Below, one piece after another: positions 1 through 64,000 of a stretch of 64,000 nucleotides of DNA. The translations under genes and the position numbers were made by a program. Source of the stretch: Vibrio gallaecicus (lineage in GTDB: Bacteria; Pseudomonadota; Gammaproteobacteria; Enterobacterales; Vibrionaceae); NCBI RefSeq assembly GCF_024347495.1, contig NZ_AP025490.1:2232001-2296000 (forward strand), given 5' to 3'. Position 1 is the stretch's first letter, and the number at the start of each line of letters is the position of its first letter. The notes beneath the pieces were generated by a model that saw only the letters and a program-made list of their open reading frames with translations, was not told the origin of the DNA and searched no databases.

Positions 1-400
1 CCATATTAACACGAAAAGCAGCGATAACTTGCTAACACAATACCCTCCTAACTTGTCACCTTCATTAGAAGTCGCATGACAATGCTTAATCCTATCAAAA
101 GTATTTTCTGATAACGAGAAAATGAGACTTGGCGTTTTTAGAGGGAATTTTTTCGCTATTAGAGCGCTATTCTTATTAGATACACAGTCTTGAGGAGGAG
201 TGCTTTGATTATCTGACGCTTGTTTAATAATTGCTTTTCTTTTGCTTGCTCTAGCGTGATATCAATGAGATTAGCGATCCTTATCTTGAAACGATTCTGG
301 TTCTCTCTACCTCAAATAGAGGGTAGATTCACCAATATCCACTTGTTTAGTTACCTCTCTTGTTGATAGCTTTAACCTTACCCATTATTCATTCTATCTT
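1..400 (-). pseudogene. Decayed reverse-strand reading frame, possible helix-turn-helix protein remnant
   Basis: Reading the minus strand from about 400 down to 1, one frame gives a helix-turn-helix-like stretch (REVTKQVDIGESTLY) and then, after three stop codons, an open run of roughly 75 residues that continues past the window start. There is no intact start-to-stop gene. The N-terminal stretch resembles DNA-binding segments of transposase or regulator proteins. It could also be chance coding in AT-rich DNA, so the call is weak. Confidence 0.25.
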
Positions 401-707
401 ATCAAATTTTCAAGACCAAACCTTCCAATTTGTATCGTAAGTCTCCTGTTCCATTTACTTATTTATCAATCATATAAAACTATATATCGACTTTTTTGTT
501 GAGTCTGCCTGCATGGCTTGAGCCCATTGATGATTACCAGATATGCTGCCTGGTGTAATTCAATGAATTAACAAAAACAGTGACTAATTGTAAGTGTAAG
601 GAAATAGTGAAAGACCATATCGCGGTCAAGGTTTAACCATAAAAATTCATGGCTTGCCGATCGCTCGGCATCAATAAATATAAATTACAAAAAATATAGG
701 AATACTC
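401..707. other. Gene-free leader of the lipoprotein gene
   Basis: No gene is visible here. The stretch is AT-rich, with TATAAAA- and TATATA-like runs around 475-490 that could be promoter elements for the following gene. A small inverted repeat, GCCGA and TCGGC, lies near 656-669 about 40 bases before the start codon. No clear terminator, RNA gene or transposon end was found. Confidence 0.3.
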
Positions 708-3332
708 ATGACAACATCTTGGCTATATCAACATAAAAAAACGCTTTTAGCACCTGCAATTACCGCTGCTCTTTTAAGTGGCTGTGGTGGCAGTGACTCA
801 GAGCCCAAATCAACAACGTTTTCCGTCACTGCAATTGATGGATACCTACATAACGCAGAAGTTTTGGTAGATACCAATCAAGACAATACCTGCGATAAAA
901 CATTGGGCATGACTAATGAGCAAGGTAAATTAGATGTTGATACCGTTTATCAAAATAAACGAATTTGCGTTACAGCAAAAGCCGGTGAAGCCATAGACTT
1001 AACGCGCGGCGTAGTTGAAAAAGAGTTTATTCTTAAAGCCCCCGCAGGATCGAAAGTCGTTACCCCTTTCACTAATCTCGTCGTTGATATATTGACCATC
1101 AATGATAGGTTAACCGCAGAAGAAGTAAAAAAGGATTTACTTGCAGCCATTCAAGATAGTGGCATAGACGTTGATGAAACAACAGCATTTGGTGATTACC
1201 TCGCCTCTGCGCAATCCTTAACGCCAGAACAGCAAGTTAAAAGTAAAAAACTCGAAATTATCGGCGAAGCATTAGTTGATGCTCAAGGTAAGTCAAACTA
1301 CGCTGCTGCAACGCAATTAAACCTCGTGAAAGCAATTGCCGAACAAATTAAAGACATTAATAAATTGGTAGATCTTCAAGATATCCAGCCTACAGTAAAA
1401 GAGGATGGCACCCTAGTGCCTGCAATTAATCATCGACCTAAATTTATTGGAAATGATTTAGAACCTTACGAAGCATCGATTGTTGATGGAGAAGAGATGC
1501 TACAAATTGATCGAAGTGTCGAACTCAAATTCACAGATTCAGATGCTAACAAGCTTACGTTTAAAATCAAATCACTAACAGGTGACCAACCTCATGTGAC
1601 GATCTCTGACGAAGGTATTATTTCGGGTATTCAACAAAATAAAGCGGGAAATTATCTTTTTCATATTTATGTCATCGATAGTAATGGCGCAAAATCTCGT
1701 CCTGTCCCATTTAAATTGACACTAATAACCTCAAATAAAGCGCCAGTCCTAAACCCTACACAAGCAGAAGAATTTATATTTGACATCAAAGCGTTAGAAT
1801 TTGTCAAAGGCATTAATTTTCCTGAGCAAGTTTTTTCACTTAACGACATATTTACCGATCCAGATGGAGATGTGATTACTTATACAGTGACTACCGCACC
1901 AAAAGCGAATGGCTTGAATGTATCAATTAACCAACAGCAACTCCAAATTAGTGGTACGCCTATTCAATCAGGTAATCTTGACATCACTATTACTGCTACG
2001 GATATCGAACACAGTAAAGGGAGTCAAATTACTATTCCACTGACGGTTAAAGACCAAGGTATCACGGTCAATCATCCGTTAGAAGGGACTGTATTTTATC
2101 AAATTCATAACAGCAGCGATTCCGGAGAGCATCCGAACTTACGCTGCCGATCGGTTAAATTTGAAAATAAGACAATTTATTTTTCATTAGAGAGCGAAAC
2201 TCCGTTTACCTGTGAAGAGCCTATAGAAAATGTTGGTACTTATACGATTGATGGCGAGACGTTGACGGCAACCACACTCGATAATGGAAATACGGTTGTT
2301 GATGATTTTACTATCCTCCATCCCATCGATGAAGGAAATGGGTACCTTGTACATGAAGAACCAAAAGGTCGAACGAATGAAAGTACGTGGGTAAGACACT
2401 TCTTTACAAATTTCAAACATGTTGATGAGCATCTCGACGCTAGTGGTGCGGCGTACCAGTACTTAGTGTGGAAGGAGAATGAATACATTTCCGGCGATGC
2501 TAGTGTTAAACTCAATGGATATCCAGGCTTAAATCAAGAACCGAGTGTATCGATTACTTTTAGTAAATCGTTAAGCTGTGAAGAGATAAACAAGATTTAT
2601 AGCAATATATATATTTCTGACGAAACTGGTTACACCGTGAAATCACAAGGTTGCAATATCAATGAGTTAAAGCAACCAACTGTAGTGTTTTCTGATTTAA
2701 CTGGTATACGAGATGGAAAAATCATTGACGGGCATTACTATGCGGTTACGACTGATTTAGCCCCTATTTACCGAGATAAAATGGAACCTCTGATGTTGCG
2801 TATTAAATATCAAGGTGTCTATAAATGTGACCAATTTGATTCAAATTTTGACGAACAAGATCAACCTGAACAGTTATCACGAATCAGTGATTTTCAAAAC
2901 GCTGTTAATATGTGTAAAAAGAGTTCTAATGCAGATCCATTCGAGAATTTAGAGTCTACCTTAAAAACATGGACTCAAGATGTCAGCGCATTTAAATTAA
3001 TTGGTCACGATGAAACGTATTCTTTTACACAAACAGAAAAAGGAAAGCATGTCACGCTTACGATCAACAATGGAGAAGGTGGTGATGAGAAAATCAATGC
3101 TAATTGGAAATATGAAGAAGGTCGCTTAGTTATATTTAATGTGCAAGGAGGAAGTGGTCAGCTCACTGAAATAATTGAAACCTTAGCGTTAACAAACGTT
3201 GCTCCAATTGACCAAAGCCTTTCAGTGTTGAGCATATTACAAGATCCAGCTTACGATGTTCTCAATTTAGGAAATCATATATCTCATGGCGCAATACAAT
3301 CTAAAATATACGTGTTTAAAGTGGAAAAATGA
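708..3332 (+). CDS. Large lipoprotein with cadherin-like repeats, function unknown
   Basis: This is an 874-residue predicted lipoprotein. The N-terminus has a positively charged start, a hydrophobic stretch and a lipobox ending in Cys26 (LLSGC), followed by GGSDSEP, so it should be lipidated and exported; whether it stays in the inner membrane or moves to the outer membrane or surface cannot be told. Residues about 240-340 and 345-450 look like two beta-sandwich Ig/cadherin-like domains, the second with the DPDGD calcium-type motif. The remainder is unfamiliar and cysteine-containing. AGGA lies eight bases before the ATG. It stands alone and is probably cargo of the adjoining transposon. No enzymatic motif was seen. 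Confidence 0.8.
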   Translation: MTTSWLYQHKKTLLAPAITAALLSGCGGSDSEPKSTTFSVTAIDGYLHNAEVLVDTNQDNTCDKTLGMTNEQGKLDVDTVYQNKRICVTAKAGEAIDLTRGVVEKEFILKAPAGSKVVTPFTNLVVDILTINDRLTAEEVKKDLLAAIQDSGIDVDETTAFGDYLASAQSLTPEQQVKSKKLEIIGEALVDAQGKSNYAAATQLNLVKAIAEQIKDINKLVDLQDIQPTVKEDGTLVPAINHRPKFIGNDLEPYEASIVDGEEMLQIDRSVELKFTDSDANKLTFKIKSLTGDQPHVTISDEGIISGIQQNKAGNYLFHIYVIDSNGAKSRPVPFKLTLITSNKAPVLNPTQAEEFIFDIKALEFVKGINFPEQVFSLNDIFTDPDGDVITYTVTTAPKANGLNVSINQQQLQISGTPIQSGNLDITITATDIEHSKGSQITIPLTVKDQGITVNHPLEGTVFYQIHNSSDSGEHPNLRCRSVKFENKTIYFSLESETPFTCEEPIENVGTYTIDGETLTATTLDNGNTVVDDFTILHPIDEGNGYLVHEEPKGRTNESTWVRHFFTNFKHVDEHLDASGAAYQYLVWKENEYISGDASVKLNGYPGLNQEPSVSITFSKSLSCEEINKIYSNIYISDETGYTVKSQGCNINELKQPTVVFSDLTGIRDGKIIDGHYYAVTTDLAPIYRDKMEPLMLRIKYQGVYKCDQFDSNFDEQDQPEQLSRISDFQNAVNMCKKSSNADPFENLESTLKTWTQDVSAFKLIGHDETYSFTQTEKGKHVTLTINNGEGGDEKINANWKYEEGRLVIFNVQGGSGQLTEIIETLALTNVAPIDQSLSVLSILQDPAYDVLNLGNHISHGAIQSKIYVFKVEK

Positions 3333-4041
3333 GCTATTTACTGAGTAATTAAACGGTCACTTTAGCTGCTACCGGCGTTTAGCTTTTAAATCCGCTTGAT
3401 CTCGAGTGAGTTTTTGCATTTTAATTTCCTTTTCGGCTATTCAGTGTCGAGATTGGGTTTCAGGTAAAGCCCTTTGTGTTGCGCCACTGAGGGTTTTCTT
3501 GCTTCTGCCGCAAAGTTTACGATTTAAAGTGATATGCGGAATTTTCGATACTATATCTAATCCATATTTTGCTAATTTAGCAAAACCACTGGTACATATT
3601 TGTCCAAAACCTTATGGCATGAATTCTTACACGTGGTACTTTCTAGCTCGAAAGTACCCCATTATTGGTTTCGCCAAGAAGCCTACGTTATCGGTCGAGT
3701 GAATTTTGACCAAATATAAATAATCTGCCCCCCAAAACGCACAAAGTACGAAAAATGGGGGTCATTGTGCTGTTCTTGACTAAAATGAACACGCTGACTT
3801 TTGCCCTGTAAATCGTTATAAACTTTTAAGACGGCATGGAATCATATTGGTTGATTAAGCGTCTAAAATCTTCGCTAAGAGCGTTTGACGTGCTTTAAGA
3901 GCTCTTCTGATAGCAAAGTCACGGATTTTACATATTTACGAGTAATGACTAACGATTTGTTAGAGGCTTGATACCATTTTTCTCTTTGGCTGATGTCCAG
4001 TTTAACTGGTGAAGGTCACTCACTCTATACTTAGGATTTTT
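3333..4041. other. Non-coding accessory stretch with decayed fragments and a hairpin
   Basis: No convincing gene is present. The minus strand carries short coding-like scraps: about 3360-3420 encodes a 16-residue open run after a plausible ribosome site, and about 3720-3990 gives interrupted frames with several stops, as expected of a decayed gene. A perfect 8-bp hairpin, GGTACTTT and AAAGTACC, occupies 3635-3642 and 3651-3658. A plus-strand open frame of 98 codons (3406-3702) has no ribosome site and unnatural composition and is not called as a gene. Confidence 0.4.
3567..3612 (+). repeat. Dispersed direct repeat, copy A
   Basis: About 45 bases that align imperfectly with 4751-4796: shared blocks are TTGCTAATTTAG, CACTGG and TTTGTCCAAA in the same order and spacing. 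The two copies bracket the repeat-protein gene at 4042-4617. The origin is unknown; they do not look like integron attC sites or known insertion-sequence ends. Confidence 0.4.
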
Positions 4042-4617
4042 ATGAAAAATATTTTTTTGGTGTTCTTGTGCTTAATAGTGTCTTTTAACTGTTTTTCTGA
4101 GGTAAAAACAGAGCATTACGACAGTGGTGCTCTTATGAGAGAAATTAACCACAAGAACGGTAAGCAAGAAGGCATTACTAAGCTGTACTACGAGAGTGGT
4201 GCTCTTAAGGTTGAAGCTAATTTCAAGAACGGCAAGCAAGAAGGCATTACTAAGATGTACAACGAGAGTGGTGCTCTTAAGGATGAATATAACTACAAGG
4301 ACGGCAAGCTAGAAGGCATTACTAAGATTTACTACGAGAGTGGGGCTCTTTATAGTGAGATTAACTATAAGAACGGCAAGCAAGAAGGCATTACTAAGAT
4401 GTACAACGAGAGTGGTGCTCTTTATAGTGAGATGTACTACAAGAACGACCAGCTAGAAGGCACTACTAAGAAGTATTACGAGAGTGGGGCTATTAAGAGT
4501 GAGATTAACTACAAGAACGGCACACTTCACGGAGCTTTTAAGGTGTATTCACCTGATGGGATATTAACCAGCCGATCAAATTTTATAGATGGCAAAGGGG
4601 TTATAGGTGGGCAGTAA
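4042..4617 (+). CDS. Secreted MORN/YwqK-type repeat protein
   Basis: A 191-residue protein made almost wholly of 23-residue repeats of the form Y-ESGAL-x-E-x-x-KNGK-x-EG-x-TK, the pattern of MORN_2/YwqK-family proteins, some of which are antitoxins or immunity-like proteins. Six full units run from codon 26 (4117-4530), followed by a diverged seventh. The ATG at 4042 is chosen over the in-frame ATG at 4009 because it gives a clean signal peptide (MKNIFLVFLCLIVSFNCFS). The repeats are nearly identical at DNA level, so the copy number may vary between strains. No toxin gene is visible beside it. It is likely transposon cargo. The family call is firm; the function is not. Confidence 0.75.
   Translation: MKNIFLVFLCLIVSFNCFSEVKTEHYDSGALMREINHKNGKQEGITKLYYESGALKVEANFKNGKQEGITKMYNESGALKDEYNYKDGKLEGITKIYYESGALYSEINYKNGKQEGITKMYNESGALYSEMYYKNDQLEGTTKKYYESGAIKSEINYKNGTLHGAFKVYSPDGILTSRSNFIDGKGVIGGQ
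4117..4530 (+). repeat. Six tandem 69-bp coding repeats
   Basis: Six consecutive 69-bp units encode the 23-residue repeats of the YwqK-type protein. Units share long identical blocks such as GAGAGTGG, CAAGAACGGCAAGC and GAAGGCATTACTAAG. Such near-identical coding repeats can expand or contract by slippage or recombination. Confidence 0.85.
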
Positions 4618-4750
4618 AGATAGGTGGTCGATTTACCGTAACGTCGCTTAATACACACCTAAACATAAACCAATTTTTTTGCTAGTACGATTATACTCAT
4701 CGCATTAGCTCTTCATAACTATTAGCTTTACCATACTTTTAGTTATCCAT

Positions 4751-4796
4751 GAATTGCTAATTTAGGGAAGTCACTGGCAAACTTTTGTCCAAATAC
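4751..4796 (+). repeat. Dispersed direct repeat, copy B
   Basis: Partner of the element at 3567-3612, sharing TTGCTAATTTAG, CACTGG and TTTGTCCAAA. It lies just downstream of the helicase gene's stop codon, in the gap between that gene and the convergent repeat-protein gene. Nothing else is recognisable between 4618 and 4829. Confidence 0.4.
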
Positions 4797-4829
4797 GAGT
4801 TTCAAAGTCGTACTTGGACCGTAAACGAA

Positions 4830-6209
4830 TCAGTTCAAAAATGCCGATAAAATCCTTTGTCTAAAGTTTCCAAAGTAAAGATCTTCATTCAGTAAAGAAG
4901 GTAGCTCTACAGTAGAGCCCCTTCTATTTTCCCAAACGATCTCATTCTCTACATCGATAGGGATCAACCCGTTCCGCTCACTCCGCTGGCACTCTGACTT
5001 TGAAGCGGGTTTCTCGTAAACTGCGAAATTGGTATCATGCTTAACCAATATGCAATCTTCTGGAATATCCTGCTCAATTCTTTCAGCAAATCCAATCAAA
5101 CTTTCTTCGGCAAAGGTATACAACCACGCTTCTTGGTTGGGTGAATCATTGATTCTTAAAATTCGCCCAAGTACTTGCCTGAAGTACAGTTCCGTTTTTA
5201 CCGAACTCATATGGCAGCAAACCTGCAGCCTTGGAATATCCGTTCCTTCACTTATCATCCCAACACTGACTATCCACTGAACATTCGAATGACGAAACGA
5301 CTCAATTTCATTTAACGGATTATCATGGTGATAAGTCACTATGCACGCTGATTGATTAAAGTGTTCAGCAAGTCGCTTTTGAATGTCTTTAGCGTGCTTG
5401 ATAGAAGATGCGACCACTAAGCCTCCAGCTCTTGGGGACTCTTGCCTTATCTGCGCTAGCTTTTGGCAACCACTATTCAATATGTAATTCATAGCGTCTT
5501 CGTTATGAATTACACTTTGATAAGAGACATCGGATTGTTTAAGGCAATCAAGAATTGAAGCGAAGTGTTGATTGTCACTGCCAGCCTTAACGCTCAAATG
5601 TTCATTATCTATTAAAACGATTTTAGGGCGGCGGCATACTTCGTCTTCAACAGCCTGTTGCAAGCCGTATTGGTAATCGCAAACAACCTTACCATCAGGG
5701 TCTGAATACTCAGCCATGACAATCGGTAGTCGATCAGAACGCCAAGGGGTGCCCGACAGCGCCAGAGTATAACGAGCAAAGCCTTGGATCTTAGAGACAA
5801 TTTCTAGCCCCCATGAGTTTGACCGCCCCTCATCATCAAACGAACAATGGTGGATCTCATCAAATACGACTAAAACTCGATATTTACTGACGGTGTTCCA
5901 AAAGCTTTCATCCAAAAAACGGATTGATTGGTAGGTGTAAGATCCTCCAAGAGAACCCAAACCTCCATTAAAGGAACATTCGAGCTTCCATGAAAAGGTC
6001 TTTTGCATCCCTTCAGCAACAGTCAGAGAGGGCGAGAAGCACAGCACTAAGTCAATCATGCCTTGTTTAAATAACCGACTCGCGACCTCGGCGGCCATAA
6101 CGGTTTTACCAGCTCCAGGGGTCGCTTGGCAGAAGAAGTGTGAATGCTTGTTTGAAGTGAGTTTCTCGATAGCTTGAGATGCGCACTCGGCTTGCCATGC
6201 TCTTAACAT
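4830..6209 (-). CDS. SF2 DEAD/DEAH-type helicase
   Basis: A 459-residue superfamily 2 helicase. Visible motifs in order: Walker A ATPGAGKT (residues 29-36), DEIHH (motif II), SGTP with a following W (motif III), a second RecA-like domain with VVASSIKHA (motif IV region), SEGTDIP (motif V) and RQVLGRILR (motif VI). It resembles stand-alone COG1061-type DNA helicases of mobile islands; there is no attached nuclease domain. Its ATG overlaps the stop of the upstream 181-residue gene (ATGTTAA), which implies translational coupling, so the two proteins probably work together. It occupies the place where tniQ/tnsD is expected after tnsC. Possible roles are phage defence cargo or a transposition accessory; neither is shown by the sequence. 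Confidence 0.85.
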   Translation of the reverse strand: MLRAWQAECASQAIEKLTSNKHSHFFCQATPGAGKTVMAAEVASRLFKQGMIDLVLCFSPSLTVAEGMQKTFSWKLECSFNGGLGSLGGSYTYQSIRFLDESFWNTVSKYRVLVVFDEIHHCSFDDEGRSNSWGLEIVSKIQGFARYTLALSGTPWRSDRLPIVMAEYSDPDGKVVCDYQYGLQQAVEDEVCRRPKIVLIDNEHLSVKAGSDNQHFASILDCLKQSDVSYQSVIHNEDAMNYILNSGCQKLAQIRQESPRAGGLVVASSIKHAKDIQKRLAEHFNQSACIVTYHHDNPLNEIESFRHSNVQWIVSVGMISEGTDIPRLQVCCHMSSVKTELYFRQVLGRILRINDSPNQEAWLYTFAEESLIGFAERIEQDIPEDCILVKHDTNFAVYEKPASKSECQRSERNGLIPIDVENEIVWENRRGSTVELPSLLNEDLYFGNFRQRILSAFLN

Positions 6210-6748
6210 TGATGAGCCTTACTTTGCGTGACTTGCATCCAGTTGGTTAGTGCATTAATTCTGCCTAATAGCTTAGCTGAGCGTTCTCTTGCTGCATTGA
6301 ATAGCGGCTGCATATCTTGCTTGTTGTTTGGGAAACGCGTTAACAACGATTGGTATTCCTCAATCTCACCTAAAGTAATCGCCAGCTCACCTTCATGCTG
6401 CTTCTTCTCTTGCTCTAATGCATTTAGAGAGCACTCTGGAGTTTGAACAGCTATTGAATCGACCTTAGCTTTCCTATTTCGAGCCGATCTAGGCTCAATT
6501 GTGAGCGCTTTGAATTCGTTAGTTTGATGGTAGCGTTTGTCTCTGCGAGTCCCAATAACAGAAAGCCAACCTTTCTCCTCAAGTGATAGAAGTTGCTTAT
6601 AAACATACTTTCGAGCGTCGTCCTTACTCGGGAAGGTCGCACAACTGGTCAGCAAAGCATCCCTAGCTTCTGTGACGGAGAAATTATCCATCCCTTTTTC
6701 AATCAATAGGTTAAACATGTGAGGGTTAATTCTGGTTACTTTCTTCAT
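6203..6748 (-). CDS. Small protein with winged-helix-like N-terminus, partner of helicase
   Basis: A 181-residue protein that I do not recognise. Residues about 20-75 look like a winged-helix DNA-binding fold: a helix-rich run beginning NFSVTEARDALL, then a YVYKQLLSLEEKGWLSVIG helix-wing pattern typical of HTH domains that read 'ends in a recognition helix plus wing'. The C-terminal third (about 105-175) is a charged, probably coiled-coil helix pair. It is the first gene of a two-gene operon with the helicase and overlaps it by seven bases. Its start lies about 20 bases from a pair of palindromic operators shared with the divergent XRE gene, so it is very likely repressed by that regulator. 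Its function is unknown. Confidence 0.7.
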   Translation of the reverse strand: MKKVTRINPHMFNLLIEKGMDNFSVTEARDALLTSCATFPSKDDARKYVYKQLLSLEEKGWLSVIGTRRDKRYHQTNEFKALTIEPRSARNRKAKVDSIAVQTPECSLNALEQEKKQHEGELAITLGEIEEYQSLLTRFPNNKQDMQPLFNAARERSAKLLGRINALTNWMQVTQSKAHQC

Positions 6749-6769
6749 GTGACTCTTACAGGCAATAAA

Positions 6770-6788
6770 AACTTAGGATTGCTAAGTA
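6770..6788. promoter_or_regulatory. Operator 1 for the XRE regulator (predicted)
   Basis: Inverted repeat ACTTAG-N5-CTAAGT (6771-6776 and 6782-6787) in the gap between the divergent XRE gene and the helicase operon. The same half-sites with the same 5-bp spacer recur at 6804-6822, about three helical turns away. This is what autoregulated XRE repressors usually bind; binding itself is inference. Confidence 0.7.
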
Positions 6789-6803
6789 TACAAAAATCAG
6801 TAA

Positions 6804-6822
6804 AACTTAGACAATCTAAGTT
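6804..6822. promoter_or_regulatory. Operator 2 for the XRE regulator (predicted)
   Basis: Inverted repeat AACTTAG-N5-CTAAGTT, a 7-bp-arm version of operator 1, about 28 bases before the GTG start of the XRE gene. Centre-to-centre distance to operator 1 is 34 bp, so two dimers would sit on the same face of the helix and could control both divergent promoters. Confidence 0.7.
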
Positions 6823-6849
6823 ATCTAAAGGTTGAAAAGAAATGTGTAA

Positions 6850-7155
6850 GTGCAAAAAGACAACCCCATCCCAGCGAGGCTCAAAGCTGCGCGTAAAAAA
6901 GCCAAGATCACCCAAAAAGATTTAGGGGTGAAAATTGGTATGGAGCAGAGTTCTGCTAGCGGTCGTATGAATCATTACGAGAAAGGCAGGCATGTACCTG
7001 ATATTGGTACGCTTGAGCGCATGGCTGAAGAGTTAGACGTGCCGCTAAACTACTTTTTCTGTAGGAGCGAATTAAGCGCTGAGTTAGCGTGCGCCATTGA
7101 TAAGATGAGTGATGAAGAGAAGGTGGCGTTGCTGGAAAAACTAGCGTCTCAATGA
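6850..7155 (+). CDS. XRE-family transcriptional regulator
   Basis: A 101-residue cytoplasmic HTH_3 repressor-like protein. The helix-turn-helix spans about residues 8-65 (RLKAARKKAKITQKDLGVKI, then the recognition helix and NHYEKGRHVPD), with a short C-terminal helix probably for dimerisation. The start is GTG at 6850; an ATG at 6843 is out of frame. It is divergent from the 181-residue/helicase operon across two matching palindromes and convergent with tnsC, whose stop is 23 bases away. XRE regulators are known to control expression in CRISPR-associated Tn7-like elements; here the direct target appears to be the helicase pair and itself. Confidence 0.88.
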   Translation: MQKDNPIPARLKAARKKAKITQKDLGVKIGMEQSSASGRMNHYEKGRHVPDIGTLERMAEELDVPLNYFFCRSELSAELACAIDKMSDEEKVALLEKLASQ

Positions 7156-7177
7156 TTTGGTTATCAACATCGCAGCT

Positions 7178-8242
7178 TTATACTTTTAGGCTACTTGTAC
7201 TTAACAACGTACTCAGCGGTAATGCATCTGTAAATCGGGGGGCGAGAATCCTATCCTCTGCTGTAATCGCTCTCGTATTGTACGCTGAACCTTTATCTAT
7301 TTGCTCTAACATCACCTGTTCTAATGAACATTCAAATGGGTTCTCCAAATAGGGGAATTTCAGTATGAATGTCCTAGATAGTACTTCTTTGTTCAACGTA
7401 CTTTTGTTCTCTTTAAAGCTCATTATCATGGCATCTTTCAAAAAGTGCTTGAGCCTTCGACACTCTCCACGACACATTGAAAATAAGGGATATAGAATTT
7501 CATTCTTAGTCAGTATTGGTGTTTGCTCGTAGCCCATTCTAGAGGCTAGTCCAGCCACAAATCTAGCAAAGTGTTTCTTTTGTTTAGCATCAATACTGTA
7601 TTGAGTGTTGGTATTTTTCGCGTCACTTTCAACCTGAAGCAATTTAAAATAATTGATTTCTCTGCGCCAACTCAATCGAGAGTTCCACTGCGGCTCCTTC
7701 GCGATAACATCAGCATAAGGCATTCCAACCAATACAAAGGATACACCGGCTTCCTCACTGATATATTTAAATGTATTAGCGATGGTTTGTCTTTCATCCG
7801 CAGTCGAAAACTCCACAAGCTCTTGAATCTCATTAACAATAATGAGCTCGACAGATTTACGTTTTAACTGAGTTACCACTCCTTCAGCAAGTGCAATTTC
7901 ATTCCTCTTTCGTACTGAACGTCCTCCTGATTTTGAGTCCAGATCAACGAGAAATTGAGTCAAAGTATTTTGTTCATTTACTCGACTAGGAATTCGGGTA
8001 CTTAGGACTGTTTGCTTGGACCAACTCGTTCCTGTATTGAAGCGTGAAAGGTAGTTATTGATCAAAGCGGTTTTTCCACTTCCCGATTCGCCTGTTAATA
8101 GGAATGACTCAGGTTCACCGCCTAGTAATTGATTAAAGCGAAGTTGGTCAAATATCGAATAGATCTCCGTAATTTCGGGGTACTCAATAAAACAATTATC
8201 GTAGGCTTTCAACTGTTCACACTGCATGGAAGTAACATTCAC
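7178..8242 (-). CDS. tnsC: Tn7-like transposition regulator TnsC (AAA+ ATPase)
   Basis: A 354-residue AAA+ ATPase of the TnsC/TniB family, which in Tn7-like elements polymerises on DNA and links the target-selection protein to the TnsAB transposase. Walker A GESGSGKT is at residues 51-58. The Walker B strand reads LIIVNEIQEL, with Asn137 where Asp is usual and Glu138 kept. A sensor-type strand FVLVGMP and an arginine-rich lid follow. It starts with GTG two bases after the tnsB stop, so it is co-transcribed with tnsA and tnsB. Length fits short TnsC proteins. The normal partner, TniQ/TnsD, is not found next to it. Confidence 0.88.
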   Translation of the reverse strand: MNVTSMQCEQLKAYDNCFIEYPEITEIYSIFDQLRFNQLLGGEPESFLLTGESGSGKTALINNYLSRFNTGTSWSKQTVLSTRIPSRVNEQNTLTQFLVDLDSKSGGRSVRKRNEIALAEGVVTQLKRKSVELIIVNEIQELVEFSTADERQTIANTFKYISEEAGVSFVLVGMPYADVIAKEPQWNSRLSWRREINYFKLLQVESDAKNTNTQYSIDAKQKKHFARFVAGLASRMGYEQTPILTKNEILYPLFSMCRGECRRLKHFLKDAMIMSFKENKSTLNKEVLSRTFILKFPYLENPFECSLEQVMLEQIDKGSAYNTRAITAEDRILAPRFTDALPLSTLLSTSSLKV

Positions 8243-8244
8243 GA

Positions 8245-10122
8245 TTAGTAGCCCTCTATCTCTTCAAGATCATCATCGTCCAATGATAGTTGAGTACTAA
8301 CAACGTTTAATGCTGAATTACTGCTTTCATTTTTTCTAACGATTGAGCTAGGTCCTTCCGTGCCAACATCTCTGTATTTTGCAATCTTAGAAGTGTTCCC
8401 TGTTTTAGGTTGGGTGAGCTTTTTGTTTTTAGAACTACGCATTCTCTCTGCTTCCCCTTCAATAAGAGCTTCCATATAGAGATAGGTATCGGCTAAAGAC
8501 TCTTCATTGACGAGGCTTCGGGTATTCAACCTGCGCACTCTTTGAATTCGCTCATGTTCGAACAACGAAAGTCCATTGGTATACCCACTGTTATCAACCG
8601 CTGGGACTTTTATGTATTTCTTTTCTGATTCAAGAAAAACGTAGATAGCGCTTATGTCCGACGGATCGGTTTTTGTCCTGACGAAGAGTTTCCTTTGTGA
8701 ATTAACCGAATTGTATTTTCGATACTCTATGAGCTCATCCGATTGATAGCGCAAATTGTGCAACCTTATCCCAGCGATCCCTATCGTCCGGTGCCTTAAC
8801 AACCCCAACTCAATACGTAACTCGGCCGCAGCTTGTCCTTGGTAGAAATTTGGAAGCCATTTCGATTCATTCCACTTATGATAAGGAACATTCCTTTCTC
8901 GACTATCAGAGTCCATGTGATAGCGGTCGATAACCCATTTATGTATTAACTCCATAAATACAGAAACTCTAACGGCAGACTCTTTTTTAGGATCGTAATC
9001 TTTAAGCTGAGTGGGGTTTGTGAATGTTTTTCCAGGCAGAGCGTTAACCAACCCCTTGTTTAGTTGATCAAATAACTTTTCTATACCGGTCTTTCTCCAC
9101 GGTTTGGCAGCTTGGCTGTATCGAATATCCGACACCAAAGGTCTCAAAGAGTCCTCTAGGCTATCACTCCAAAACTCGGCACCATTATCAACGACCAGAT
9201 AGTCTATTTTTCCATGACATGGCCAATCATTTGTTATTGAGGGATATTTTTCGCTTACCCAGCGCTTGTCTAGCAAAGTACTCAATAGTGCTTTTCTGAC
9301 GGAATCAAAACTAGGCTCTCTAAAGTTAACGCTAAAGCCGACGATACACTTACTAAACCTGTCATAGAGCATGGTTAGATATGGGCGACCTAATGGAATA
9401 TCCAATTCATCATCAATCAGTATGACAGGGACTGGAGTGTGGTCAATTTCAACGTACTCCATCGGTTTCGTCGCCTCTATTTGCTGGCCTACAGAACGAA
9501 ACTCTCTATCTGCATATCGCTTTCCATACCTTCCCACTGCAACATCATAGGGTGGTAAACTATTCACTCTGTCATAAAATGCTCTTTGGCTAATTCGCTT
9601 GATTTTGCCTTCGACTATTTCTTGATTGGCTTTAATTACTCGGCTTTTGTAATAGCGGTAAGCCTCTGCAACGCTTAAACGCTCTTTAGTCAGGTATTTT
9701 TTTTCAATCGCTTCATCAATGAGCGACTGTGAATCTGTATGAACGGTTCTATTTCCTTTTTGGGCGTGTTTAGGAATGAGCGAAAGAACGGCTCTCCCTG
9801 ATTCAAAATACATTTTCTTCCAGCCGGCAAGAACTCGCCAACTCGGTGGAGATAGCCCTAGCTCTTGTTCAACCTGATTTAAAATCGGTACAAGATTTTT
9901 TTCTGTCCACCCACCTTTTAGACGTTTTTCAGTAAATTGAATGACTTTAAGACGTCGTAATACTTCTTGCTGAGTTTTTACAGTATAGGTATCAATGGAA
10001 GGGAGATACGATTTATCTTCTTCAAATAAATCACTCGGTATTTGGGTTACTAATTCCGCTTCGTTGGCAGAAGCTTCCATTTCATCAATGAAACCAAAAA
10101 CGTCATCAAAATCTGACGTCAT
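8245..10122 (-). CDS. tnsB: Tn7-like transposase TnsB
   Basis: A DDE integrase-superfamily transposase of about 625 residues that binds the transposon ends and joins the 3' ends to target DNA. Catalytic residues are visible as Asp227 (EIDHTP), Asp312 (VVDNGAEF) and Glu348 (KTGIEKLFDQL), giving a DD35E spacing. Upstream lie helix-turn-helix DNA-binding segments; downstream is the Mu-B-like C-terminal beta barrel (LRLHNLRYQSDEL) and an acidic tail suited to contact TnsC. I prefer the ATG at 10122, two bases after the tnsA stop (TAG-GT-ATG), over an upstream GTG that overlaps tnsA. The reading frame is intact. Confidence 0.92.
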   Translation of the reverse strand: MTSDFDDVFGFIDEMEASANEAELVTQIPSDLFEEDKSYLPSIDTYTVKTQQEVLRRLKVIQFTEKRLKGGWTEKNLVPILNQVEQELGLSPPSWRVLAGWKKMYFESGRAVLSLIPKHAQKGNRTVHTDSQSLIDEAIEKKYLTKERLSVAEAYRYYKSRVIKANQEIVEGKIKRISQRAFYDRVNSLPPYDVAVGRYGKRYADREFRSVGQQIEATKPMEYVEIDHTPVPVILIDDELDIPLGRPYLTMLYDRFSKCIVGFSVNFREPSFDSVRKALLSTLLDKRWVSEKYPSITNDWPCHGKIDYLVVDNGAEFWSDSLEDSLRPLVSDIRYSQAAKPWRKTGIEKLFDQLNKGLVNALPGKTFTNPTQLKDYDPKKESAVRVSVFMELIHKWVIDRYHMDSDSRERNVPYHKWNESKWLPNFYQGQAAAELRIELGLLRHRTIGIAGIRLHNLRYQSDELIEYRKYNSVNSQRKLFVRTKTDPSDISAIYVFLESEKKYIKVPAVDNSGYTNGLSLFEHERIQRVRRLNTRSLVNEESLADTYLYMEALIEGEAERMRSSKNKKLTQPKTGNTSKIAKYRDVGTEGPSSIVRKNESSNSALNVVSTQLSLDDDDLEEIEGY

Positions 10123-10124
10123 AC

Positions 10125-10757
10125 CTAACACCAAACGTAGCTATTCAAACCAAAATCAGAGCTTCTAATATCAGTCTTAACTCTCCCTGACGATAGCCAA
10201 CAGAGTGTTGATATCAGAGTTTCATGCTCAGACAGTCCTAAGTGGTCGGAGATTTCGCGTAATTGTACTTTCTGTCTACGTTGTATAAATCCGAGAACAG
10301 ACTTTTGCGCTTTAGTGATGGTATGCAAACCAGAGTAACGATGTAACAGCTTTAAGTTACTAAATATTGGGTCAATACGAATTTGTTTCTCTGTCACTAA
10401 AACAAGGCGTTTTCCTTGTTCTTCTAGTGCTACTCGCTGTTTTTCAGCAAATCGGAGCCTGAAGTCTGGTTTTAAAATCTGGCTTGAGTGCTTAATCTCA
10501 ATAAGAGTAGATTGGTCGTTATGATTATCGGCTAAAAAATCTGGCGTATAACGACACTTGCGACCATTAAAGTAGTAATAAAAACCGTGTGGTTGAGATA
10601 TGTACCCTTTAACATCAGGGTTATATTCGAGATGGAAACAAAAATCGAACTCTAAAACAGAGAGAGTGCGAACAACAGCATCATTTTTCAAGCTCATGAA
10701 CTTGCAGATGTTGTGAACGTGAGAGGATTTTTTGGTTTGGTCGAACATAGTGCGCAT
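10125..10757 (-). CDS. tnsA: Tn7-like endonuclease TnsA
   Basis: A protein of about 210 residues that in Tn7 cuts the 5' strands at the transposon ends so that the element moves by cut-and-paste. The restriction-endonuclease-like core is visible: an EFDFCFHLEYNPDV helix, the RYTPDFL motif with the metal-binding Asp, and LIEIKHSS with the E-x-K pair. The C-terminal third is a helix-turn-helix-like domain (REISDHLGLSEHE). It is the gene nearest the right end, with tnsB following at once. The start could be ATG 10757 or GTG 10760; neither has a strong ribosome site. A 24-bp palindrome abuts the start. Confidence 0.9.
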   Translation of the reverse strand: MRTMFDQTKKSSHVHNICKFMSLKNDAVVRTLSVLEFDFCFHLEYNPDVKGYISQPHGFYYYFNGRKCRYTPDFLADNHNDQSTLIEIKHSSQILKPDFRLRFAEKQRVALEEQGKRLVLVTEKQIRIDPIFSNLKLLHRYSGLHTITKAQKSVLGFIQRRQKVQLREISDHLGLSEHETLISTLCWLSSGRVKTDIRSSDFGLNSYVWC

Positions 10758-10760
10758 CAC

Positions 10761-10784
10761 TTTTGTTGTAAACCTACAACAAAA
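10761..10784. promoter_or_regulatory. Perfect 10-bp-arm palindrome at tnsA start
   Basis: TTTTGTTGTA (10761-10770), AACC, TACAACAAAA (10775-10784). It directly abuts the tnsA start codon region and overlaps the predicted -10 box. It is not followed by a T-run on either strand, so it does not look like a terminator; an operator for repression of tnsABC is more likely. Its half-site is unlike that of the XRE operators at 6770-6822, so a different protein may bind it. Confidence 0.55.
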
Positions 10785-10811
10785 AATAGACTATGCTGAC
10801 TTATAGTGCAA
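10783..10811 (-). promoter_or_regulatory. Predicted tnsABC promoter inside the right end
   Basis: On the minus strand, TTGCAC (10806-10811), a 17-bp spacer and TATTTT (10783-10788). The -35 box lies inside the innermost end repeat (10794-10814), so TnsB bound to the end could repress its own operon, as described for Tn7. Box matches are moderate. Confidence 0.45.
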
Positions 10812-10856
10812 ATTTGCTAACTTCTTTGCAATTTATGCTAACTTAGTTTGCAAACA
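10794..10856 (-). repeat. Transposon right end: three contiguous 21-bp TnsB-site repeats
   Basis: Three head-to-tail 21-bp units at 10794-10814, 10815-10835 and 10836-10856. Each on the plus strand begins TGCT(A/G)ACTT and has TGCAA at the same offset. The outermost ends in ACA (TGT read into the element). Closely packed repeats are typical of the right end of Tn7; the left end normally has spaced ones. The bases after it, TCAAA (10857-10861), are the candidate target duplication. Confidence 0.85.
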
Positions 10857-10862
10857 TCAAAT

Positions 10863-10970
10863 GGGTGGAAGCCCCAGCCACATCCCGGCACACACGTCGC
10901 CCGCTGCGGCTGCTCCCTTCCAGGCCTGACCGAGTTCACGAGTTAGTGTTGCGGGAGGACCAGGGCCTCC
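10863..10970 (-). ncRNA. ffs: 4.5S RNA, signal recognition particle RNA
   Basis: On the minus strand the sequence matches bacterial 4.5S RNA: the conserved apical part GGTCAGGCCTGGAAGGGAGC with its GGAA tetraloop, followed by AGCAGCCGCAG and GTGTGTGCCGGGATG, and complementary ends (GGAGGCCCTGG with CTGGGGCTTCC). Mature length is about 108 bases, close to the 114 of E. coli. The RNA scaffolds Ffh in targeting membrane proteins. The neighbours atl, ybaY and tesB are also ffs neighbours in E. coli. The Tn7-like right end begins six bases past its 3' end, so its native terminator has been displaced. Confidence 0.95.
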
Positions 10971-11012
10971 ATAGGTTCTGTTTCAATAAGGCTTGCCTTA
11001 GTGAGTGACTGG

Positions 11013-11041
11013 ATTATCAAGCATCGGGATCTCTATTGCAA
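11013..11041 (-). promoter_or_regulatory. Predicted ffs promoter
   Basis: On the minus strand, TTGCAA (11036-11041), a 17-bp spacer and GATAAT (11013-11018). This would start transcription about 35 bases before the mature 5' end at 10970, consistent with a 5' leader removed by RNase P. Confidence 0.55.
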
Positions 11042-11117
11042 GTACCTTAGTAGAGGAATCTTACTTTTTTGGTTTAACCGTTGCTTATTCAAACAATCTG
11101 CCTATTGTGCCATCGTA

Positions 11118-13169
11118 CTAAGCACTTTTTTGAGCGTTTTTCTCACAAGATCGATTATACACTTTGTCACAGTTACCATTGCCATCAACAAAAGTGCATT
11201 TCCTCCCAATATCTCTTTTAGATTGATACATTGCCGAGTCGGTTTTAGACAAGATCTCTGATAAGTGCTTATCTCGTTTACGATTAGCTGATACGCCAAC
11301 TGAAACGGTAATTGAGAGATACAAGTTATGTATTTCACTCACAAACATGAATTCACTTAGTTGCTCAACAATTGTATCTAAGTCACTACTCTTAGCTTCC
11401 CCGATTAAAACAAATTCATCACCACCAACACGGTAGCTATACCCTCTCCAATGCGTATTTATTACGTTGGCGTATTGTTGAAGAACTAAATCCCCAACCT
11501 CATGCCCATAGGTATCATTAACTTGTTTAAAATGGTTAATATCGAGTGAAACGACAGTATGCCAAGGTTTCACTTTTCTACGATACTTGCTCTGTAAGCT
11601 ACGCCTATTACGTAATTTAGTCAGTGAGTCTGTATAAGCTTGCTTCTTGAGCAAGAGAGTTGTAACAAGCATAAACCCTAATACTATGACAAACAGACCT
11701 TGAGATCGTCGGGACAGCTGTTGCTCGGCTTCCAACGTTTCTCGCCAATCTGGCAGTTGATCGTATTTTTGATTAATTCGATCGGTGTCTATCATTGCTA
11801 ATGCTTTATCGAATAAAGGGGTCAGCAAGGCACCTTTTTCATTCTTGACTAAACCAATCGCTATTTGAGATTGATATATATTGCCGATTGATTGCGCTGG
11901 AGTAATGGGTAATAAGCCTTGCTCACGAAACACATGACTTAAGCCTGCCAAACTGTGTGCTACATAATCCACTTCTTCATTAAGTAAAGCATCTATCAAT
12001 TCTGCATTACTATCATAGTAATGAAGAGATTTATTAGGGAGCAACAAGCTTAATAGTTCATCAAAAAAGTCGTCTTTTACAACACCAATCCTTTCAGAAA
12101 TAAGCTCAGATATATTCTGATAAACCCTGTCTTTGTAACCAATTCTTTTTACTAGAATGGACTGCGGGGAATAATGCGCAGAAGTGAAATTGGCAACTTT
12201 TCTTCTTTGCTGTGAAATGACCAACGGCGCAATAATATCAATTTCTTGATTCAGAAAATCTTGATACATACTTTGCCATGTTTCATTTGATTCATTTACA
12301 ACTTGGCATTTCAAAGTGAGGATATCGCATGCTTCAAATAACACTTCAGCGCTAATACCATAGGGCTGACCCGGTAAATCAAATTGCGCATAGGGGTAAA
12401 TATTTTCCAGCTTCACTTTAAGCGGCTGTGTCGTATCAATATCGCTCGTCACGACCCTTTCTCTTAGCGCATTTCTTCTAAGATCATACTGATACTGATT
12501 AACCGTTTCTCTTAGTAAACGTTGTACACCTTCAGAATAGATGAAATCGGTAAATCGAGTAAGATCTGTAATATGTTTACCTTTCTTTGCAATAATAGAG
12601 ACAGGTTTGATTGTTAGTTGGTTATTTAAAAGTTGTGAATTAAAACCCGCCATAAGCATAGGTTTAAGCTGATTAATTGCATCAACAACTCCCTCTACCT
12701 GGCTATTTTTGAGTAACGCTTTAGCAGCGTCATGCCCTTGGTACTCAATAATTTCCATATTAGGAAAATGAGATAAAACGAGACTTCCATAGATTGTGTC
12801 TTTAGGGACACCGATGATACTTACCTCATCTAAATCTTTGCCTGTATCACTAAATAGAAAAGTGTATTCAATGTTGGTTGGACGAGAAAACTCAAAGACT
12901 AGTGAGCGTTGTTCAGTGTGAGTGACATTAGCAGCAAAATCACTGGTACCTTTCGCTACAGAGTCAAGGATAGCGTCAAAACTGGAAAAGTCTTTATAAT
13001 AGATGGGAATTTGAAATTCTTCAGAAATGGCATCAAAAAGTACTCTCGTTACTATGTCATCCGCTTCTGTCGCGACGATATAAGAGTCATGTTGCTGCCC
13101 TGCTTGTGTAATGGAGGTAGTCATCATTACACTAAGCAGTAGGCAGATAAGCCTGTAAAAATATTGCAC
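11118..13169 (-). CDS. Diguanylate cyclase with two periplasmic substrate-binding domains
   Basis: A 683-residue membrane sensor. It has a signal sequence (about 1-23), two consecutive SBP_bac_3-type periplasmic binding domains (about 28-235 and 245-490), one transmembrane helix (about 502-520, GLFVIVLGFMLVTTLLL) and a C-terminal GGDEF domain with an intact RVGGDEF signature. The canonical RxxD inhibitory site upstream of GGDEF is absent (RGYS in its place). It should make cyclic di-GMP in response to a small periplasmic ligand such as an amino acid; the ligand is unknown. It is monocistronic between ffs and the membrane protein at 13272. Confidence 0.88.
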   Translation of the reverse strand: MQYFYRLICLLLSVMMTTSITQAGQQHDSYIVATEADDIVTRVLFDAISEEFQIPIYYKDFSSFDAILDSVAKGTSDFAANVTHTEQRSLVFEFSRPTNIEYTFLFSDTGKDLDEVSIIGVPKDTIYGSLVLSHFPNMEIIEYQGHDAAKALLKNSQVEGVVDAINQLKPMLMAGFNSQLLNNQLTIKPVSIIAKKGKHITDLTRFTDFIYSEGVQRLLRETVNQYQYDLRRNALRERVVTSDIDTTQPLKVKLENIYPYAQFDLPGQPYGISAEVLFEACDILTLKCQVVNESNETWQSMYQDFLNQEIDIIAPLVISQQRRKVANFTSAHYSPQSILVKRIGYKDRVYQNISELISERIGVVKDDFFDELLSLLLPNKSLHYYDSNAELIDALLNEEVDYVAHSLAGLSHVFREQGLLPITPAQSIGNIYQSQIAIGLVKNEKGALLTPLFDKALAMIDTDRINQKYDQLPDWRETLEAEQQLSRRSQGLFVIVLGFMLVTTLLLKKQAYTDSLTKLRNRRSLQSKYRRKVKPWHTVVSLDINHFKQVNDTYGHEVGDLVLQQYANVINTHWRGYSYRVGGDEFVLIGEAKSSDLDTIVEQLSEFMFVSEIHNLYLSITVSVGVSANRKRDKHLSEILSKTDSAMYQSKRDIGRKCTFVDGNGNCDKVYNRSCEKNAQKSA

Positions 13170-13271
13170 GCTGCAATTCTCTTGTATTTAACTTACCGTT
13201 TAAACCGTAAGCTCTATCCATGTTTACTGTACAAACGAACAAAATACCCTTATCCGGATATGGTCTGTCTT

Positions 13272-14009
13272 TTATGTATTCTGTTCGTCTTCAGCTCTTA
13301 AAATGTAATCTGTCATCCACGCCGTGCCAAGCAGGCACAACCAAACAACGAAAACGGGATTGGGTACTTCAATACTTGGGGTAACGACTAATGCAGCAAA
13401 ACCCACTGTAGGTAATGTCCAACATAACAGTTTATTCCATCTGAAGGTTTTTAATTTTGTAAGTGCTTCCATTGAGGCCATAATTCCGGTGACACTTAAT
13501 GCTATCAATGCCGCATAGGGTAAATCAGCTATCCATAAAGGAAGTATCAAACCTAATGACCACCAGCTGTGTTTACTAATAGGTTTCAAATGATTAGCTG
13601 CCCACCAAATAACCATGATAGCGAGAGTTTGTACTATCGTCACCCATGGTGTGCCTTCAAGCTTTCCTGCCGATTGGGTCACCATAATCCCCACCTGTAA
13701 TGTCGCAACGATAAGCCCTGATATTATAACGACCGACAGGCTGCTTCTTTTTGAAAACACCACCATTAGCAATGGAAACAACACCCATACACTGACTGAG
13801 AGTGTGATAGGTTGCAGCGGAAGCGTGAGCCCATAAGCAGTCATAGAAGCCAATAGCGCTAAACCAGCGATACCGCCTTGTGGCAGTATCCAAAGCGCAG
13901 GAATAACCATAGCAAGCACTGGAATGTCTCCATCACTTAAACTGATTGCTCTGGCACACACTACTGCTAATAATGTAGTGATTAGGAATTGAAATGTGGT
14001 AAATACCAT
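13272..14009 (-). CDS. Conserved integral membrane protein, unknown function
   Basis: A 245-residue, very hydrophobic protein with roughly seven or eight predicted membrane segments and almost no soluble domain apart from an acidic C-terminal tail (LRAEDEQNT). It has no motif that identifies a transporter or enzyme family. It is divergent from atl, with about 50 bases between the two start codons, so their promoters must overlap or lie within each other's gene. Conserved chromosomal position beside atl-ybaY-tesB suggests a core Vibrionaceae gene. Confidence 0.7.
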   Translation of the reverse strand: MVFTTFQFLITTLLAVVCARAISLSDGDIPVLAMVIPALWILPQGGIAGLALLASMTAYGLTLPLQPITLSVSVWVLFPLLMVVFSKRSSLSVVIISGLIVATLQVGIMVTQSAGKLEGTPWVTIVQTLAIMVIWWAANHLKPISKHSWWSLGLILPLWIADLPYAALIALSVTGIMASMEALTKLKTFRWNKLLCWTLPTVGFAALVVTPSIEVPNPVFVVWLCLLGTAWMTDYILRAEDEQNT

Positions 14010-14060
14010 AGCTCTCTCCTTCTACCGATCCGTGGTAACTTTGAACTAGGACTTTTTAGT

Positions 14061-14363
14061 ATGGACCAATTTCTATCTCAAATCTTTGCTGTAATTCACC
14101 AAATTCCACAAGGAAAAGTAACAACTTATGGAGATGTCGCACGTTTTGCAGGTTTTCCTGGCTACGCTCGGCATGTAGGTAAAGCATTGGGTAACCTTCC
14201 AAAAGGCAGTAAGCTTCCTTGGTTTAGAGTGATTAATAGTAAAGGTGAATTGTCACTGGTCGGTGAAAGTTTCGAACGCCAGAAATCGGCACTAGAAAGA
14301 GAAGGTATTGAAGTCAGTGAAAAAGGTAAAGTCAAACTCCGAATATACAAATGGCAGCCATAA
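14061..14363 (+). CDS. atl: Alkyltransferase-like protein Atl
   Basis: A 100-residue member of the O6-methylguanine-DNA methyltransferase C-terminal family (YbaZ/eAtl). The active-site motif PCHRV is replaced by PWFRV, with Trp54 in place of the alkyl-accepting Cys, so it cannot transfer alkyl groups; family members bind O6-alkylguanine lesions, flip the base and hand them to nucleotide excision repair. The helix-turn-helix (KVTTYGDVARFAG) and arginine finger (YARHVGKAL) are intact. The ATG at 14061 starts the family's usual N-terminus; an in-frame ATG at 13989 would overlap the divergent gene. The neighbour ybaY is shared with E. coli. Confidence 0.92.
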   Translation: MDQFLSQIFAVIHQIPQGKVTTYGDVARFAGFPGYARHVGKALGNLPKGSKLPWFRVINSKGELSLVGESFERQKSALEREGIEVSEKGKVKLRIYKWQP

Positions 14364-14415
14364 AGCTGCCAAATGACAATGTTCATACTTCGTATGGATA
14401 ACTTGATTGTGTGGC

Positions 14416-14844
14416 TTATCTCACTCCAACTAAACGCAAGTCAACATAGTCCGTTTTATATGTGTCGGTAATGACAGGGGCAACGGTATCTGTAGTGAAA
14501 CGTAAGCGGTTATTCACTTCTATCGTTGCTCTTACGCTGTAGCGGTGATTTTCTTTAATCTTTTTGCTATCAAAGCCCAGATCAAATTTAAATGGTACCT
14601 GCTCCCCGTTTGTCATAAAACGATGTTTTGCTATAACAATTGAAGGTGCGTCAGCTAAGGAGATATCTTCAAGGGTCACCGTCACTAATGCATCTTCAGG
14701 TAATGCAATTCGTTCTCTATAAGTCACCGTACCTGAAACCGTTTTAATGCTACTGCCTTCCAATTCTGGTTTGGGTGCAGACTGGCAACCTGATAGTAAC
14801 CCCAATGTAACTAGCGAAATCACAATAAGCAGTGCCTTTTTCAT
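14416..14844 (-). CDS. ybaY: YbaY family lipoprotein
   Basis: A 142-residue lipoprotein with signal peptide and lipobox (LLSGC, Cys20). The mature part is a single beta-sandwich domain of the YbaY/type III secretion pilotin-like family (VSGTVTYRERIALPEDALVTV, then the DISLADAPS and FKFDLGFD segments). The precise role is not established. It is divergent from tesB, as ybaY is from tesB in E. coli, which supports the gene symbol. Confidence 0.9.
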   Translation of the reverse strand: MKKALLIVISLVTLGLLSGCQSAPKPELEGSSIKTVSGTVTYRERIALPEDALVTVTLEDISLADAPSIVIAKHRFMTNGEQVPFKFDLGFDSKKIKENHRYSVRATIEVNNRLRFTTDTVAPVITDTYKTDYVDLRLVGVR

Positions 14845-15005
14845 ATTTTCTCTCTTTAATTAAACCTGTCAAATGCGACATTGACTCAGTATATGAAAGC
14901 TTTCGTTTTCTGTCTTGAATCCCTATGATTTATTGACAGTTATTTGACTGAGCTAGTAATTTAACACATTATTCTGACGAGTATTTTTTAAGAAGGACGC
15001 TGGCA

Positions 15006-15869
15006 ATGAGTCAACCATTAAAAGAATTATTAAACTTACTCCAGCTAGAAAAACTGGAAGAAGGGCTCTTCCGTGGTCAAAGTGAGAATCTCGGATTACC
15101 TCAAGTGTATGGTGGTCAAGTATTAGGACAAGCCCTATCTGCAGCTCGATATACTGTAGAAGAAGATAGAAGTGTGCATTCATTTCATAGCTACTTTCTC
15201 TTCCCTGGGGATCCTGAAAAGCCAATTATTTATGATGTAGAAAACCTGAGAGACGGCAGAAGCTTTAGTACTCGACGTGTGAAAGCGATTCAAAATGGCC
15301 GACCTATTTTCTATTTAACCGCGTCTTATCACGGTGATGCTCCTGGTTTTGAACACCAAAACACCATGCCGGAGATTCCAGGCCCTGAAAACTTTGCTTC
15401 AGAAACAGAGTTAGCCAGCCATATTGCTGAGTTTTTACCAGAGAAATTGCGAAAGACTTTTTGCGGTGAAAAACCCATTGAAATGCGCCCAGTCACCGTC
15501 GTTAACCCATTAAAGCCGAAAAAGACTGAGCCAAAACAATATTTATGGGTTCGTGCAAATGGTGAGATGCCAGATAACCAACTTATCCATCAGTACCTTA
15601 TGGCTTACGCTTCGGATTGGGGATTTTTAGTAACCGCATTACACCCCCATGAAGTATCTTTAATGACGCCCAACTTCCAAGTTGCAACCATTGATCACTC
15701 TATATGGTTCCATCGCCCATTTAAGATGGATGAATGGCTTCTTTACGTCATCGAAAGCCCAACAGCAAGTAACACTCGCGGGCTTGTACGCGGCGAAATA
15801 TTCAACCAAAAAGGTGAGTTGGTCGCAACAGCCGTTCAAGAAGGCGTAATGCGTTTCACAAATAAATAA
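15006..15869 (+). CDS. tesB: Acyl-CoA thioesterase II
   Basis: A 287-residue TesB protein that hydrolyses medium- and long-chain acyl-CoA to fatty acid and CoA in the cytoplasm. Two hotdog domains are visible: the N-terminal one with [15 protein letters not shown] and [13 protein letters not shown], and the C-terminal one with the catalytic Asp-Gln-Thr region ([12 protein letters not shown], ending [10 protein letters not shown]). Full length for the family (286 in E. coli). The ribosome site AAGAAGGA lies nine bases before the ATG. A strong terminator follows at 15914. Confidence 0.95.
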
Positions 15870-15913
15870 CGCAATCTGAATCATCCATATGTTTATGATG
15901 GTTTCAAAATAAT

Positions 15914-15946
15914 TAAAGCTCTGGAAACACCAGAGCTTTAATTTTT
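15914..15946 (+). terminator. Terminator after tesB
   Basis: Perfect 11-bp stem TAAAGCTCTGG and CCAGAGCTTTA with a 5-base loop, followed by ATTTTT. Confidence 0.85.
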
Positions 15947-16087
15947 ACGCTGTTACTTACTGCTTTACCATTAACTTGAACCCTTCAATATTTCCCTTCT
16001 ACCATAGCTAGCTATTTATTCTTGTTCATCCCAATAGCGGCAGATAATTTTAGGGTGCTCAAAGTAAAGCTATTTTTGTACTTTTAG

Positions 16088-16750
16088 CTACTCTTGCACT
16101 TTTAGCTTCAATTCATTTCCAGCATCTCTGAGTAAATTAATTGGAGATAAAACAACACCTTTGACAGCCCCTTGAGTCGCTTCTTCAGCTAAATTTTTCG
16201 ACTTATCAATTACTTGATCCGCTTTCACCAGTATCGGCGGGATTTCTGCACGTAACAATTCTGATTCAGCAATAACGGCCGGTACCGTATTGTGACGATA
16301 GCCTTCACTTTCCAACAATAATGGCGGCACAACTTGCGTCCGATACCCTTTTAGCTCAGTTAGCATAGGTGGGATTATATCCACTCGAACGCGTTTAACT
16401 TCTGAAAGCACTGCTGGTACAGAGGTTGAGCGTATGCTCTCTACTTCATCTAATATCAACGGTATTTTTTTATCCACAGAGCTGACAGTTTGGTTCACTT
16501 GCTCAACGGTAAGTCGAACTTGCTCAACGGCTTCTAATGCTTGAGGCAGCAATTCCTCTGCAGTTTTCGCAACAACTAACCACTCTCCGACTTGTAGACC
16601 ATTTGTAAGGCTTTCCAAATCAGTGATGGCTTGTGGATACGTATCAATGACGTCACCCACTTTACTCGTAAACCCATGAATGGAGTAGCCGAGATAAAAA
16701 ATCGATACAGCTAAAAGTAGCTGAACACCAGTAGTGAACTTTGCAAACAT
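16088..16750 (-). CDS. Membrane-anchored coiled-coil protein, unknown function
   Basis: A protein of about 220 residues with one N-terminal membrane helix (FTTGVQLLLAVSIFYLGYSI) and a long periplasmic helical part. From about residue 100 on it has recurring 11-14-residue units of the form V-PxLL-E-x-x-x-xR (for example IPPMLTELKGYR, VPPLLLESEGYR, VPAVIAESELLR, IPPILVKADQ), a helical-repeat rod. ATG 16750 is chosen because GGAG lies six bases upstream; a GTG four codons earlier has none. It stands alone and I do not recognise the family. A role as a membrane-tethered scaffold is a guess. Confidence 0.65.
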   Translation of the reverse strand: MFAKFTTGVQLLLAVSIFYLGYSIHGFTSKVGDVIDTYPQAITDLESLTNGLQVGEWLVVAKTAEELLPQALEAVEQVRLTVEQVNQTVSSVDKKIPLILDEVESIRSTSVPAVLSEVKRVRVDIIPPMLTELKGYRTQVVPPLLLESEGYRHNTVPAVIAESELLRAEIPPILVKADQVIDKSKNLAEEATQGAVKGVVLSPINLLRDAGNELKLKVQE

Positions 16751-16817
16751 AAGTCGCTCCACAATAGATTTAATGGACTTTAGATTAGAAATGAAACCGT
16801 TCCATCAACAGTTTTGT

Positions 16818-17276
16818 TTAACAGATAGGCAGAGCGGTTGTATATTTCAATGGCTCCATGGCAAAAGTAGAAGTGACGTTCGAAATCCCATCAACGCTAT
16901 TCACTAAACGCTTATAGAATTCATCGAAGCATTTCATATCTCTCACCTGCACCTTCATCATGTAATCATATTCGCCGGCCATGCGATAAAATTCCATTAC
17001 CTCCGGAAACTCTGAGACAGTACTGACAAATCGACCATACCATTCATGAGAATGATCACTGGTTTTTATTAGGACAAAAGCGGTAAAAGAAAGGTCCAGC
17101 TTTTCTGGGTTCAACAAAGCGACTCGCTTTTCTATCACCCCTTCTTCTTCTAAACGCTTTAACCTTTTCCAGCACGGTGTAGTCGTTAAATTTACAGCTT
17201 CAGCCATATCACTTAAAGATAATGTACTGTCTTGCTGCAACAACCCCAGTATTTTTTTATCAACCGAATCTAACAT
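16818..17276 (-). CDS. Lrp/AsnC-family regulator, DecR (YbaO)-like
   Basis: A 152-residue Lrp/AsnC transcription factor: N-terminal helix-turn-helix ([21 protein letters not shown], then [17 protein letters not shown]) and C-terminal RAM effector-binding domain (about 65-145). It is divergent from a PLP enzyme of cysteine metabolism across about 150 bases. In E. coli the Lrp-type regulator DecR (YbaO) maps in the same tesB-ybaY region and activates cysteine detoxification genes, so DecR-like control of the neighbour in response to cysteine is a reasonable inference, not shown here. Confidence 0.85.
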
Positions 17277-17429
17277 TTCCTTTAAAACCCAATATTAGTA
17301 GAAAAGTTTTCTATAAAACTGACTAATCATAGTAAATATAGCAAAGCTTTTCTCCTGAAAAATAGATAAATTATTACCATACTAATTAATAATAACGAAT
17401 AGACAGCTTAGCTGCTCATGGAGTTTCCT

Positions 17430-18494
17430 ATGTGTACAGACCATCAATGGATCAATAACGCCATCCGTAAAATCGAAGCCGATTACCAACGTTCTGCGGA
17501 TACTCATCTAATCAAACTCGATCTTCCCAGCATCGAAGGTATTGATGTTTATCTAAAAGATGAGAGTACGCACCCAACAGGTTCTCTTAAGCACCGCTTA
17601 GCTCGTTCATTATTCCTTTACGCCATTTGCAATGGTTGGATTGGTCCTGAAACAACGGTTATCGAATCATCTTCTGGTAGCACTGCGGTTTCAGAAGCTT
17701 ACTTTGCTCGCTTACTCGGTCTACCTTTCATTGCTGTGATGCCAAAATCTACAGCTCAAACTAAAATTGACCAAATTGAGTACTATGGCGGGCAAGCACA
17801 TTTGGTCGATCGTTCTGACCAAATTTACGCAGAATCTTACCGTTTAGCTGATGAACTCAATGGTCACTACATGGATCAGTTTACTTACGCAGAGCGTGCA
17901 ACGGATTGGCGAGGGAACAACAACATCGCTAACTCCATTTTCAACCAAATGCAGATGGAAGATCATCCGGTTCCAACATGGGTAGTGATGAGCCCAGGCA
18001 CTGGTGGTACTTCAGCGACGATTGGACGATTCATTCGTTACCAGCAGCATGAAACAAAACTGTGCGTCGTTGACCCTGAAAACTCGGTTTTCCACGATTA
18101 CTTTAAAACGGGTGATAAGCATATTACTGGTGACAAAGGCAGTAAGATTGAAGGTATTGGTCGCCCACGTGTAGAGCCAAGTTTTATCACTGGGGTGATT
18201 GATGAAATGCGCACGATCCCTGATGCAGCCAGTATTGCCACTACGCACTGGTTGTCTGAGATGTTAGGCCGAAAAGTAGGTGCTTCGACTGGTACGAATA
18301 TGTATGGGGTTCTTCAATTAGCATCTGACATGAAAGCGCGAGGGGAGAAAGGCTCTATCGTGACTTTATTATGCGATAGCGGTGAACGATACCTAGATAC
18401 TTATTTTAACGATGAGTGGATTCGTGAAAATATTGGCGACTTAAAAGAGTATACTGCAAAACTAAAAACCTTCGACCAAACTGGCGAAATGTAA
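17430..18494 (+). CDS. PLP-dependent cysteine synthase-family enzyme
   Basis: A 354-residue fold-type II PLP enzyme. The lysine that binds PLP lies in [11 protein letters not shown], the substrate-binding loop is [11 protein letters not shown], and the phosphate loop is [12 protein letters not shown]. The family includes O-acetylserine sulfhydrylases and cysteine desulfhydrases; the divergent Lrp-type regulator favours cysteine breakdown over synthesis, but sequence alone does not decide. The start at 17430 is chosen because GGAG sits six bases upstream; the ATG at 17418 contains that ribosome site. A terminator follows. Confidence 0.85.
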
Positions 18495-18516
18495 TTCTAG
18501 CTAAGTGAAACATAAT

Positions 18517-18541
18517 AGAGCCCTTTACGGGCTCTTTTGTT
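18517..18541 (+). terminator. Terminator after the PLP enzyme gene
   Basis: Stem AGAGCCC and GGGCTCT with loop TTTAC, followed by TTTGTTTT. Confidence 0.8.
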
Positions 18542-18611
18542 TTCAGAGGCTGTAATCACCCAAAACCGTTTTCTTAATTTGAAGTCACGACTACATCCAC
18601 CTTGTTGTACA

Positions 18612-18929
18612 TTAATCTTTTTGCTTTGCTTCAAAAGCAGCAAGCTGTTCAGCTGTCGCTTTTGGCTGGTGGTTTTGCTTCCACTCATCGTAAGTCATGC
18701 CATACACACGCTCACGCGCATCATCTATATCGATATCTACTCCTAACTGTTCAGCTTCTGCTTTGTACCATTTACTAAAACAGTTACGGCAGAAACCCGC
18801 TAAGATCATCAAATCAATATTTTGAACATCTTTATTATCATCTAAGTGTGCAAGCAAACGACGGAATGATGCCGCATCTAACTTATCTTGTTCTTCTTGA
18901 GAAAGGTTCTTGTATTTGAATTCTGCCAC
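18612..18929 (-). CDS. DUF1244 family protein
   Basis: A 105-residue acidic, helical protein matching the DUF1244 family: FRRLLAHLDDNKDVQNIDLM, then AGFCRNCFSKWY with its conserved CxxC, and GMTYDEWKQNHQ. Members are small cytoplasmic proteins of unknown function, common in Gammaproteobacteria. AAGGAAAG lies just before the ATG. It is a single-gene unit, between the PLP enzyme gene and the RND efflux pair. Confidence 0.85.
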   Translation of the reverse strand: MAEFKYKNLSQEEQDKLDAASFRRLLAHLDDNKDVQNIDLMILAGFCRNCFSKWYKAEAEQLGVDIDIDDARERVYGMTYDEWKQNHQPKATAEQLAAFEAKQKD

Positions 18930-19122
18930 TTTACTTTCCTTCTTAAGGTTTTGTTGTTTTATTATTTTCAGTTACGAATTTTCTGTCCAGCCTTCCTGTT
19001 ATACAAAAAAAGCCGGCTATTCGCTATACACAAATGCAGGCTTTTCATTAGAAGAGTATTTTACTACCTAGCGATTAATACATGCGCATAAACGCAAATA
19101 CTTCATCACGTTCACAGAATGA

Positions 19123-22100
19123 CTAACCGTGGTTCGTTCTTCCGACAGTATCATGACTCAGTTCTTTATTAAGTACAGCTTCAACATGCCCAGGAGAACG
19201 AGTTGAACCAGAGATTAAGCGATACATAGCAGGAATAACAAAGAGCGTAACTAATGTCGCGAAACCCATACCAAAAAAGATCACCGTACCAACGGCCACT
19301 CGGCTTTCATAACCGGCACCCGTTGAGGTAATTAGTGGAATAGCACCCGCTAATGTCGTAAACGCGGTCATTAATATTGGGCGTAAACGTCTTGCTGCAG
19401 CATCAATAATTGCTTTCTCGAACTCAATGCCTCTATCACGCAGTTGGTTAGCAAACTCAACAATCAAAATACCATTTTTCGTTACCATACCAATCAGCAT
19501 GATCATACCAATTTGACTGTACACATTCAGCCCTTGGCTCATCACTACTAGCCCTAAGAAACCACCAAAGATCCCCATAGGCACAGTAAACATAACAACT
19601 AATGGGTTAATGAAGCTTTCAAATTGAGCAGCCAGCACTAAATAAGCCACTAACATAGCTAGAGCAAACACCACCAAAATGCTGGATTGATTCTCTTTAA
19701 AATCTTTCGACTCACCTGAATAGCTCACAGAGATATCACCAGGTAGCTGCTCTATTGCTTGTTGGTCAAGAAAGTCGAGTGCATCACCAAGTGTATATCC
19801 ATCCATTAAATTCGCTGTAATGGTCACTGACTTTTGCTTGTTGTAGTGAGATAAACGAATCGACGAAGCGACTTCTTCGATATTAGTGAGCGCATCTAAT
19901 GTCACTAACTCACCCGATTGCGTACGCATGTATATTTGGCTTAAATCAGTGGCGTTGTTAAAGCTATTCTCATCACCACGTAAATAAACGTCATATTCTT
20001 CACCACGCTCAACAAATGTTGTCTCACTTTTCCCGCCCAGCATAATTTCTAATGTATCGGAAATATCCGACACAGTAACACCAAGCTCAGCGGCACGCTG
20101 CTTATCAACCGTTACCAATAATTCAGGTGTTTTTTCCGAGTAATCTATATCGGCACCTTCCATCATTGGGGAATCTTCCGCAGCTTGCTTTAAGATGTCA
20201 GCCCACTTTTGAAGTTCATTGTAATCAGACCCACCAAGTACGAATTGTACAGGCTCACTCGAACCACCTCGGAAACCCGGCATGAATGGGAAAACTCGGA
20301 CATCAGGAATACCCGTAAGTGACTTACGAACGACATTCAATGCCTCTTGAGCGGTTTCTTCTCGTTCATTCCAATCGTCTAAGATCATGATAACGAATCC
20401 AGTTTGGTCACCGGCATTACCGCCAAAGGCTGGAGATTGAATACTGAATGATTTCAAGAACCCTTGACCAAGTAATGGCATTAAGCGTTCTTCAACAATG
20501 TCCATGTTCGCAGACATACGGTTATAACTGGTTGCATCTGCACCACGCACAAACGCAAAAATTACGCCTCGGTCTTCTTGAGGTGTTAACTGAGCAGGTA
20601 CTTGTTGCATTAAACCGTAGCTGCCTCCCATACACGCAATGATGACGATAGGAGCGGCCCAACGCCAATTCAACGCTCGACGTAAAATACCTTTATAACC
20701 GCTTTCTAATTTGCCAAATATACGTTCAACAAACATATTGAAACGATTAGGCTTCACATTAGCTTTTAGAATTTTACTTCCAAGAACTGGTGTTAATGTT
20801 AGCGCCACTATCGATGAGAAAATTACCGACATTGCAAGCAACACGGAAAACTCAGTGAACAATAAACCAACCATTCCGTCCATAAACGAAATAGGCAGGA
20901 ACACCATTACAAGCACGAGTGTTGTCGCAATAACAGCAAACCCTACTTCTCGTGTCCCTTTATAAGCAGCAAGTAGAGGAGATTCTCCACGCTCAATATG
21001 GTGGAAAATGTTTTCAACGACTACGATGGCATCATCAACAACTAAACCGATGGACAAGATCAACGCCATCAGCGTAATAAGGTTAATTGAGAAACCAAAG
21101 TAGTAAGCAGCAATGAATGATGAAATCAAAGATACTGGAACCGTCACTGCTGGAATGAGCGTTGCGCGTGCTTGGCCTATAAAGACATAAAGCACAAGTA
21201 TAACTAAACCACCAGTAATAAAGAGTGTGCTATACACCTCTGAAATTGAACGGTCGATAAAAACAGTCGAGTCGTAATCAACTGCTAGCCTAGTGCCATC
21301 AGGTAAGAATTTTTGAATATCCTCAACGGCTTTATGCACTAAGTCAGCGACTTCAAGTGGGTTAGCATCTGATTGAGGGACAATACCCATGCTGACGTTG
21401 ACAACACCGTCACTCTTAAAGGTCGAATTTTCGTTTTCAGCGCCGATATAAACATCTGCTACATCTTTTAAATAGATAGGTGAGTTATCTGAAGCTCGCT
21501 TAACCACTAAATACTCGAAATCTCTGGCTTCAGTGTATGAACGGGCGGTTCGAACTGACATGACAATGGCGTCATTTCTAACTTCACCGCCAGGACTTTC
21601 GATGTTTTCATTTTTCAATGCTGAAGTAATATCAGAAGCAGTGACGCCGCGCCCAGCCATTAATGCCGGTTTCAGTTTCACATACATGACTTTGTACAAG
21701 CCACCTGATATATCGACTGAACTCACACCTGAAATCAAACTAAAGCGATCAATCAATACACGCTCTGTATAATCGGTTAACTGCGTTCGGTCCATTTCTG
21801 TCGAACTTAGGTTGATATAAACAGACGCTTCACCACTACCATTATTTTTATAAACAATAGGGTCATCGGCTTCATCAGGTAATGAACGCTGAGCACGCGC
21901 AACGGCATCACGAACATCACTGACACCAGTATTAAGGTCATAACCTAATTCAAACGTAATGGTGATCCGTGAAGAGCCGTTTCGAGTCGTGGATTCGATT
22001 TCATCGATCCCACTTATGCCTGATAACTGATCTTCTAAATTCGACGTTATCTGACTTTCAATGATGGTTGCAGATGCACCTTCATACCGAGTACTAATGG

Positions 22101-22236
22101 AGACGACAGGGTTTTCAATATCTGGCATTTCTCTCACAGCAAGTTTCGAGAATGACACAATACCGAATACAACCAGAAGCAAACTCAATACCAGGGCTGC
22201 GACTGGTCTCTTGACGGAGACGTCAGATAACAGCAT
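19123..22236 (-). CDS. RND-family efflux pump permease
   Basis: A 1037-residue inner-membrane resistance-nodulation-division transporter driven by proton motive force. Features: N-terminal helix (PVAALVLSLLLVVFGIVSF), large periplasmic pore domains, the central membrane block with the proton-relay GLVVDDAIVVVEN (paired Asp), and a second periplasmic and membrane half (GIMVTKNGILIVEFANQLRD near the end). Length is normal for the HAE-1 group. Its ATG overlaps the adaptor gene's stop by one base (TAATG), so the two are coupled. An outer-membrane TolC partner is not encoded here. Substrates cannot be told from sequence. Confidence 0.93.
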   Translation of the reverse strand: MLLSDVSVKRPVAALVLSLLLVVFGIVSFSKLAVREMPDIENPVVSISTRYEGASATIIESQITSNLEDQLSGISGIDEIESTTRNGSSRITITFELGYDLNTGVSDVRDAVARAQRSLPDEADDPIVYKNNGSGEASVYINLSSTEMDRTQLTDYTERVLIDRFSLISGVSSVDISGGLYKVMYVKLKPALMAGRGVTASDITSALKNENIESPGGEVRNDAIVMSVRTARSYTEARDFEYLVVKRASDNSPIYLKDVADVYIGAENENSTFKSDGVVNVSMGIVPQSDANPLEVADLVHKAVEDIQKFLPDGTRLAVDYDSTVFIDRSISEVYSTLFITGGLVILVLYVFIGQARATLIPAVTVPVSLISSFIAAYYFGFSINLITLMALILSIGLVVDDAIVVVENIFHHIERGESPLLAAYKGTREVGFAVIATTLVLVMVFLPISFMDGMVGLLFTEFSVLLAMSVIFSSIVALTLTPVLGSKILKANVKPNRFNMFVERIFGKLESGYKGILRRALNWRWAAPIVIIACMGGSYGLMQQVPAQLTPQEDRGVIFAFVRGADATSYNRMSANMDIVEERLMPLLGQGFLKSFSIQSPAFGGNAGDQTGFVIMILDDWNEREETAQEALNVVRKSLTGIPDVRVFPFMPGFRGGSSEPVQFVLGGSDYNELQKWADILKQAAEDSPMMEGADIDYSEKTPELLVTVDKQRAAELGVTVSDISDTLEIMLGGKSETTFVERGEEYDVYLRGDENSFNNATDLSQIYMRTQSGELVTLDALTNIEEVASSIRLSHYNKQKSVTITANLMDGYTLGDALDFLDQQAIEQLPGDISVSYSGESKDFKENQSSILVVFALAMLVAYLVLAAQFESFINPLVVMFTVPMGIFGGFLGLVVMSQGLNVYSQIGMIMLIGMVTKNGILIVEFANQLRDRGIEFEKAIIDAAARRLRPILMTAFTTLAGAIPLITSTGAGYESRVAVGTVIFFGMGFATLVTLFVIPAMYRLISGSTRSPGHVEAVLNKELSHDTVGRTNHG

Positions 22237-23309
22237 TAGTTAGCCCCTTCTTTTGCTGGCTTATCTTTTTGAGCAGTAGATTTTGATACACCCAGTTCTT
22301 GAACAGCAACACCATCACGCATATTAACAATGCCCTGAACTACGATCTTTTGGCCGATTTCAATGCCTCTATCGATAACTACTTCATTACCAATACGTGC
22401 ACCTAAGAACACTTCGGTACGAGTCGCTTTATTATCTTCACCCACCACATACACAAATCGCTTGGTACCGGAGTATTCTAGAGCCTGAACAGGAATGATA
22501 GGCGCTTCAATCGCTGGGAAATTCATATTAGCCGCGGTCAACATACCAGGCTTTAGCTGACGACTTTCATTATCAAAGTGAATACGTACACGTAAATTTA
22601 AGGTTTCTTCATTAATTCGAGAATCAACACCAACCACGGTACCGGTGAAAACAGTATCTCCCCACGCGCTAGTTTGAGCCGTCACTTCCATACCTTCAGA
22701 TAATTTAGATAGGTAACGCTCAGGAATTTGTAGATCCAATTGCATAACAGAAAGATCATCAAGGGTGACGAGTTCAGTCCCTGCGCTAACCATCTTGCCA
22801 CGGCTAAAGTCGATAAAGCCGACAGTACCCGCAAACGGAGCAGTAATGTGCAAGTCTTTCAAATTAGCGTTTTCAGCAGATAAACGAGCATTTGCTATAT
22901 CAACATTCGTTTTCTGTGCATCTATTTCGGTTTGTGTAATTGCATTGCGCTTAACTAAGCGCTCAAATTCTGCAAGTTTACGTTGTTCATCTTTTAAGTA
23001 GGCTTTAGCTTCAGCAACTGCTGCTTTGGCTTTGTCATCATTCAGTAAAACCAGAACTTGTCCCTGCTTTACTTCTTGATTCGCTTTTATATGGATGGAA
23101 TCCACTTTCCCTGATACTTCTGAAGAAATAATAACCGATTGCTCAGCTTCTAATTTTCCGATCAAAGAAAGCGATTGATTAACTTGGTGAATATCAACTT
23201 GCTCTGTCACTACAGTAACTGAGCTTGGTCCCATACGTTTTGACATTGCAACTGGCGAAGCCATGAGAATAGACAGACTTAGCAGTGAGATAATTGTTTT
23301 GTTTTTCAT
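22236..23309 (-). CDS. RND efflux periplasmic adaptor (membrane fusion protein)
   Basis: About 357 residues: signal sequence (MKNKTIISLLSLSILMASPVAMS), lipoyl-like half-domains (SGKVDSIHIKANQEVKQGQVLVLL and APFAGTVGFIDF), a coiled-coil hairpin (about 85-140) and the beta-barrel and membrane-proximal domains. It bridges the RND permease and an outer-membrane channel. No lipobox cysteine is present. The ATG at 23309 is preferred over one at 23378 because it begins a clean signal peptide. It is the first gene of the efflux operon. Confidence 0.92.
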   Translation of the reverse strand: MKNKTIISLLSLSILMASPVAMSKRMGPSSVTVVTEQVDIHQVNQSLSLIGKLEAEQSVIISSEVSGKVDSIHIKANQEVKQGQVLVLLNDDKAKAAVAEAKAYLKDEQRKLAEFERLVKRNAITQTEIDAQKTNVDIANARLSAENANLKDLHITAPFAGTVGFIDFSRGKMVSAGTELVTLDDLSVMQLDLQIPERYLSKLSEGMEVTAQTSAWGDTVFTGTVVGVDSRINEETLNLRVRIHFDNESRQLKPGMLTAANMNFPAIEAPIIPVQALEYSGTKRFVYVVGEDNKATRTEVFLGARIGNEVVIDRGIEIGQKIVVQGIVNMRDGVAVQELGVSKSTAQKDKPAKEGAN

Positions 23310-23549
23310 AATATTGGTCTGCAAGTAAAAATAGGTATCTGCAAATGAAGTTGGACATATTCTATCAATTGAAGCCATTTATAACGTCAAGAAGTGTAAA
23401 TATCCGTAAATAGGTGAAATAGGAAAACATCGGTTTACTTAAAACCAATTATATTAAGGAAAAAATGCTTAGTAACCGATCAAAATGCGCAGTTTTCAGC
23501 ACCTTTGCCCAAAAAGTCAGCATTCAACACAAAAGCATTAGAAAAACCC
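23310..23549. other. Intergenic region between efflux operon and tRNA array
   Basis: AT-rich; it must hold the minus-strand promoter of the efflux operon. No operator palindrome, RNA gene or terminator was recognised. Confidence 0.4.
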
Positions 23550-23577
23550 TTTACAGGTTTTACGTGTTTGCTATGAT
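23550..23577 (+). promoter_or_regulatory. Promoter of the tRNA-Tyr array
   Basis: TTTACA (23550-23555), a 16-bp spacer and TATGAT (23572-23577), followed by GCGCTCC, a GC-rich discriminator typical of stringently controlled stable-RNA promoters. It lies about 70 bases before the first tRNA. Confidence 0.75.
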
Positions 23578-23652
23578 GCGCTCCGAACTTGAGAGATGCG
23601 TTGGGAAAAACATTTCTTTAGCCTATCCATTATGAGATAGGAAAAACACCCT

Positions 23653-23737
<85 letters not shown>

Positions 23738-23839
23738 TATTTCTTCTTACCTCTATTTGAGTTAAGAGAACAACCTGATTGATGGGCTTATGGGAAAACA
23801 TCAATTTAGGCTTACTTTGTGAAAAGTAAGACACACCCT

Positions 23840-23924
<85 letters not shown>

Positions 23925-24025
23925 TATTCTTCTTACCTCTATTTGAGTTAAGAGAACAACCTAATTGATGGGCTTATGGGAAAACATCAATTTAGGCTTA
24001 CTTTGTGAAGAGTAAGACACACCCT

Positions 24026-24110
<85 letters not shown>

Positions 24111-24211
24111 TATTCTTCTTACCTCTATTTGAGTTAAGAGAACAACCTGATTGATGGGCTTATGGGAAAACATCAATTTAGGCTTACTTTGTGAAGAGTA
24201 AGACACACCCT

Positions 24212-24296
<85 letters not shown>

Positions 24297-24397
24297 TATT
24301 CTTCTTACCTCTATTTGAGTTAAGAGAACAACCTGATTGATGGGCTTATGGGAAAACATCAATTTAGGCTTACTTTGTGAAGAGTAAGACACACCCT

Positions 24398-24482
<85 letters not shown>

Positions 24483-24583
24483 TATTCTTCTTACCTCTAT
24501 TTGAGTTAAGAGAACAACCTGATTGATGGGCTTATGGGAAAACATCAATTTAGGCTTACTTTGTGAAGAGTAAGACACACCCT

Positions 24584-24668
<85 letters not shown>

Positions 24669-24692
24669 TATTATCCTTAATTGGAAAATCGA

Positions 24693-24722
24693 AAAGCCAA
24701 CTCATTGAGTTGGCTTTTTTCG
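24693..24722 (+). terminator. Terminator of the tRNA-Tyr array
   Basis: Stem AAGCCAACTC and GAGTTGGCTT with a 3-base loop, followed by TTTTTCG. It closes the array transcript. Confidence 0.9.
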
Positions 24723-24863
24723 TTTCTAGCAGTAAACATTATTTCTATATCATACTTATCTAAGCAATATTCAACTACTAGACCCTACTCTATTCGCGAT
24801 TACCTAGTATTAAGCGCTACTTGTTCCAGCTTTGTATTATTTAAGCTCTATCTTGTTCAGTCT

Positions 24864-25124
24864 CTACTTCAGAGGATCGTTATCAGGCAATACCTTATGT
24901 ATCCAAAGTGCTAACCTCTTCTTAATATTCGCTCCATCTAATTTTTCATCAGGAAGAGGAGTGATCTGATTCACCTCAACTAAAAACAAATAAACAGCTT
25001 TCGTTTTCAAAGGCTGCGGAGTAGTAGGCAAGTTCAACCCTTGCATTTTTGCCATTTTTAAACCGACTTCCAGAGCTTTTTTTACTAGCTTGTCTTCATT
25101 ATGTAACTTTGTTGTTTTTGACAT
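24864..25124 (-). CDS. Small conserved protein, DUF5062-like
   Basis: An 86-residue basic, helical, cytoplasmic protein (MSKTTKLHNEDKLVKKALEV at the start, then a lysine-rich central helix and WIHKVLPDNDP near the end). It resembles the DUF5062 family, which is found mostly in Vibrio and relatives and has no known function. It is monocistronic, reading toward the tRNA array. The family name is from memory of the sequence pattern and should be confirmed by a profile search. Confidence 0.65.
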   Translation of the reverse strand: MSKTTKLHNEDKLVKKALEVGLKMAKMQGLNLPTTPQPLKTKAVYLFLVEVNQITPLPDEKLDGANIKKRLALWIHKVLPDNDPLK

Positions 25125-25254
25125 ACCGTCACCACTCTCTGTATCGATTGAAGAGTAAGTATATCAAACTCAAGTTGTTACACGATTACATTGCTCCCAA
25201 ACCTTAACTAACTATCGAGAGTCAGGTCTAAAAATAGAATATAGAGACAAATAA

Positions 25255-25290
25255 AAACGCCTGCCGAATACTCGACAGGCGTTTAATTCA
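25255..25290 (-). terminator. Terminator after the Tim44-like gene
   Basis: Stem AAACGCCTG (25255-25263) and CAGGCGTTT (25276-25284) with a 12-base loop. T-rich on both strands, so it may serve both directions. Confidence 0.75.
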
Positions 25291-25315
25291 ATGACTAAAT
25301 TGAATGAATTAGTGA

Positions 25316-26224
25316 TTAACCTTGGATACCAACAATCAACCATGGTGCATTTGGAACCGTTAAATCACGCTCTAGGTGCCAAACATCAGTGATGTCTTCT
25401 TCTACACCTTCAGCGGTATCACGGTAACGACCACTAAATTGTAAGCTAAGTTGTGCTTTGCTCGCATCATGATCTGCTCGAACGATCTCAGCATCAACAT
25501 ACATTACGTCTGTATTCTGCTCACCTTCTAGCTTATTACGTTCTGCTTTCAAGTCTTCAAATAGACTTGCTGAAACGTATTCTTCAATCGTATTCAATTC
25601 GTTGTGATTCCATGCACCTTGCAGTGTACGGTAATGCTCACGAGAACCATTAATGAATGCCGCCTGATCAAAACCCGGTGGGTAATTGTGCGGAACATCA
25701 CTTTGAGCACCAAACCCAAAACCACCAGCTTGATTTTGTGACTGAGGTTGAGCTTGTTCAAAGTTATGTACATTAGGCTGTTGCGGTTGCTTTGGCTGCT
25801 CAAATTTATTTTGATTCATACCACCGAAAGCAGGTTGGCGACCACCCTGATTCATCGAGCCTTGCTTAGCACCAAGCATTTTGCGTAAAAACTTGAATGC
25901 CAAGAATGCAATTAGACCCATGATGAGCATATCCATAAATTGGATACCTTCAAATGCGCCCCCAAAAAATGCAGCTAAAAGACCACCGGCAAGAAGTCCA
26001 CCTAAAATACCGCCCATCAAGCCCTTTTTACTTGAGCTTTTATTGGCAGCAGTTTTACCAGCTTGATTTTGTTGAATCGTGTCCGTATTTTGTTTTTTTT
26101 GTGCTGGGGCCGTTTTGAAACTTTTGCCAAATGACTTACCACCACCAAATTTTTTCGCTTCTGCGATTGGTGTCACCGCGACAGTTACAAACATGATCGC
26201 GATTAGTGAGAAAAATCGTTTCAT
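25316..26224 (-). CDS. Tim44-like domain membrane protein
   Basis: A 302-residue protein: signal-like N-terminus (MKRFFSLIAIMFVTVAVTPIAEA), a basic glycine- and lysine-rich stretch, two adjacent hydrophobic segments (LMGGILGGLLAGGLLAAFFG and FMDMLIMGLIAFLAFKFL), a Gln/Asn-rich linker (about 120-175) and a C-terminal Tim44-like domain (about 180-300) with FINGSREHYRTLQGAWN and the closing APWLIVGIQG. Bacterial Tim44-like proteins are membrane-associated and of unsettled function, possibly in transport or assembly. It is a single gene followed by a terminator. Confidence 0.85.
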   Translation of the reverse strand: MKRFFSLIAIMFVTVAVTPIAEAKKFGGGKSFGKSFKTAPAQKKQNTDTIQQNQAGKTAANKSSSKKGLMGGILGGLLAGGLLAAFFGGAFEGIQFMDMLIMGLIAFLAFKFLRKMLGAKQGSMNQGGRQPAFGGMNQNKFEQPKQPQQPNVHNFEQAQPQSQNQAGGFGFGAQSDVPHNYPPGFDQAAFINGSREHYRTLQGAWNHNELNTIEEYVSASLFEDLKAERNKLEGEQNTDVMYVDAEIVRADHDASKAQLSLQFSGRYRDTAEGVEEDITDVWHLERDLTVPNAPWLIVGIQG

Positions 26225-26418
26225 TGTTATCCTTTATAGGTTTCTTTTTTTTCGACTCCTTAATCATACTCGTTAACAATGAACAATGAAATGTTCACAT
26301 CACGCATACATGTATCAGAATATTGCGACTCTTATTGTTTTCTTGAGAATTGAAACAGTTGACGCGTTTTCTGCGCAAGACTAAAATATTGAACAATGTT
26401 CATTTATTAGAAATTACC

Positions 26419-27009
26419 ATGGCACGCAGAAACGATCATACTCGCGAACAACTTATTCAGCTTACCTTAGCGACTGTTAAAGGTTTTTTAGATGAGAATT
26501 CGTATCATGAACTAAGCCTGAGAAAAGTGGCTAATATGATCGGCTATGTTCCTAGCACGCTTGTCAATGTATTCGGTAATTACAACATATTACTCCTTCA
26601 TGCCGTCGCTCAAACCCTTGATGAACTGTCAATAGAAGCGGCTAAAGTCGTTGATGAGTCCATAGACCCAAAAGACGCATTATTTAAACTTGCTTATTGC
26701 TACCATGATTTCGCTCAAAAACATCCAAATCGCTGGCAACTCATTTTTGAGCATAATATGAATGGTGAAACCTTGCCTGAATGGCAAACTAAGCGTATTG
26801 ATGGAATGACTGGCATGCTAGAACAACTATTGAGTGTGCTAGCACCGGAACGCAGTGAAGATGAAGTATTAAAAGCGAGCCGTGTACTATGGTCTGGTGT
26901 TCATGGAATAACACTTTTAAGCGTTGACGATAAATTTTTCTCAGCAGAACCTATTGATGGTAAAGAGTTAATTCATAACTTAATTTCTAGTTACTTAATC
27001 AGCTGGTAA
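26419..27009 (+). CDS. TetR-family transcriptional regulator
   Basis: A 196-residue TetR protein. The N-terminal helix-turn-helix (HTREQLIQLTLATVKGFL, then SLRKVANMIGYVPSTLVNVF) is followed by an all-helical ligand domain of the WHG type (about 75-190; ALFKLAYCYHDFAQKHPNRWQLIF, ending LWSGVHGITLL). ATG 26419 is chosen because the family N-terminus begins there; the upstream ATG at 26350 adds unrelated residues. It sits 16 bases before the LplT-PlsC fusion gene and is probably co-transcribed with it, so it may regulate membrane lipid turnover. Confidence 0.85.
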   Translation: MARRNDHTREQLIQLTLATVKGFLDENSYHELSLRKVANMIGYVPSTLVNVFGNYNILLLHAVAQTLDELSIEAAKVVDESIDPKDALFKLAYCYHDFAQKHPNRWQLIFEHNMNGETLPEWQTKRIDGMTGMLEQLLSVLAPERSEDEVLKASRVLWSGVHGITLLSVDDKFFSAEPIDGKELIHNLISSYLISW

Positions 27010-27025
27010 ACGCGAAGGACAACCA

Positions 27026-28900
27026 ATGAATAGCAACAGCCCCACTTCGCTGTTAACGCAACAAAAGTTCCTCCCTTACTTTATTACTCAATTTCTGGGC
27101 GCTTTTAACGATAATATCTTTAAGAATGTATTGTTGCTTTTTGTAGCTTTCGCGAATGTAGAATCCCTACCCATATCTAGCCACTTGTTCATCAATCTAG
27201 CGGCTGGATTGTTTATTCTTCCCTTTTTTCTATTCTCAGCTTTAGCTGGAGTGCTGGCTGATAAATACGAAAAATCGTGGTTTATCCGTAAGGTTAAGTT
27301 ACTAGAAATTGCAATAATGTCCCTTGGAGCGATCGGCTTCATTTACGAAAGTTACGGAATTTTACTAGGCTTATTGTTCCTAATGGGGACACAAAGCGCA
27401 TTTTTTGGTCCTGTGAAATATGCTTTGTTACCTCAGCAACTTAAACCTGAAGAGTTAGTTCCAGGAAATGCCTTAGTTGAAACTGGTACATTTCTCGCTA
27501 TTTTGATGGGTACGATAGGTGCAGGGCTATTAACCTCTGTCGAATATTCAAAATATTTTGCTGCCGCATGTGTAGTTGCTTTTTCAATTTTAGGCTACGT
27601 TTCTAGCCGATTTATCCCAGAGTCACCTGCAAGCGCTCCTGATCTAAAGGTACAGTGGCGTCCGTTAAAGCTGACGCGTAATACTCTGGCGATAGCTAAA
27701 CGTGATAAAGCCACCTTCCAAGCCCTAATGGCAATTAGCTGGTTTTGGTTCTTGGGCGCGACTTACCTAACTCAATTTCCAAACTTCACAAAAATATATC
27801 TCAACGGTACAGAAAGCTCCGTAGCTTTCTTACTGGCTCTATTTTCGGTTGGTATCGCTGCTGGTTCTTTAGCATGCGATAAGCTGTCAAACCATCGGAT
27901 AGAGATTGGAATTGTTCCTCTGGGAAGTTTAGGTATTTCCATTTTTGGCTTCCTATTAGCAACATCGATTCCTGAGTCTTTGCCTAGTTTTACTTCTTTT
28001 TCTGAGTTCATTAGTTACGATAAGCTTTGGCCTCTATTCACCTACCTACTTTTACTGGGTATTTCTGGGGGGATTTTTATTGTCCCTCTATACTCTTTAA
28101 TGCAGCACAGGGCTAAAGTAAACGAACGAGCTCAAGTCATTGCCGCTCTTAATATCTATAACTCTTTATTCATGGTTGGCAGTGCTATTCTAGGCATAAT
28201 TTGCTTAAGCTTTTTAGAGCTAACTATCCCCCAACTTTTCTTATTACTGGCAATCATTAACTCTTTGATTGTTTGCTACCTTTTTTATCAAGTACCCATT
28301 TTCGCGGTTCGCTTCTTGATGTGGGTCGTCACTCACACAATGTACAGAGTAGAGCATAAAAATCTGCAAAATTTGCCTGAGAAAGGCGGAGCGTTGATTG
28401 TTTGTAACCATGTTAGCTATATGGACGCTCTATTAGTAAGCGCGGTTTGCCCTCGTTTAATCCACTTTGTAATGGAAGAAGAGTACGCAAATTTGCCTCC
28501 ATTAAGACGTTTTTTGAAGCGTGCTGGCGTGATACCAATTTCTGCAACCAATCGAAAATCCATTCGTAATGCATTCAATGAGGTTGAGCAATCATTAGCT
28601 GATGGGCACATTGTCTGTATTTTTCCTGAAGGGCGTTTAACGCCTGATGGCGATGTTGGTGAATTCATGCGAGGGATGGAAATTATTATTAGACGCTCAC
28701 CTGTGCCTGTTATCCCAATGGCGCTTAAAGGGCTTTGGGGAAGCTATTTTAGTCGTTACAAGGGCACAGCATGTAAAGGGCTACCGAGCCGTTTTTGGAC
28801 GAAATTAGAAATAGAAGTAGGCACCTCAATTCCCGCGGAGCAGGCTTCGAGCCAAGGGCTAAGAGAAGCTGTCATTGATCTACGTGGCAACAGACGGTAG
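27026..28900 (+). CDS. Lysophospholipid transporter-acyltransferase fusion (MFS + PlsC)
   Basis: A 624-residue fusion. Residues about 1-415 are a twelve-helix major facilitator of the LplT lysophospholipid flippase type (FLGAFNDNIFKNVLLLF at the start). Residues about 430-620 are a PlsC-type acyltransferase with the H-x4-D motif (NHVSYMD) and the FPEGRLTPDG motif. In E. coli, LplT brings lysophospholipid into the cell and the separate Aas protein re-acylates it; here transport and acylation are on one chain, without the AMP-ligase half of Aas. It follows the TetR gene by 16 bases. Confidence 0.88.
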   Translation: MNSNSPTSLLTQQKFLPYFITQFLGAFNDNIFKNVLLLFVAFANVESLPISSHLFINLAAGLFILPFFLFSALAGVLADKYEKSWFIRKVKLLEIAIMSLGAIGFIYESYGILLGLLFLMGTQSAFFGPVKYALLPQQLKPEELVPGNALVETGTFLAILMGTIGAGLLTSVEYSKYFAAACVVAFSILGYVSSRFIPESPASAPDLKVQWRPLKLTRNTLAIAKRDKATFQALMAISWFWFLGATYLTQFPNFTKIYLNGTESSVAFLLALFSVGIAAGSLACDKLSNHRIEIGIVPLGSLGISIFGFLLATSIPESLPSFTSFSEFISYDKLWPLFTYLLLLGISGGIFIVPLYSLMQHRAKVNERAQVIAALNIYNSLFMVGSAILGIICLSFLELTIPQLFLLLAIINSLIVCYLFYQVPIFAVRFLMWVVTHTMYRVEHKNLQNLPEKGGALIVCNHVSYMDALLVSAVCPRLIHFVMEEEYANLPPLRRFLKRAGVIPISATNRKSIRNAFNEVEQSLADGHIVCIFPEGRLTPDGDVGEFMRGMEIIIRRSPVPVIPMALKGLWGSYFSRYKGTACKGLPSRFWTKLEIEVGTSIPAEQASSQGLREAVIDLRGNRR

Positions 28901-28951
28901 TTGCTTGTTCGATTAATCACTTGGTGGCTTAGTCACTTAATTACTTAGCCA

Positions 28952-28986
28952 CTTAATGCTTAATGCTTAATGCTTAATGCTTAATG
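28952..28986. repeat. Five tandem CTTAATG heptamers
   Basis: Exact 7-bp repeats in the gap after the fusion gene, preceded by degenerate copies (CTTAGTCACTTAATTACTTAGCCA). A likely slippage site. No gene lies across it. Confidence 0.85.
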
Positions 28987-29109
28987 AAGCTTGAGCAGGC
29001 GTTTAGTTTTTCTTAACGTTTGTTCAAATCATTTAGACTTACTTACCGAAAGATTAAGCGTATAGTACCCCCTTAGACAAAACTTACCCAGCCAGCTAAC
29101 CTGAATACC

Positions 29110-30030
29110 ATGAACCTAAAAAAAACAGCCCCTTTTTATATTGCCGCTCTCTTTTGTTTAACACCTTGGGTTAGTTCTCCCACCGCACTTGTTATTGGCT
29201 TTTTACTGGCAAGTCTTGGGCTTGTTCCTTCGCACCTACAAATTGGAAAACTCACCAAAAAATTACTCGCCTACTCTATTGTTGGCTTAGGTTTTGGAAT
29301 TCAATTTGAACAAGCTTTAGCGGTTACTGGTGATGGCATTGGGCTTATTGTCGTAAGTATTTTGGGTACATTATCTGTAGGCTGGATACTGGCTAGAAAG
29401 ATGGGCTTAGAAAAAACCACTGGCTATCTTATCTCTTCAGGTACCGCGATTTGTGGTGGCAGTGCAATTGCAGCAGTCGCACCAGCGATTAAAGCAGACG
29501 ATGAACAGATCGGGCTGGCTCTGGCGACCGTTTTCGTTCTTAACTCTATTGCGCTATTTCTCTTTCCTGTTATTGGTCACGCTTTAGAGCTTAGCCAACA
29601 TACTTTCGGTACTTGGGCAGCAATAGCGATCCATGATACATCTTCAGTTGTAGGGGCGGCTTCAGCCTACGGTGAGGAAGCACTAACTACTGCAACAACC
29701 TTGAAATTGGCACGGGCTCTTTGGATCATCCCAATCGCTTTTATCAGCGCTCTTCTCTTCAGAAATGACCAGAAGAAAATTACTATTCCATATTTCATTC
29801 TGTTTTATTGTGCTGCCATTTTTATCAGCGACGTAATGCCACAATTTGATGCTATCTACCAAGGAATTTTTGATGTATCTAAGCGGGCGCTTGTGGTGTG
29901 TTTGTTCTTAATTGGCTGCGGGATTTCAATTGAAAAGTTAAAAGCAGCAGGTCCAAAACCACTTATGTTTGGCGTAAGTTTGTGGGTGATGATATCCACA
30001 GGTTCACTTGCTTGGTTAACACTGACTTAA
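29110..30030 (+). CDS. YeiH/UPF0324 family membrane transporter (putative sulfate exporter)
   Basis: A 306-residue inner-membrane protein with about ten membrane segments. It matches the UPF0324/YeiH family: [15 protein letters not shown], the [17 protein letters not shown] motif, and [16 protein letters not shown]. Members are annotated as putative sulfate exporters, though transport has been shown for few. It is monocistronic and followed by a good terminator. The LysR regulator gene downstream on the other strand is separated by about 465 bases and looks unrelated. Confidence 0.85.
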
Positions 30031-30103
30031 TTTGAAATTAACGCGGCTTAATGCTCAGCGGAAAACACTCCATCTAAAGTAACAAGCTTAAAGTAGATAT
30101 AAA

Positions 30104-30271
30104 TTATTTAACGAAGGCAGAGCAATTATGTTGCTTTGCCTTTTTTATACTCATAACAAGCGCAATGGTTAGAACAAAGGCTGTTAACTCAGCGAGTGAT
30201 CGAATCAAACCTTCAGAGACAATTGCTAAAGCAATTTGCAGCAGTATTGCGGATACCAGAACCATTTTCAT
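30104..30271 (-). CDS. Possible small membrane protein
   Basis: About 55 residues from ATG 30271 (or 61 from 30289). It has two hydrophobic segments (MVLVSAILLQIALAIVSEGLI and ELTAFVLTIALVMSI) and a basic tail, so it could be a two-helix inner-membrane protein. It overlaps the plus-strand terminator of the YeiH-family gene at its 3' end, which weakens the call. No family is recognised. Confidence 0.4.
   Translation of the reverse strand: MKMVLVSAILLQIALAIVSEGLIRSLAELTAFVLTIALVMSIKKAKQHNCSAFVK
30114..30146 (+). terminator. Terminator after the YeiH-family gene
   Basis: Stem AAGGCAGAGCAA and TTGCTTTGCCTT with a 5-base loop and one G-T pair, then six T residues. Confidence 0.85.
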
Positions 30272-30495
30272 ATTAATACCGTTAATCACTATTCCCTTAG
30301 TTATTCAATATTTCCTTGATTTACGGTTTTATTATGATTGAAAGTTATAAATATCTTAAATTCTGTTTCGGACTATTTTATCGCTAAATCAACTAACTCA
30401 TCCAAGAAAGTTACTCCATGTTGTTTAGATAACTTTTGCTAGTTTAGCCGCTTAGCATGGCTATTTACTCTTGATAGAGTTCGCATCCAAGTAGC

Positions 30496-31374
30496 CTAAT
30501 TCAACTGTTCTTCTAACCATCGAATAAAAGTTCTTACCTTGGGTCTTTTTTCTGTTCCTAACGGGCAAATCAAGTCATAGCTTTTTTTGGTATCCATGCT
30601 GGGATACGGCGTAATAAGCTCACCTGTTTCAATGTATGGTTTGATGAAGTGGTAGCGCCCCATTGCAACCCCAATGTTATGTAAGGCACTTTGTACTCCC
30701 ATATCACGGTGACTCACGCAGTAAAATTGCTCGAATAAATTGATATCAAGATCATGATATTTGATCCAACGCTGCCAAACATCTGAACCTAATGCGTGAA
30801 TAAAGTTAATTCGGTGCAAGGAATCCAAACCGTCATCAAAAATATTATGCTGTGCTGCATAACTAGGAGTGCAAACTGGGATATAGCTTTCACCAAATAA
30901 CCGTTGACGGTGCATATCAGTCAAATCTTCCGCGCCATAATAAATGGCTATATCTAAGTGGTTTTGATGAAAATCTTGCTCTTCTTGCGAGAAAATATTG
31001 AGATTAAATTTTGGGTATCGCTGCTTGAAATCGGCAAGCCTTGGCAATAACCAACTGTTGGCAAAAGCAGGGCTAGTCCCAATATTGATCTGACCGTACA
31101 AATCGGTATTGGTAATATCTTCTATCTCTCCAAAAATAGAACTTAGCGATTTAGATAAGGTACGTTGGAACCGCTGCCCTTCTTCCGTTAATTCAAGTTT
31201 CCGAGTCCCACGCACAAAAAGATTAAACCCCAATTCACCTTCCAGAACTTTGATTCGATGACTCACAGCACCTTGAGTTAAATGCAGTTTCTTTGCTGCT
31301 AGCGTAAAGCTCATCTTCTCAGCCGCCACATTGAAAGTATGAAGATTTCTAAGTAAAGACTGGTGGTTTGCCAT
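30496..31374 (-). CDS. LysR-family transcriptional regulator
   Basis: A 292-residue LysR protein of the GcvA/DsdC-like subgroup: N-terminal winged helix (LHTFNVAAEKMSFTLAAKKL, then TQGAVSHRIKVLEGELG) and a periplasmic-binding-fold effector domain (about 90-290, INIGTSPAFANSWLLPRLADF). It is divergent from the NagE-type permease gene across about 175 bases and so most likely regulates it. The effector is unknown. Confidence 0.88.
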   Translation of the reverse strand: MANHQSLLRNLHTFNVAAEKMSFTLAAKKLHLTQGAVSHRIKVLEGELGFNLFVRGTRKLELTEEGQRFQRTLSKSLSSIFGEIEDITNTDLYGQINIGTSPAFANSWLLPRLADFKQRYPKFNLNIFSQEEQDFHQNHLDIAIYYGAEDLTDMHRQRLFGESYIPVCTPSYAAQHNIFDDGLDSLHRINFIHALGSDVWQRWIKYHDLDINLFEQFYCVSHRDMGVQSALHNIGVAMGRYHFIKPYIETGELITPYPSMDTKKSYDLICPLGTEKRPKVRTFIRWLEEQLN

Positions 31375-31548
31375 ATTGCCTCATGCATTAAAATTTTTAA
31401 TCCATCCTACTACTCGTTTCGTTTGTTTGCACCAATAAATAAGTTTCTAATAGTTGCAGTTACTTAAAACCCTGCATTGAACAAAACTGAACATCATTAT
31501 TCATCTGCAGGGTCATTAAAAAAATTAATAACAAGCTTAGGGGCATTT

Positions 31549-33012
31549 ATGAATATACTTGGGTATATGCAGAAGGTAGGTAAAGCACTGATGGTTCCAG
31601 TGGCAACATTACCTGCTGCGGCAATTTTGATGGGGATTGGCTACTGGCTAGATCCGGTTGGTTGGGGTTCAGAAAGTATCCTAGCTGCATTTCTCATCAA
31701 GTCTGGGGGAGCAATCATCGACAACATGGCGGTACTATTTGCCGTTGGTGTTGCTTTTGGGTTAAGCCGCGACAAAAATGGTTCAGCTGCTCTTTCAGGT
31801 TTCGTGATGTTCCTAGTCGTAACAACCTTACTATCACCGGGTTCTGTTGGGCAATTGATGAATGTTGAGCTGAGTGAAGTACCTGCAGCTTTTGGTAAGA
31901 TCAGTAATCAATTCATCGGTATTATTGTCGGTATTATTTCTGCTGAAATATATAACCGTTATTCAACCGTTGAACTTCCTCAAGCATTAGCTTTTTTTAG
32001 TGGTAAACGTTTAGTGCCTATTTTGACCTCAATTGCAGGTATGGCACTTTCATTTGCTCTTTTATACATCTGGCCTGCAATCTACGATGCTTTAATTCTT
32101 TTGGGTATCAAGCTTGAAGGTATGGGCGCAATTGGCGCTGGTCTATTTGGTTTCTTTAACCGCTTATTCCTTTCTGTAGGTATGCACCACGCGCTTTACC
32201 CTGTTTTCTGGTTTGATGTTGTCGGTATTAACGATATTCCAAACTTCTTAGGTGGCGCTCAATCCATCGCTAACGGAACAGGTATTCCTGGAAAGACAGG
32301 CATGTATCAAGCGGGATTCTTCCCAATCATGATGTTTGGCTTACCGGCTGCTGCTCTTGCTATGTACCACTGTTCTGATGCTAAGAATAAAAACCAGGTC
32401 TTCGCGATTATGCTAGCGGCAGCAATGGCTTCTTTCTTCACAGGGATTACTGAGCCATTAGAATTTAGCTTTATGTTCTTAGCTCCAGTACTTTTCTTAA
32501 TTCACGCAGTTTTAACAGGCTTATCGCTGTATATCGCTGCAAGCATGGAATGGATGGCAGGCTTTGGCTTCTCGGCAGGCTTCGTAGATTTAGTGCTTTC
32601 TAGCCAGAATCCATTAGCGGTTAACTGGTATATGTTGCTGATTCAAGGCGTTGTGTTCTTCGCGCTTTATTACTGCATATTCCGCTTCGCAATCATTAAG
32701 TTCAACTTAAAAACACCTGGTCGTGGCGAAGAAATGGCGGCGGCAGAAGAATCTGAAACCCCAGAGGCTCTTGCTAACTTAACAAACAGTTATATCGAAG
32801 CCATTGGTGGTGCAGACAATATTCTAGAAGTAGATAACTGTATTACTCGCTTACGCCTAACCGTAAAAGACTCATCAGTAGCAGACAGCGACAAGTTGAA
32901 AAAGTTAGGTGCAGCAGGCGTAGTACCCGTTGGGAAAGGTGGACTGCAAGTCATTATTGGATTAGGAAAAGTCGATAAAGTTGCCGACCAAATGAAGAAA
33001 GCTCTAGCGTGA
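31549..33012 (+). CDS. PTS system IIBC permease, N-acetylglucosamine/glucose type
   Basis: A 487-residue phosphotransferase permease that imports and phosphorylates a sugar. The IIC membrane domain (about 1-385) is close to NagE: FNRLFLSVGMHHALYPVFWFD, GKTGMYQAGFFPIMMFGLP, FTGITEPLEFSFMF. The IIB domain has the phospho-cysteine in NCITRLRLTV (about Cys431). There is no IIA domain, so phosphate must come from a separate IIA such as Crr. ATG 31549 is chosen because CTTAGGGG lies just upstream and family proteins start MNILG; an ATG at 31477 is not used. Substrate, N-acetylglucosamine or related, is inferred. Confidence 0.87.
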   Translation: MNILGYMQKVGKALMVPVATLPAAAILMGIGYWLDPVGWGSESILAAFLIKSGGAIIDNMAVLFAVGVAFGLSRDKNGSAALSGFVMFLVVTTLLSPGSVGQLMNVELSEVPAAFGKISNQFIGIIVGIISAEIYNRYSTVELPQALAFFSGKRLVPILTSIAGMALSFALLYIWPAIYDALILLGIKLEGMGAIGAGLFGFFNRLFLSVGMHHALYPVFWFDVVGINDIPNFLGGAQSIANGTGIPGKTGMYQAGFFPIMMFGLPAAALAMYHCSDAKNKNQVFAIMLAAAMASFFTGITEPLEFSFMFLAPVLFLIHAVLTGLSLYIAASMEWMAGFGFSAGFVDLVLSSQNPLAVNWYMLLIQGVVFFALYYCIFRFAIIKFNLKTPGRGEEMAAAEESETPEALANLTNSYIEAIGGADNILEVDNCITRLRLTVKDSSVADSDKLKKLGAAGVVPVGKGGLQVIIGLGKVDKVADQMKKALA

Positions 33013-33081
33013 CACTATCAACAATAAGTATGTACACAGCTAATGGTTAGCATGAACAATAAATAAAAGTTCTAAGAATTT

Positions 33082-33154
33082 GTGATGGTTTCACTTCCAT
33101 CACAACCCCCTGAAGCGCAATTCCGATTAGTCACCGTGATTGCGCTTCGTTTTA
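33082..33154 (+). terminator. Tandem terminators after the PTS permease gene
   Basis: A first hairpin GTGATGG and CCATCAC (33082-33103), then GAAGCGCAAT (33112-33121) and ATTGCGCTTC (33139-33148) followed by GTTTTAT. They lie between convergent genes and also face the end of menE. Confidence 0.75.
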
Positions 33155-33183
33155 TATCAATTAGCCACACTCATCAGTTTATT

Positions 33184-34722
33184 TCAATTCACTGCTTTAG
33201 TATCACTGGCTTTTTCACGCTCTATTTTAAGCCATTGTGCCAGCTGGGCTCTCGAAACCTTTATGCCTTGCTGCTCTAACTTTGGCATTTGATAGTACTC
33301 AACTGGGTGTTTGAAACGTTCAATGACATCATTTAATTGCTTTGTATACCAACTATCACTTTCGAGCTCATTACAATCAATAATCGCTATAGGTCTAAAG
33401 CCAAATTCCGTATCTTCAACAGGAACAATAAAGCTCTGCTTTACACCAGCCACCTGATTAAGTGCTCTTTCAATTTCTTCACAATGAATGTTTTCTCCAC
33501 CAGAAATAAATTGATTATCCGCTCGTCCAATCACTTTCAGTTGGTCATTTACCCAAACACCCAAATCTTTACTGTCAAACCAACCTTCAGAGTCAGTCAA
33601 AGGTGAAACGCACCCTTGATGGTAGTAACCACTAGCGAGTGTTTTTCCGCCGATAAAGATTCTTTTATCCACCAGCTTGATTGCTCGGTAATCTAAAATA
33701 GAACCAGCCGTGTTTGACTCTTCAGTTTGACTCAATTCTTTTTTTTGATTCGTCATATCACTGGAAATTGCACGAGCAGTCACTGTTGAGGCTGCTTCTG
33801 TCATTCCATAACCAAGCCAAGTTTCAATACCTTGGACGTTAGATTCTTTTGCTAATGACTCTGGAATATGACTGCCACCTAATAGTACATGAGTCAGTTG
33901 TAATGGATATTCAGCACTGAGTAAACGCTGTAATTGAGTAGCGACCAAAGAAGCATGTGTGCAACCTTTGATATCTTCTTCTAAATGCCCAATCCCTACT
34001 TTCAAACACCCGCCAGCACTTAACCAGCGAAATACAATGGCTAAGCCAGACACATGATACATCGGTAAACTCAGTAACCAGGTATCCGAGTGTTCGTAAG
34101 AAAAGCCATTAAGTAAACCACCTGCAGAAGCAAGATGCTGATCTGCGGTATGTACCACTGCTTTGGGATTTCCAGTCGAGCCCGACGTAAAAACAATCGT
34201 AGATAAATGAGTGGTATTTATAGCTACAGATGAAGAAATAGAAGTAGTTAAACGATGGTGTCTATGCTCATCAATAGACGACTTTAATTCTCTAACGGGA
34301 TTCAAGGAGATGTCATCTAGCTTTGGAAGTGATACCACGGTGACCTGTGGAGCTAAGTAGGGATTTTTAGAAGAAGTATTCCACACATAGATAGGCTGCT
34401 CTTTCGCAAATAGCGTATCGAGCTTTTGCTGAAGTTTAACTTCTGGTTGCGGCATCACAAACGCCGCAATAACCCCCATTTTCAGACACGCTAATAAGGT
34501 GATCACTTGTTCGCTTGAGTTCTTCCCGATTATAGTAAGGACATTCCCTTCTTTTAATCCTTGCTGATTTAAACAAGCCACATATTCATTCACCAAGTGC
34601 TGAACACCTCCCCAGCTGTATCGCTTATTAGGTGTATCTAAGGCGCAACGTTGCTGTTCACTATGAGACCAATTCTCCCATAGTGAAGAAGTATAAATGA
34701 GCGAATGGGAAGCAGAATTCAT
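33184..34722 (-). CDS. menE: o-Succinylbenzoate-CoA ligase
   Basis: A 512-residue ANL-superfamily enzyme that adenylates o-succinylbenzoate and joins it to CoA in menaquinone synthesis. The P-loop-like TIVFTSGSTGNPKAVVHT, the LGYGMTEAASTV motif, the aspartate-containing DSKDLGVW region and a C-terminal lid with GRADNQFISGGENIHCEEIE are visible. It is the last gene of the men operon; ATG 34722 follows the menC stop by one base (TAG-T-ATG). A longer frame upstream overlaps menC and is not used. Confidence 0.93.
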   Translation of the reverse strand: MNSASHSLIYTSSLWENWSHSEQQRCALDTPNKRYSWGGVQHLVNEYVACLNQQGLKEGNVLTIIGKNSSEQVITLLACLKMGVIAAFVMPQPEVKLQQKLDTLFAKEQPIYVWNTSSKNPYLAPQVTVVSLPKLDDISLNPVRELKSSIDEHRHHRLTTSISSSVAINTTHLSTIVFTSGSTGNPKAVVHTADQHLASAGGLLNGFSYEHSDTWLLSLPMYHVSGLAIVFRWLSAGGCLKVGIGHLEEDIKGCTHASLVATQLQRLLSAEYPLQLTHVLLGGSHIPESLAKESNVQGIETWLGYGMTEAASTVTARAISSDMTNQKKELSQTEESNTAGSILDYRAIKLVDKRIFIGGKTLASGYYHQGCVSPLTDSEGWFDSKDLGVWVNDQLKVIGRADNQFISGGENIHCEEIERALNQVAGVKQSFIVPVEDTEFGFRPIAIIDCNELESDSWYTKQLNDVIERFKHPVEYYQMPKLEQQGIKVSRAQLAQWLKIEREKASDTKAVN

Positions 34723-34723
34723 A

Positions 34724-35722
34724 CTACGAACGCCACACGATCTCTTGCGATTCAAGAGGTGTTACTGGGAGTAAACTTCCAGGCCACGTAACTTCCAGTT
34801 GAGCTTTAAATAACCCGATGGTATCTAACCCAGGGACTTCGTTTGGCAAGTGCTGCTGTGCTAAGCGAGCAAGTTGACATAAACCAAGGCTAGATTCGAG
34901 ACTAGAGCTGATCACCGCTTTCATCCCTAGTTGTTCTGCTCTTTTGATAAGCGAAACGCAGCGATCAACAGAACCAATCAAAGTTGGCTTAATAACAATC
35001 GCTTTTGCGCCAGTTAAAGAATCCAGTTCAAAATCGGCTTGTTTCACCAATTCTTGCAACGTCTCATCCCAAGCAATAGCAACGCCATTATCAATAGCAA
35101 ACGCCAAGCTCGCTTCTGGCTGCATGCAAGGTTCTTCAATGAAACTAATGCGTTGACGCAAAGATGGTGAGATATACTTAATGAATTGCTTTGCTTTCTC
35201 AGGCTTCCAAGCGCGATTGGCATCAAGACGCAAAGTCAGATCAGGAATTGATTCAAGAAATAAGCTGACGAGCATTCCATCACGAATGGCTTCATACAAC
35301 CCGACTTTTACTTTAGCGACTTTCTCGCCTTTCATCTCATTCAGAGTGGGGATCAGCTCATCAGGGTCTCCTGAACAAAGCGGAGCAGCTTGGTAATTGC
35401 CCTCTGTTGGCAATTGCTTATTTAGCTCTAGCTCAGCCATAGACAAACCAAAAGCCACTGAAGGGTGAAGTTCATCTAAATTAGATAATTGCCCCCCTGA
35501 TACCCAACGCTCTAAAAATTCTTGAGTTTGAATCCCAGCGTCTTCTAAGCTTTCAAGACTAAACCCAGGCAAAGGGGAAACTTCGCCATAGCCAACTAGA
35601 CCACCTTCTACCAGTTTTATGATGTAACCGGTTCGCTCTGTGAGCTTGCTGTCTCTAAGAATAACACCGCTATCCATAGGCAAACGAAAACGGTACAGAG
35701 TAGCTTGACGATCTGAGTTCAT
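34724..35722 (-). CDS. menC: o-Succinylbenzoate synthase
   Basis: A 332-residue enolase-superfamily dehydratase of menaquinone synthesis, converting SHCHC to o-succinylbenzoate. Visible: the KVKVGL lysine motif, LRLDANRAW, SFIEEPC and AIAWDETL metal-binding segments, and the second catalytic lysine in AIVIKPTLIG. Normal length. It lies 97 bases after menB and directly before menE. Confidence 0.93.
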   Translation of the reverse strand: MNSDRQATLYRFRLPMDSGVILRDSKLTERTGYIIKLVEGGLVGYGEVSPLPGFSLESLEDAGIQTQEFLERWVSGGQLSNLDELHPSVAFGLSMAELELNKQLPTEGNYQAAPLCSGDPDELIPTLNEMKGEKVAKVKVGLYEAIRDGMLVSLFLESIPDLTLRLDANRAWKPEKAKQFIKYISPSLRQRISFIEEPCMQPEASLAFAIDNGVAIAWDETLQELVKQADFELDSLTGAKAIVIKPTLIGSVDRCVSLIKRAEQLGMKAVISSSLESSLGLCQLARLAQQHLPNEVPGLDTIGLFKAQLEVTWPGSLLPVTPLESQEIVWRS

Positions 35723-35819
35723 AGGAGTTCCTAAAGAGAAATAAAGAAATTAAGAGCGACCGAATAAGTCACTCTTAAGAAAAGCCATCTAAGTGTAGAC
35801 ACTTTGAAGTAAATAGGGA

Positions 35820-36698
35820 TTAAGGGTTACGAGGGAATTTATCGAAATCAGGACGACGTTTTTCGTTGAAGGCATTGCGCCCTTCTTGACCTTCTTCTGT
35901 CATGTAGAACATCATGGTCGCGTTACCAGCCAGCTCTTGTAAACCTGCTTGACCATCACAGTCAGCATTTAAAGCGGCTTTTAAGCAACGTAATGCCATT
36001 GGGCTGTGTTGTAATACTTCACGACTCCAACGTACTGCTTCTTTTTCTAAATCTTCTACAGGAACAACAGTATTCACTAAGCCCATATCAACGGCTTCTT
36101 GAGCATCATAGAAACGACACAAGAACCAGATCTCACGAGCTTTTTTCTGACCCACAATACGAGCCATGTATGAAGCGCCCCAACCGCCATCAAACGAACC
36201 TACTTTAGGACCGGTTTGACCAAACTGTGCATTTTCAGCAGCAATCGTTAAGTCACACATCATATGAAGCACATGACCACCACCAACTGCCCAGCCAGAA
36301 ACAGCGGCAATAACAGGTTTTGGACAAGTTCGAATTTGGCGTTGGAAATCAAGAACGTTTAGGTGGTGTGTTCCTGTGTCATCTTGGTAACCGCCGTAGT
36401 CGCCACGGATACTTTGATCACCACCTGAACAGAACGCCTTCTCACCTAAGCCCGTTAGGATGATCACACCGACTTTCTCATCGTAGCGTGCATCTGCAAG
36501 AGCATTAATCATCTCTTTCACGGTTTGGGGACGGAATGCATTGTGAACCTGTGGGCGAGCAATAGTGATCTTTGCAATACCATCATCAGATTTATGGTAT
36601 TGAATATCTTCATACTCACCGCTCGCATCATTCCAATTAACGGCTGCGTAAAGTTCTTCTTCGGTTATGCCTACTGTTTTTGCCATGGTGATTCCCAT
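35820..36698 (-). CDS. menB: 1,4-Dihydroxy-2-naphthoyl-CoA synthase
   Basis: A 292-residue crotonase-fold enzyme that cyclises o-succinylbenzoyl-CoA to DHNA-CoA. It is closely similar to E. coli MenB through [54 protein letters not shown] and the C-terminal [14 protein letters not shown]. An in-frame ATG four codons later (36686) is an equally possible start. It lies within the men operon between menH and menC. Confidence 0.96.
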
Positions 36699-36733
36699 TG
36701 TTCTTTAAAAGACCACAGAAAACCATGGTCTGA

Positions 36734-37564
36734 TTAATTAGTCTTGTTGTGGTGATTATCAGGCGTTGAGCCGCCTCCACAATACTGTTTGATTAAGTCT
36801 GTAAATAGCTCAGGCTGTTCAAAATGAACGTTGTGCCCGGCATGATCCACTTCGCTATAATCAAAACCACTACCCGCAGCTAGTTCAATGAATTTACGAT
36901 CTTTTTTGCCACAAATGTAATGCAACTTAGGAGTGCACGCTTTCAATGTAGCACGTAAATCAGGTTGCTTAGCAAGTGAAGTAGATAACAACATATTTGC
37001 TACGGATACTCCAAGGTTACCACTTCGCTTTATCACTAAAGTTTGTCTTTGCTCATGATTTAGTGAAGAAAAAACACTTTGCTGGTACCAATCGTCTAGA
37101 ACATGCTCAATTGATTGCTGTGCAAATCTAACAGCCCACTGCGTATCATGCACTAACCTTTGCGCTCTATCTTCATCGTTATCTAAACCGAAGTTACCAC
37201 CTTCAATAATCACAGTTTGAATATTTAGATGCTTAAAGACCGATTGAGTCATCCCATACATTGCCAGTCGCCCACCTAAAGAATACCCAATCAAGACGAT
37301 TGGGTATTGTGAAGGCAGACCTTGTTGCGTTATCTGAAATTCGATACTTGTCGCTATCATTTGGCAACAATCATCAAAGCCGATTGAATCAACAAATCGG
37401 CTTTGTCCATGACCAGGAAGATCAATACATACCTGTGGGAAATCAGAAAGAAATGGGTGGCATGAACTCCAATCATCCCCACTTCCTAAAAGACCATGTA
37501 GATACACAAGCAACGGTTTCTTAGATTCTTCATCTAAAGTGGGGTGATAAGTAGAGTAAAGCAT
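36734..37564 (-). CDS. menH: SHCHC synthase (alpha/beta hydrolase MenH)
   Basis: A 276-residue alpha/beta hydrolase-fold enzyme that removes pyruvate from SEPHCHC to give SHCHC in menaquinone synthesis. It has the oxyanion segment LVYLHGLLGSGDDW, the nucleophile elbow IGYSLGGRLAMY with catalytic Ser, and a late VDHAGHNVHFEQPE carrying the His. It lies nine bases after menD and 35 before menB. Confidence 0.92.
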   Translation of the reverse strand: MLYSTYHPTLDEESKKPLLVYLHGLLGSGDDWSSCHPFLSDFPQVCIDLPGHGQSRFVDSIGFDDCCQMIATSIEFQITQQGLPSQYPIVLIGYSLGGRLAMYGMTQSVFKHLNIQTVIIEGGNFGLDNDEDRAQRLVHDTQWAVRFAQQSIEHVLDDWYQQSVFSSLNHEQRQTLVIKRSGNLGVSVANMLLSTSLAKQPDLRATLKACTPKLHYICGKKDRKFIELAAGSGFDYSEVDHAGHNVHFEQPELFTDLIKQYCGGGSTPDNHHNKTN

Positions 37565-37573
37565 GTCAACTCC

Positions 37574-39301
37574 TTAGATTAATGCCTCTTTAAGCATTAC
37601 ATTGAACTGTTTTAACAAGCTAGAAGCTTGCTCTGCAGGTGTCTTTACTTCAAGAATAAGCACGCCGCTGCCATTAGAAAAGTGCTCTTCAATCTTATTT
37701 TGATAACTAGATAGCGTTTCTGGACTGGCATATTGCAATTGAAATTGATGAGCTGCATGTTCGAAATCATACCCATGAGGCATTTGATAAAGTGCCTGCT
37801 TTTGCTGCTCTGGAACAGGTAACAAATCAAAAATAGCACCGCCATCGTTATTATTAACAACAATCACCATTGGCGTTTTTACGTGCGTGAGTAAAGCTAA
37901 AGAATTTAAATCATAAAGCAGTGATGTATCGCCAATCAACATCAAAAGTGGCTTATGCGTTGCTGATATGACCCCAGCAGCAGTCGCGACCAAACCATCA
38001 ATTCCTGACGCACCACGATTAGTAAAAACTTGTGTTTTGTCTAAGCGAGCCAGCATATCGATAAGTCGTACAATTAGGCTATTACCAATAAAAACATCTC
38101 TACCAATAACTCTAGCAGACAAATCAGCAGCGACTGACAGCTCCGTCAGCTGGTCATTGCTGGTTAACTGAGCGAGCGTGAGTTCACTTATTGATCGTGA
38201 TAGCTGCGTTAACTCATCCCCCCAACCGGCTGAAGGTTTTAATAAGCTAGGTGTACTTTGAGCACTCAGCCATTGTGAGATACCAGAGACAATATGGGTT
38301 TGAGGAAGGTGATCTTGATTAATGCGATGAGTTTCGGGAGAGATGACAACATACTGCTCTGAATTAAACTCCGTGGCTTGTTGCTTGATCCACTGGTTCA
38401 AACGCTTGGAAACGATTCTCTCACCCAACTGTAAGATAAACTGACAGTCCGCTAAAAGGTGCTGTGCATGCTTGTTCTGCATCCAAAGATCGTAATGTGC
38501 CCAATCGCTATTCATACCAGACTGAGGATCACAAAACACAGGCCAACCAAGTGACTTCGCAAAATCCAGAGCCTTTTCCGCTTCCTTAACGTCTACAGAA
38601 CCTATCACTACTACACCTTTTTGATACGCGTAATCGCTGGCTTGGACGGACGTGTTTGAAGCTGAAGTTTTGAAAAAAACCGTGTTTGTGTAGGTTATTA
38701 AGCTCTTCTTCCAATTATGCACCGACTGTAGGTAGTCTTCGTACATGACTTTTTCATTATTTGAATACAAAGGCTCAGGAAATGGGCAGTTGATATGGAT
38801 AGCCCCGCCAGCAGAGGCTTGTTTATTCACGAGTTGATCTACTGATGTCAGTAACCAGTTGAGAGGAACCTGCAACGATGGGCTGGGTAAATTCAAAGCC
38901 GATTCAACGTGAGATGAAAAAATCCCTTGCTGTTGAATCGCCTGATTCGCTCCACAATTGATTAATTCCGTCGGTCTATCTGAGGTCAGCAAAATCAACT
39001 TTTCACGAGTAAGTCCCGCTTCAGCAACCGCAGGCAAAAGATTCGCAACCGCGGTCCCTGATGTCACAATGACCGCGACAGGTTTTTTACTGGCTTTCGC
39101 AAGACCAAGCGCAAAAAAACCTAAACCACGTTCATCAAAATGCGTATGTAAAGTTAGGCCCGAATTAGCTTCTGCTTCCAATGTTAATGGCGTCGAACGA
39201 GAGCCGGGAGCCACACAAACATCCTCCACTCCACATCGTACAAGTTCTTCTAAAAGCGTGTCACACCAAATTCGATTAACCACGGCTTGATCATAAATCA
39301 T
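37574..39301 (-). CDS. menD: SEPHCHC synthase, ThDP-dependent
   Basis: A 575-residue thiamine-diphosphate enzyme joining isochorismate and 2-oxoglutarate in the first committed menaquinone step. Visible: CVAPGSRSTPLT and a catalytic Glu region in the N-terminal domain, FTNRGASGIDGL, and the ThDP-binding GDTSLLYDLNSL...NNDGGAIFDLLP segment. Its ATG overlaps the menF stop (ATGA), a sign of translational coupling. Confidence 0.95.
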   Translation of the reverse strand: MIYDQAVVNRIWCDTLLEELVRCGVEDVCVAPGSRSTPLTLEAEANSGLTLHTHFDERGLGFFALGLAKASKKPVAVIVTSGTAVANLLPAVAEAGLTREKLILLTSDRPTELINCGANQAIQQQGIFSSHVESALNLPSPSLQVPLNWLLTSVDQLVNKQASAGGAIHINCPFPEPLYSNNEKVMYEDYLQSVHNWKKSLITYTNTVFFKTSASNTSVQASDYAYQKGVVVIGSVDVKEAEKALDFAKSLGWPVFCDPQSGMNSDWAHYDLWMQNKHAQHLLADCQFILQLGERIVSKRLNQWIKQQATEFNSEQYVVISPETHRINQDHLPQTHIVSGISQWLSAQSTPSLLKPSAGWGDELTQLSRSISELTLAQLTSNDQLTELSVAADLSARVIGRDVFIGNSLIVRLIDMLARLDKTQVFTNRGASGIDGLVATAAGVISATHKPLLMLIGDTSLLYDLNSLALLTHVKTPMVIVVNNNDGGAIFDLLPVPEQQKQALYQMPHGYDFEHAAHQFQLQYASPETLSSYQNKIEEHFSNGSGVLILEVKTPAEQASSLLKQFNVMLKEALI

Positions 39302-40620
39302 GAAGCAACCCCCAGCGGTGGGTGATCTGAAATCAAGCTCAATAGTGTAGAGACCTTCTTATTTAACTCTTGCCATTCATGCTCAGCGACGGACCCTGGA
39401 ACGATCCCTGCGCCAGCAAATAATTGAACTTGATCATTAACCACTAGAGCACTTCGGATTGCGACACAAAATTCTGCTCGTTGGTGGCTAATAAAACCGA
39501 CAGAACCGGCGTACCAACCACGTGCAAAGGGTTCGTTTTCTAGAATAAAGTCTATCGCCTCTTTACGAGGTAAGCCAGCAACTGCCGCTGTCGGCTGTAA
39601 GGAAGCTAATAGTTGCACCCCATTCACACCACTTTTTAATTGAGCATGAATATTTCTTTTCAGATGTTGAACTTTACGTAGCCGAACCAATCTTGCTTCT
39701 TGTTCCACATCAACAGAGTGAGAATGCTGTGTTAAGCGTTCAATAATGTCATCAACGACATACTGATTTTCATTGAGGTTCTTTGTATCTTGAGATAACC
39801 AGTTCGCAAGCTCCATGTCTTGAGTAGCGTTATCACCCCGTCCAATCGTTCCTGCAAGTGCTTCAGTATGTAATTCAGTTCCATGACGGCTATATAGGCG
39901 CTCTGGTGTCGACCCGATAAAGCTGTGTTTCGAATCCAGTACCAACATGAAATGAAAACTGTGGTGATTCTGCAAATAGCTCGCTTTCAGTAATTGAGCA
40001 GCACAAATCGGCTTATCTAAAGTCAGCGTTGTTTTGCGAGCTAGTACTACCTTTTTATAATCTTCAGCATCAATGCCATTTAGCACCGTGTCTACTAGCT
40101 TACCCCATTGCGGTTTCTCAGGGATGTGCTCTATGCGATCAATATGTGAAGAAAGAGGCGGAAGTGATGCTGCATCAAGCTGCAGTTTGTTCAGAGCCTT
40201 GATGGTTTGCTTACGGTCATCAATAAGATTGACAGCAAGAGACCACTCATTATCAAAACGAGCCAGTTCTATTTCTGGGAGAAAGAAGAATGATCCCATG
40301 CAACGACGATTTTTATCGGTATGACCATCAAATGACCGCCCACCCCATATACGCTGGTCTTCACCAAGAATAGCGTAAGCGGGCGCAGGATCGGAAAAAG
40401 TATGAATCTGACCAAGCGCGACGACTTCTTCACGAGTATCACGAGATTGCCAATAAAACTTAGGAAATAAAGGTTGAGCGTGAAGCCACTCAATAAATGC
40501 GAACGAAGGTTTATGCGTTAAAACTTCAACGCACCTTACCTCGTTAGGCTGAGAATTTTGTACTCGTTCAATTAAAGAAGCGACTGTTTGCTGGAAATGT
40601 GACAAATCGACCTCATTCAC
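39298..40620 (-). CDS. menF: Isochorismate synthase
   Basis: A 440-residue chorismate-utilising enzyme that makes isochorismate for menaquinone. The catalytic C-terminal domain shows KVVLARKT, FIGSTPERLYSRHG, EALAGTIGRG, VQHLKRNIHAQL, TAAVAGLPRKEA and GWYAGSVGFIS. It is the first gene of the men operon; the promoter should be in the 200-base gap before alaA, which is divergent. Confidence 0.94.
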   Translation of the reverse strand: MNEVDLSHFQQTVASLIERVQNSQPNEVRCVEVLTHKPSFAFIEWLHAQPLFPKFYWQSRDTREEVVALGQIHTFSDPAPAYAILGEDQRIWGGRSFDGHTDKNRRCMGSFFFLPEIELARFDNEWSLAVNLIDDRKQTIKALNKLQLDAASLPPLSSHIDRIEHIPEKPQWGKLVDTVLNGIDAEDYKKVVLARKTTLTLDKPICAAQLLKASYLQNHHSFHFMLVLDSKHSFIGSTPERLYSRHGTELHTEALAGTIGRGDNATQDMELANWLSQDTKNLNENQYVVDDIIERLTQHSHSVDVEQEARLVRLRKVQHLKRNIHAQLKSGVNGVQLLASLQPTAAVAGLPRKEAIDFILENEPFARGWYAGSVGFISHQRAEFCVAIRSALVVNDQVQLFAGAGIVPGSVAEHEWQELNKKVSTLLSLISDHPPLGVAS

Positions 40621-40823
40621 ATCTAATTTATTATTATATTAGTTGGATACTTTATGGGTAGCCCCTACTCAGATCAAGAATGTATAAAATCTTTTCGACA
40701 TTCCTGTGATTTAAAACGAACAAAGCTTATCCGTAAAAACCACATTCTGTAGATTTTTATTCTATCAAACTTCATTTTAAGGTACTTTAATAAAGTATTT
40801 AAATTATTTTCAGGAAATCGGCA

Positions 40824-42041
40824 ATGCAAAATATCGGGATGTCGTCAAAACTCAACAGTGTATGCTATGAAATAAGGGGACCTGTACTTAAACATGCTAA
40901 GCGCATGGAAGAAGAGGGACATAAAATCCTAAAGCTAAACATAGGAAACCCCGCCCCATTTGGTTTTGACGCCCCTGATGAAATCCTTGTTGATGTAATT
41001 CGTAACCTTCCGACTTCTCAAGGTTACTGTGATTCAAAGGGTATTTACTCAGCACGTAAAGCGGTAGTGCAGCATTATCAGAAAAAAGGCTTACGCAACC
41101 TTGACGTAGAAGATGTATATATCGGAAACGGTGCTTCTGAGCTTATCGTCATGTCTATGCAAGCTTTGCTCGATAGCGGTGATGAGGTTCTTATTCCAGC
41201 TCCAGATTATCCACTATGGACAGCTTCTGTCGCACTCTCTGGTGGTACGCCAGTACATTACCTATGTGATGAAGATGCAGATTGGTATCCGGATCTGGAT
41301 GACATGCGCGCGAAAATTACACCAAAAACTCGCGGTATCGTTTTAATCAACCCAAATAACCCAACAGGTGCAGTTTATAGCCGTGATTTCCTGTTAAAAG
41401 TCGTTGATATCGCACGCGAAAATAATCTAATAATTTTTGCCGATGAGATCTACGATAAAGTCTTATATGACGGGGCTGTACATACATCAATCTCTACACT
41501 CGCTGAAGATGTACTTATGGTGACTTTCAATGGTTTATCAAAAGCCTACCGTGTATGTGGCTTCCGCGGTGGTTGGATGTTCTTAACAGGACCTAAGCAC
41601 CTAGCTAAAGGGTATGTTGAGGGCTTGGATATGCTTGCTTCGATGAGACTGTGTGCCAATGTTCCGATGCAGCATGCTATTCAGACCGCTTTAGGTGGTT
41701 ATCAAAGTATCAATGAACTACTACTGCCTGGTGGTCGCCTACTAGAGCAGCGTGACCGCGCATGGGAACTTATTAATAAAATCCCAGGTGTATCATGTGT
41801 CAAACCTAAAGGGGCAATGTACTTATTCCCTAAAATTGATACTAAGATGTATAACATCAAAGATGACCAAAAAATGGTGCTCGACTTCCTTAAACAAGAG
41901 AAAGTATTGCTTGTACAAGGAACCGGCTTCAACTGGCCAAAACCCGATCACTTCCGAATTGTGACTTTACCTCACATCGAAGATCTTGAAACGGCAATTG
42001 GACGCTTAGAACGTTTCTTATCGACTTATCGCCAAGACTAG
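40824..42041 (+). CDS. alaA: Glutamate-pyruvate aminotransferase AlaA
   Basis: A 405-residue class I PLP aminotransferase, the main alanine-forming enzyme. The PLP lysine lies in FNGLSKAYRVCGFRGGW, and the family segments LNIGNPAPFGFDAP and LINPNNPTGAVYSR are present. AGGAAA sits about eight bases before ATG 40824. It is followed by a terminator and then yfbR, the same order as in E. coli (yfbQ-yfbR). Confidence 0.94.
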   Translation: MQNIGMSSKLNSVCYEIRGPVLKHAKRMEEEGHKILKLNIGNPAPFGFDAPDEILVDVIRNLPTSQGYCDSKGIYSARKAVVQHYQKKGLRNLDVEDVYIGNGASELIVMSMQALLDSGDEVLIPAPDYPLWTASVALSGGTPVHYLCDEDADWYPDLDDMRAKITPKTRGIVLINPNNPTGAVYSRDFLLKVVDIARENNLIIFADEIYDKVLYDGAVHTSISTLAEDVLMVTFNGLSKAYRVCGFRGGWMFLTGPKHLAKGYVEGLDMLASMRLCANVPMQHAIQTALGGYQSINELLLPGGRLLEQRDRAWELINKIPGVSCVKPKGAMYLFPKIDTKMYNIKDDQKMVLDFLKQEKVLLVQGTGFNWPKPDHFRIVTLPHIEDLETAIGRLERFLSTYRQD

Positions 42042-42131
42042 CTTTAGACTTTGAAGCCATAAGCCAGTATGAACAATTATAATCACTTGTTTTAACAAGG
42101 CTTTAAATTGTAATCATTGGCTTCTATGCTT

Positions 42132-42162
42132 AAAAGGTTCCTATTAATTAGGAACCTTTTTT
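42132..42162 (+). terminator. Terminator after alaA
   Basis: Stem AAAAGGTTCCTAA and TTAGGAACCTTTT, nearly a perfect palindrome, then TTTG. It separates alaA from yfbR. Confidence 0.85.
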
Positions 42163-42211
42163 GTATCTACTACTCAGCATCAAAAGTGCATTGCATTTTA
42201 AAGGGATCATT

Positions 42212-42796
42212 ATGACTCAAAGCCATTTTTTTGCTCACCTTGCTCGAATGAAGCTTATTCAACGCTGGCCATTAATGCGCTCCGTATCTACAGAAAACAT
42301 TTCAGAACACAGCTTGCAGGTCGCATTTGTCGCCCACGCCCTCGCGGTTATTAAGAATAAAAAATTCGGAGGTCAACTTAACCCGGAACACATTGCATTA
42401 CTTGGCATGTACCACGATACAAGTGAAGTTCTGACTGGTGATTTGCCAACTCCTGTCAAATACTACAACCCTGATATTGCACAAGAATACAAAAAAATTG
42501 AAGCTGCCGCCGAGCAACGATTACTTTCCATGGTCCCAGAAGATTTTCAAGATGACTTTGCGCCATTTCTAATATCTGGCTCTGTAAGTAATGAAGAGCA
42601 ATCCATAGTTAAACAGGCAGATACTATCTGCGCTTACCTTAAGTGTTTGGAAGAGCTCAGCGCAGGTAACCATGAATTCGAGCAAGCCAAACGTCGCTTA
42701 GAAGAAACACTAGAACAGCGTAAAAGCCCAGAGTTAACCTATTTTTTAACGACTTTTGCCCCTAGTTTTGAATTATCGCTAGACGAAATCAGCTAG
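42212..42796 (+). CDS. yfbR: 5'-Deoxynucleotidase YfbR
   Basis: A 194-residue HD-domain phosphohydrolase that removes phosphate from deoxyribonucleoside 5'-monophosphates. The metal site is formed by [14 protein letters not shown], the YHDTSE motif and the late [11 protein letters not shown]sp. AGGGATC lies just before ATG 42212; an upstream in-frame ATG adds unrelated residues. The next gene encodes a dGTPase-family HD protein, so nucleotide clean-up genes are clustered. Confidence 0.93.
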
Positions 42797-42860
42797 CTGA
42801 GTATAAGTTGGAGATATCAGAGGCAATAGCCCTAATAAAATCAAATTGATAGGTGATGAT

Positions 42861-44186
42861 TTGGACTTTTCAATCAGCCCAGAATGGCAACATCGCAATG
42901 ACGATGAACATAAAATAAGAAGAGATGACCACCGCAGCCCGTATCAGAGAGATCGCGCCCGCGTTCTTCATTCGGCTGCATTTCGTCGCTTACAAGCCAA
43001 AACTCAAGTCCACGGAACTGCGGTTAATGATTTTCACCGTACTCGCCTGACTCATTCACTTGAAGCTGCGCAGTTAGGCACGGGTATTGTGGCTCAGCTT
43101 AAAAAGAAGCAGCCTGAGTTCCGAGACCTGCTTCCTTCTGACAGCCTTATTGATTCAATATGCTTAGCGCATGATATTGGTCACCCACCTTATGGTCATG
43201 GTGGTGAAGTCGCTCTAAATTATATGATGCGTGACCATGGCGGTTTTGAAGGTAACGCTCAAACATTTCGAATTGTGACTCGGTTAGAACCCTATACTGA
43301 GCACCATGGGATGAATTTATCGCGTCGTACCTTACTTGGGCTTATCAAATATCCAGCCCTGCTAAGTAAAGTTCAAGCTAAACTCAAGCCGCAACCAGTT
43401 AAGCACCAAAGACAGCTTAGGGCTAAAGATTGGATGCCCGCTAAAGGCATTTATGACCAAGATAAAAGCTTGTTTGATTGGGTTGTTGCACCATTATCAA
43501 ACAATGATAAAGCTTTACTCAGCCAAATGCGTGATGTGGAAGTTGAAGACTCTCAGCATAAAAAAACAAAGTACAAGTCACTTGATTGCTCAATCATGGA
43601 GTTATCGGATGATATTGCATACGGTGTTCATGATTTAGAAGACGCGATTGTTCTAGGTCTGGTCACGAAGTCACAGTGGCTAGAATCTGTCCATAATAGC
43701 CTCATGGAAGCAAACGACCCTTGGGTCAACGAGCATTTAGAATCAATCACTAAAATGCTGTTTTCTGGTGAACATTACCGCAGAAAAGATGCTATCGGTG
43801 GAATCGTCAATGCACTCTTAACCAGTATTTCAATCAGTCGTGTACCTGAAAAATTTGAAAGTGATCTACTTGCTTATAATGCGTATTTAGAGCCAAGTAT
43901 GGATCTAGTGCTTAGTACGCTCAAACGCTTTGTTAGCCAATTCGTTATTCAGATCCCACAAGCTCAGATCATTGAATACAAAGGCCAGCAAATCATCATG
44001 GACATGTTTGAAGCATTTAGCGCTGATCCTGAACGTCTGCTGCCTTTAACAATAAAAGAGCAATGGTTGAAACAAACCGATGAGTCAGGTCAAATGCGAA
44101 CCATAGCGGACTATATATCTTCAATGACGGATGACCTTGCTCAGAAAATGCATCAGCAATTGTTTTCAGCTCACACTGGTTTTTAG
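42861..44186 (+). CDS. Deoxyguanosinetriphosphatase-family HD phosphohydrolase
   Basis: About 440 residues, an HD-superfamily dNTP triphosphohydrolase of the Dgt-like group. Visible metal-binding parts: RLTHSLEAAQLG, ICLAHDIGHPPYGHGGE (HD) and MELSDDIAYGVHDLED. The start codon is unusual: only TTG is available, at 42861 (with AGGTGA just upstream) or at 42846. It hydrolyses dNTPs to nucleosides and triphosphate; some members of this family limit phage growth, but its place after yfbR on the conserved chromosome suggests a housekeeping role. Confidence 0.85.
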   Translation: MDFSISPEWQHRNDDEHKIRRDDHRSPYQRDRARVLHSAAFRRLQAKTQVHGTAVNDFHRTRLTHSLEAAQLGTGIVAQLKKKQPEFRDLLPSDSLIDSICLAHDIGHPPYGHGGEVALNYMMRDHGGFEGNAQTFRIVTRLEPYTEHHGMNLSRRTLLGLIKYPALLSKVQAKLKPQPVKHQRQLRAKDWMPAKGIYDQDKSLFDWVVAPLSNNDKALLSQMRDVEVEDSQHKKTKYKSLDCSIMELSDDIAYGVHDLEDAIVLGLVTKSQWLESVHNSLMEANDPWVNEHLESITKMLFSGEHYRRKDAIGGIVNALLTSISISRVPEKFESDLLAYNAYLEPSMDLVLSTLKRFVSQFVIQIPQAQIIEYKGQQIIMDMFEAFSADPERLLPLTIKEQWLKQTDESGQMRTIADYISSMTDDLAQKMHQQLFSAHTGF

Positions 44187-44249
44187 CCAATACTGCTCTT
44201 TAGTTCTAACCGAAAGCTAAGAAGCTAAACGAGCATGCTGTAATCATGG

Positions 44250-44849
44250 CTAAGAAAGGTAATTCTTTTCAAATACACCAGGAGGCATTTGATCAATTTG
44301 AAATTGAATCATTTTATCAAAAGCCACCAGCAGCGAATTAAAGTCATTCTGCGGTTCAAGTTGGTTCAGTAAGTGATAACCGGCTTCAACCGTAGATAAA
44401 CTATTTTCACTCGGCGCTTTTCTTATCCGATAGTTACCTTTTAAATCTTTAGGTAAATGTACAGTCTTCAAACCTTGTAAGTTCTTAGATACTTGCCAAA
44501 TTTTGAAGGCTTTCTTCCAAGTGCCATCTAATAAGATAATTCGCGTTCTCTTATTGGCTGAAACCGCTTCTTTCACTTCCATTGAAGAGTCACTTGGATA
44601 AAGGATCACATGTTCAACGTCTTGTTCTGCCAGTAATTCATTTAACGAAACGTGATCACTAAAATCTTCGCCCACAAATGTCACGCTATTACTTAGCGAT
44701 AAAGATAAGATCCTCGCTGTGCCCATTGGCCGATGCTCTTCTGAAGGATGCTGAAGAATGATAAGCTCAACATTAGAACGGATTGGCGAGATCCACTCAC
44801 AAATACAAGCTTTAGTAGCCTTGCTGCATTTTTGGCAATAACGATACAT
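44250..44849 (-). CDS. tapT: tRNA-uridine aminocarboxypropyltransferase, DTW family
   Basis: A 199-residue DTW-domain protein. N-terminal zinc-type cysteines (CQKCSKATKACICEW) precede the domain, which has ILQHPSEEHRPMGTARIL and the DGTW motif (LLDGTWKKAFKIW), then LPKDLKGNYRIRKAP and TVEAGYHLL. Such enzymes modify uridine in tRNA (acp3U, position 47 for TapT) using S-adenosylmethionine. The gene's start is only nine bases from the divergent rhombosortase start. Assignment to TapT rather than the related YfiP-type paralogue is moderate. Confidence 0.85.
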   Translation of the reverse strand: MYRYCQKCSKATKACICEWISPIRSNVELIILQHPSEEHRPMGTARILSLSLSNSVTFVGEDFSDHVSLNELLAEQDVEHVILYPSDSSMEVKEAVSANKRTRIILLDGTWKKAFKIWQVSKNLQGLKTVHLPKDLKGNYRIRKAPSENSLSTVEAGYHLLNQLEPQNDFNSLLVAFDKMIQFQIDQMPPGVFEKNYLS

Positions 44850-44858
44850 GGAATTGAT

Positions 44859-45413
44859 GTGTACCCTGTTTTAGTTTTTACGACACTTTTATGTGTAATC
44901 TTCCAAATAGATATTTTTCAGCAATGGGTTATTTGGGACAAAAGCGCGATCTTTGATGGTGAGTTATGGCGGATCCTAACAGGAAACTTTTCACATACCA
45001 ACATCTCGCATTTACTAATGAATTTGGCGGCACTTAGCGGAATTTGCTTTTTATTCTCTCCGAATAGAAATCAGCTTATCACGGCATTACTCCTGATCAG
45101 TTTGGCAACAGGTATCGCTTTATTAGCGACTGATATTAAACTTTATGTTGGATTATCAGGCACCTTGCATGGGCTCTTTGCTTTATTTGCTTTAAAGGAA
45201 GCGATTGAAGGACGAAAATCTAGCTGGGTACTTGTTGCCGGGGTAATCGTAAAAGTAGGCTGGGAACAGTTATATGGAGCATCAGCTACCACCAGCAGTA
45301 TGATTGATGCTCGGGTTGCCATTGAGGCTCATCTAGCAGGAACATTAACCGGAATAGCACTTGCATTACCTTGTGCCTATAGAAAAGCCCAAAGCATACC
45401 AGCGAAAGACTGA
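44859..45413 (+). CDS. Rhombosortase
   Basis: About 184 residues with six membrane segments. Rhomboid-like motifs: GNFSHTNISHLLMNL, and the catalytic serine in GLSGTLHGLFALF, with a late His in IEAHLAGTLTG. Rhombosortases cut and anchor proteins carrying a GlyGly-CTERM tail; VC1981 (RssP) of V. cholerae is the described relative in the same gene neighbourhood. No ATG fits: a GTG at 44859 is chosen because any upstream start runs antisense through tapT. Substrates lie elsewhere. Confidence 0.82.
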   Translation: MYPVLVFTTLLCVIFQIDIFQQWVIWDKSAIFDGELWRILTGNFSHTNISHLLMNLAALSGICFLFSPNRNQLITALLLISLATGIALLATDIKLYVGLSGTLHGLFALFALKEAIEGRKSSWVLVAGVIVKVGWEQLYGASATTSSMIDARVAIEAHLAGTLTGIALALPCAYRKAQSIPAKD

Positions 45414-45518
45414 TGATAGATCTGCACTGCATTTGCCTAGAATGCTAAATTATTTTCAGAGAGATGGGGAATGTCGACTTCAAATATTAGAACCAACCAT
45501 TTCAAGTCGACCTTTCAA

Positions 45519-46139
45519 TTATAAACTCGCTTGTAAGATATTTCTGATAGAGCGCAGCGTCGTCTCAGTTGATTGATAGTCCAATTCAACCTCTGTGAAA
45601 ATCTCATTAACTTCAAGCATAAGGGTTGGATACGAATGAACGCCAATAGCATGCTTAAAGCTTAATTGGTCATCCAGCTCCCCTTCTAACAATTTACTGG
45701 ATAAATCAGTCGTAAATTGCTGAACATTTAGACCAAGTTCTTCCGCTAGCTGCTTATGAGTTTCTTCAGAATGAGGCAGCATTGAACGTAAGTAATAAGC
45801 ATGCTGAATCGCCTCTAACATCGCTTCATAATGGTCTTGAAAACCCGCAGCAATAACAGCCCTACATGCAGGGTATGTGCTGCGAACTGGCTGGCATTTA
45901 GTCCAAAACTCGTGATTAAACTCGGTGCCTAACTTCGCTTCAATTTGCCTCCAAATAGCTTGTAGCTTTTGCTTCATGTCATCCGACATTGGCTCATCAG
46001 AGTCAGGCGCTAACCCACCAACAACATAGTTGAATTCAATACTCGCTGGAAGTTGTTGTTTTAGTAGTTCTAATGTTGGCTTATAGCCCCAACACCAACT
46101 GCACATAGGGTCGTGCACGTAATGAAGTTTAACAATCAT
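45519..46139 (-). CDS. DsbA-family thiol-disulfide oxidoreductase-like protein
   Basis: A 206-residue thioredoxin-fold protein with the active-site CSWC (DPMCSWCWGYKP) near residue 13-16 and a helical insertion, ending with the cis-proline loop GVHSYPTLML. No signal peptide, so it is cytoplasmic, resembling FrnE/2-hydroxychromene isomerase-type DsbA relatives. Its partner is unknown. It is upstream of the terminator shared with grxD's 3' side. Confidence 0.85.
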   Translation of the reverse strand: MIVKLHYVHDPMCSWCWGYKPTLELLKQQLPASIEFNYVVGGLAPDSDEPMSDDMKQKLQAIWRQIEAKLGTEFNHEFWTKCQPVRSTYPACRAVIAAGFQDHYEAMLEAIQHAYYLRSMLPHSEETHKQLAEELGLNVQQFTTDLSSKLLEGELDDQLSFKHAIGVHSYPTLMLEVNEIFTEVELDYQSTETTLRSIRNILQASL

Positions 46140-46191
46140 GATCTATACCTGTTGATACTTAACTATTGGAGTATTTTACCAAAGCAATAAA

Positions 46192-46216
46192 AAAGGAGCC
46201 AATCAAAGGCTCCTTT
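46192..46216 (-). terminator. Terminator after grxD
   Basis: Stem AAAGGAGCC (46192-46200) and GGCTCCTTT (46208-46216) with a 7-base loop; T-rich on the minus strand after the hairpin. Confidence 0.8.
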
Positions 46217-46246
46217 ACAATTAACGTGTCACTCAGTTTAACGTTT

Positions 46247-46582
46247 TTAAGCTTCGTCGCCAGCAACTTTTGCAGCAGCTTCTTTAACGATAGGCTGAAG
46301 TTCGCCTTTTTGGAACATCTCTAGAATGATGTCACAACCGCCGATAAGCTCGCCATCTACCCATAGTTGTGGGAATGTCGGCCATTGTGCGTAAGCTGGA
46401 AGCTCAGCACGGATATCAGGGTTTTGTAGAATATCTACGTAAGCAAATTTCTCACCACACGCCATAAGTGCTTGAGATGCTTGTGAAGAAAAACCACAAC
46501 TAGGCAGTTTAGGAGAACCTTTCATGTAAAGTAGAATGGTATTTTCTTCAATTTGCTGTTTGATTTTATCGATAGTTTCCAT
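46247..46582 (-). CDS. grxD: Monothiol glutaredoxin, Grx4 type
   Basis: A 111-residue monothiol glutaredoxin with the CGFS active site (Cys29) in KLPSCGFSSQ. Members carry and deliver 2Fe-2S clusters and pair with BolA. The WPTFPQLWVDGELIGGCDI segment binds glutathione. It is divergent from sodB across about 260 bases, a pairing kept in V. cholerae (VC2044-VC2045). Confidence 0.95.
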   Translation of the reverse strand: METIDKIKQQIEENTILLYMKGSPKLPSCGFSSQASQALMACGEKFAYVDILQNPDIRAELPAYAQWPTFPQLWVDGELIGGCDIILEMFQKGELQPIVKEAAAKVAGDEA

Positions 46583-46845
46583 TGCTTCCTCGTTAATGGA
46601 TTGACTGCATTCATTGATCTCATTCTACCCCAATGAATGAGAATAAAAAGCACATAAAAGGTATGGTTATTTGTGCAATTCAAATTTTTGCGCAAAATTG
46701 ATTAATTTCATGCAAAAGTCATTGAATAAGCTTTTAATAAAGTAAAAACTTGCTAAAATAAATCGCAAGTCAGCTTTGACTAAAAAATAATAATCATTGG
46801 AAGCAATCGAAAGTTAGCACTTTCACCTAAACGGAGAATCGAGCA

Positions 46846-47430
46846 ATGTCATTTGAATTACCAGCTCTTCCTTATGCTAAAGACGCACTAGAACCACATA
46901 TCTCAGCAGAAACTCTAGATTTCCACCACGGTAAACACCACAACACTTACGTTGTTAAGCTAAATGGTCTTATCCCTGGTACTGAGTTTGAAGGCAAAAC
47001 TCTAGAAGAAATCATCAAGACTTCTACTGGCGGCGTTTTCAACAATGCAGCTCAAATCTGGAACCACACGTTCTACTGGCACTGTCTTGCTCCTAAAGCA
47101 GGCGGCGAACCAACTGGCGCTGTTGCTGAAGCAATCAATTCTGCATTTGGTTCTTTCGAAGAATTCAAAGCAAAATTCACAGATTCTGCAATCAACAACT
47201 TCGGTTCTTCATGGACTTGGTTAGTTAAAAAAGCAGATGGCACTCTAGACATCGTTAACACGTCTAACGCTGCAACTCCTCTAACAGAAGAAGGTGTTAC
47301 TCCACTTCTAACTGTTGACCTATGGGAACACGCTTACTACATCGATTTCCGCAATGTTCGTCCTGACTACATGGCTGCATTCTGGAACCTAGTAAACTGG
47401 TCTTTCGTAGAAGAGAACCTAGCTAAGTAA
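46846..47430 (+). CDS. sodB: Iron superoxide dismutase
   Basis: A 194-residue cytoplasmic Fe-SOD that converts superoxide to peroxide and oxygen. Metal ligands are visible: His in HHGKHHNTYV, His in WNHTFYW, and Asp/His in VDLWEHAYYIDF. Gln in NNAAQIWNH and the length mark the iron, not manganese, form. A possible -10 box TAAAAT sits at 46754-46759. AATAATAATCATT in the leader resembles a Fur half-site pattern but is not convincing. Confidence 0.96.
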   Translation: MSFELPALPYAKDALEPHISAETLDFHHGKHHNTYVVKLNGLIPGTEFEGKTLEEIIKTSTGGVFNNAAQIWNHTFYWHCLAPKAGGEPTGAVAEAINSAFGSFEEFKAKFTDSAINNFGSSWTWLVKKADGTLDIVNTSNAATPLTEEGVTPLLTVDLWEHAYYIDFRNVRPDYMAAFWNLVNWSFVEENLAK

Positions 47431-47462
47431 TCCAATTCGTCTGGATTAAACGCTGAATTTTT

Positions 47463-47492
47463 AAGCTCATGCCTTGTGCATGAGCTTTTTTA
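47463..47492 (+). terminator. Terminator after sodB
   Basis: Stem AAGCTCATGC and GCATGAGCTT with a 5-base loop, then TTTT. Confidence 0.88.
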
Positions 47493-47571
47493 TATCTGCT
47501 TACTTTTCAGTAAAATAACTCTAAAGTTCACCTTCTCGTTGCCGTTATAGATGTATCAAACGAGAGGCAAC

Positions 47572-48075
47572 ATGCAAATACACACTTTAGATAAAGCCGG
47601 AATAATCAACGAACTCAAGTTCGGGACTGGGATCAGCCATGCGGTTGAACAAGGTCGCCGTGCTGATTTTGCGTTGCTGCTTTCTATGTTTTCTAATGAT
47701 GTACGAGACCACACTCCCGTTGAAGCCATTGATGAATTAGATACCAGTGAAAATCGTCTACGGCTGCAATTTGGCGTCCCTGAACCACAACAACTTCGTT
47801 CAGATCAATCGTCTTACGATATTTCTGCGCAGCAATCTGCTGGTTTTCACCAAGCAAGCATTGCGAGCGCAAAGCTCAGCCACTACTTAAAACCTGAAGT
47901 TCTGGCTTACATGCCGGAAGATACTTACGACTTCCCTGAAGAGGTTTACCAAAACTTGTCGGGGCACGATCGCCGTAAATTGGCAAACAAGAAAGCCCCA
48001 GATCTACCTAATGCAACTTTATATAACCAGCTTTCAACAGCTCATCGTATGCATCAAATCCAAGTGCAAGCTTGA
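47572..48075 (+). CDS. VC2046/SO_2500 family protein
   Basis: A 167-residue protein of the VC2046/SO_2500 family: NELKFGTGISHAVEQGRRADFALLL at the start, and LPNATLYNQLSTAHRM at the end. It is cytoplasmic and of unknown function. It follows sodB here and in V. cholerae. ATG 47572 is preceded by GAGAGGCA; an ATG at 47551 is also in frame. Confidence 0.85.
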   Translation: MQIHTLDKAGIINELKFGTGISHAVEQGRRADFALLLSMFSNDVRDHTPVEAIDELDTSENRLRLQFGVPEPQQLRSDQSSYDISAQQSAGFHQASIASAKLSHYLKPEVLAYMPEDTYDFPEEVYQNLSGHDRRKLANKKAPDLPNATLYNQLSTAHRMHQIQVQA

Positions 48076-48342
48076 TTAGTTTGTCTTGAGCCTTGCTATC
48101 GAGCAATTATCATAATTTGTTGTATGCTGATTATTGTCTAACTCTCTAATTAAAGAGCAGCCTCCTTCTCTTTTTCCATACATTAAATATGAAACTTTGC
48201 TCATTTATTCGCCAATAGTGTGAGTAGTAGCCAAATTCATCAAATCTTCTTTTTCCATCTAATTTAGTTTGAACTAATTCACACCACCCTTACGAAAATT
48301 AACCCATTCTTATTCGACGTTTAACATTGCTTAGGTTTTGGG

Positions 48343-49026
48343 ATGGAAATTAAAAGCTCAATCATACTGGTGACATCTGCAGGGTCATTGCTCGGAAGTA
48401 CAATTGCCAATCATTTTGTGAACTTAGGGGCAACCGTTGTGTTATGCGACAACGACCCAGATAATTTACAAGCAACGTACATTCAATGCTCAAAGTTGTC
48501 CGATTCCGTATATAGCTACCCTATTTCTACCTATAGTAATGAAACTATTCAGGCGTTATTTGATTTCATTCAAGAGCAATTTAATACCACGCCAGATGTG
48601 CTTGTAAATAATTGGACTAGCTCACCTATGCCCAGCTTAATCAGTGAACATCACGACCATTCCTTCATGGAAGACTTATCCACTATGGCTTCCACACTTT
48701 TTTCTTTTGGGCAGATCAGTGCTGCAAGATTACGAAAAGCCAATAAAGAAGGTGTCATCGTCAATGTGATATCCCATGACGATTTTCATGATTTCTCTGG
48801 GTTAGAAAATGCCAATTCTATGGTCGCAGGGTTTACTCACAGTTGGGCAAAAGAGCTTACCCCTTTCAACATTCGTGTGGGAGGAGTGATTCCCGCAATT
48901 CATAACTCTGACGCCAAACTTGATGAGTACCATTGGGCTCAAATTCAAGACGAGTTAACCAGAACGACTGAATACATAGTCTCTAATGATTACTTTAGCG
49001 GACGGGTGGTTGCTGCCGAGGTGTAA
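48343..49026 (+). CDS. SDR-fold protein lacking the catalytic tyrosine
   Basis: A 227-residue Rossmann-fold protein of the short-chain dehydrogenase/reductase type, with a nucleotide-binding loop (VTSAGSLLGSTIA) and the NVIS serine strand. The YxxxK catalytic motif is missing: the helix after the serine reads ENANSMVAGFTHSWAKEL. It is thus likely inactive as a classical reductase and may bind nucleotide or act as a sensor. It is convergent with adhE, with a shared terminator. V. cholerae has an SDR-like gene beside adhE as well. Confidence 0.78.
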   Translation: MEIKSSIILVTSAGSLLGSTIANHFVNLGATVVLCDNDPDNLQATYIQCSKLSDSVYSYPISTYSNETIQALFDFIQEQFNTTPDVLVNNWTSSPMPSLISEHHDHSFMEDLSTMASTLFSFGQISAARLRKANKEGVIVNVISHDDFHDFSGLENANSMVAGFTHSWAKELTPFNIRVGGVIPAIHNSDAKLDEYHWAQIQDELTRTTEYIVSNDYFSGRVVAAEV

Positions 49027-49094
49027 GAGCACGAATGCTAGATAATAAACAGAGACGTTAAAATTCACGTTATAGCCGCTTTGTAAAAACAAAA

Positions 49095-49122
49095 AAAGCC
49101 CCAACCTTTCGGTTGGGGCTTT
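49095..49122. terminator. Bidirectional terminator between the SDR gene and adhE
   Basis: Perfect 12-bp stem AAAGCCCCAACC and GGTTGGGGCTTT with a TTTC loop, with A-run and T-run flanks serving both strands. Confidence 0.92.
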
Positions 49123-49184
49123 GAATTTCCCGATGGATAAGTATCGTGCTAGCGAAGACCTACCTCAAAACTAATGCTTACTTA

Positions 49185-51887
49185 TTATGCGTTAGCTTTT
49201 TTAGCTTTTGGTGCTGCTTTTTCTTCAGCTGGCTTTTGGTCAGCTTTCTTCAAAATTACAGTCGTACCTTCAAAAGTTTCACCTTCAACGTATGCTTTAC
49301 CGAAGTAAGACGTTGTTAGAACTTCTTTAAGCTCAGTGATTAGAGGGTAACGTGGGTTAGCACCTGTACACTGGTCATCGAACGCTTCAACAGCTAGCTC
49401 GTCTAGTTTCGCGATGAAGTCAGACTCGTTAACACCCGCCGCTTGAATAGATAGTGGGATGTCTAGGTCAACTTTAAGCTCTTCTAACCAAGTTAGTAGA
49501 CGTTCAATCTTCTGAGCAGTACGGTCACCAGCTTGGCTTAGGCCTAGGTGGTCAGCAACTTCAGCGTAACGACGACGTGCTTGTGGACGGTCGTACTGAG
49601 AGAATGCAGTCTGTTTAGTTGGGTTATCGTTCGCGTTGTAACGTACAACGTTTGAGATAAGTAGTGCGTTAGCAAGACCGTGTGGTAGGTGGAACTCAGC
49701 ACCAATTTTGTGAGCCATTGAGTGACACACACCTAGGAATGCGTTCGCAAAGGCAATACCAGCAATCGTTGCAGCGTTGTGTACTTTCTCACGAGCGATT
49801 GGGTCTGCTGAACCATTCTTATAGCTTGATGGTAAGTATTCTTTAAGCATCTTAAGAGCTTGTAGAGCTTGACCATCTGAGTATTCGTTCGCAAGAACAG
49901 ATACGTAAGCTTCAAGAGCGTGAGTTACTGCATCGTAACCCCCAAATGCTGTTAGAGACTTAGGCATGTTCATTACTAGGTTAGCATCAACAACAGCCAT
50001 GTTTGGCGTGATTTCGTAGTCAGCTAGTGGGTACTTAGCACCTGTCTTGTCGTCAGTAACAACCGCGAATGGAGTAACTTCTGAACCCGTACCTGAAGTA
50101 GTAGTGATACATACAAGCTCAGCTTTTTTACCCATTTTAGGGAACTTGTAGATACGTTTACGGATATCCATAAAGCGCATTGCAAGTTCTTCGAAGTGAG
50201 TTTCTGGGTGCTCGTACATAACCCACATGATCTTAGCAGCATCCATTGGAGAACCGCCACCTAGAGCAAGGATTACGTCAGGTTGGAAGCTCTTCATTGC
50301 TTCAGCGCCTTTCTCAACAACAGATAGTGTTGGATCCGCTTCTACATCGAAGAATACTTGAACTTCAATACCTTGAGATTTCAGGATTTGTACTACGTCA
50401 TCTGCGTAACCGTTGTTGAACAAGAAACGGTCAGTTACTAGGAATGCGCGTTTCTTACCTTCTAGGTCGCTCATAGCGATTGGAAGGCTACCACGACGGA
50501 AGTAGATAGACTTAGGTAGTTTGTGCCACAACATGTTTTCAGCTCGCTTCGCTACAGTTTTCTTGTTGATAAGGTGCTTAGGACCTACGTTCTCAGAGAT
50601 AGAGTTACCACCCCATGAACCACAACCTAGAGTTAGAGAAGGTGCAACGTTGAAGTTGTACAGGTCACCGATACCACCGTGAGTAGTAGGGATGTTGATT
50701 AGGATACGAGCCGTCTTCATCTTGTCACCGAAGTAACGGATGCGGTCTGCGTTAGTATCTTGGTTAGTGTAAAGACCAGATGTGTGACCGATACCACCGA
50801 TTTCAACCATAGTTACCGCTTGAGCAACTGCATCTTCGAAGTCGTCTGCACGGAATAGACCTAGAGTTGGAGATAGTTTCTCATGAGCAAATTCGTCATC
50901 GTAAGAAACTTTACCCAGACCTTCACCTACAAGTACTTTTGTATCAGCAGGAACTTTAACACCAGCCATTTCAGCGATTGCTGGAGCAGGTTGGCCTACG
51001 ATTTTAGCGTTTAGGTTGCCGTCGATAAGAAGCACTTTACGTACTTTATCAGCGTCAGCTTTAGATAAAACGTGAGCTTTGTGAGAAGCAAAACGCTCTT
51101 TAACTTCTTCATATACGTCGCTAACAACGATTGCAGCTTGCTCAGAAGCACATACAACGCCGTTATCGAATGTTTTAGACATAAGGATAGATGCTACAGC
51201 ACGTTTGATGTCAGCTGTTTCATCGATAACTACAGGTACGTTACCAGCACCAACACCGATAGCAGGCTTACCAGAAGAGTATGCAGCTTTAACCATGCCT
51301 GGACCACCAGTCGCTAGGATAAGTGCAATACCGTCGTGCTTCATAAGCGCGTTAGAAAGCTCTACAGATGGTTGGTCGATCCAACCGATGATGTCTTTTG
51401 GAGCACCCGCTGCAACAGCTGCGTCTAGAACCAGTTTCGCTGCATCGTTAGTTGAGTTCTTTGCACGTGGGTGTGGCGAGAAGATGATGCCGTTACGTGT
51501 CTTAAGAGAAATTAGAGATTTGAAGATTGCTGTAGAAGTTGGGTTCGTTGTTGGAACGATACCACAGATGATACCTACAGGCTCAGCGATAGTCATTGTG
51601 CCTAAGCTTTCATCTTCATCTAGGATGCCACATGTTTTTTCGTCTTTGTATTTGTTGTAGATAAACTCAGAAGCAAAGTGGTTTTTGATTACTTTATCTT
51701 CAACAATACCCATTCCAGATTCAGCAACCGCTTGTTGAGCTAGCGGAATACGAGCGTGGTTAGCCGCAAGAGACGCTGCGCGGAAGATTGCATCTACTTG
51801 CTCTTGAGAGAAAGTTGCGAACTCTTCTTGTGCTGCTTTAACGCGAGCTACGAGAGCATCTAGTTCAGCTAAGTTAGTTACAGGCAT
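49185..51887 (-). CDS. adhE: Bifunctional acetaldehyde-CoA/alcohol dehydrogenase
   Basis: A 900-residue fermentation enzyme turning acetyl-CoA to ethanol. The N-terminal aldehyde dehydrogenase domain (about 1-440) has the catalytic Cys in NGVVCASEQA; the C-terminal iron-dependent alcohol dehydrogenase (about 450-870) shows ALGGGSPMDAAKIMW and the metal ligands in HSMAHKIGAEFHLPHG. The C-terminal 30 residues are lysine- and alanine-rich. Large oligomeric spirosomes are known for the family. It is followed upstream by a 560-base region, and the marC/ychE gene is nearby as in E. coli. Confidence 0.97.
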   Translation of the reverse strand: MPVTNLAELDALVARVKAAQEEFATFSQEQVDAIFRAASLAANHARIPLAQQAVAESGMGIVEDKVIKNHFASEFIYNKYKDEKTCGILDEDESLGTMTIAEPVGIICGIVPTTNPTSTAIFKSLISLKTRNGIIFSPHPRAKNSTNDAAKLVLDAAVAAGAPKDIIGWIDQPSVELSNALMKHDGIALILATGGPGMVKAAYSSGKPAIGVGAGNVPVVIDETADIKRAVASILMSKTFDNGVVCASEQAAIVVSDVYEEVKERFASHKAHVLSKADADKVRKVLLIDGNLNAKIVGQPAPAIAEMAGVKVPADTKVLVGEGLGKVSYDDEFAHEKLSPTLGLFRADDFEDAVAQAVTMVEIGGIGHTSGLYTNQDTNADRIRYFGDKMKTARILINIPTTHGGIGDLYNFNVAPSLTLGCGSWGGNSISENVGPKHLINKKTVAKRAENMLWHKLPKSIYFRRGSLPIAMSDLEGKKRAFLVTDRFLFNNGYADDVVQILKSQGIEVQVFFDVEADPTLSVVEKGAEAMKSFQPDVILALGGGSPMDAAKIMWVMYEHPETHFEELAMRFMDIRKRIYKFPKMGKKAELVCITTTSGTGSEVTPFAVVTDDKTGAKYPLADYEITPNMAVVDANLVMNMPKSLTAFGGYDAVTHALEAYVSVLANEYSDGQALQALKMLKEYLPSSYKNGSADPIAREKVHNAATIAGIAFANAFLGVCHSMAHKIGAEFHLPHGLANALLISNVVRYNANDNPTKQTAFSQYDRPQARRRYAEVADHLGLSQAGDRTAQKIERLLTWLEELKVDLDIPLSIQAAGVNESDFIAKLDELAVEAFDDQCTGANPRYPLITELKEVLTTSYFGKAYVEGETFEGTTVILKKADQKPAEEKAAPKAKKANA

Positions 51888-52449
51888 GGTGGATCTCCTA
51901 AAATAATAAATATTAAAAACTTTTTATTAAAACTGCTGTGTTGTACTCAACAGCTCTCTTAGTAAATTGCTTTCAGGGCTGAGTATATTATTTCAGGGTA
52001 TGAAAAAAATTGACCCAGATCAGTTACCAAAAAATAATTAACCAAAAAGTAGTACAACACTCGCAAAACAACACTTAAACTAATGATTTATATAGATTTA
52101 AATCACATTTTAATTTTGGATAAAAAACAAGCAAACAAAATATTTTCGTATATACGTTGTAATATTCTGTAAAAAAGTTTCATTTTTAATCAGTTAAGTT
52201 ACATGTAGATGGGTAAATACGTGCCACTAGGAGTATATCCATCAAATTGCAACGCACCAGATCTTGACATAATTTTTATTAAATTTGTGTATCTCTTAAC
52301 AATTTCTCGATTAGATCTCATATCCGTAACACATCTAGTCCAATACATAGCTGACTTGATCTCATTTTCCTTCTTTTATCAGCTTTCTTCGCAATGATGC
52401 CTATAATTAAAATGAAATAAGTTTCATAAAAATAACTAAGGCTGGAACT
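51888..52449. other. Long intergenic region upstream of adhE and the hybrid kinase gene
   Basis: It must hold the divergent promoters of adhE (minus) and the kinase gene (plus). A TTGACA at 52264-52269 is a candidate -35 box. The stretch is very AT-rich. A short open frame at 52209-52397 lacks support. No clear Fnr, ArcA or Rex site could be named by eye, although adhE is usually regulated by such proteins. Confidence 0.35.
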
Positions 52450-55400
52450 ATGAGAGAATCACTCACATCAAAAATAAGAAGCTTTCTAAAGCAGCCAATA
52501 AATACCCCACCTAAAGATGTGAATATTCAAAACAATATCTTAGACACACTCCCGGATGGTGTTTTAGTTTGTGACGCCATAGAAGATTCGTTAGCTATCC
52601 TGTATGCCAATAACGCTTTTCTAAAATTTTTTAACCTAAATAGAATGCAAGTCTTGGGACAGAGCGTCACAGAAATCTACCGTGAATTTTGTGATTCAAA
52701 AATTTTAAATGAAGTGCAAATATCTTTAAGTACTCCAAGCGATAGCCATGTACTCACTCTTTCTACTTTTTCTGGGGCTTATCTAAGCCTTCAAGTAAGC
52801 ACTATTTGTAACGCAGAAGGAGGAGTCCAGTACTTATTACTGACCCACACTGATATATCGTCGCTACATAACAACTTGTCTGGATTACAAAGTGGTAACA
52901 ATACGCTTAATGATAAAGTTGAAGTACTAATAAAAGAAAATCGAGCGGCTATTGAACAGCTTGAAGCAGAAAAAAAACAGCTAGTGAATGAACTGGATTC
53001 AATGAATTCAGGAAAAGTAGTCAATACTTCAGTTACCTCAACTTCTGTTGCTGGCGCAATGTTTGATCAATTTTTTGAATGCCTACTGCTACTTGATGAC
53101 AACAGCATCATTCTGGATGCCAATCTCACCATGGCTCAACTTCTCAACCAAAACACGAGTGATATAATTGGTCGCCCTATCAGCCAGTTCATCAAGCACA
53201 AATCAAACAAAGAGCTCAAAATCCCGGCATCTTTATTCGAACACCGGGATGAACTCGAAGTTGCCGGTCTTTCTGCACAAGTGAATAATCAAACCATCCC
53301 TTTGATTGGTACTATCCACAGAGTTCAACTAGACCAAGCGAACCACACTCTTGTTACGCTAAGAGATACTCAACAATTCAAAGTCACTGAAAAGGAACTA
53401 CAAAGAAGCCAAGATGAGCTTCAAGAAACGGTAAGAAGACTTAACCTGGCAGCTCTCGCCGGAGGGATTGGGATTTGGAATTGGGACTTCGATACGAATA
53501 TTTTAGAGTGGGATAAGCGCATGTATGACATATACGGAGTTTCCCCAGAATCCTCTACTAATAATTATGATATGTGGAAAGAAAGGGTTCATCCGGAAGA
53601 TATTGAACATGCTGAACAATCGCTCGCACATGCTAGAGAAACACTTTCTCAGTTTACTTCTGAGTTTCGTATCATTTTACCTAACAATGAAACTCGCTGG
53701 ATTAAAGCCGCCGCCGATGTGATTTTTGATAGCGATTCCGATACCGCTATTGCAATGGGCGGAGTGAATATCGATATAACTAAAGAAAAAAATGCACAGG
53801 ATTTTCTGCGCCACGAAAGTGAAATTGCGCAAGCAGCTAATGAAGCAAAATCGATGTTTCTAGCAAACATGAGTCATGAGATTAGAACCCCAATGAATGG
53901 CGTGGTGGGTATGCTCAGCCTGCTCAATGAAACTGAGCTTACAAATGACCAGAAAACCATGGTCACCACCATTAGAGATTCATCCCTAACCCTCCTACAC
54001 ATTATTAATGACATTTTAGATTTCTCAAAAATTGAAGCCGGTAAAATGTCATTAGAAAGCGTACCAACCGAACTACAGATGTTGCTAGAACGAACATTGG
54101 ATGTGCTTTTTCTTCAAGCAGATAAAAAACATATAGACCTATGTTTGTCTTATGACGCAGCCCTCCCGAAATTGTTAATGGGGGACAGCGTACGAATGAG
54201 CCAAGTCTTGCTTAACCTAGTGGGTAATGCCGTCAAGTTCACTGAGGGCTATATCGATATTAGAGGGCGCATCAACATTGATGCAAAACTAGTGGCTGAT
54301 GACATTGCCCCCTATGTCGAGGTGACCATTAAAGATAGCGGCATCGGAATGACACCCAAACAGATCCACAAACTGTTCAACGCTTTTTCACAAGCCGATA
54401 CCAGTACTACTCGCTTATTTGGTGGCACAGGCTTAGGGCTTTCAATAACGAAAACGTTACTAGAATTAATGGGAGGAGATATCACAGTTGAAAGTGAATT
54501 TGGTGTTGGAAGTACTTTCACTATTCGCCTTCCCTATATAGAAGTCACCACTCCACCAATAGATAACGACATAGCTGATCTAAAAGGTTCACGGCTATTA
54601 TTCATCACCAATGATGAGTATGTCATTGAATGCTATAAATTAAACTTACAAGGTCACCAATGCTCCAGTACTTTCGTAACTTCAATTGAAAGAGCTAAGT
54701 CCGTATTGAATTATGGAGTACAAAACCAAACACCGTACAGTGTCATCGTTTTAGGACCGGATTTTAGCGCCGACAAGTTAAAGTCCACCTTAATCAACTC
54801 AGATGATTACAGTAAAGTAATAATTTTGACTAAAGACATTACAGTTGGTAATGGTCTCAACCAAGATCATGACTACATACTAAGTTGCTCCCCATTAAAA
54901 CCAAGCCAATTGATTCATTCACTCGCCATTATGAATGGCACTCGGTCACCAGATCTGCCTCTGCTTGAAGAACTAGAAACAGGTAATTCACCTCAAGAAA
55001 TCAAATCTGGAAAAATATTGGTCGTAGATGATCAACCAACCAACTTAGATGTCATATCGCGACAGTTGGAGCATTTAGGCTACCAGTGCGAATTGGCGAG
55101 AGACGGGCAAGAGGCCATACAAAAATGGAAAGAACTTGAATTTGATTTAATTCTGACTGATTGCCACATGCCGATCATGGATGGCTATGAGATGTCTGAA
55201 CATATTCGACAAGTCGAACGAAACAGAGAAGTTAGCCCACATATTCCGATCATTGCGATTACCGCAAATGCTGTCGCCGATGCGGCGGACCAGTGCTTAT
55301 CGTCAGGGATGGATGGATATTTGTCTAAACCTGTCGAATTGAAAACTCTCGATACCACAATACAAAAGTGGTTAAAAATATTACCTCAAGAGAACCAGCC

Positions 55401-55791
55401 TGCCGAGCATGAGGAAACCCAAAACCGCCCCCAAAATACCGTCCCCAACGACCCAATTTGCCTTGAGACTCTCAGCCAACTGCTAGGGACTTCGGAAGGA
55501 AACATTATCGCTCCACTTCTTAAAAACTACTGGGACTCTGTCAATAATGACGTTGGTTTAATAAGCCAAGCTCTTGACAATAAAGATGAAACACAAATTC
55601 AGCAGGTGGCACACGCCGCAAAAGGAGCAGCCAGATCTGCAGGAGCTATTCCTATAGCCAACACCTTTGAACAGCTACAGAATATCGCATTGGAAAAAGA
55701 TTGGAATGAACTAAACCTGACTATTGACCATGGAAAAGCTGAGTTACATAAGCTAGGAAAATATCTACAAGACAATGCAATCATTAAGTAA
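52450..55791 (+). CDS. Soluble hybrid histidine kinase with three PAS domains
   Basis: A 1113-residue kinase without transmembrane segments. PAS domains lie at about 25-135, 205-300 and 330-445, with a coiled coil at about 155-195. Then come the HisKA dimerisation domain (H476 in MSHEIRTPMNG), the ATPase domain (NLVGNAVKFTEG, GTGLGLSIT), a degenerate receiver (about 705-825) without the phospho-Asp, a canonical receiver (Asp904 in LTDCHMPIMDG) and an HPt domain (His1055 in AHAAKGAARSAGA). This is a complete intracellular phosphorelay. The partner is the response regulator encoded 10 bases downstream. Confidence 0.9.
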   Translation: MRESLTSKIRSFLKQPINTPPKDVNIQNNILDTLPDGVLVCDAIEDSLAILYANNAFLKFFNLNRMQVLGQSVTEIYREFCDSKILNEVQISLSTPSDSHVLTLSTFSGAYLSLQVSTICNAEGGVQYLLLTHTDISSLHNNLSGLQSGNNTLNDKVEVLIKENRAAIEQLEAEKKQLVNELDSMNSGKVVNTSVTSTSVAGAMFDQFFECLLLLDDNSIILDANLTMAQLLNQNTSDIIGRPISQFIKHKSNKELKIPASLFEHRDELEVAGLSAQVNNQTIPLIGTIHRVQLDQANHTLVTLRDTQQFKVTEKELQRSQDELQETVRRLNLAALAGGIGIWNWDFDTNILEWDKRMYDIYGVSPESSTNNYDMWKERVHPEDIEHAEQSLAHARETLSQFTSEFRIILPNNETRWIKAAADVIFDSDSDTAIAMGGVNIDITKEKNAQDFLRHESEIAQAANEAKSMFLANMSHEIRTPMNGVVGMLSLLNETELTNDQKTMVTTIRDSSLTLLHIINDILDFSKIEAGKMSLESVPTELQMLLERTLDVLFLQADKKHIDLCLSYDAALPKLLMGDSVRMSQVLLNLVGNAVKFTEGYIDIRGRINIDAKLVADDIAPYVEVTIKDSGIGMTPKQIHKLFNAFSQADTSTTRLFGGTGLGLSITKTLLELMGGDITVESEFGVGSTFTIRLPYIEVTTPPIDNDIADLKGSRLLFITNDEYVIECYKLNLQGHQCSSTFVTSIERAKSVLNYGVQNQTPYSVIVLGPDFSADKLKSTLINSDDYSKVIILTKDITVGNGLNQDHDYILSCSPLKPSQLIHSLAIMNGTRSPDLPLLEELETGNSPQEIKSGKILVVDDQPTNLDVISRQLEHLGYQCELARDGQEAIQKWKELEFDLILTDCHMPIMDGYEMSEHIRQVERNREVSPHIPIIAITANAVADAADQCLSSGMDGYLSKPVELKTLDTTIQKWLKILPQENQPAEHEETQNRPQNTVPNDPICLETLSQLLGTSEGNIIAPLLKNYWDSVNNDVGLISQALDNKDETQIQQVAHAAKGAARSAGAIPIANTFEQLQNIALEKDWNELNLTIDHGKAELHKLGKYLQDNAIIK

Positions 55792-55801
55792 GGATACGCT
55801 A

Positions 55802-56512
55802 ATGAATACATTCGCAAAGAGTTTACTGTCTATACTCGTCGTTGAAGACCACCCTTTTTCTAGGGAGGCATTTGTCAGCATGCTGAAAAGAACTGGATTT
55901 GAAAATGTTAAGTCTGCCGAAGACGGAGAAAGTGCTGTCACAATACTCAACACAGATCCAATAGATCTTGTGATCACCGATATTAATATGCCCAATCAAA
56001 ACGGCATTGAGCTCATCAAGAAAATAAGAACAAGCCAGACTAAGAGCTCACAATATACGAGTATTATCGCTGTAACGACTCTCTCTGACGCAGCCACGAC
56101 TTCTGCTTGTATGACACTGGAAGTCGATGCTTTTTTAGTTAAACCTATATCGGTCAAAGAAGCTCAACAAAAAATCCTGCTTGCCATTTCAGAACCGAAA
56201 GAGCTGTATCAGCAACATCTTTACGCCGATATCTCAACGGAGATTAGTTTATCTCCTAAAAACCTACAGCCAGAGACTAAACAACCAAGGATAAAAGAAG
56301 TTTCATGCCACTTTTTCATCCCAGCGACACTCTCTGAACTTAAAAGTGAAATGACTATTTTAGACGACATTGAGTTATCAAATGGCTCATGCTTACTAAA
56401 GGCTGGTACTTTAATAAATCAGAAGCTACTTCGCCGGTTGTACGAGCTAAGTGAAGTTGTACAATTTGGTCATATCCGTGTAAGAGTCGATCAAAAAGAT
56501 ACAGTGACTTAA
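55802..56512 (+). CDS. Response regulator, partner of the hybrid kinase
   Basis: A 236-residue protein with an N-terminal receiver: acidic pair in VVEDHPFSREAF, phospho-Asp in LVITDINMPNQNG and the conserved Lys in FLVKPISVKEA. The C-terminal part (about 165-232, CHFFIPATLSELKS... LRRLYELSEVVQFG) is not a recognised DNA-binding or enzymatic output. It starts 10 bases after the kinase gene and is co-transcribed. The output is unknown. Confidence 0.85.
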   Translation: MNTFAKSLLSILVVEDHPFSREAFVSMLKRTGFENVKSAEDGESAVTILNTDPIDLVITDINMPNQNGIELIKKIRTSQTKSSQYTSIIAVTTLSDAATTSACMTLEVDAFLVKPISVKEAQQKILLAISEPKELYQQHLYADISTEISLSPKNLQPETKQPRIKEVSCHFFIPATLSELKSEMTILDDIELSNGSCLLKAGTLINQKLLRRLYELSEVVQFGHIRVRVDQKDTVT

Positions 56513-56587
56513 GTATTTACTCGCTAGAAATGAATCAGTAGATTCACATTTAACACCTCAGTAACACGTAAATGTAATACTGAAAAC

Positions 56588-56618
56588 AAGCCAGATTCAT
56601 CTCATCTAAATCTGGCTT
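56588..56618 (+). terminator. Possible terminator after the two-component operon
   Basis: Stem AAGCCAGATT and AATCTGGCTT, but followed by CGTTC before a later T-run, so the efficiency is doubtful. Confidence 0.55.
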
Positions 56619-56743
56619 CGTTCTATTAGTTTTTCTAAAAAAAACACAAGCTTTCGACTTAGTTTTTTTCATTAGTTGTTTCTTCTTTTCTGCATTACAT
56701 TACGCCCAATTCACCTAATTTGGTCACTTGGAGGTTCAACAAT

Positions 56744-57382
56744 ATGCAAAATTTAGAACTGGCAATATTCCTTCAATTTTTTCTTGGTTTAGTAGCCGCA
56801 GTTAACCCTATTGGCATAATGCCTGTGTTTGTTTCCCTGACGGCACACATGCCTGCAGAAGAAAGGAATAAGACAGCTTTACAAGCGAATGTTGCCGTCG
56901 CAGTTATTTTGATGGTGTCGTTAGTCGCTGGTCAAATGTTGCTTGATATGTTCAGCATTTCTTTAGACTCTTTTCGTGTTGCTGGCGGGTTACTTCTGCT
57001 TAGCATCGCTTTTTCGATGATGAGTGGTAAGTTAGGTGAAGATAAACAGAACAAGCAGGAAAAATCAGAGTACATAAGCAAAGAACAAATTGGAGTAGTT
57101 CCACTGGCTATGCCTTTGATGGCTGGTCCTGGTGCAATTAGCTCAACCATTGTTTATGGTTCACGTTATCCCGCAGCAATTGACACATTTGGAATCGCCA
57201 TCAGTATCGTCACATTTGCTTTATGTTCATGGATGCTATTTCGTTCAGCTCCTGTCATCGTAAGATTTTTAGGGCAAACAGGTATCAATGTGATCACTCG
57301 TATCATGGGCTTAATTTTAGGCGCACTTGGGATTGAATTCATAGCGAATGGATTAAGAAACCTATTTCCAGGGCTTGCTTAA
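56744..57382 (+). CDS. MarC-family membrane protein (YchE-like)
   Basis: A 212-residue inner-membrane protein with six hydrophobic segments, matching the MarC/YchE family: GLVAAVNPIGIMPVFVSLT at the start, MPLMAGPGAISSTIVYGS in the middle and ITRIMGLILGALGIEFIANGLRNLFPGL at the end. The function is not established. In E. coli, ychE is next to adhE, and here the gene is near adhE too, separated by the kinase operon. ATG 56744 has GGAGG upstream. Confidence 0.88.
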   Translation: MQNLELAIFLQFFLGLVAAVNPIGIMPVFVSLTAHMPAEERNKTALQANVAVAVILMVSLVAGQMLLDMFSISLDSFRVAGGLLLLSIAFSMMSGKLGEDKQNKQEKSEYISKEQIGVVPLAMPLMAGPGAISSTIVYGSRYPAAIDTFGIAISIVTFALCSWMLFRSAPVIVRFLGQTGINVITRIMGLILGALGIEFIANGLRNLFPGLA

Positions 57383-57549
57383 CTCACTTAGGCTGTTTAT
57401 CAGGCTATCAAGTGTTTTTCATTCGATTTACACATTGAGTACTGAAACTAAAACGTTGAGGTGAGGAACTTAGAGGTGAGCTCTACACTCGCCTCTTTCG
57501 AATGAAAACGGTACTATTAAAAATATCATAGTATTTACAGCGTCTACTT

Positions 57550-58389
57550 ATGTCTCGCCATTCACTTAAGCATCATTTATACGTCATTATTTTTGGAACG
57601 CACACTCCAGCAGGAAGAGCTTTTGATTTAGGCTTAATCATTGCAATCATTGCTTCTTTGATTGTGCTGGTATTAGATTCCATTCCAGCTTTAAATGAGC
57701 AATGGGCAGACGTTTTTATGTATTTAGAATTCGGTTTCACCGGTCTATTTACTATTGAATACTTACTGAGACTTTACTGTTCACCGAAACCAAAAGCTTA
57801 TGCGGGTAGCTTTTACGGTGTCATCGATTTACTCGCGATTCTCCCGACTTATCTTGCACTTTTCTTCCCAACAGCAGCTTATATCAGCGTAATCAGAATG
57901 TTACGCGTGATGCGAATCTTTCGAATCCTAAAATTAGTTCGATATTTGCAAGACTCAAATATCTTGTTGCGTTCTCTGTTGATGGCTAAAAGAAAGATCC
58001 TGATTTTCTTTAGCACCGTTGGCATCTTAGTCATCATATTAGGTTCAATAATTTACGTTATTGAAGGACCAAAACACGGCTTTACCTCCATTCCGCAAAG
58101 TATATATTGGGCGATTGTGACCATTACAACGGTGGGCTATGGTGATTTGGTTCCGCAAACTAGCATAGGCAAAGCTATCGCCTCTATTACCATGCTGCTG
58201 GGCTATTCCATTTTAGCGGTTCCAACAGGGATCATCACAGCTGAACTGAATCAAGAAATGAACTCGCATAAGTCATTAGTTAAATGCCCAAACTGTTCTA
58301 AATCAGGGCATGAAAGTGACGCTATGCATTGCAAATATTGTGGCAGTGAACTGGCAGATCCAGATAAAAGAATTACCACACCAGAATAG
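57550..58389 (+). CDS. Voltage-gated potassium channel-type ion transporter
   Basis: A 279-residue channel. S1-S4 voltage-sensor helices are followed by a pore. S4 is arginine-rich (VIRMLRVMRIFRILKLVRYL). The selectivity filter is TTVGYGDLVPQ in the pore loop. The C-terminal tail carries a zinc-ribbon-like pair of CxxC motifs (CPNCSKSG and CKYCGSEL), which is an uncommon extra. Length fits KvAP/Kch-type bacterial channels. It is convergent with the GGDEF/EAL gene across a tandem-repeat region. Confidence 0.9.
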   Translation: MSRHSLKHHLYVIIFGTHTPAGRAFDLGLIIAIIASLIVLVLDSIPALNEQWADVFMYLEFGFTGLFTIEYLLRLYCSPKPKAYAGSFYGVIDLLAILPTYLALFFPTAAYISVIRMLRVMRIFRILKLVRYLQDSNILLRSLLMAKRKILIFFSTVGILVIILGSIIYVIEGPKHGFTSIPQSIYWAIVTITTVGYGDLVPQTSIGKAIASITMLLGYSILAVPTGIITAELNQEMNSHKSLVKCPNCSKSGHESDAMHCKYCGSELADPDKRITTPE

Positions 58390-58405
58390 ACATTCAACAA
58401 ATAAA

Positions 58406-58502
58406 AGCAGGCTAAGCTATATAGGTATCTTGCTATATAAGTATCTTGTTATATAGGTGCCTTGCTATAGAGTTATTTTGTTATAAAGATAACTAGCCTG
58501 CT
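58406..58502. repeat. Tandem 16-bp repeats flanked by 9-bp inverted arms
   Basis: Four full units of a degenerate 16-mer (consensus CTATATAGGTATCTTG) at 58417-58480 and a partial fifth are bounded by AGCAGGCTA (58406-58414) and TAGCCTGCT (58494-58502). The right arm overlaps the stop codon of the GGDEF/EAL gene. It could fold into a long stem-loop acting as a terminator for both converging genes, or be a variable-number repeat. Confidence 0.75.
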
Positions 58503-60487
58503 ATTTCCAGCTTAACCACATTACTTTTATCACTTTTTACTAACTGCTCCACTAATGCGTCAGCCGTTAATGGTTTAGATAAATAAAAGCCCTGCCCAGT
58601 TAGACAACCCATATCAAACAAATCTTGCTGCTGCTGTTTCGTTTCAACACCTTCAGCAACAACTGACACACCCAACTCGTTCCCTAATTGGATAATCGAT
58701 TTAAGTAAGACCTGTGAGGTATTATTCAATGTGTAATCCATGACGAAACTTCGGTCAATTTTAAGTGTTTGAAAGTCAAAATCTTTCAGATAAGAAAGCG
58801 AAGAAAACCCCGTTCCAAAGTCATCCAGCGCAATTCTTACACCTAATTGTTTAAGCTCAGCAAAAATGACTTGTGCAAGTTCAATGTCTTCCACCATCAC
58901 CGTTTCAGTAATTTCAATTTCAAGCTTATTCGTAGGCACATTTGAATCTACAATAATGTTTTTTAATCGCTCAAAAAACTCTGGGTGCTTAAGGCTTCTT
59001 GCTGAAATATTAATTCCTACGATACCAAGATCAACGCCCTGCTCTAACCATCGTTTCTGCTGGTTAAGTGCCTTTTGAGTAACCAATAAATCAAGCAACC
59101 TAATTTGGCCGGTAGATTCAGCAACTGGAATAAAATCATTCGGGTTTAACAGCCCCTTAGTTGGATGCTTCCATCGAACTAATGCTTCAACACCTTCTAC
59201 TTTCTCCGTTGCTAAGTGCCATTTAGGAAGATAATGAAGCTCAAATTCATCGTTTTCGATCGCGATATTGAGCGAAGTCTCCGTGTCCTTCTGAGACATT
59301 GCTATACGATTAAGCTCTTTTGAATAAAACTGGAAGTTGTTCTTACCCATTGATTTTGCATGGTACATGGCGTTATCTGCGTACCGAATCAAGCTATCTT
59401 GAGTCGCGCTGTCTTCCGGGTAGATAGAAATACCAATACTTGCAGAAACATGAACGCTAGCACTGCCAAGTTGAAATGGAGTCGCTAAGGCAGTATTAAC
59501 TTGTGACGCGATTTTATTCGCAACACTAATGGCTTTACTGACATCAGCAAGGTGGCCGAGTACCACGACAAACTCATCACCACTGAAGCGGGCTGAGAGA
59601 TCGGTAACACGTATACAGTGATTAATGCGCTTTGCCACCAGCTTAAGCAACTGATCGCCCACGTCATGTCCATGCTGGTCATTCACATCTTTGAAGTGAT
59701 CAAGGTCGATAAAAAGCAGAGCAAACGATTTTTTTGAGCGTTCAGCATTAAGGATAGATTGATTAAGCCGGTCTAAAAACAATGAACGATTTGGTAGACC
59801 AGTAAGAGGGTCAAAGTACGCTCTGTTATGTAATTGAGTGTTTTTTTCTTCAATGGCACTTTTGGCATCCGTCAAAGACTGTAAAAGAGAGTCTCTATTT
59901 TTTTCATACTTATGTTGAATTCGGATTGAATAAGCGGCAATAACAATAACAGCAAGAATCAGAGTAATACTGGTTCGTGTGTAGCTATCAATCCCAAGCT
60001 CATAACTGGTTTTAATCACCCGCTGTATATCATCAGCTTTACTCGCAAACTCTAAAAATTGCTCATCACGTCGAACTGAACTGAACACAACAGCACGATC
60101 AGATTGAATATGCTGATAATTCGCTTCAGCTTTAATTCTAAAATCAGCTAACATCTCACGTAAGGCAATCAGTCGTTTACGAATCTCGGGGTCATCAACA
60201 GGTTGGTAGCTCCCCATGATACTTTCTCCACCCTCTAGTAATGCAACGAGATGCCAATCAGCTATTTCAAGGTAGTACCATACTTCCTGTATTGATTGGG
60301 CAGTATCGCCCGACATGATTTCATCAAACCACAAATACGCTAAAGTGCCATTAACCTTTATCTCCGCTGCCGCTTCCGCTAACGGTGATTTCTTAACCAG
60401 CAAATGAGTGGATTGAGACACAAGTGCCGAAGTAAATGTGATAACTAACACTGCTAATAGTGATGTAAATAAGTACTTACGTTTCAT
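58493..60487 (-). CDS. GGDEF-EAL cyclic di-GMP enzyme
   Basis: A 664-residue membrane protein. An N-terminal helix (LFTSLLAVLVITFTSALVS) and a second helix (about 172-192) frame a periplasmic domain. Then come a GGDEF domain (about 225-385; signature reads SGDEF, first Gly lost) and an EAL domain (about 400-650) with EALVRWKHP intact and DDFGTGFSS. The phosphodiesterase side is likely active; the cyclase side may be weak. It is a signalling protein controlling motility or biofilm. Downstream, the stop overlaps a tandem-repeat arm. Confidence 0.88.
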   Translation of the reverse strand: MKRKYLFTSLLAVLVITFTSALVSQSTHLLVKKSPLAEAAAEIKVNGTLAYLWFDEIMSGDTAQSIQEVWYYLEIADWHLVALLEGGESIMGSYQPVDDPEIRKRLIALREMLADFRIKAEANYQHIQSDRAVVFSSVRRDEQFLEFASKADDIQRVIKTSYELGIDSYTRTSITLILAVIVIAAYSIRIQHKYEKNRDSLLQSLTDAKSAIEEKNTQLHNRAYFDPLTGLPNRSLFLDRLNQSILNAERSKKSFALLFIDLDHFKDVNDQHGHDVGDQLLKLVAKRINHCIRVTDLSARFSGDEFVVVLGHLADVSKAISVANKIASQVNTALATPFQLGSASVHVSASIGISIYPEDSATQDSLIRYADNAMYHAKSMGKNNFQFYSKELNRIAMSQKDTETSLNIAIENDEFELHYLPKWHLATEKVEGVEALVRWKHPTKGLLNPNDFIPVAESTGQIRLLDLLVTQKALNQQKRWLEQGVDLGIVGINISARSLKHPEFFERLKNIIVDSNVPTNKLEIEITETVMVEDIELAQVIFAELKQLGVRIALDDFGTGFSSLSYLKDFDFQTLKIDRSFVMDYTLNNTSQVLLKSIIQLGNELGVSVVAEGVETKQQQQDLFDMGCLTGQGFYLSKPLTADALVEQLVKSDKSNVVKLEIAG

Positions 60488-60703
60488 AAGACGATACGAG
60501 TTTGGTGACCAAAAATAAGAATAAAAACAGAAGCTTTAAACCATAAGTCAAAATTATTTCAATTTAGTGAATCTCCAGAGTTTTATGACTTTCATGAAAG
60601 TTTGATGAACTTTTATTCAATGAGTTGTTTAAACCATTGAGAAGTTTTATATTTTTCACCAATTGTTTTATCGGTCGATCCTTTTTCACTATGCCCAAAT
60701 GCC

Positions 60704-61699
60704 ATGCTTAACACTTTGTTCAATCTCATCACTCGCCTCTTCTTTAGTGTGGCTTTGCTTTCAGCTCATACAGCATGGGCAAAAGATCTAATCCAAATTG
60801 AAGGTTCGAGTACTGTGTATCCAATCACTCGTCAACTATCACAACAATTCATGTTAGCGGAAGGAACAAAAACGCAAGTTGTCATTGGCATTACAGGTAC
60901 TGGCGGGGGGTTTCGCAAATTCTGCCGTGGAAGAACAGATATATCCAACGCATCAAGACCGATTAAAGAAACCGAAAAAGCCCTATGCAAAGCAAACGGA
61001 ATAGAGTTTTTAGAGTTGCCCGTAGCCTTGGATGCATTAACTGTCGTTGTGAATAAACAAAACAATTGGGTTGATTCACTTTCTTTAGAGCAGCTAAATA
61101 GAATTTGGCGTGCACCATCCGAAAACGTATTGAGCACTTGGGAGAAAGTTAATGATCACTACCCCAATCAACCTTTAAACTTACACGGTCCGGGCTCAGA
61201 TTCTGGTACTTATGATTATTTTGTCGATGTTGTGCTGGATAAAGAAATCAGTCGTCAAGATTACATAGCGAATGAAGATGATAATGCTATGACTGCTGAA
61301 GTTGCAGTAGATAGATATGCAATGGCTTTCTTGGGTTTTGCTTACTATTCATCGAATCAAGATAAATTAAAAGCTATCGCCATTATTGACGAAAATGGAG
61401 TCGCCACTCTTCCTAGTGTTGAGAATGTGACAAACGGACTTTACGGAGACTTATCACGACCGCTCTTTGTATACGTAAACAAATCGGCTTTGGATAAACG
61501 AGCTTCATTAAAGCGTCTTTTAGAACTCTATTTTCATCAAGACAATATTCATAGAACGGTTACTAAATCCGGTTATATTCCTCTATCAGCCGAGATGTAC
61601 GATCAAGCACGAAGTATCTTACAAAAAGGCAAGACTGGATCTGTCTTTAACAATGAAGATCTCAGCTCTAACTTTGAGCAGTTCTTACACGGAGAGTAA
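60704..61699 (+). CDS. PstS-type phosphate-binding protein
   Basis: A 331-residue periplasmic binding protein with signal peptide (ending in HTAWA). Phosphate-binding features typical of PstS: IEGSSTVYPITRQL, TGTGGGFRKFCRGRTDISNASRPI and GPGSDSGTYDYF. No pstCAB permease genes lie beside it, so it works with a transporter encoded elsewhere or in signalling. The upstream gap holds no clear Pho box. Confidence 0.88.
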   Translation: MLNTLFNLITRLFFSVALLSAHTAWAKDLIQIEGSSTVYPITRQLSQQFMLAEGTKTQVVIGITGTGGGFRKFCRGRTDISNASRPIKETEKALCKANGIEFLELPVALDALTVVVNKQNNWVDSLSLEQLNRIWRAPSENVLSTWEKVNDHYPNQPLNLHGPGSDSGTYDYFVDVVLDKEISRQDYIANEDDNAMTAEVAVDRYAMAFLGFAYYSSNQDKLKAIAIIDENGVATLPSVENVTNGLYGDLSRPLFVYVNKSALDKRASLKRLLELYFHQDNIHRTVTKSGYIPLSAEMYDQARSILQKGKTGSVFNNEDLSSNFEQFLHGE

Positions 61700-61742
61700 C
61701 TGACTACTGAAGTAATCTAATTTTATCTCCTAGACTAAACAA

Positions 61743-61767
61743 AAAAAGCACCTTAAAGGTGCTTTTT
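61743..61767. terminator. Bidirectional terminator between the PstS gene and asd
   Basis: Stem AAAAGCACCTT and AAGGTGCTTTT with a one-base loop and A/T-runs on both sides, between converging genes. Confidence 0.85.
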
Positions 61768-61791
61768 AGTTAATTCATCGTTTTTTACATA

Positions 61792-62907
61792 TTACTTCTC
61801 AGCAAGAATGATGCGTAGTGTACGACGAAGTGGCTCTGCAGCACCCCATAGTAATTGGTCACCAACAGTGAATGCGTTCAAGAAGTCATTACCCATCGAC
61901 ATCTTACGAAGACGTCCCACAGGAATAGACATTGTGCCCGTTACTTTTGCTGGAGTCAGTTCTTGTGCAGTAATGTCGCGATCGTTTGGAATCACTTTTA
62001 CCCAATCATTGTGAGTCGCGATGATTTCTTCAATTTCATCCATTGGCACATCTTGCTTCAGCTTGATAGTTAAAGCTTGAGCATGACAACGCATTGCGCC
62101 AATACGAACACATGTGCCATCAATTGGAATTGGTGCACCGTCTAGGCCAAGAATTTTATTTGCCTCAACGCCTGCTTTCCACTCTTCTTTGCTCTGACCA
62201 TTTTCACGCTTCACATCAATCCAAGGAATCAGTGAGCCAGCAAGTGGAGCACCAAATTGATCAGTTGGGAATGATCCTGAACGGATAGTGTCTGCAACCT
62301 TTTTATCAATATCCAGAATTGAGCTTGATGGGTTAGCCAATTCTGAACTCACGCTGTCATTGATCACTCCCATTTGAGAAATCAATTCACGCATGTTCTT
62401 AGCACCTGCGCCAGAAGCCGCTTGGTAAGTCATTGCGCTTACCCACTCAACAAGACCTTTTTCATAAAGACCGCCAAGTCCCATAAGCATTAAGCTAACA
62501 GTGCAGTTACCACCAACAAAAGTGTTTGTGCCGCTATGAATACCTTGCTGAATTTGAGCCAAGTTTACAGGGTCTAGTGTGATGATAGAGTCTGCATTCA
62601 TACGAAGTGTAGAAGCAGCATCGATCCAGTAACCTTTCCAACCCGCTTGACGCAATGCTGGGTAAACTTTCTCGGTGTAACCACCACCTTGACAGGTAAT
62701 GATTGCATCTAATTGTTTGAGGCTTTCAATATCAAAAGCGTCTTGTAGCATACCCGCGTCTTTACCGCCTAAAACTGGTGCAGGAATACCAATTTGAGAT
62801 GTGCTGTAATAAACAGGTTCAATAAGATCAAAATCTTTTTCTTCAACCATACGCTGCATTAGTACAGAACCAACCATGCCACGCCAACCGACTAGACCTA
62901 CTCTCAT
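61792..62907 (-). CDS. asd: Aspartate-semialdehyde dehydrogenase
   Basis: A 371-residue cytoplasmic enzyme of the aspartate pathway to lysine, threonine and methionine. It has the NADP loop [13 protein letters not shown], the catalytic Cys in [12 protein letters not shown], and the late active-site His in [10 protein letters not shown]. Length is right for the gammaproteobacterial form. It is divergent from the NhaC gene across 500 bases, a pairing seen in V. cholerae (VC2036-VC2037). Confidence 0.96.
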
Positions 62908-63413
62908 CTCGAACTCTCCATGTAAAAATTAAATTGCTTATCCCATCTATAAGTTTTTCAGGCAAAGAACTCAAGTGCTTTTTGTCAAAAATTGTAAGTT
63001 TTTCGTTTCTTTTAAGTGAACACGGTGAATCATGGAGTTATCCATCTTGAGAAACCAGAGCTTATTGCACTGATTGATCGCCTATTTTTATTCTAAAAAT
63101 CAAAAAGTAGAACAAAAAACACACTAAAGATTATCTATATTCATTCCAATTAAACAGAAATTACCACTAACGATTATTAGTTAGGCAGAATAATACTTCA
63201 CATAACGAAAACAACGTGCGACAGAAATCAACATGTAATAACCATGAATTTAACAAATAATTAGACCATAAAACCACATATGTGATATTTAATAGTCAAA
63301 TATCACAACTTATGAGCATTTTTTCGATATAATAAACTAATTAATGTAGTGTCCTTTGCGCACCCCACTCCATAATAAAGCACTACAAATGCTCAAAATA
63401 ACAAGAGGCTTCT
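62908..63413. other. Intergenic region between asd and the NhaC gene
   Basis: About 500 AT-rich bases with promoters for both divergent genes. I see a palindrome at 63281-63307 and a TATAAT at 63328-63333 before the NhaC gene. No lysine riboswitch signature was recognised, though asd is under lysine control in many bacteria. The remainder holds nothing I can name. Confidence 0.45.
63281..63307. promoter_or_regulatory. Palindromic operator upstream of the NhaC gene
   Basis: TGTGATATTT (63281-63290), a 7-base spacer, and AAATATCACA (63298-63307): perfect 10-bp arms. It lies immediately upstream of a TATAAT box at 63328-63333, overlapping the expected -35. The outer TGTGA and TCACA recall CRP half-sites but are far too widely spaced for CRP. 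It is more likely a site for an unidentified regulator. Confidence 0.6.
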
Positions 63414-64000
63414 ATGCAGCAACGAATAACCCGCCTACCTAGCCTGTTACAGGTAGTCATAGCGTTAGGATTATTTTTATCACTCGCATTCTCTTTCACA
63501 GCACAACTTGATCTCCCAATTCAACTCGCCCTTTATATAGGCTGGTTTATTATCATTGGGCTTGGTATTCGACTCGGTCACGAATATAAAGATCTAGAGA
63601 AATCAGCATTAAACGGAATATCTAATGGCTTAGGGGCTGTTTTAATACTTTTAGCTGTTGGTGCGCTTGTCGGGACTTGGATCTCAGGCGGCATTGTACC
63701 TACCATCATTTACTATGGTCTTAAAGCGATTCACCCTTCTATTTTCCTTCTTGCTACTATGATCATTTGTTCACTTACTGCTCTAGCAACAGGTACCTCT
63801 TGGGGAGCGGCTGGTACAGCGGGTATCGCGATGATGGGAATTGGTCAAGGGCTTGGTGTTCCAGCTCCAATCACTGCTGGTGCTGTACTTTCTGGCTGTT
63901 ATTTCGGTGATAAAATGTCGCCGCTTTCTGACTCGGTGATCCTTGCTTCTTCTATGTCGAATGTAGAAGTTGTTGAACACATTAAGGGAATGCTGCCAGT
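63414..64000 (+). CDS. NhaC-family sodium/proton antiporter, 3' end beyond window
   Basis: The first 195 residues of a membrane antiporter. Hydrophobic helices follow a short basic start. The conserved family segments GVLAVGALVGTWISGGIVPT-like (LLAVGALVGTWISGGIV), TGTSWGAAGTAGIAMMG and SGCYFGDKMSPLSDS are present. AAGAGGC lies just before ATG 63414. The gene is cut off by the window end. V. cholerae has an NhaC-type gene beside asd. Confidence 0.88.
   Translation, partial: MQQRITRLPSLLQVVIALGLFLSLAFSFTAQLDLPIQLALYIGWFIIIGLGIRLGHEYKDLEKSALNGISNGLGAVLILLAVGALVGTWISGGIVPTIIYYGLKAIHPSIFLLATMIICSLTALATGTSWGAAGTAGIAMMGIGQGLGVPAPITAGAVLSGCYFGDKMSPLSDSVILASSMSNVEVVEHIKGMLP

Follow-up and report, generated by a model that had tools for sequence, protein, structure and literature searches.

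A type I-F3 transposon beside ffs in Vibrio gallaecicus and a homing guide of about 20 nt that may set its landing position

The window, the whole 64,000-nt stretch of Vibrio gallaecicus DNA analysed here, contains the right part of an intact-looking, CRISPR-associated, Tn7-like transposon of type I-F3 (I-F3b-like), which is very probably homed to ffs, the SRP RNA gene, by a guide of about 20 nt, the shortened R-loop setting the insertion point. Comparison with relatives suggests, as far as sequences can tell, that guide length sets the landing position. The element family, a well-studied one to which this copy adds a further member, and its ffs insertion site are already known.

A 53-kb transposon ends beside ffs

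The complete transposon spans 53,077 bp (genome C1:2189783-2242859), of which 42,218 bp lie upstream of window position 1, and its terminus is position 10859. Its right part and target comprise the following features.

1..10859, no strand: right part of the transposon, with inverted ends TGATGCTTGCAA / TTGCAAACATCA and AATGG at both flanks
10763..10782, no strand: inverted repeat TTGTTGTA-N4-TACAACAA preceding tnsA, candidate operator
10792..10854, plus strand: right end with three TnsB-like sites, from a matrix scan
10860..10864, no strand: target-site duplication AATGG, a perfect copy at both element flanks
10869..10965, minus strand: ffs (SRP RNA gene; Rfam RF00169, 70.9 bits)
10908..10927, minus strand: 20-nt protospacer within ffs, with a TC PAM at 10928-10929

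The three packed 21-bp repeats that the earlier note had described at the element end start at 10792, 10813 and 10834, and are the top three matches in 124 kb to a matrix built from these same three sites. Matches ranked 5th, 6th and 12th cluster at the left end, on the opposite strand and 53 kb away. The match ranked 4th, at window position 23504, is unrelated to the element ends. The matrix scan took the place of a repeat search of 10700-11000, which found nothing with default settings. The left end predicted to lie before position 1 was located 42 kb upstream in inverted orientation, and the predicted 5-bp duplication is present on both sides with the sequence AATGG; the suggested TCAAA is ruled out by the left-end sequence. 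Multiple TnsB sites in both ends together with a 5-bp duplication agree with I-F3 membership. The inverted repeat before tnsA recurs as the same motif in four relatives (L215, L216, L218 and L219).

Among 24 same-genus ffs loci read (own locus excluded) and scored on the 130 nt after the 20-nt target stretch, the element end is present in 8 and absent from 16. Because no element end occurs in these 130 nt, the repeat block is missing from the 16 loci, the outcome that a proposed comparison with empty sites had called for. In 11 of the 16 end-free loci, ffs runs directly into a terminator-like hairpin, resembling the hairpin at the element's left flank.

Transposition and CRISPR genes

6850..7155, plus strand: HTH (Xre-like) gene beside tnsC, candidate element regulator (HTH_3 E=2e-10)
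7178..8242, minus strand: tnsC, open; profile and structure-sequence match
8245..10134, minus strand: tnsB, open; profile and structure-sequence match
10125..10760, minus strand: tnsA, open; profile and structure-sequence match

All three tns genes, as first reported, are open frames matching solved I-F3 proteins, and their joint presence agrees with I-F3 membership. Specifically, TnsB (E=2.6e-126) and TnsA (E=7.8e-40) match the same PseTnsAB chain, a solved I-F3 protein, and TnsC matches 30ga_K (E=1.2e-54). The TnsB motifs containing Asp231, Asp316 and Glu352 align with those of Pse, Tn6677 and V-K TnsB, and TnsA retains a PD...ExK motif; these are the catalytic residues, which the earlier note had described as complete. 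Additionally, tniQ, cas8/5, cas7 and cas6 form one cluster with a short CRISPR array 10-15 kb before the window, as in I-F3 elements, and reading by eye of the listed ORFs of at least 90 aa showed neither cas3 nor cas1-2 in the element. The HTH gene at 6850-7155 is a candidate for RtbC, the I-F3b regulator.

Taken together, the ends, the duplication, tnsABC, the tniQ-cas cluster and the ffs guide bear out the earlier note's reading of a CRISPR-associated Tn7-like element at ffs. The span it gave, 4830..10970, covers about 6 kb of the 53-kb element; the tniQ-cas-CRISPR part, the short guide and the retroelement cargo lay beyond its view.

Degenerate tnsA and tnsB pieces lie directly left of the element, which suggests that older copies at the ffs site decay. 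Such pieces would also suit a decayed, immobile remnant, but this is very unlikely for an element that looks intact, its core genes open, both its ends matching and its duplication perfect. A classical Tn7-like element reaching ffs through a TnsD-type protein, with the CRISPR system a bystander, would look alike, since such elements also abut a conserved gene with the end that carries tnsABC. However, the sole TniQ match in the genome is the 403-aa protein beside cas8/5, and the guide matches ffs beside a TC PAM, so that we consider this route highly improbable. TC is the PAM at 96.6% of I-F3 ffs sites (PMC12774636).

The homing guide matches ffs over about 20 nt

The last guide of the array carries a diverged (atypical) repeat and matches ffs over about 20 nt only; a guide to ffs or rsmJ combined with a diverged repeat is a feature of I-F3b (PMC11406308). 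Guide and ffs are identical at 16/20 positions; three of the mismatches fall on flip-out positions (6, 12 and 18) and the fourth is at 13. The hairpin of its repeat begins 23 nt into the guide, not at the 37 expected for a 32-nt spacer, and the homing unit thus does not contain a 32-nt spacer; a normal 32-nt spacer is also present in the array. The ffs guides of relatives are alike over most of the first 20 nt and variable in the following 2 nt, and it is from this conservation that the probable guide/handle boundary, at 18 versus 20 nt, was set. A literature search to which key primary papers were out of reach returned no mention of a short ffs guide.

Insertion distance appears to follow guide length among relatives

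With a terminus pattern defined after the sequences had been seen, the terminus lies 68-72 nt from guide base 1 in 39 of the 41 genomes having both a guide and an ffs junction, and the hairpin begins at 23-25 nt in 38 of those 39 (that of G196 is unscored). Two of the 41 carry full-length guides; their hairpins begin at 37-38 nt and their termini lie 79 and 83 nt from guide base 1, and these are the only clear long-guide ffs junctions (n=2). At the 79-nt junction CTTCG is duplicated on both sides; a duplication was looked for in G285 and was unconfirmed. The PAM at the long-guide ffs sites is CC, not TC, so the short- and long-guide groups differ beyond guide length. At a second target site, a 32-nt guide (G021) accompanies a distance of 83 nt, with GCGTT duplicated on both sides, and a short guide (G189) a distance of 69 nt.

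The 41 pairs come from 50 guides and 48 junctions, 9 guides lacking a readable junction and 7 junctions lacking a guide; six arrays had no ffs guide. G288 was counted though its terminus reads TA, not TG. The array chain finder missed some loci in which the hairpin contains mismatches, a 4-nt loop or a CCGC stem; part of these loci were inspected directly, and the guides were rescored. G324, which has two full-length ffs-like guides, was omitted because its terminus is ambiguous: counted from guide base 32 it lies at 40 or at 52 nt, and the 40-nt reading would contradict the guide-length rule. A search of 12 genomes of the G391 family and 11 of the G324 family added no long-guide element carrying an ffs guide. 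Of fifteen I-F3a-like regions, 11 yielded the 13 spacers printed, all of them 32 nt long except one of 31 nt; the sequence matcher found no homing target for these 13, and the regions were therefore unused as a distance control.

That the junctions read lie at or past the ffs 3' end would also be expected of an ordinary 32-nt ffs guide mismatched over its last 12 positions, with the site determined by local sequence preference or by selection sparing ffs. Yet the supposed spacer already holds, from nt 23-25 on, a repeat-like hairpin, and the same shift appears at a different gene, where one 32-nt-guide case serves as comparison. Moreover, insertion falls 36-40 nt after base 32, outside 46-52, in 42/42 Vibrio junctions measured. 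These were taken from 50 loci read. Left out were L038 (masked), L042 and L057 (stretch without ffs) and L115-L116, which repeat L044 and L050; L097-L099 were also set aside as lying away from ffs, and two of them, L098 and L099, supply the second-site comparison. An ordinary guide is accordingly unlikely.

Cargo

708..3332, plus strand: predicted surface protein of 874 aa (He_PIG E=1e-06)
4009..4617, plus strand: MORN-repeat protein (MORN_2 E=2.9e-32)
4830..6209, minus strand: RadD-like helicase (ResIII E=1.9e-12; RadD model E=2.7e-16, far below the RadD cut-off)
6203..6748, minus strand: 181-aa protein overlapping the helicase gene, without match in a family search

The helicase and its partner gene (4830-6748) look like cargo rather than transposition genes. 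The cargo also includes a diversity-generating retroelement with all its defining features, namely a reverse transcriptase (RT), Avd and a TR/VR pair with adenine-specific differences. Related RTs occur in eight other Vibrio genomes; nine stretches of 7-20 kb read from these held no tblastn match to the transposon, cas, Avd or variable-repeat genes of the present element. Carriage on such a transposon offers a possible travel route for a protein-diversification module.

Discussion

For a 32-nt guide, insertion 82 bp from the PAM has been published (PMC13345079). Here, the atypical array unit would yield a crRNA about 46 nt long, about 20 nt of it guide, and this crRNA should assemble a shorter TniQ-Cascade, with four Cas7 subunits as calculated from the I-F1 rule L=6N-4. 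TnsC and TnsAB would then insert at the usual ~48-52 bp past the PAM-distal end of the shorter R-loop, from which we infer the insertion distance to be counted, and the element would land at the ffs 3' end rather than ~12 bp farther out. The normal 32-nt spacer would serve a second pathway, into mobile elements. A resident I-F1 nuclease should be unable to use the short guide, so that the self-targeting guide would stay private; I-F1 complexes form with shortened spacers, and a 6-nt truncation already abolishes interference (PMC7296934). We think it likely that many of the I-F3 transposons homing to ffs, in Vibrio as well as in some other genera, have a natural ~20-nt guide that gives a shortened TniQ-Cascade and doubles as protection from the host I-F1 nuclease.

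A 2026 structure describes rearrangements near spacer positions 25-32 and cites PAM-distal mismatches as abolishing transposition. Guides of about 20 nt have no positions 25-32, an observation that speaks against homing by such guides. The primary paper reportedly saw little or no integration, which also weighs against it. The guide represents a natural experiment on how the ~50-bp ruler of CRISPR-guided transposition is set and on whether licensing needs a full 32-bp R-loop. If 20-nt guides work, guides could be shorter, the insertion point could be moved and a guide could be kept private to its transposon.

Among known systems, the I-F3b transposons at ffs (AsCAST of A. salmonicida and Vibrio SRP-RNA elements) share with this element tnsABC, tniQ-cas8/5-cas7-cas6, the atypical last repeat, the ffs target, the TC PAM and the 5-bp duplication (PMC11406308, PMC12774636, PMC6360697); their cargo is unlike that found here, and the partial descriptions found give no guide length. 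The nearest solved TnsA, TnsB and TnsC by sequence are those of Pse TnsABC (structures 30jv/30ga), from another source organism. For the cargo retroelement, the nearest counterpart, compared by description, is the diversity-generating retroelement near Tn7-type genes in Vibrio sp. RC586, the paper on which is said to have appeared before CRISPR-guided transposition was described. Tn6677 of V. cholerae HE-45 (VchCAST, I-F3a) has the same gene set, and TnsB matches its chain with E=3.4e-62; unlike the present element, it uses standard 32-nt guides and inserts 82 bp from the PAM (PMC13345079).

The ends and core genes of the element

The window spans C1:2232001–2296000 of a 5.13-Mb genome in two contigs, where the Rfam small SRP RNA has a single match, ffs. 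An inverted partner cluster lies 53 kb from the three repeats that precede ffs, and AATGG flanks both element ends, TGATGCTTGCAA and its counterpart TTGCAAACATCA, giving an element of 53,077 bp. The tnsA, tnsB and tnsC frames are all open, and the nearest solved structure of each product is the Pse I-F3 protein.

Transposition genes (window coordinates) and left end (genome coordinates)
10125–10760, minus strand: tnsA
8245–10134, minus strand: tnsB
7178–8242, minus strand: tnsC
2189783: left end, from the partner cluster and the AATGG duplication
from 2189788, 2189842 and 2189865, minus strand: left-end TnsB-like sites

An inverted repeat, TTGTTGTA-N4-TACAACAA, precedes tnsA at window 10763–10782; the same motif is present in four relatives, and it is possibly an operator. 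Elsewhere in the window, six tRNA genes with equal scores are regularly spaced at ~186 bp (23653–24665).

A diverged last array unit matches ffs

The CRISPR–Cas genes lie in L004, the genome stretch C1:2212001–2232000.

CRISPR–Cas features (L004 coordinates)
4597–5808, plus strand: tniQ (PF06527, E=8.5e-15)
5802–7898, plus strand: cas8/5f (Cas_Csy2, E=2.6e-11)
7905–8954, plus strand: cas7f (Cas_Csy3, E=1.4e-63)
8964–9569, plus strand: cas6f (Cas_Csy4, E=9.3e-21)
9698–9823: CRISPR array, repeats from 9698 and 9758
9786–9805: ffs guide in the array
from 9809: atypical hairpin closing the array

The array consists of a 32-nt spacer between two typical repeats, followed by a last unit with a diverged hairpin at its end. 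The first bases of this last guide match ffs at 16 of 20 positions (mismatches at 6, 12, 13 and 18), with TC preceding the match; the probability of at least 16/20 at any of ~250 placements is about 1e-4. Use of ffs for attachment, together with a TC PAM and repeat divergence, is already published for I-F3 elements (PMC11406308, PMC12774636).

The 31 named loci retrieved with the Cas6 alignment belong to Vibrio (25), Photobacterium (2), Neiella (2), Vibrionales (1) and Veronia (1). In one genome, G198 (locus L027), no array follows cas6; the sequence there resembles an insertion element by reading, and the array seems to have been lost or displaced. Cas6 and TnsB identities conflict between G171, G078 and G147 on the one hand and G042 on the other (G171: Cas6 95%, TnsB 36%; G042: TnsB 99%, Cas6 88%), which suggests exchange of transposase and CRISPR modules.

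Guide length and insertion distance

The ffs guide measures 18 nt if the repeat is held constant at 28 nt, and 20 nt by conservation, since bases 1–20 are largely conserved across species and the next two vary ahead of the hairpin. Typical spacers neighbouring ffs guides measure 31–34 nt, nearly all 32. In the 42 Vibrio ffs junctions measured out of 50 loci read, all with a TC PAM, the terminus lies 48–52 nt past guide base 20, and exactly 48 nt in 29.

Guide and junction could be paired within the same genome in 41 cases. In 39 of these, of which 35 are Vibrio and the remaining four belong to a different family of the order, the terminus lies 68–72 nt from guide base 1, and the hairpin falls at 23–25 nt in 38, that of G196 being without a score. 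In G391 and G285, whose ffs sites have a CC PAM, the hairpin lies 37–38 nt in, with termini at 79 and 83 nt, respectively; the duplication CTTCG was found at both ends in G391, and one was sought in G285 and not confirmed. The G324 junction, in a genome with full-length ffs-like guides, may count against the length–position relation, but ambiguously, as its distance beyond base 32 is 40 or 52 nt depending on the reading. Published values are 82 bp from the PAM for 32-nt guides (PMC13345079) and usually 48–50 bp past the target (PMC11702153), in definitions that may differ by the duplication.

A second chromosomal gene serves as a homing target at its 3' end for elements with a 32-nt guide in G021 and a short one in G189 (L098, L099). 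In G021, the terminus is at 83 nt and GCGTT is duplicated at both ends. In G189, the hairpin begins 27 nt into the guide by hand count and the terminus is at 69 nt; its guide matches the target at 17 of the first 20 bases, then at 3 of 7. For the ffs elements, the guide, PAM, ends, duplication and length–position relation are evident at the level of sequence.

Empty sites and an older copy

The ffs-side flank as query found matches in 35 of 41 genomes. Among 24 other ffs loci of the genus (L149–L172), scored by a pattern for element ends, the end is absent from 16 and present in 8. Directly after ffs, 11 of the 16 end-free loci carry, by eye, a terminator-like hairpin resembling the one at the element's left flank; half of this hairpin is present in L149, and the sequence is a different one in L164, L165, L168 and L171. 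It thus seems that ffs was separated from its own downstream hairpin when the element inserted. Directly outside the left end (C1 about 2189240–2189593) lie degenerate pieces of tnsA and tnsB, which seem to be the decayed remains of an earlier transposon inserted at this ffs.

Cargo and a diversity-generating retroelement

Between the array and tnsC lies a retroelement with a reverse transcriptase (RT), Avd, one template repeat (TR) and two variable repeats (VR). Further cargo includes a helicase pair adjoining an HTH gene, and a large repeat protein with transporter genes (L003 being the 20 kb preceding L004).

Cargo features
L004:11007–11132, minus strand: VR1
L004:11500–13179, minus strand: RT (listed start overlaps TR)
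L004:13070–13195, minus strand: TR
L004:13338–13718, minus strand: Avd
L004:13765–13890, minus strand: VR2, end of a 1580-aa protein (13765–18507)
L003:12–16859, plus strand: large repeat protein
L003:16956–19959 and L004:475–2190, minus strand: HlyD and ABC-transporter genes

Both variable repeats end Lcl_C-domain proteins, and template adenines account for 20/20 and 23/24 of the TR/VR differences. RT matches at E<=1e-20 occur in 9 of 227 Vibrio-genus genomes, the element's own included; in nine stretches from the other eight, the element's transposon, cas, Avd and variable-repeat genes were unmatched within the 7–20 kb read. Many related RTs occur elsewhere in the protein collection, the nearest among the matches listed at 62% identity. 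A retroelement near Tn7-type genes is recorded in Vibrio sp. RC586 (PMC3521204); the main text of a cargo survey (PMC8649781) contains neither 'diversity-generating' nor 'DGR'.

Proposed mechanism and relation to known systems

The ffs unit would yield a crRNA of ~46 nt, and, if the I-F1 relation L=6N-4 (PMC7296934) is applied, a short-guide Cascade with four Cas7, from whose PAM-distal end TniQ–TnsC–TnsAB would act. The diverged repeat may help to license the short guide. Shortened I-F1 complexes still bind DNA (PMC7296934), and since shortening by 6 nt already abolishes I-F1 interference (same source), a short homing guide would be safe in an I-F1 cell. We found no mention of a short ffs guide in the parts of the I-F3 literature consulted, and the primary family papers may describe it. 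Since 39 of 41 paired ffs elements have the short guide (38 with a scored hairpin), this feature belongs to the family and is not peculiar to the present copy. The element itself adds one more member to a family already known, at a site already known.
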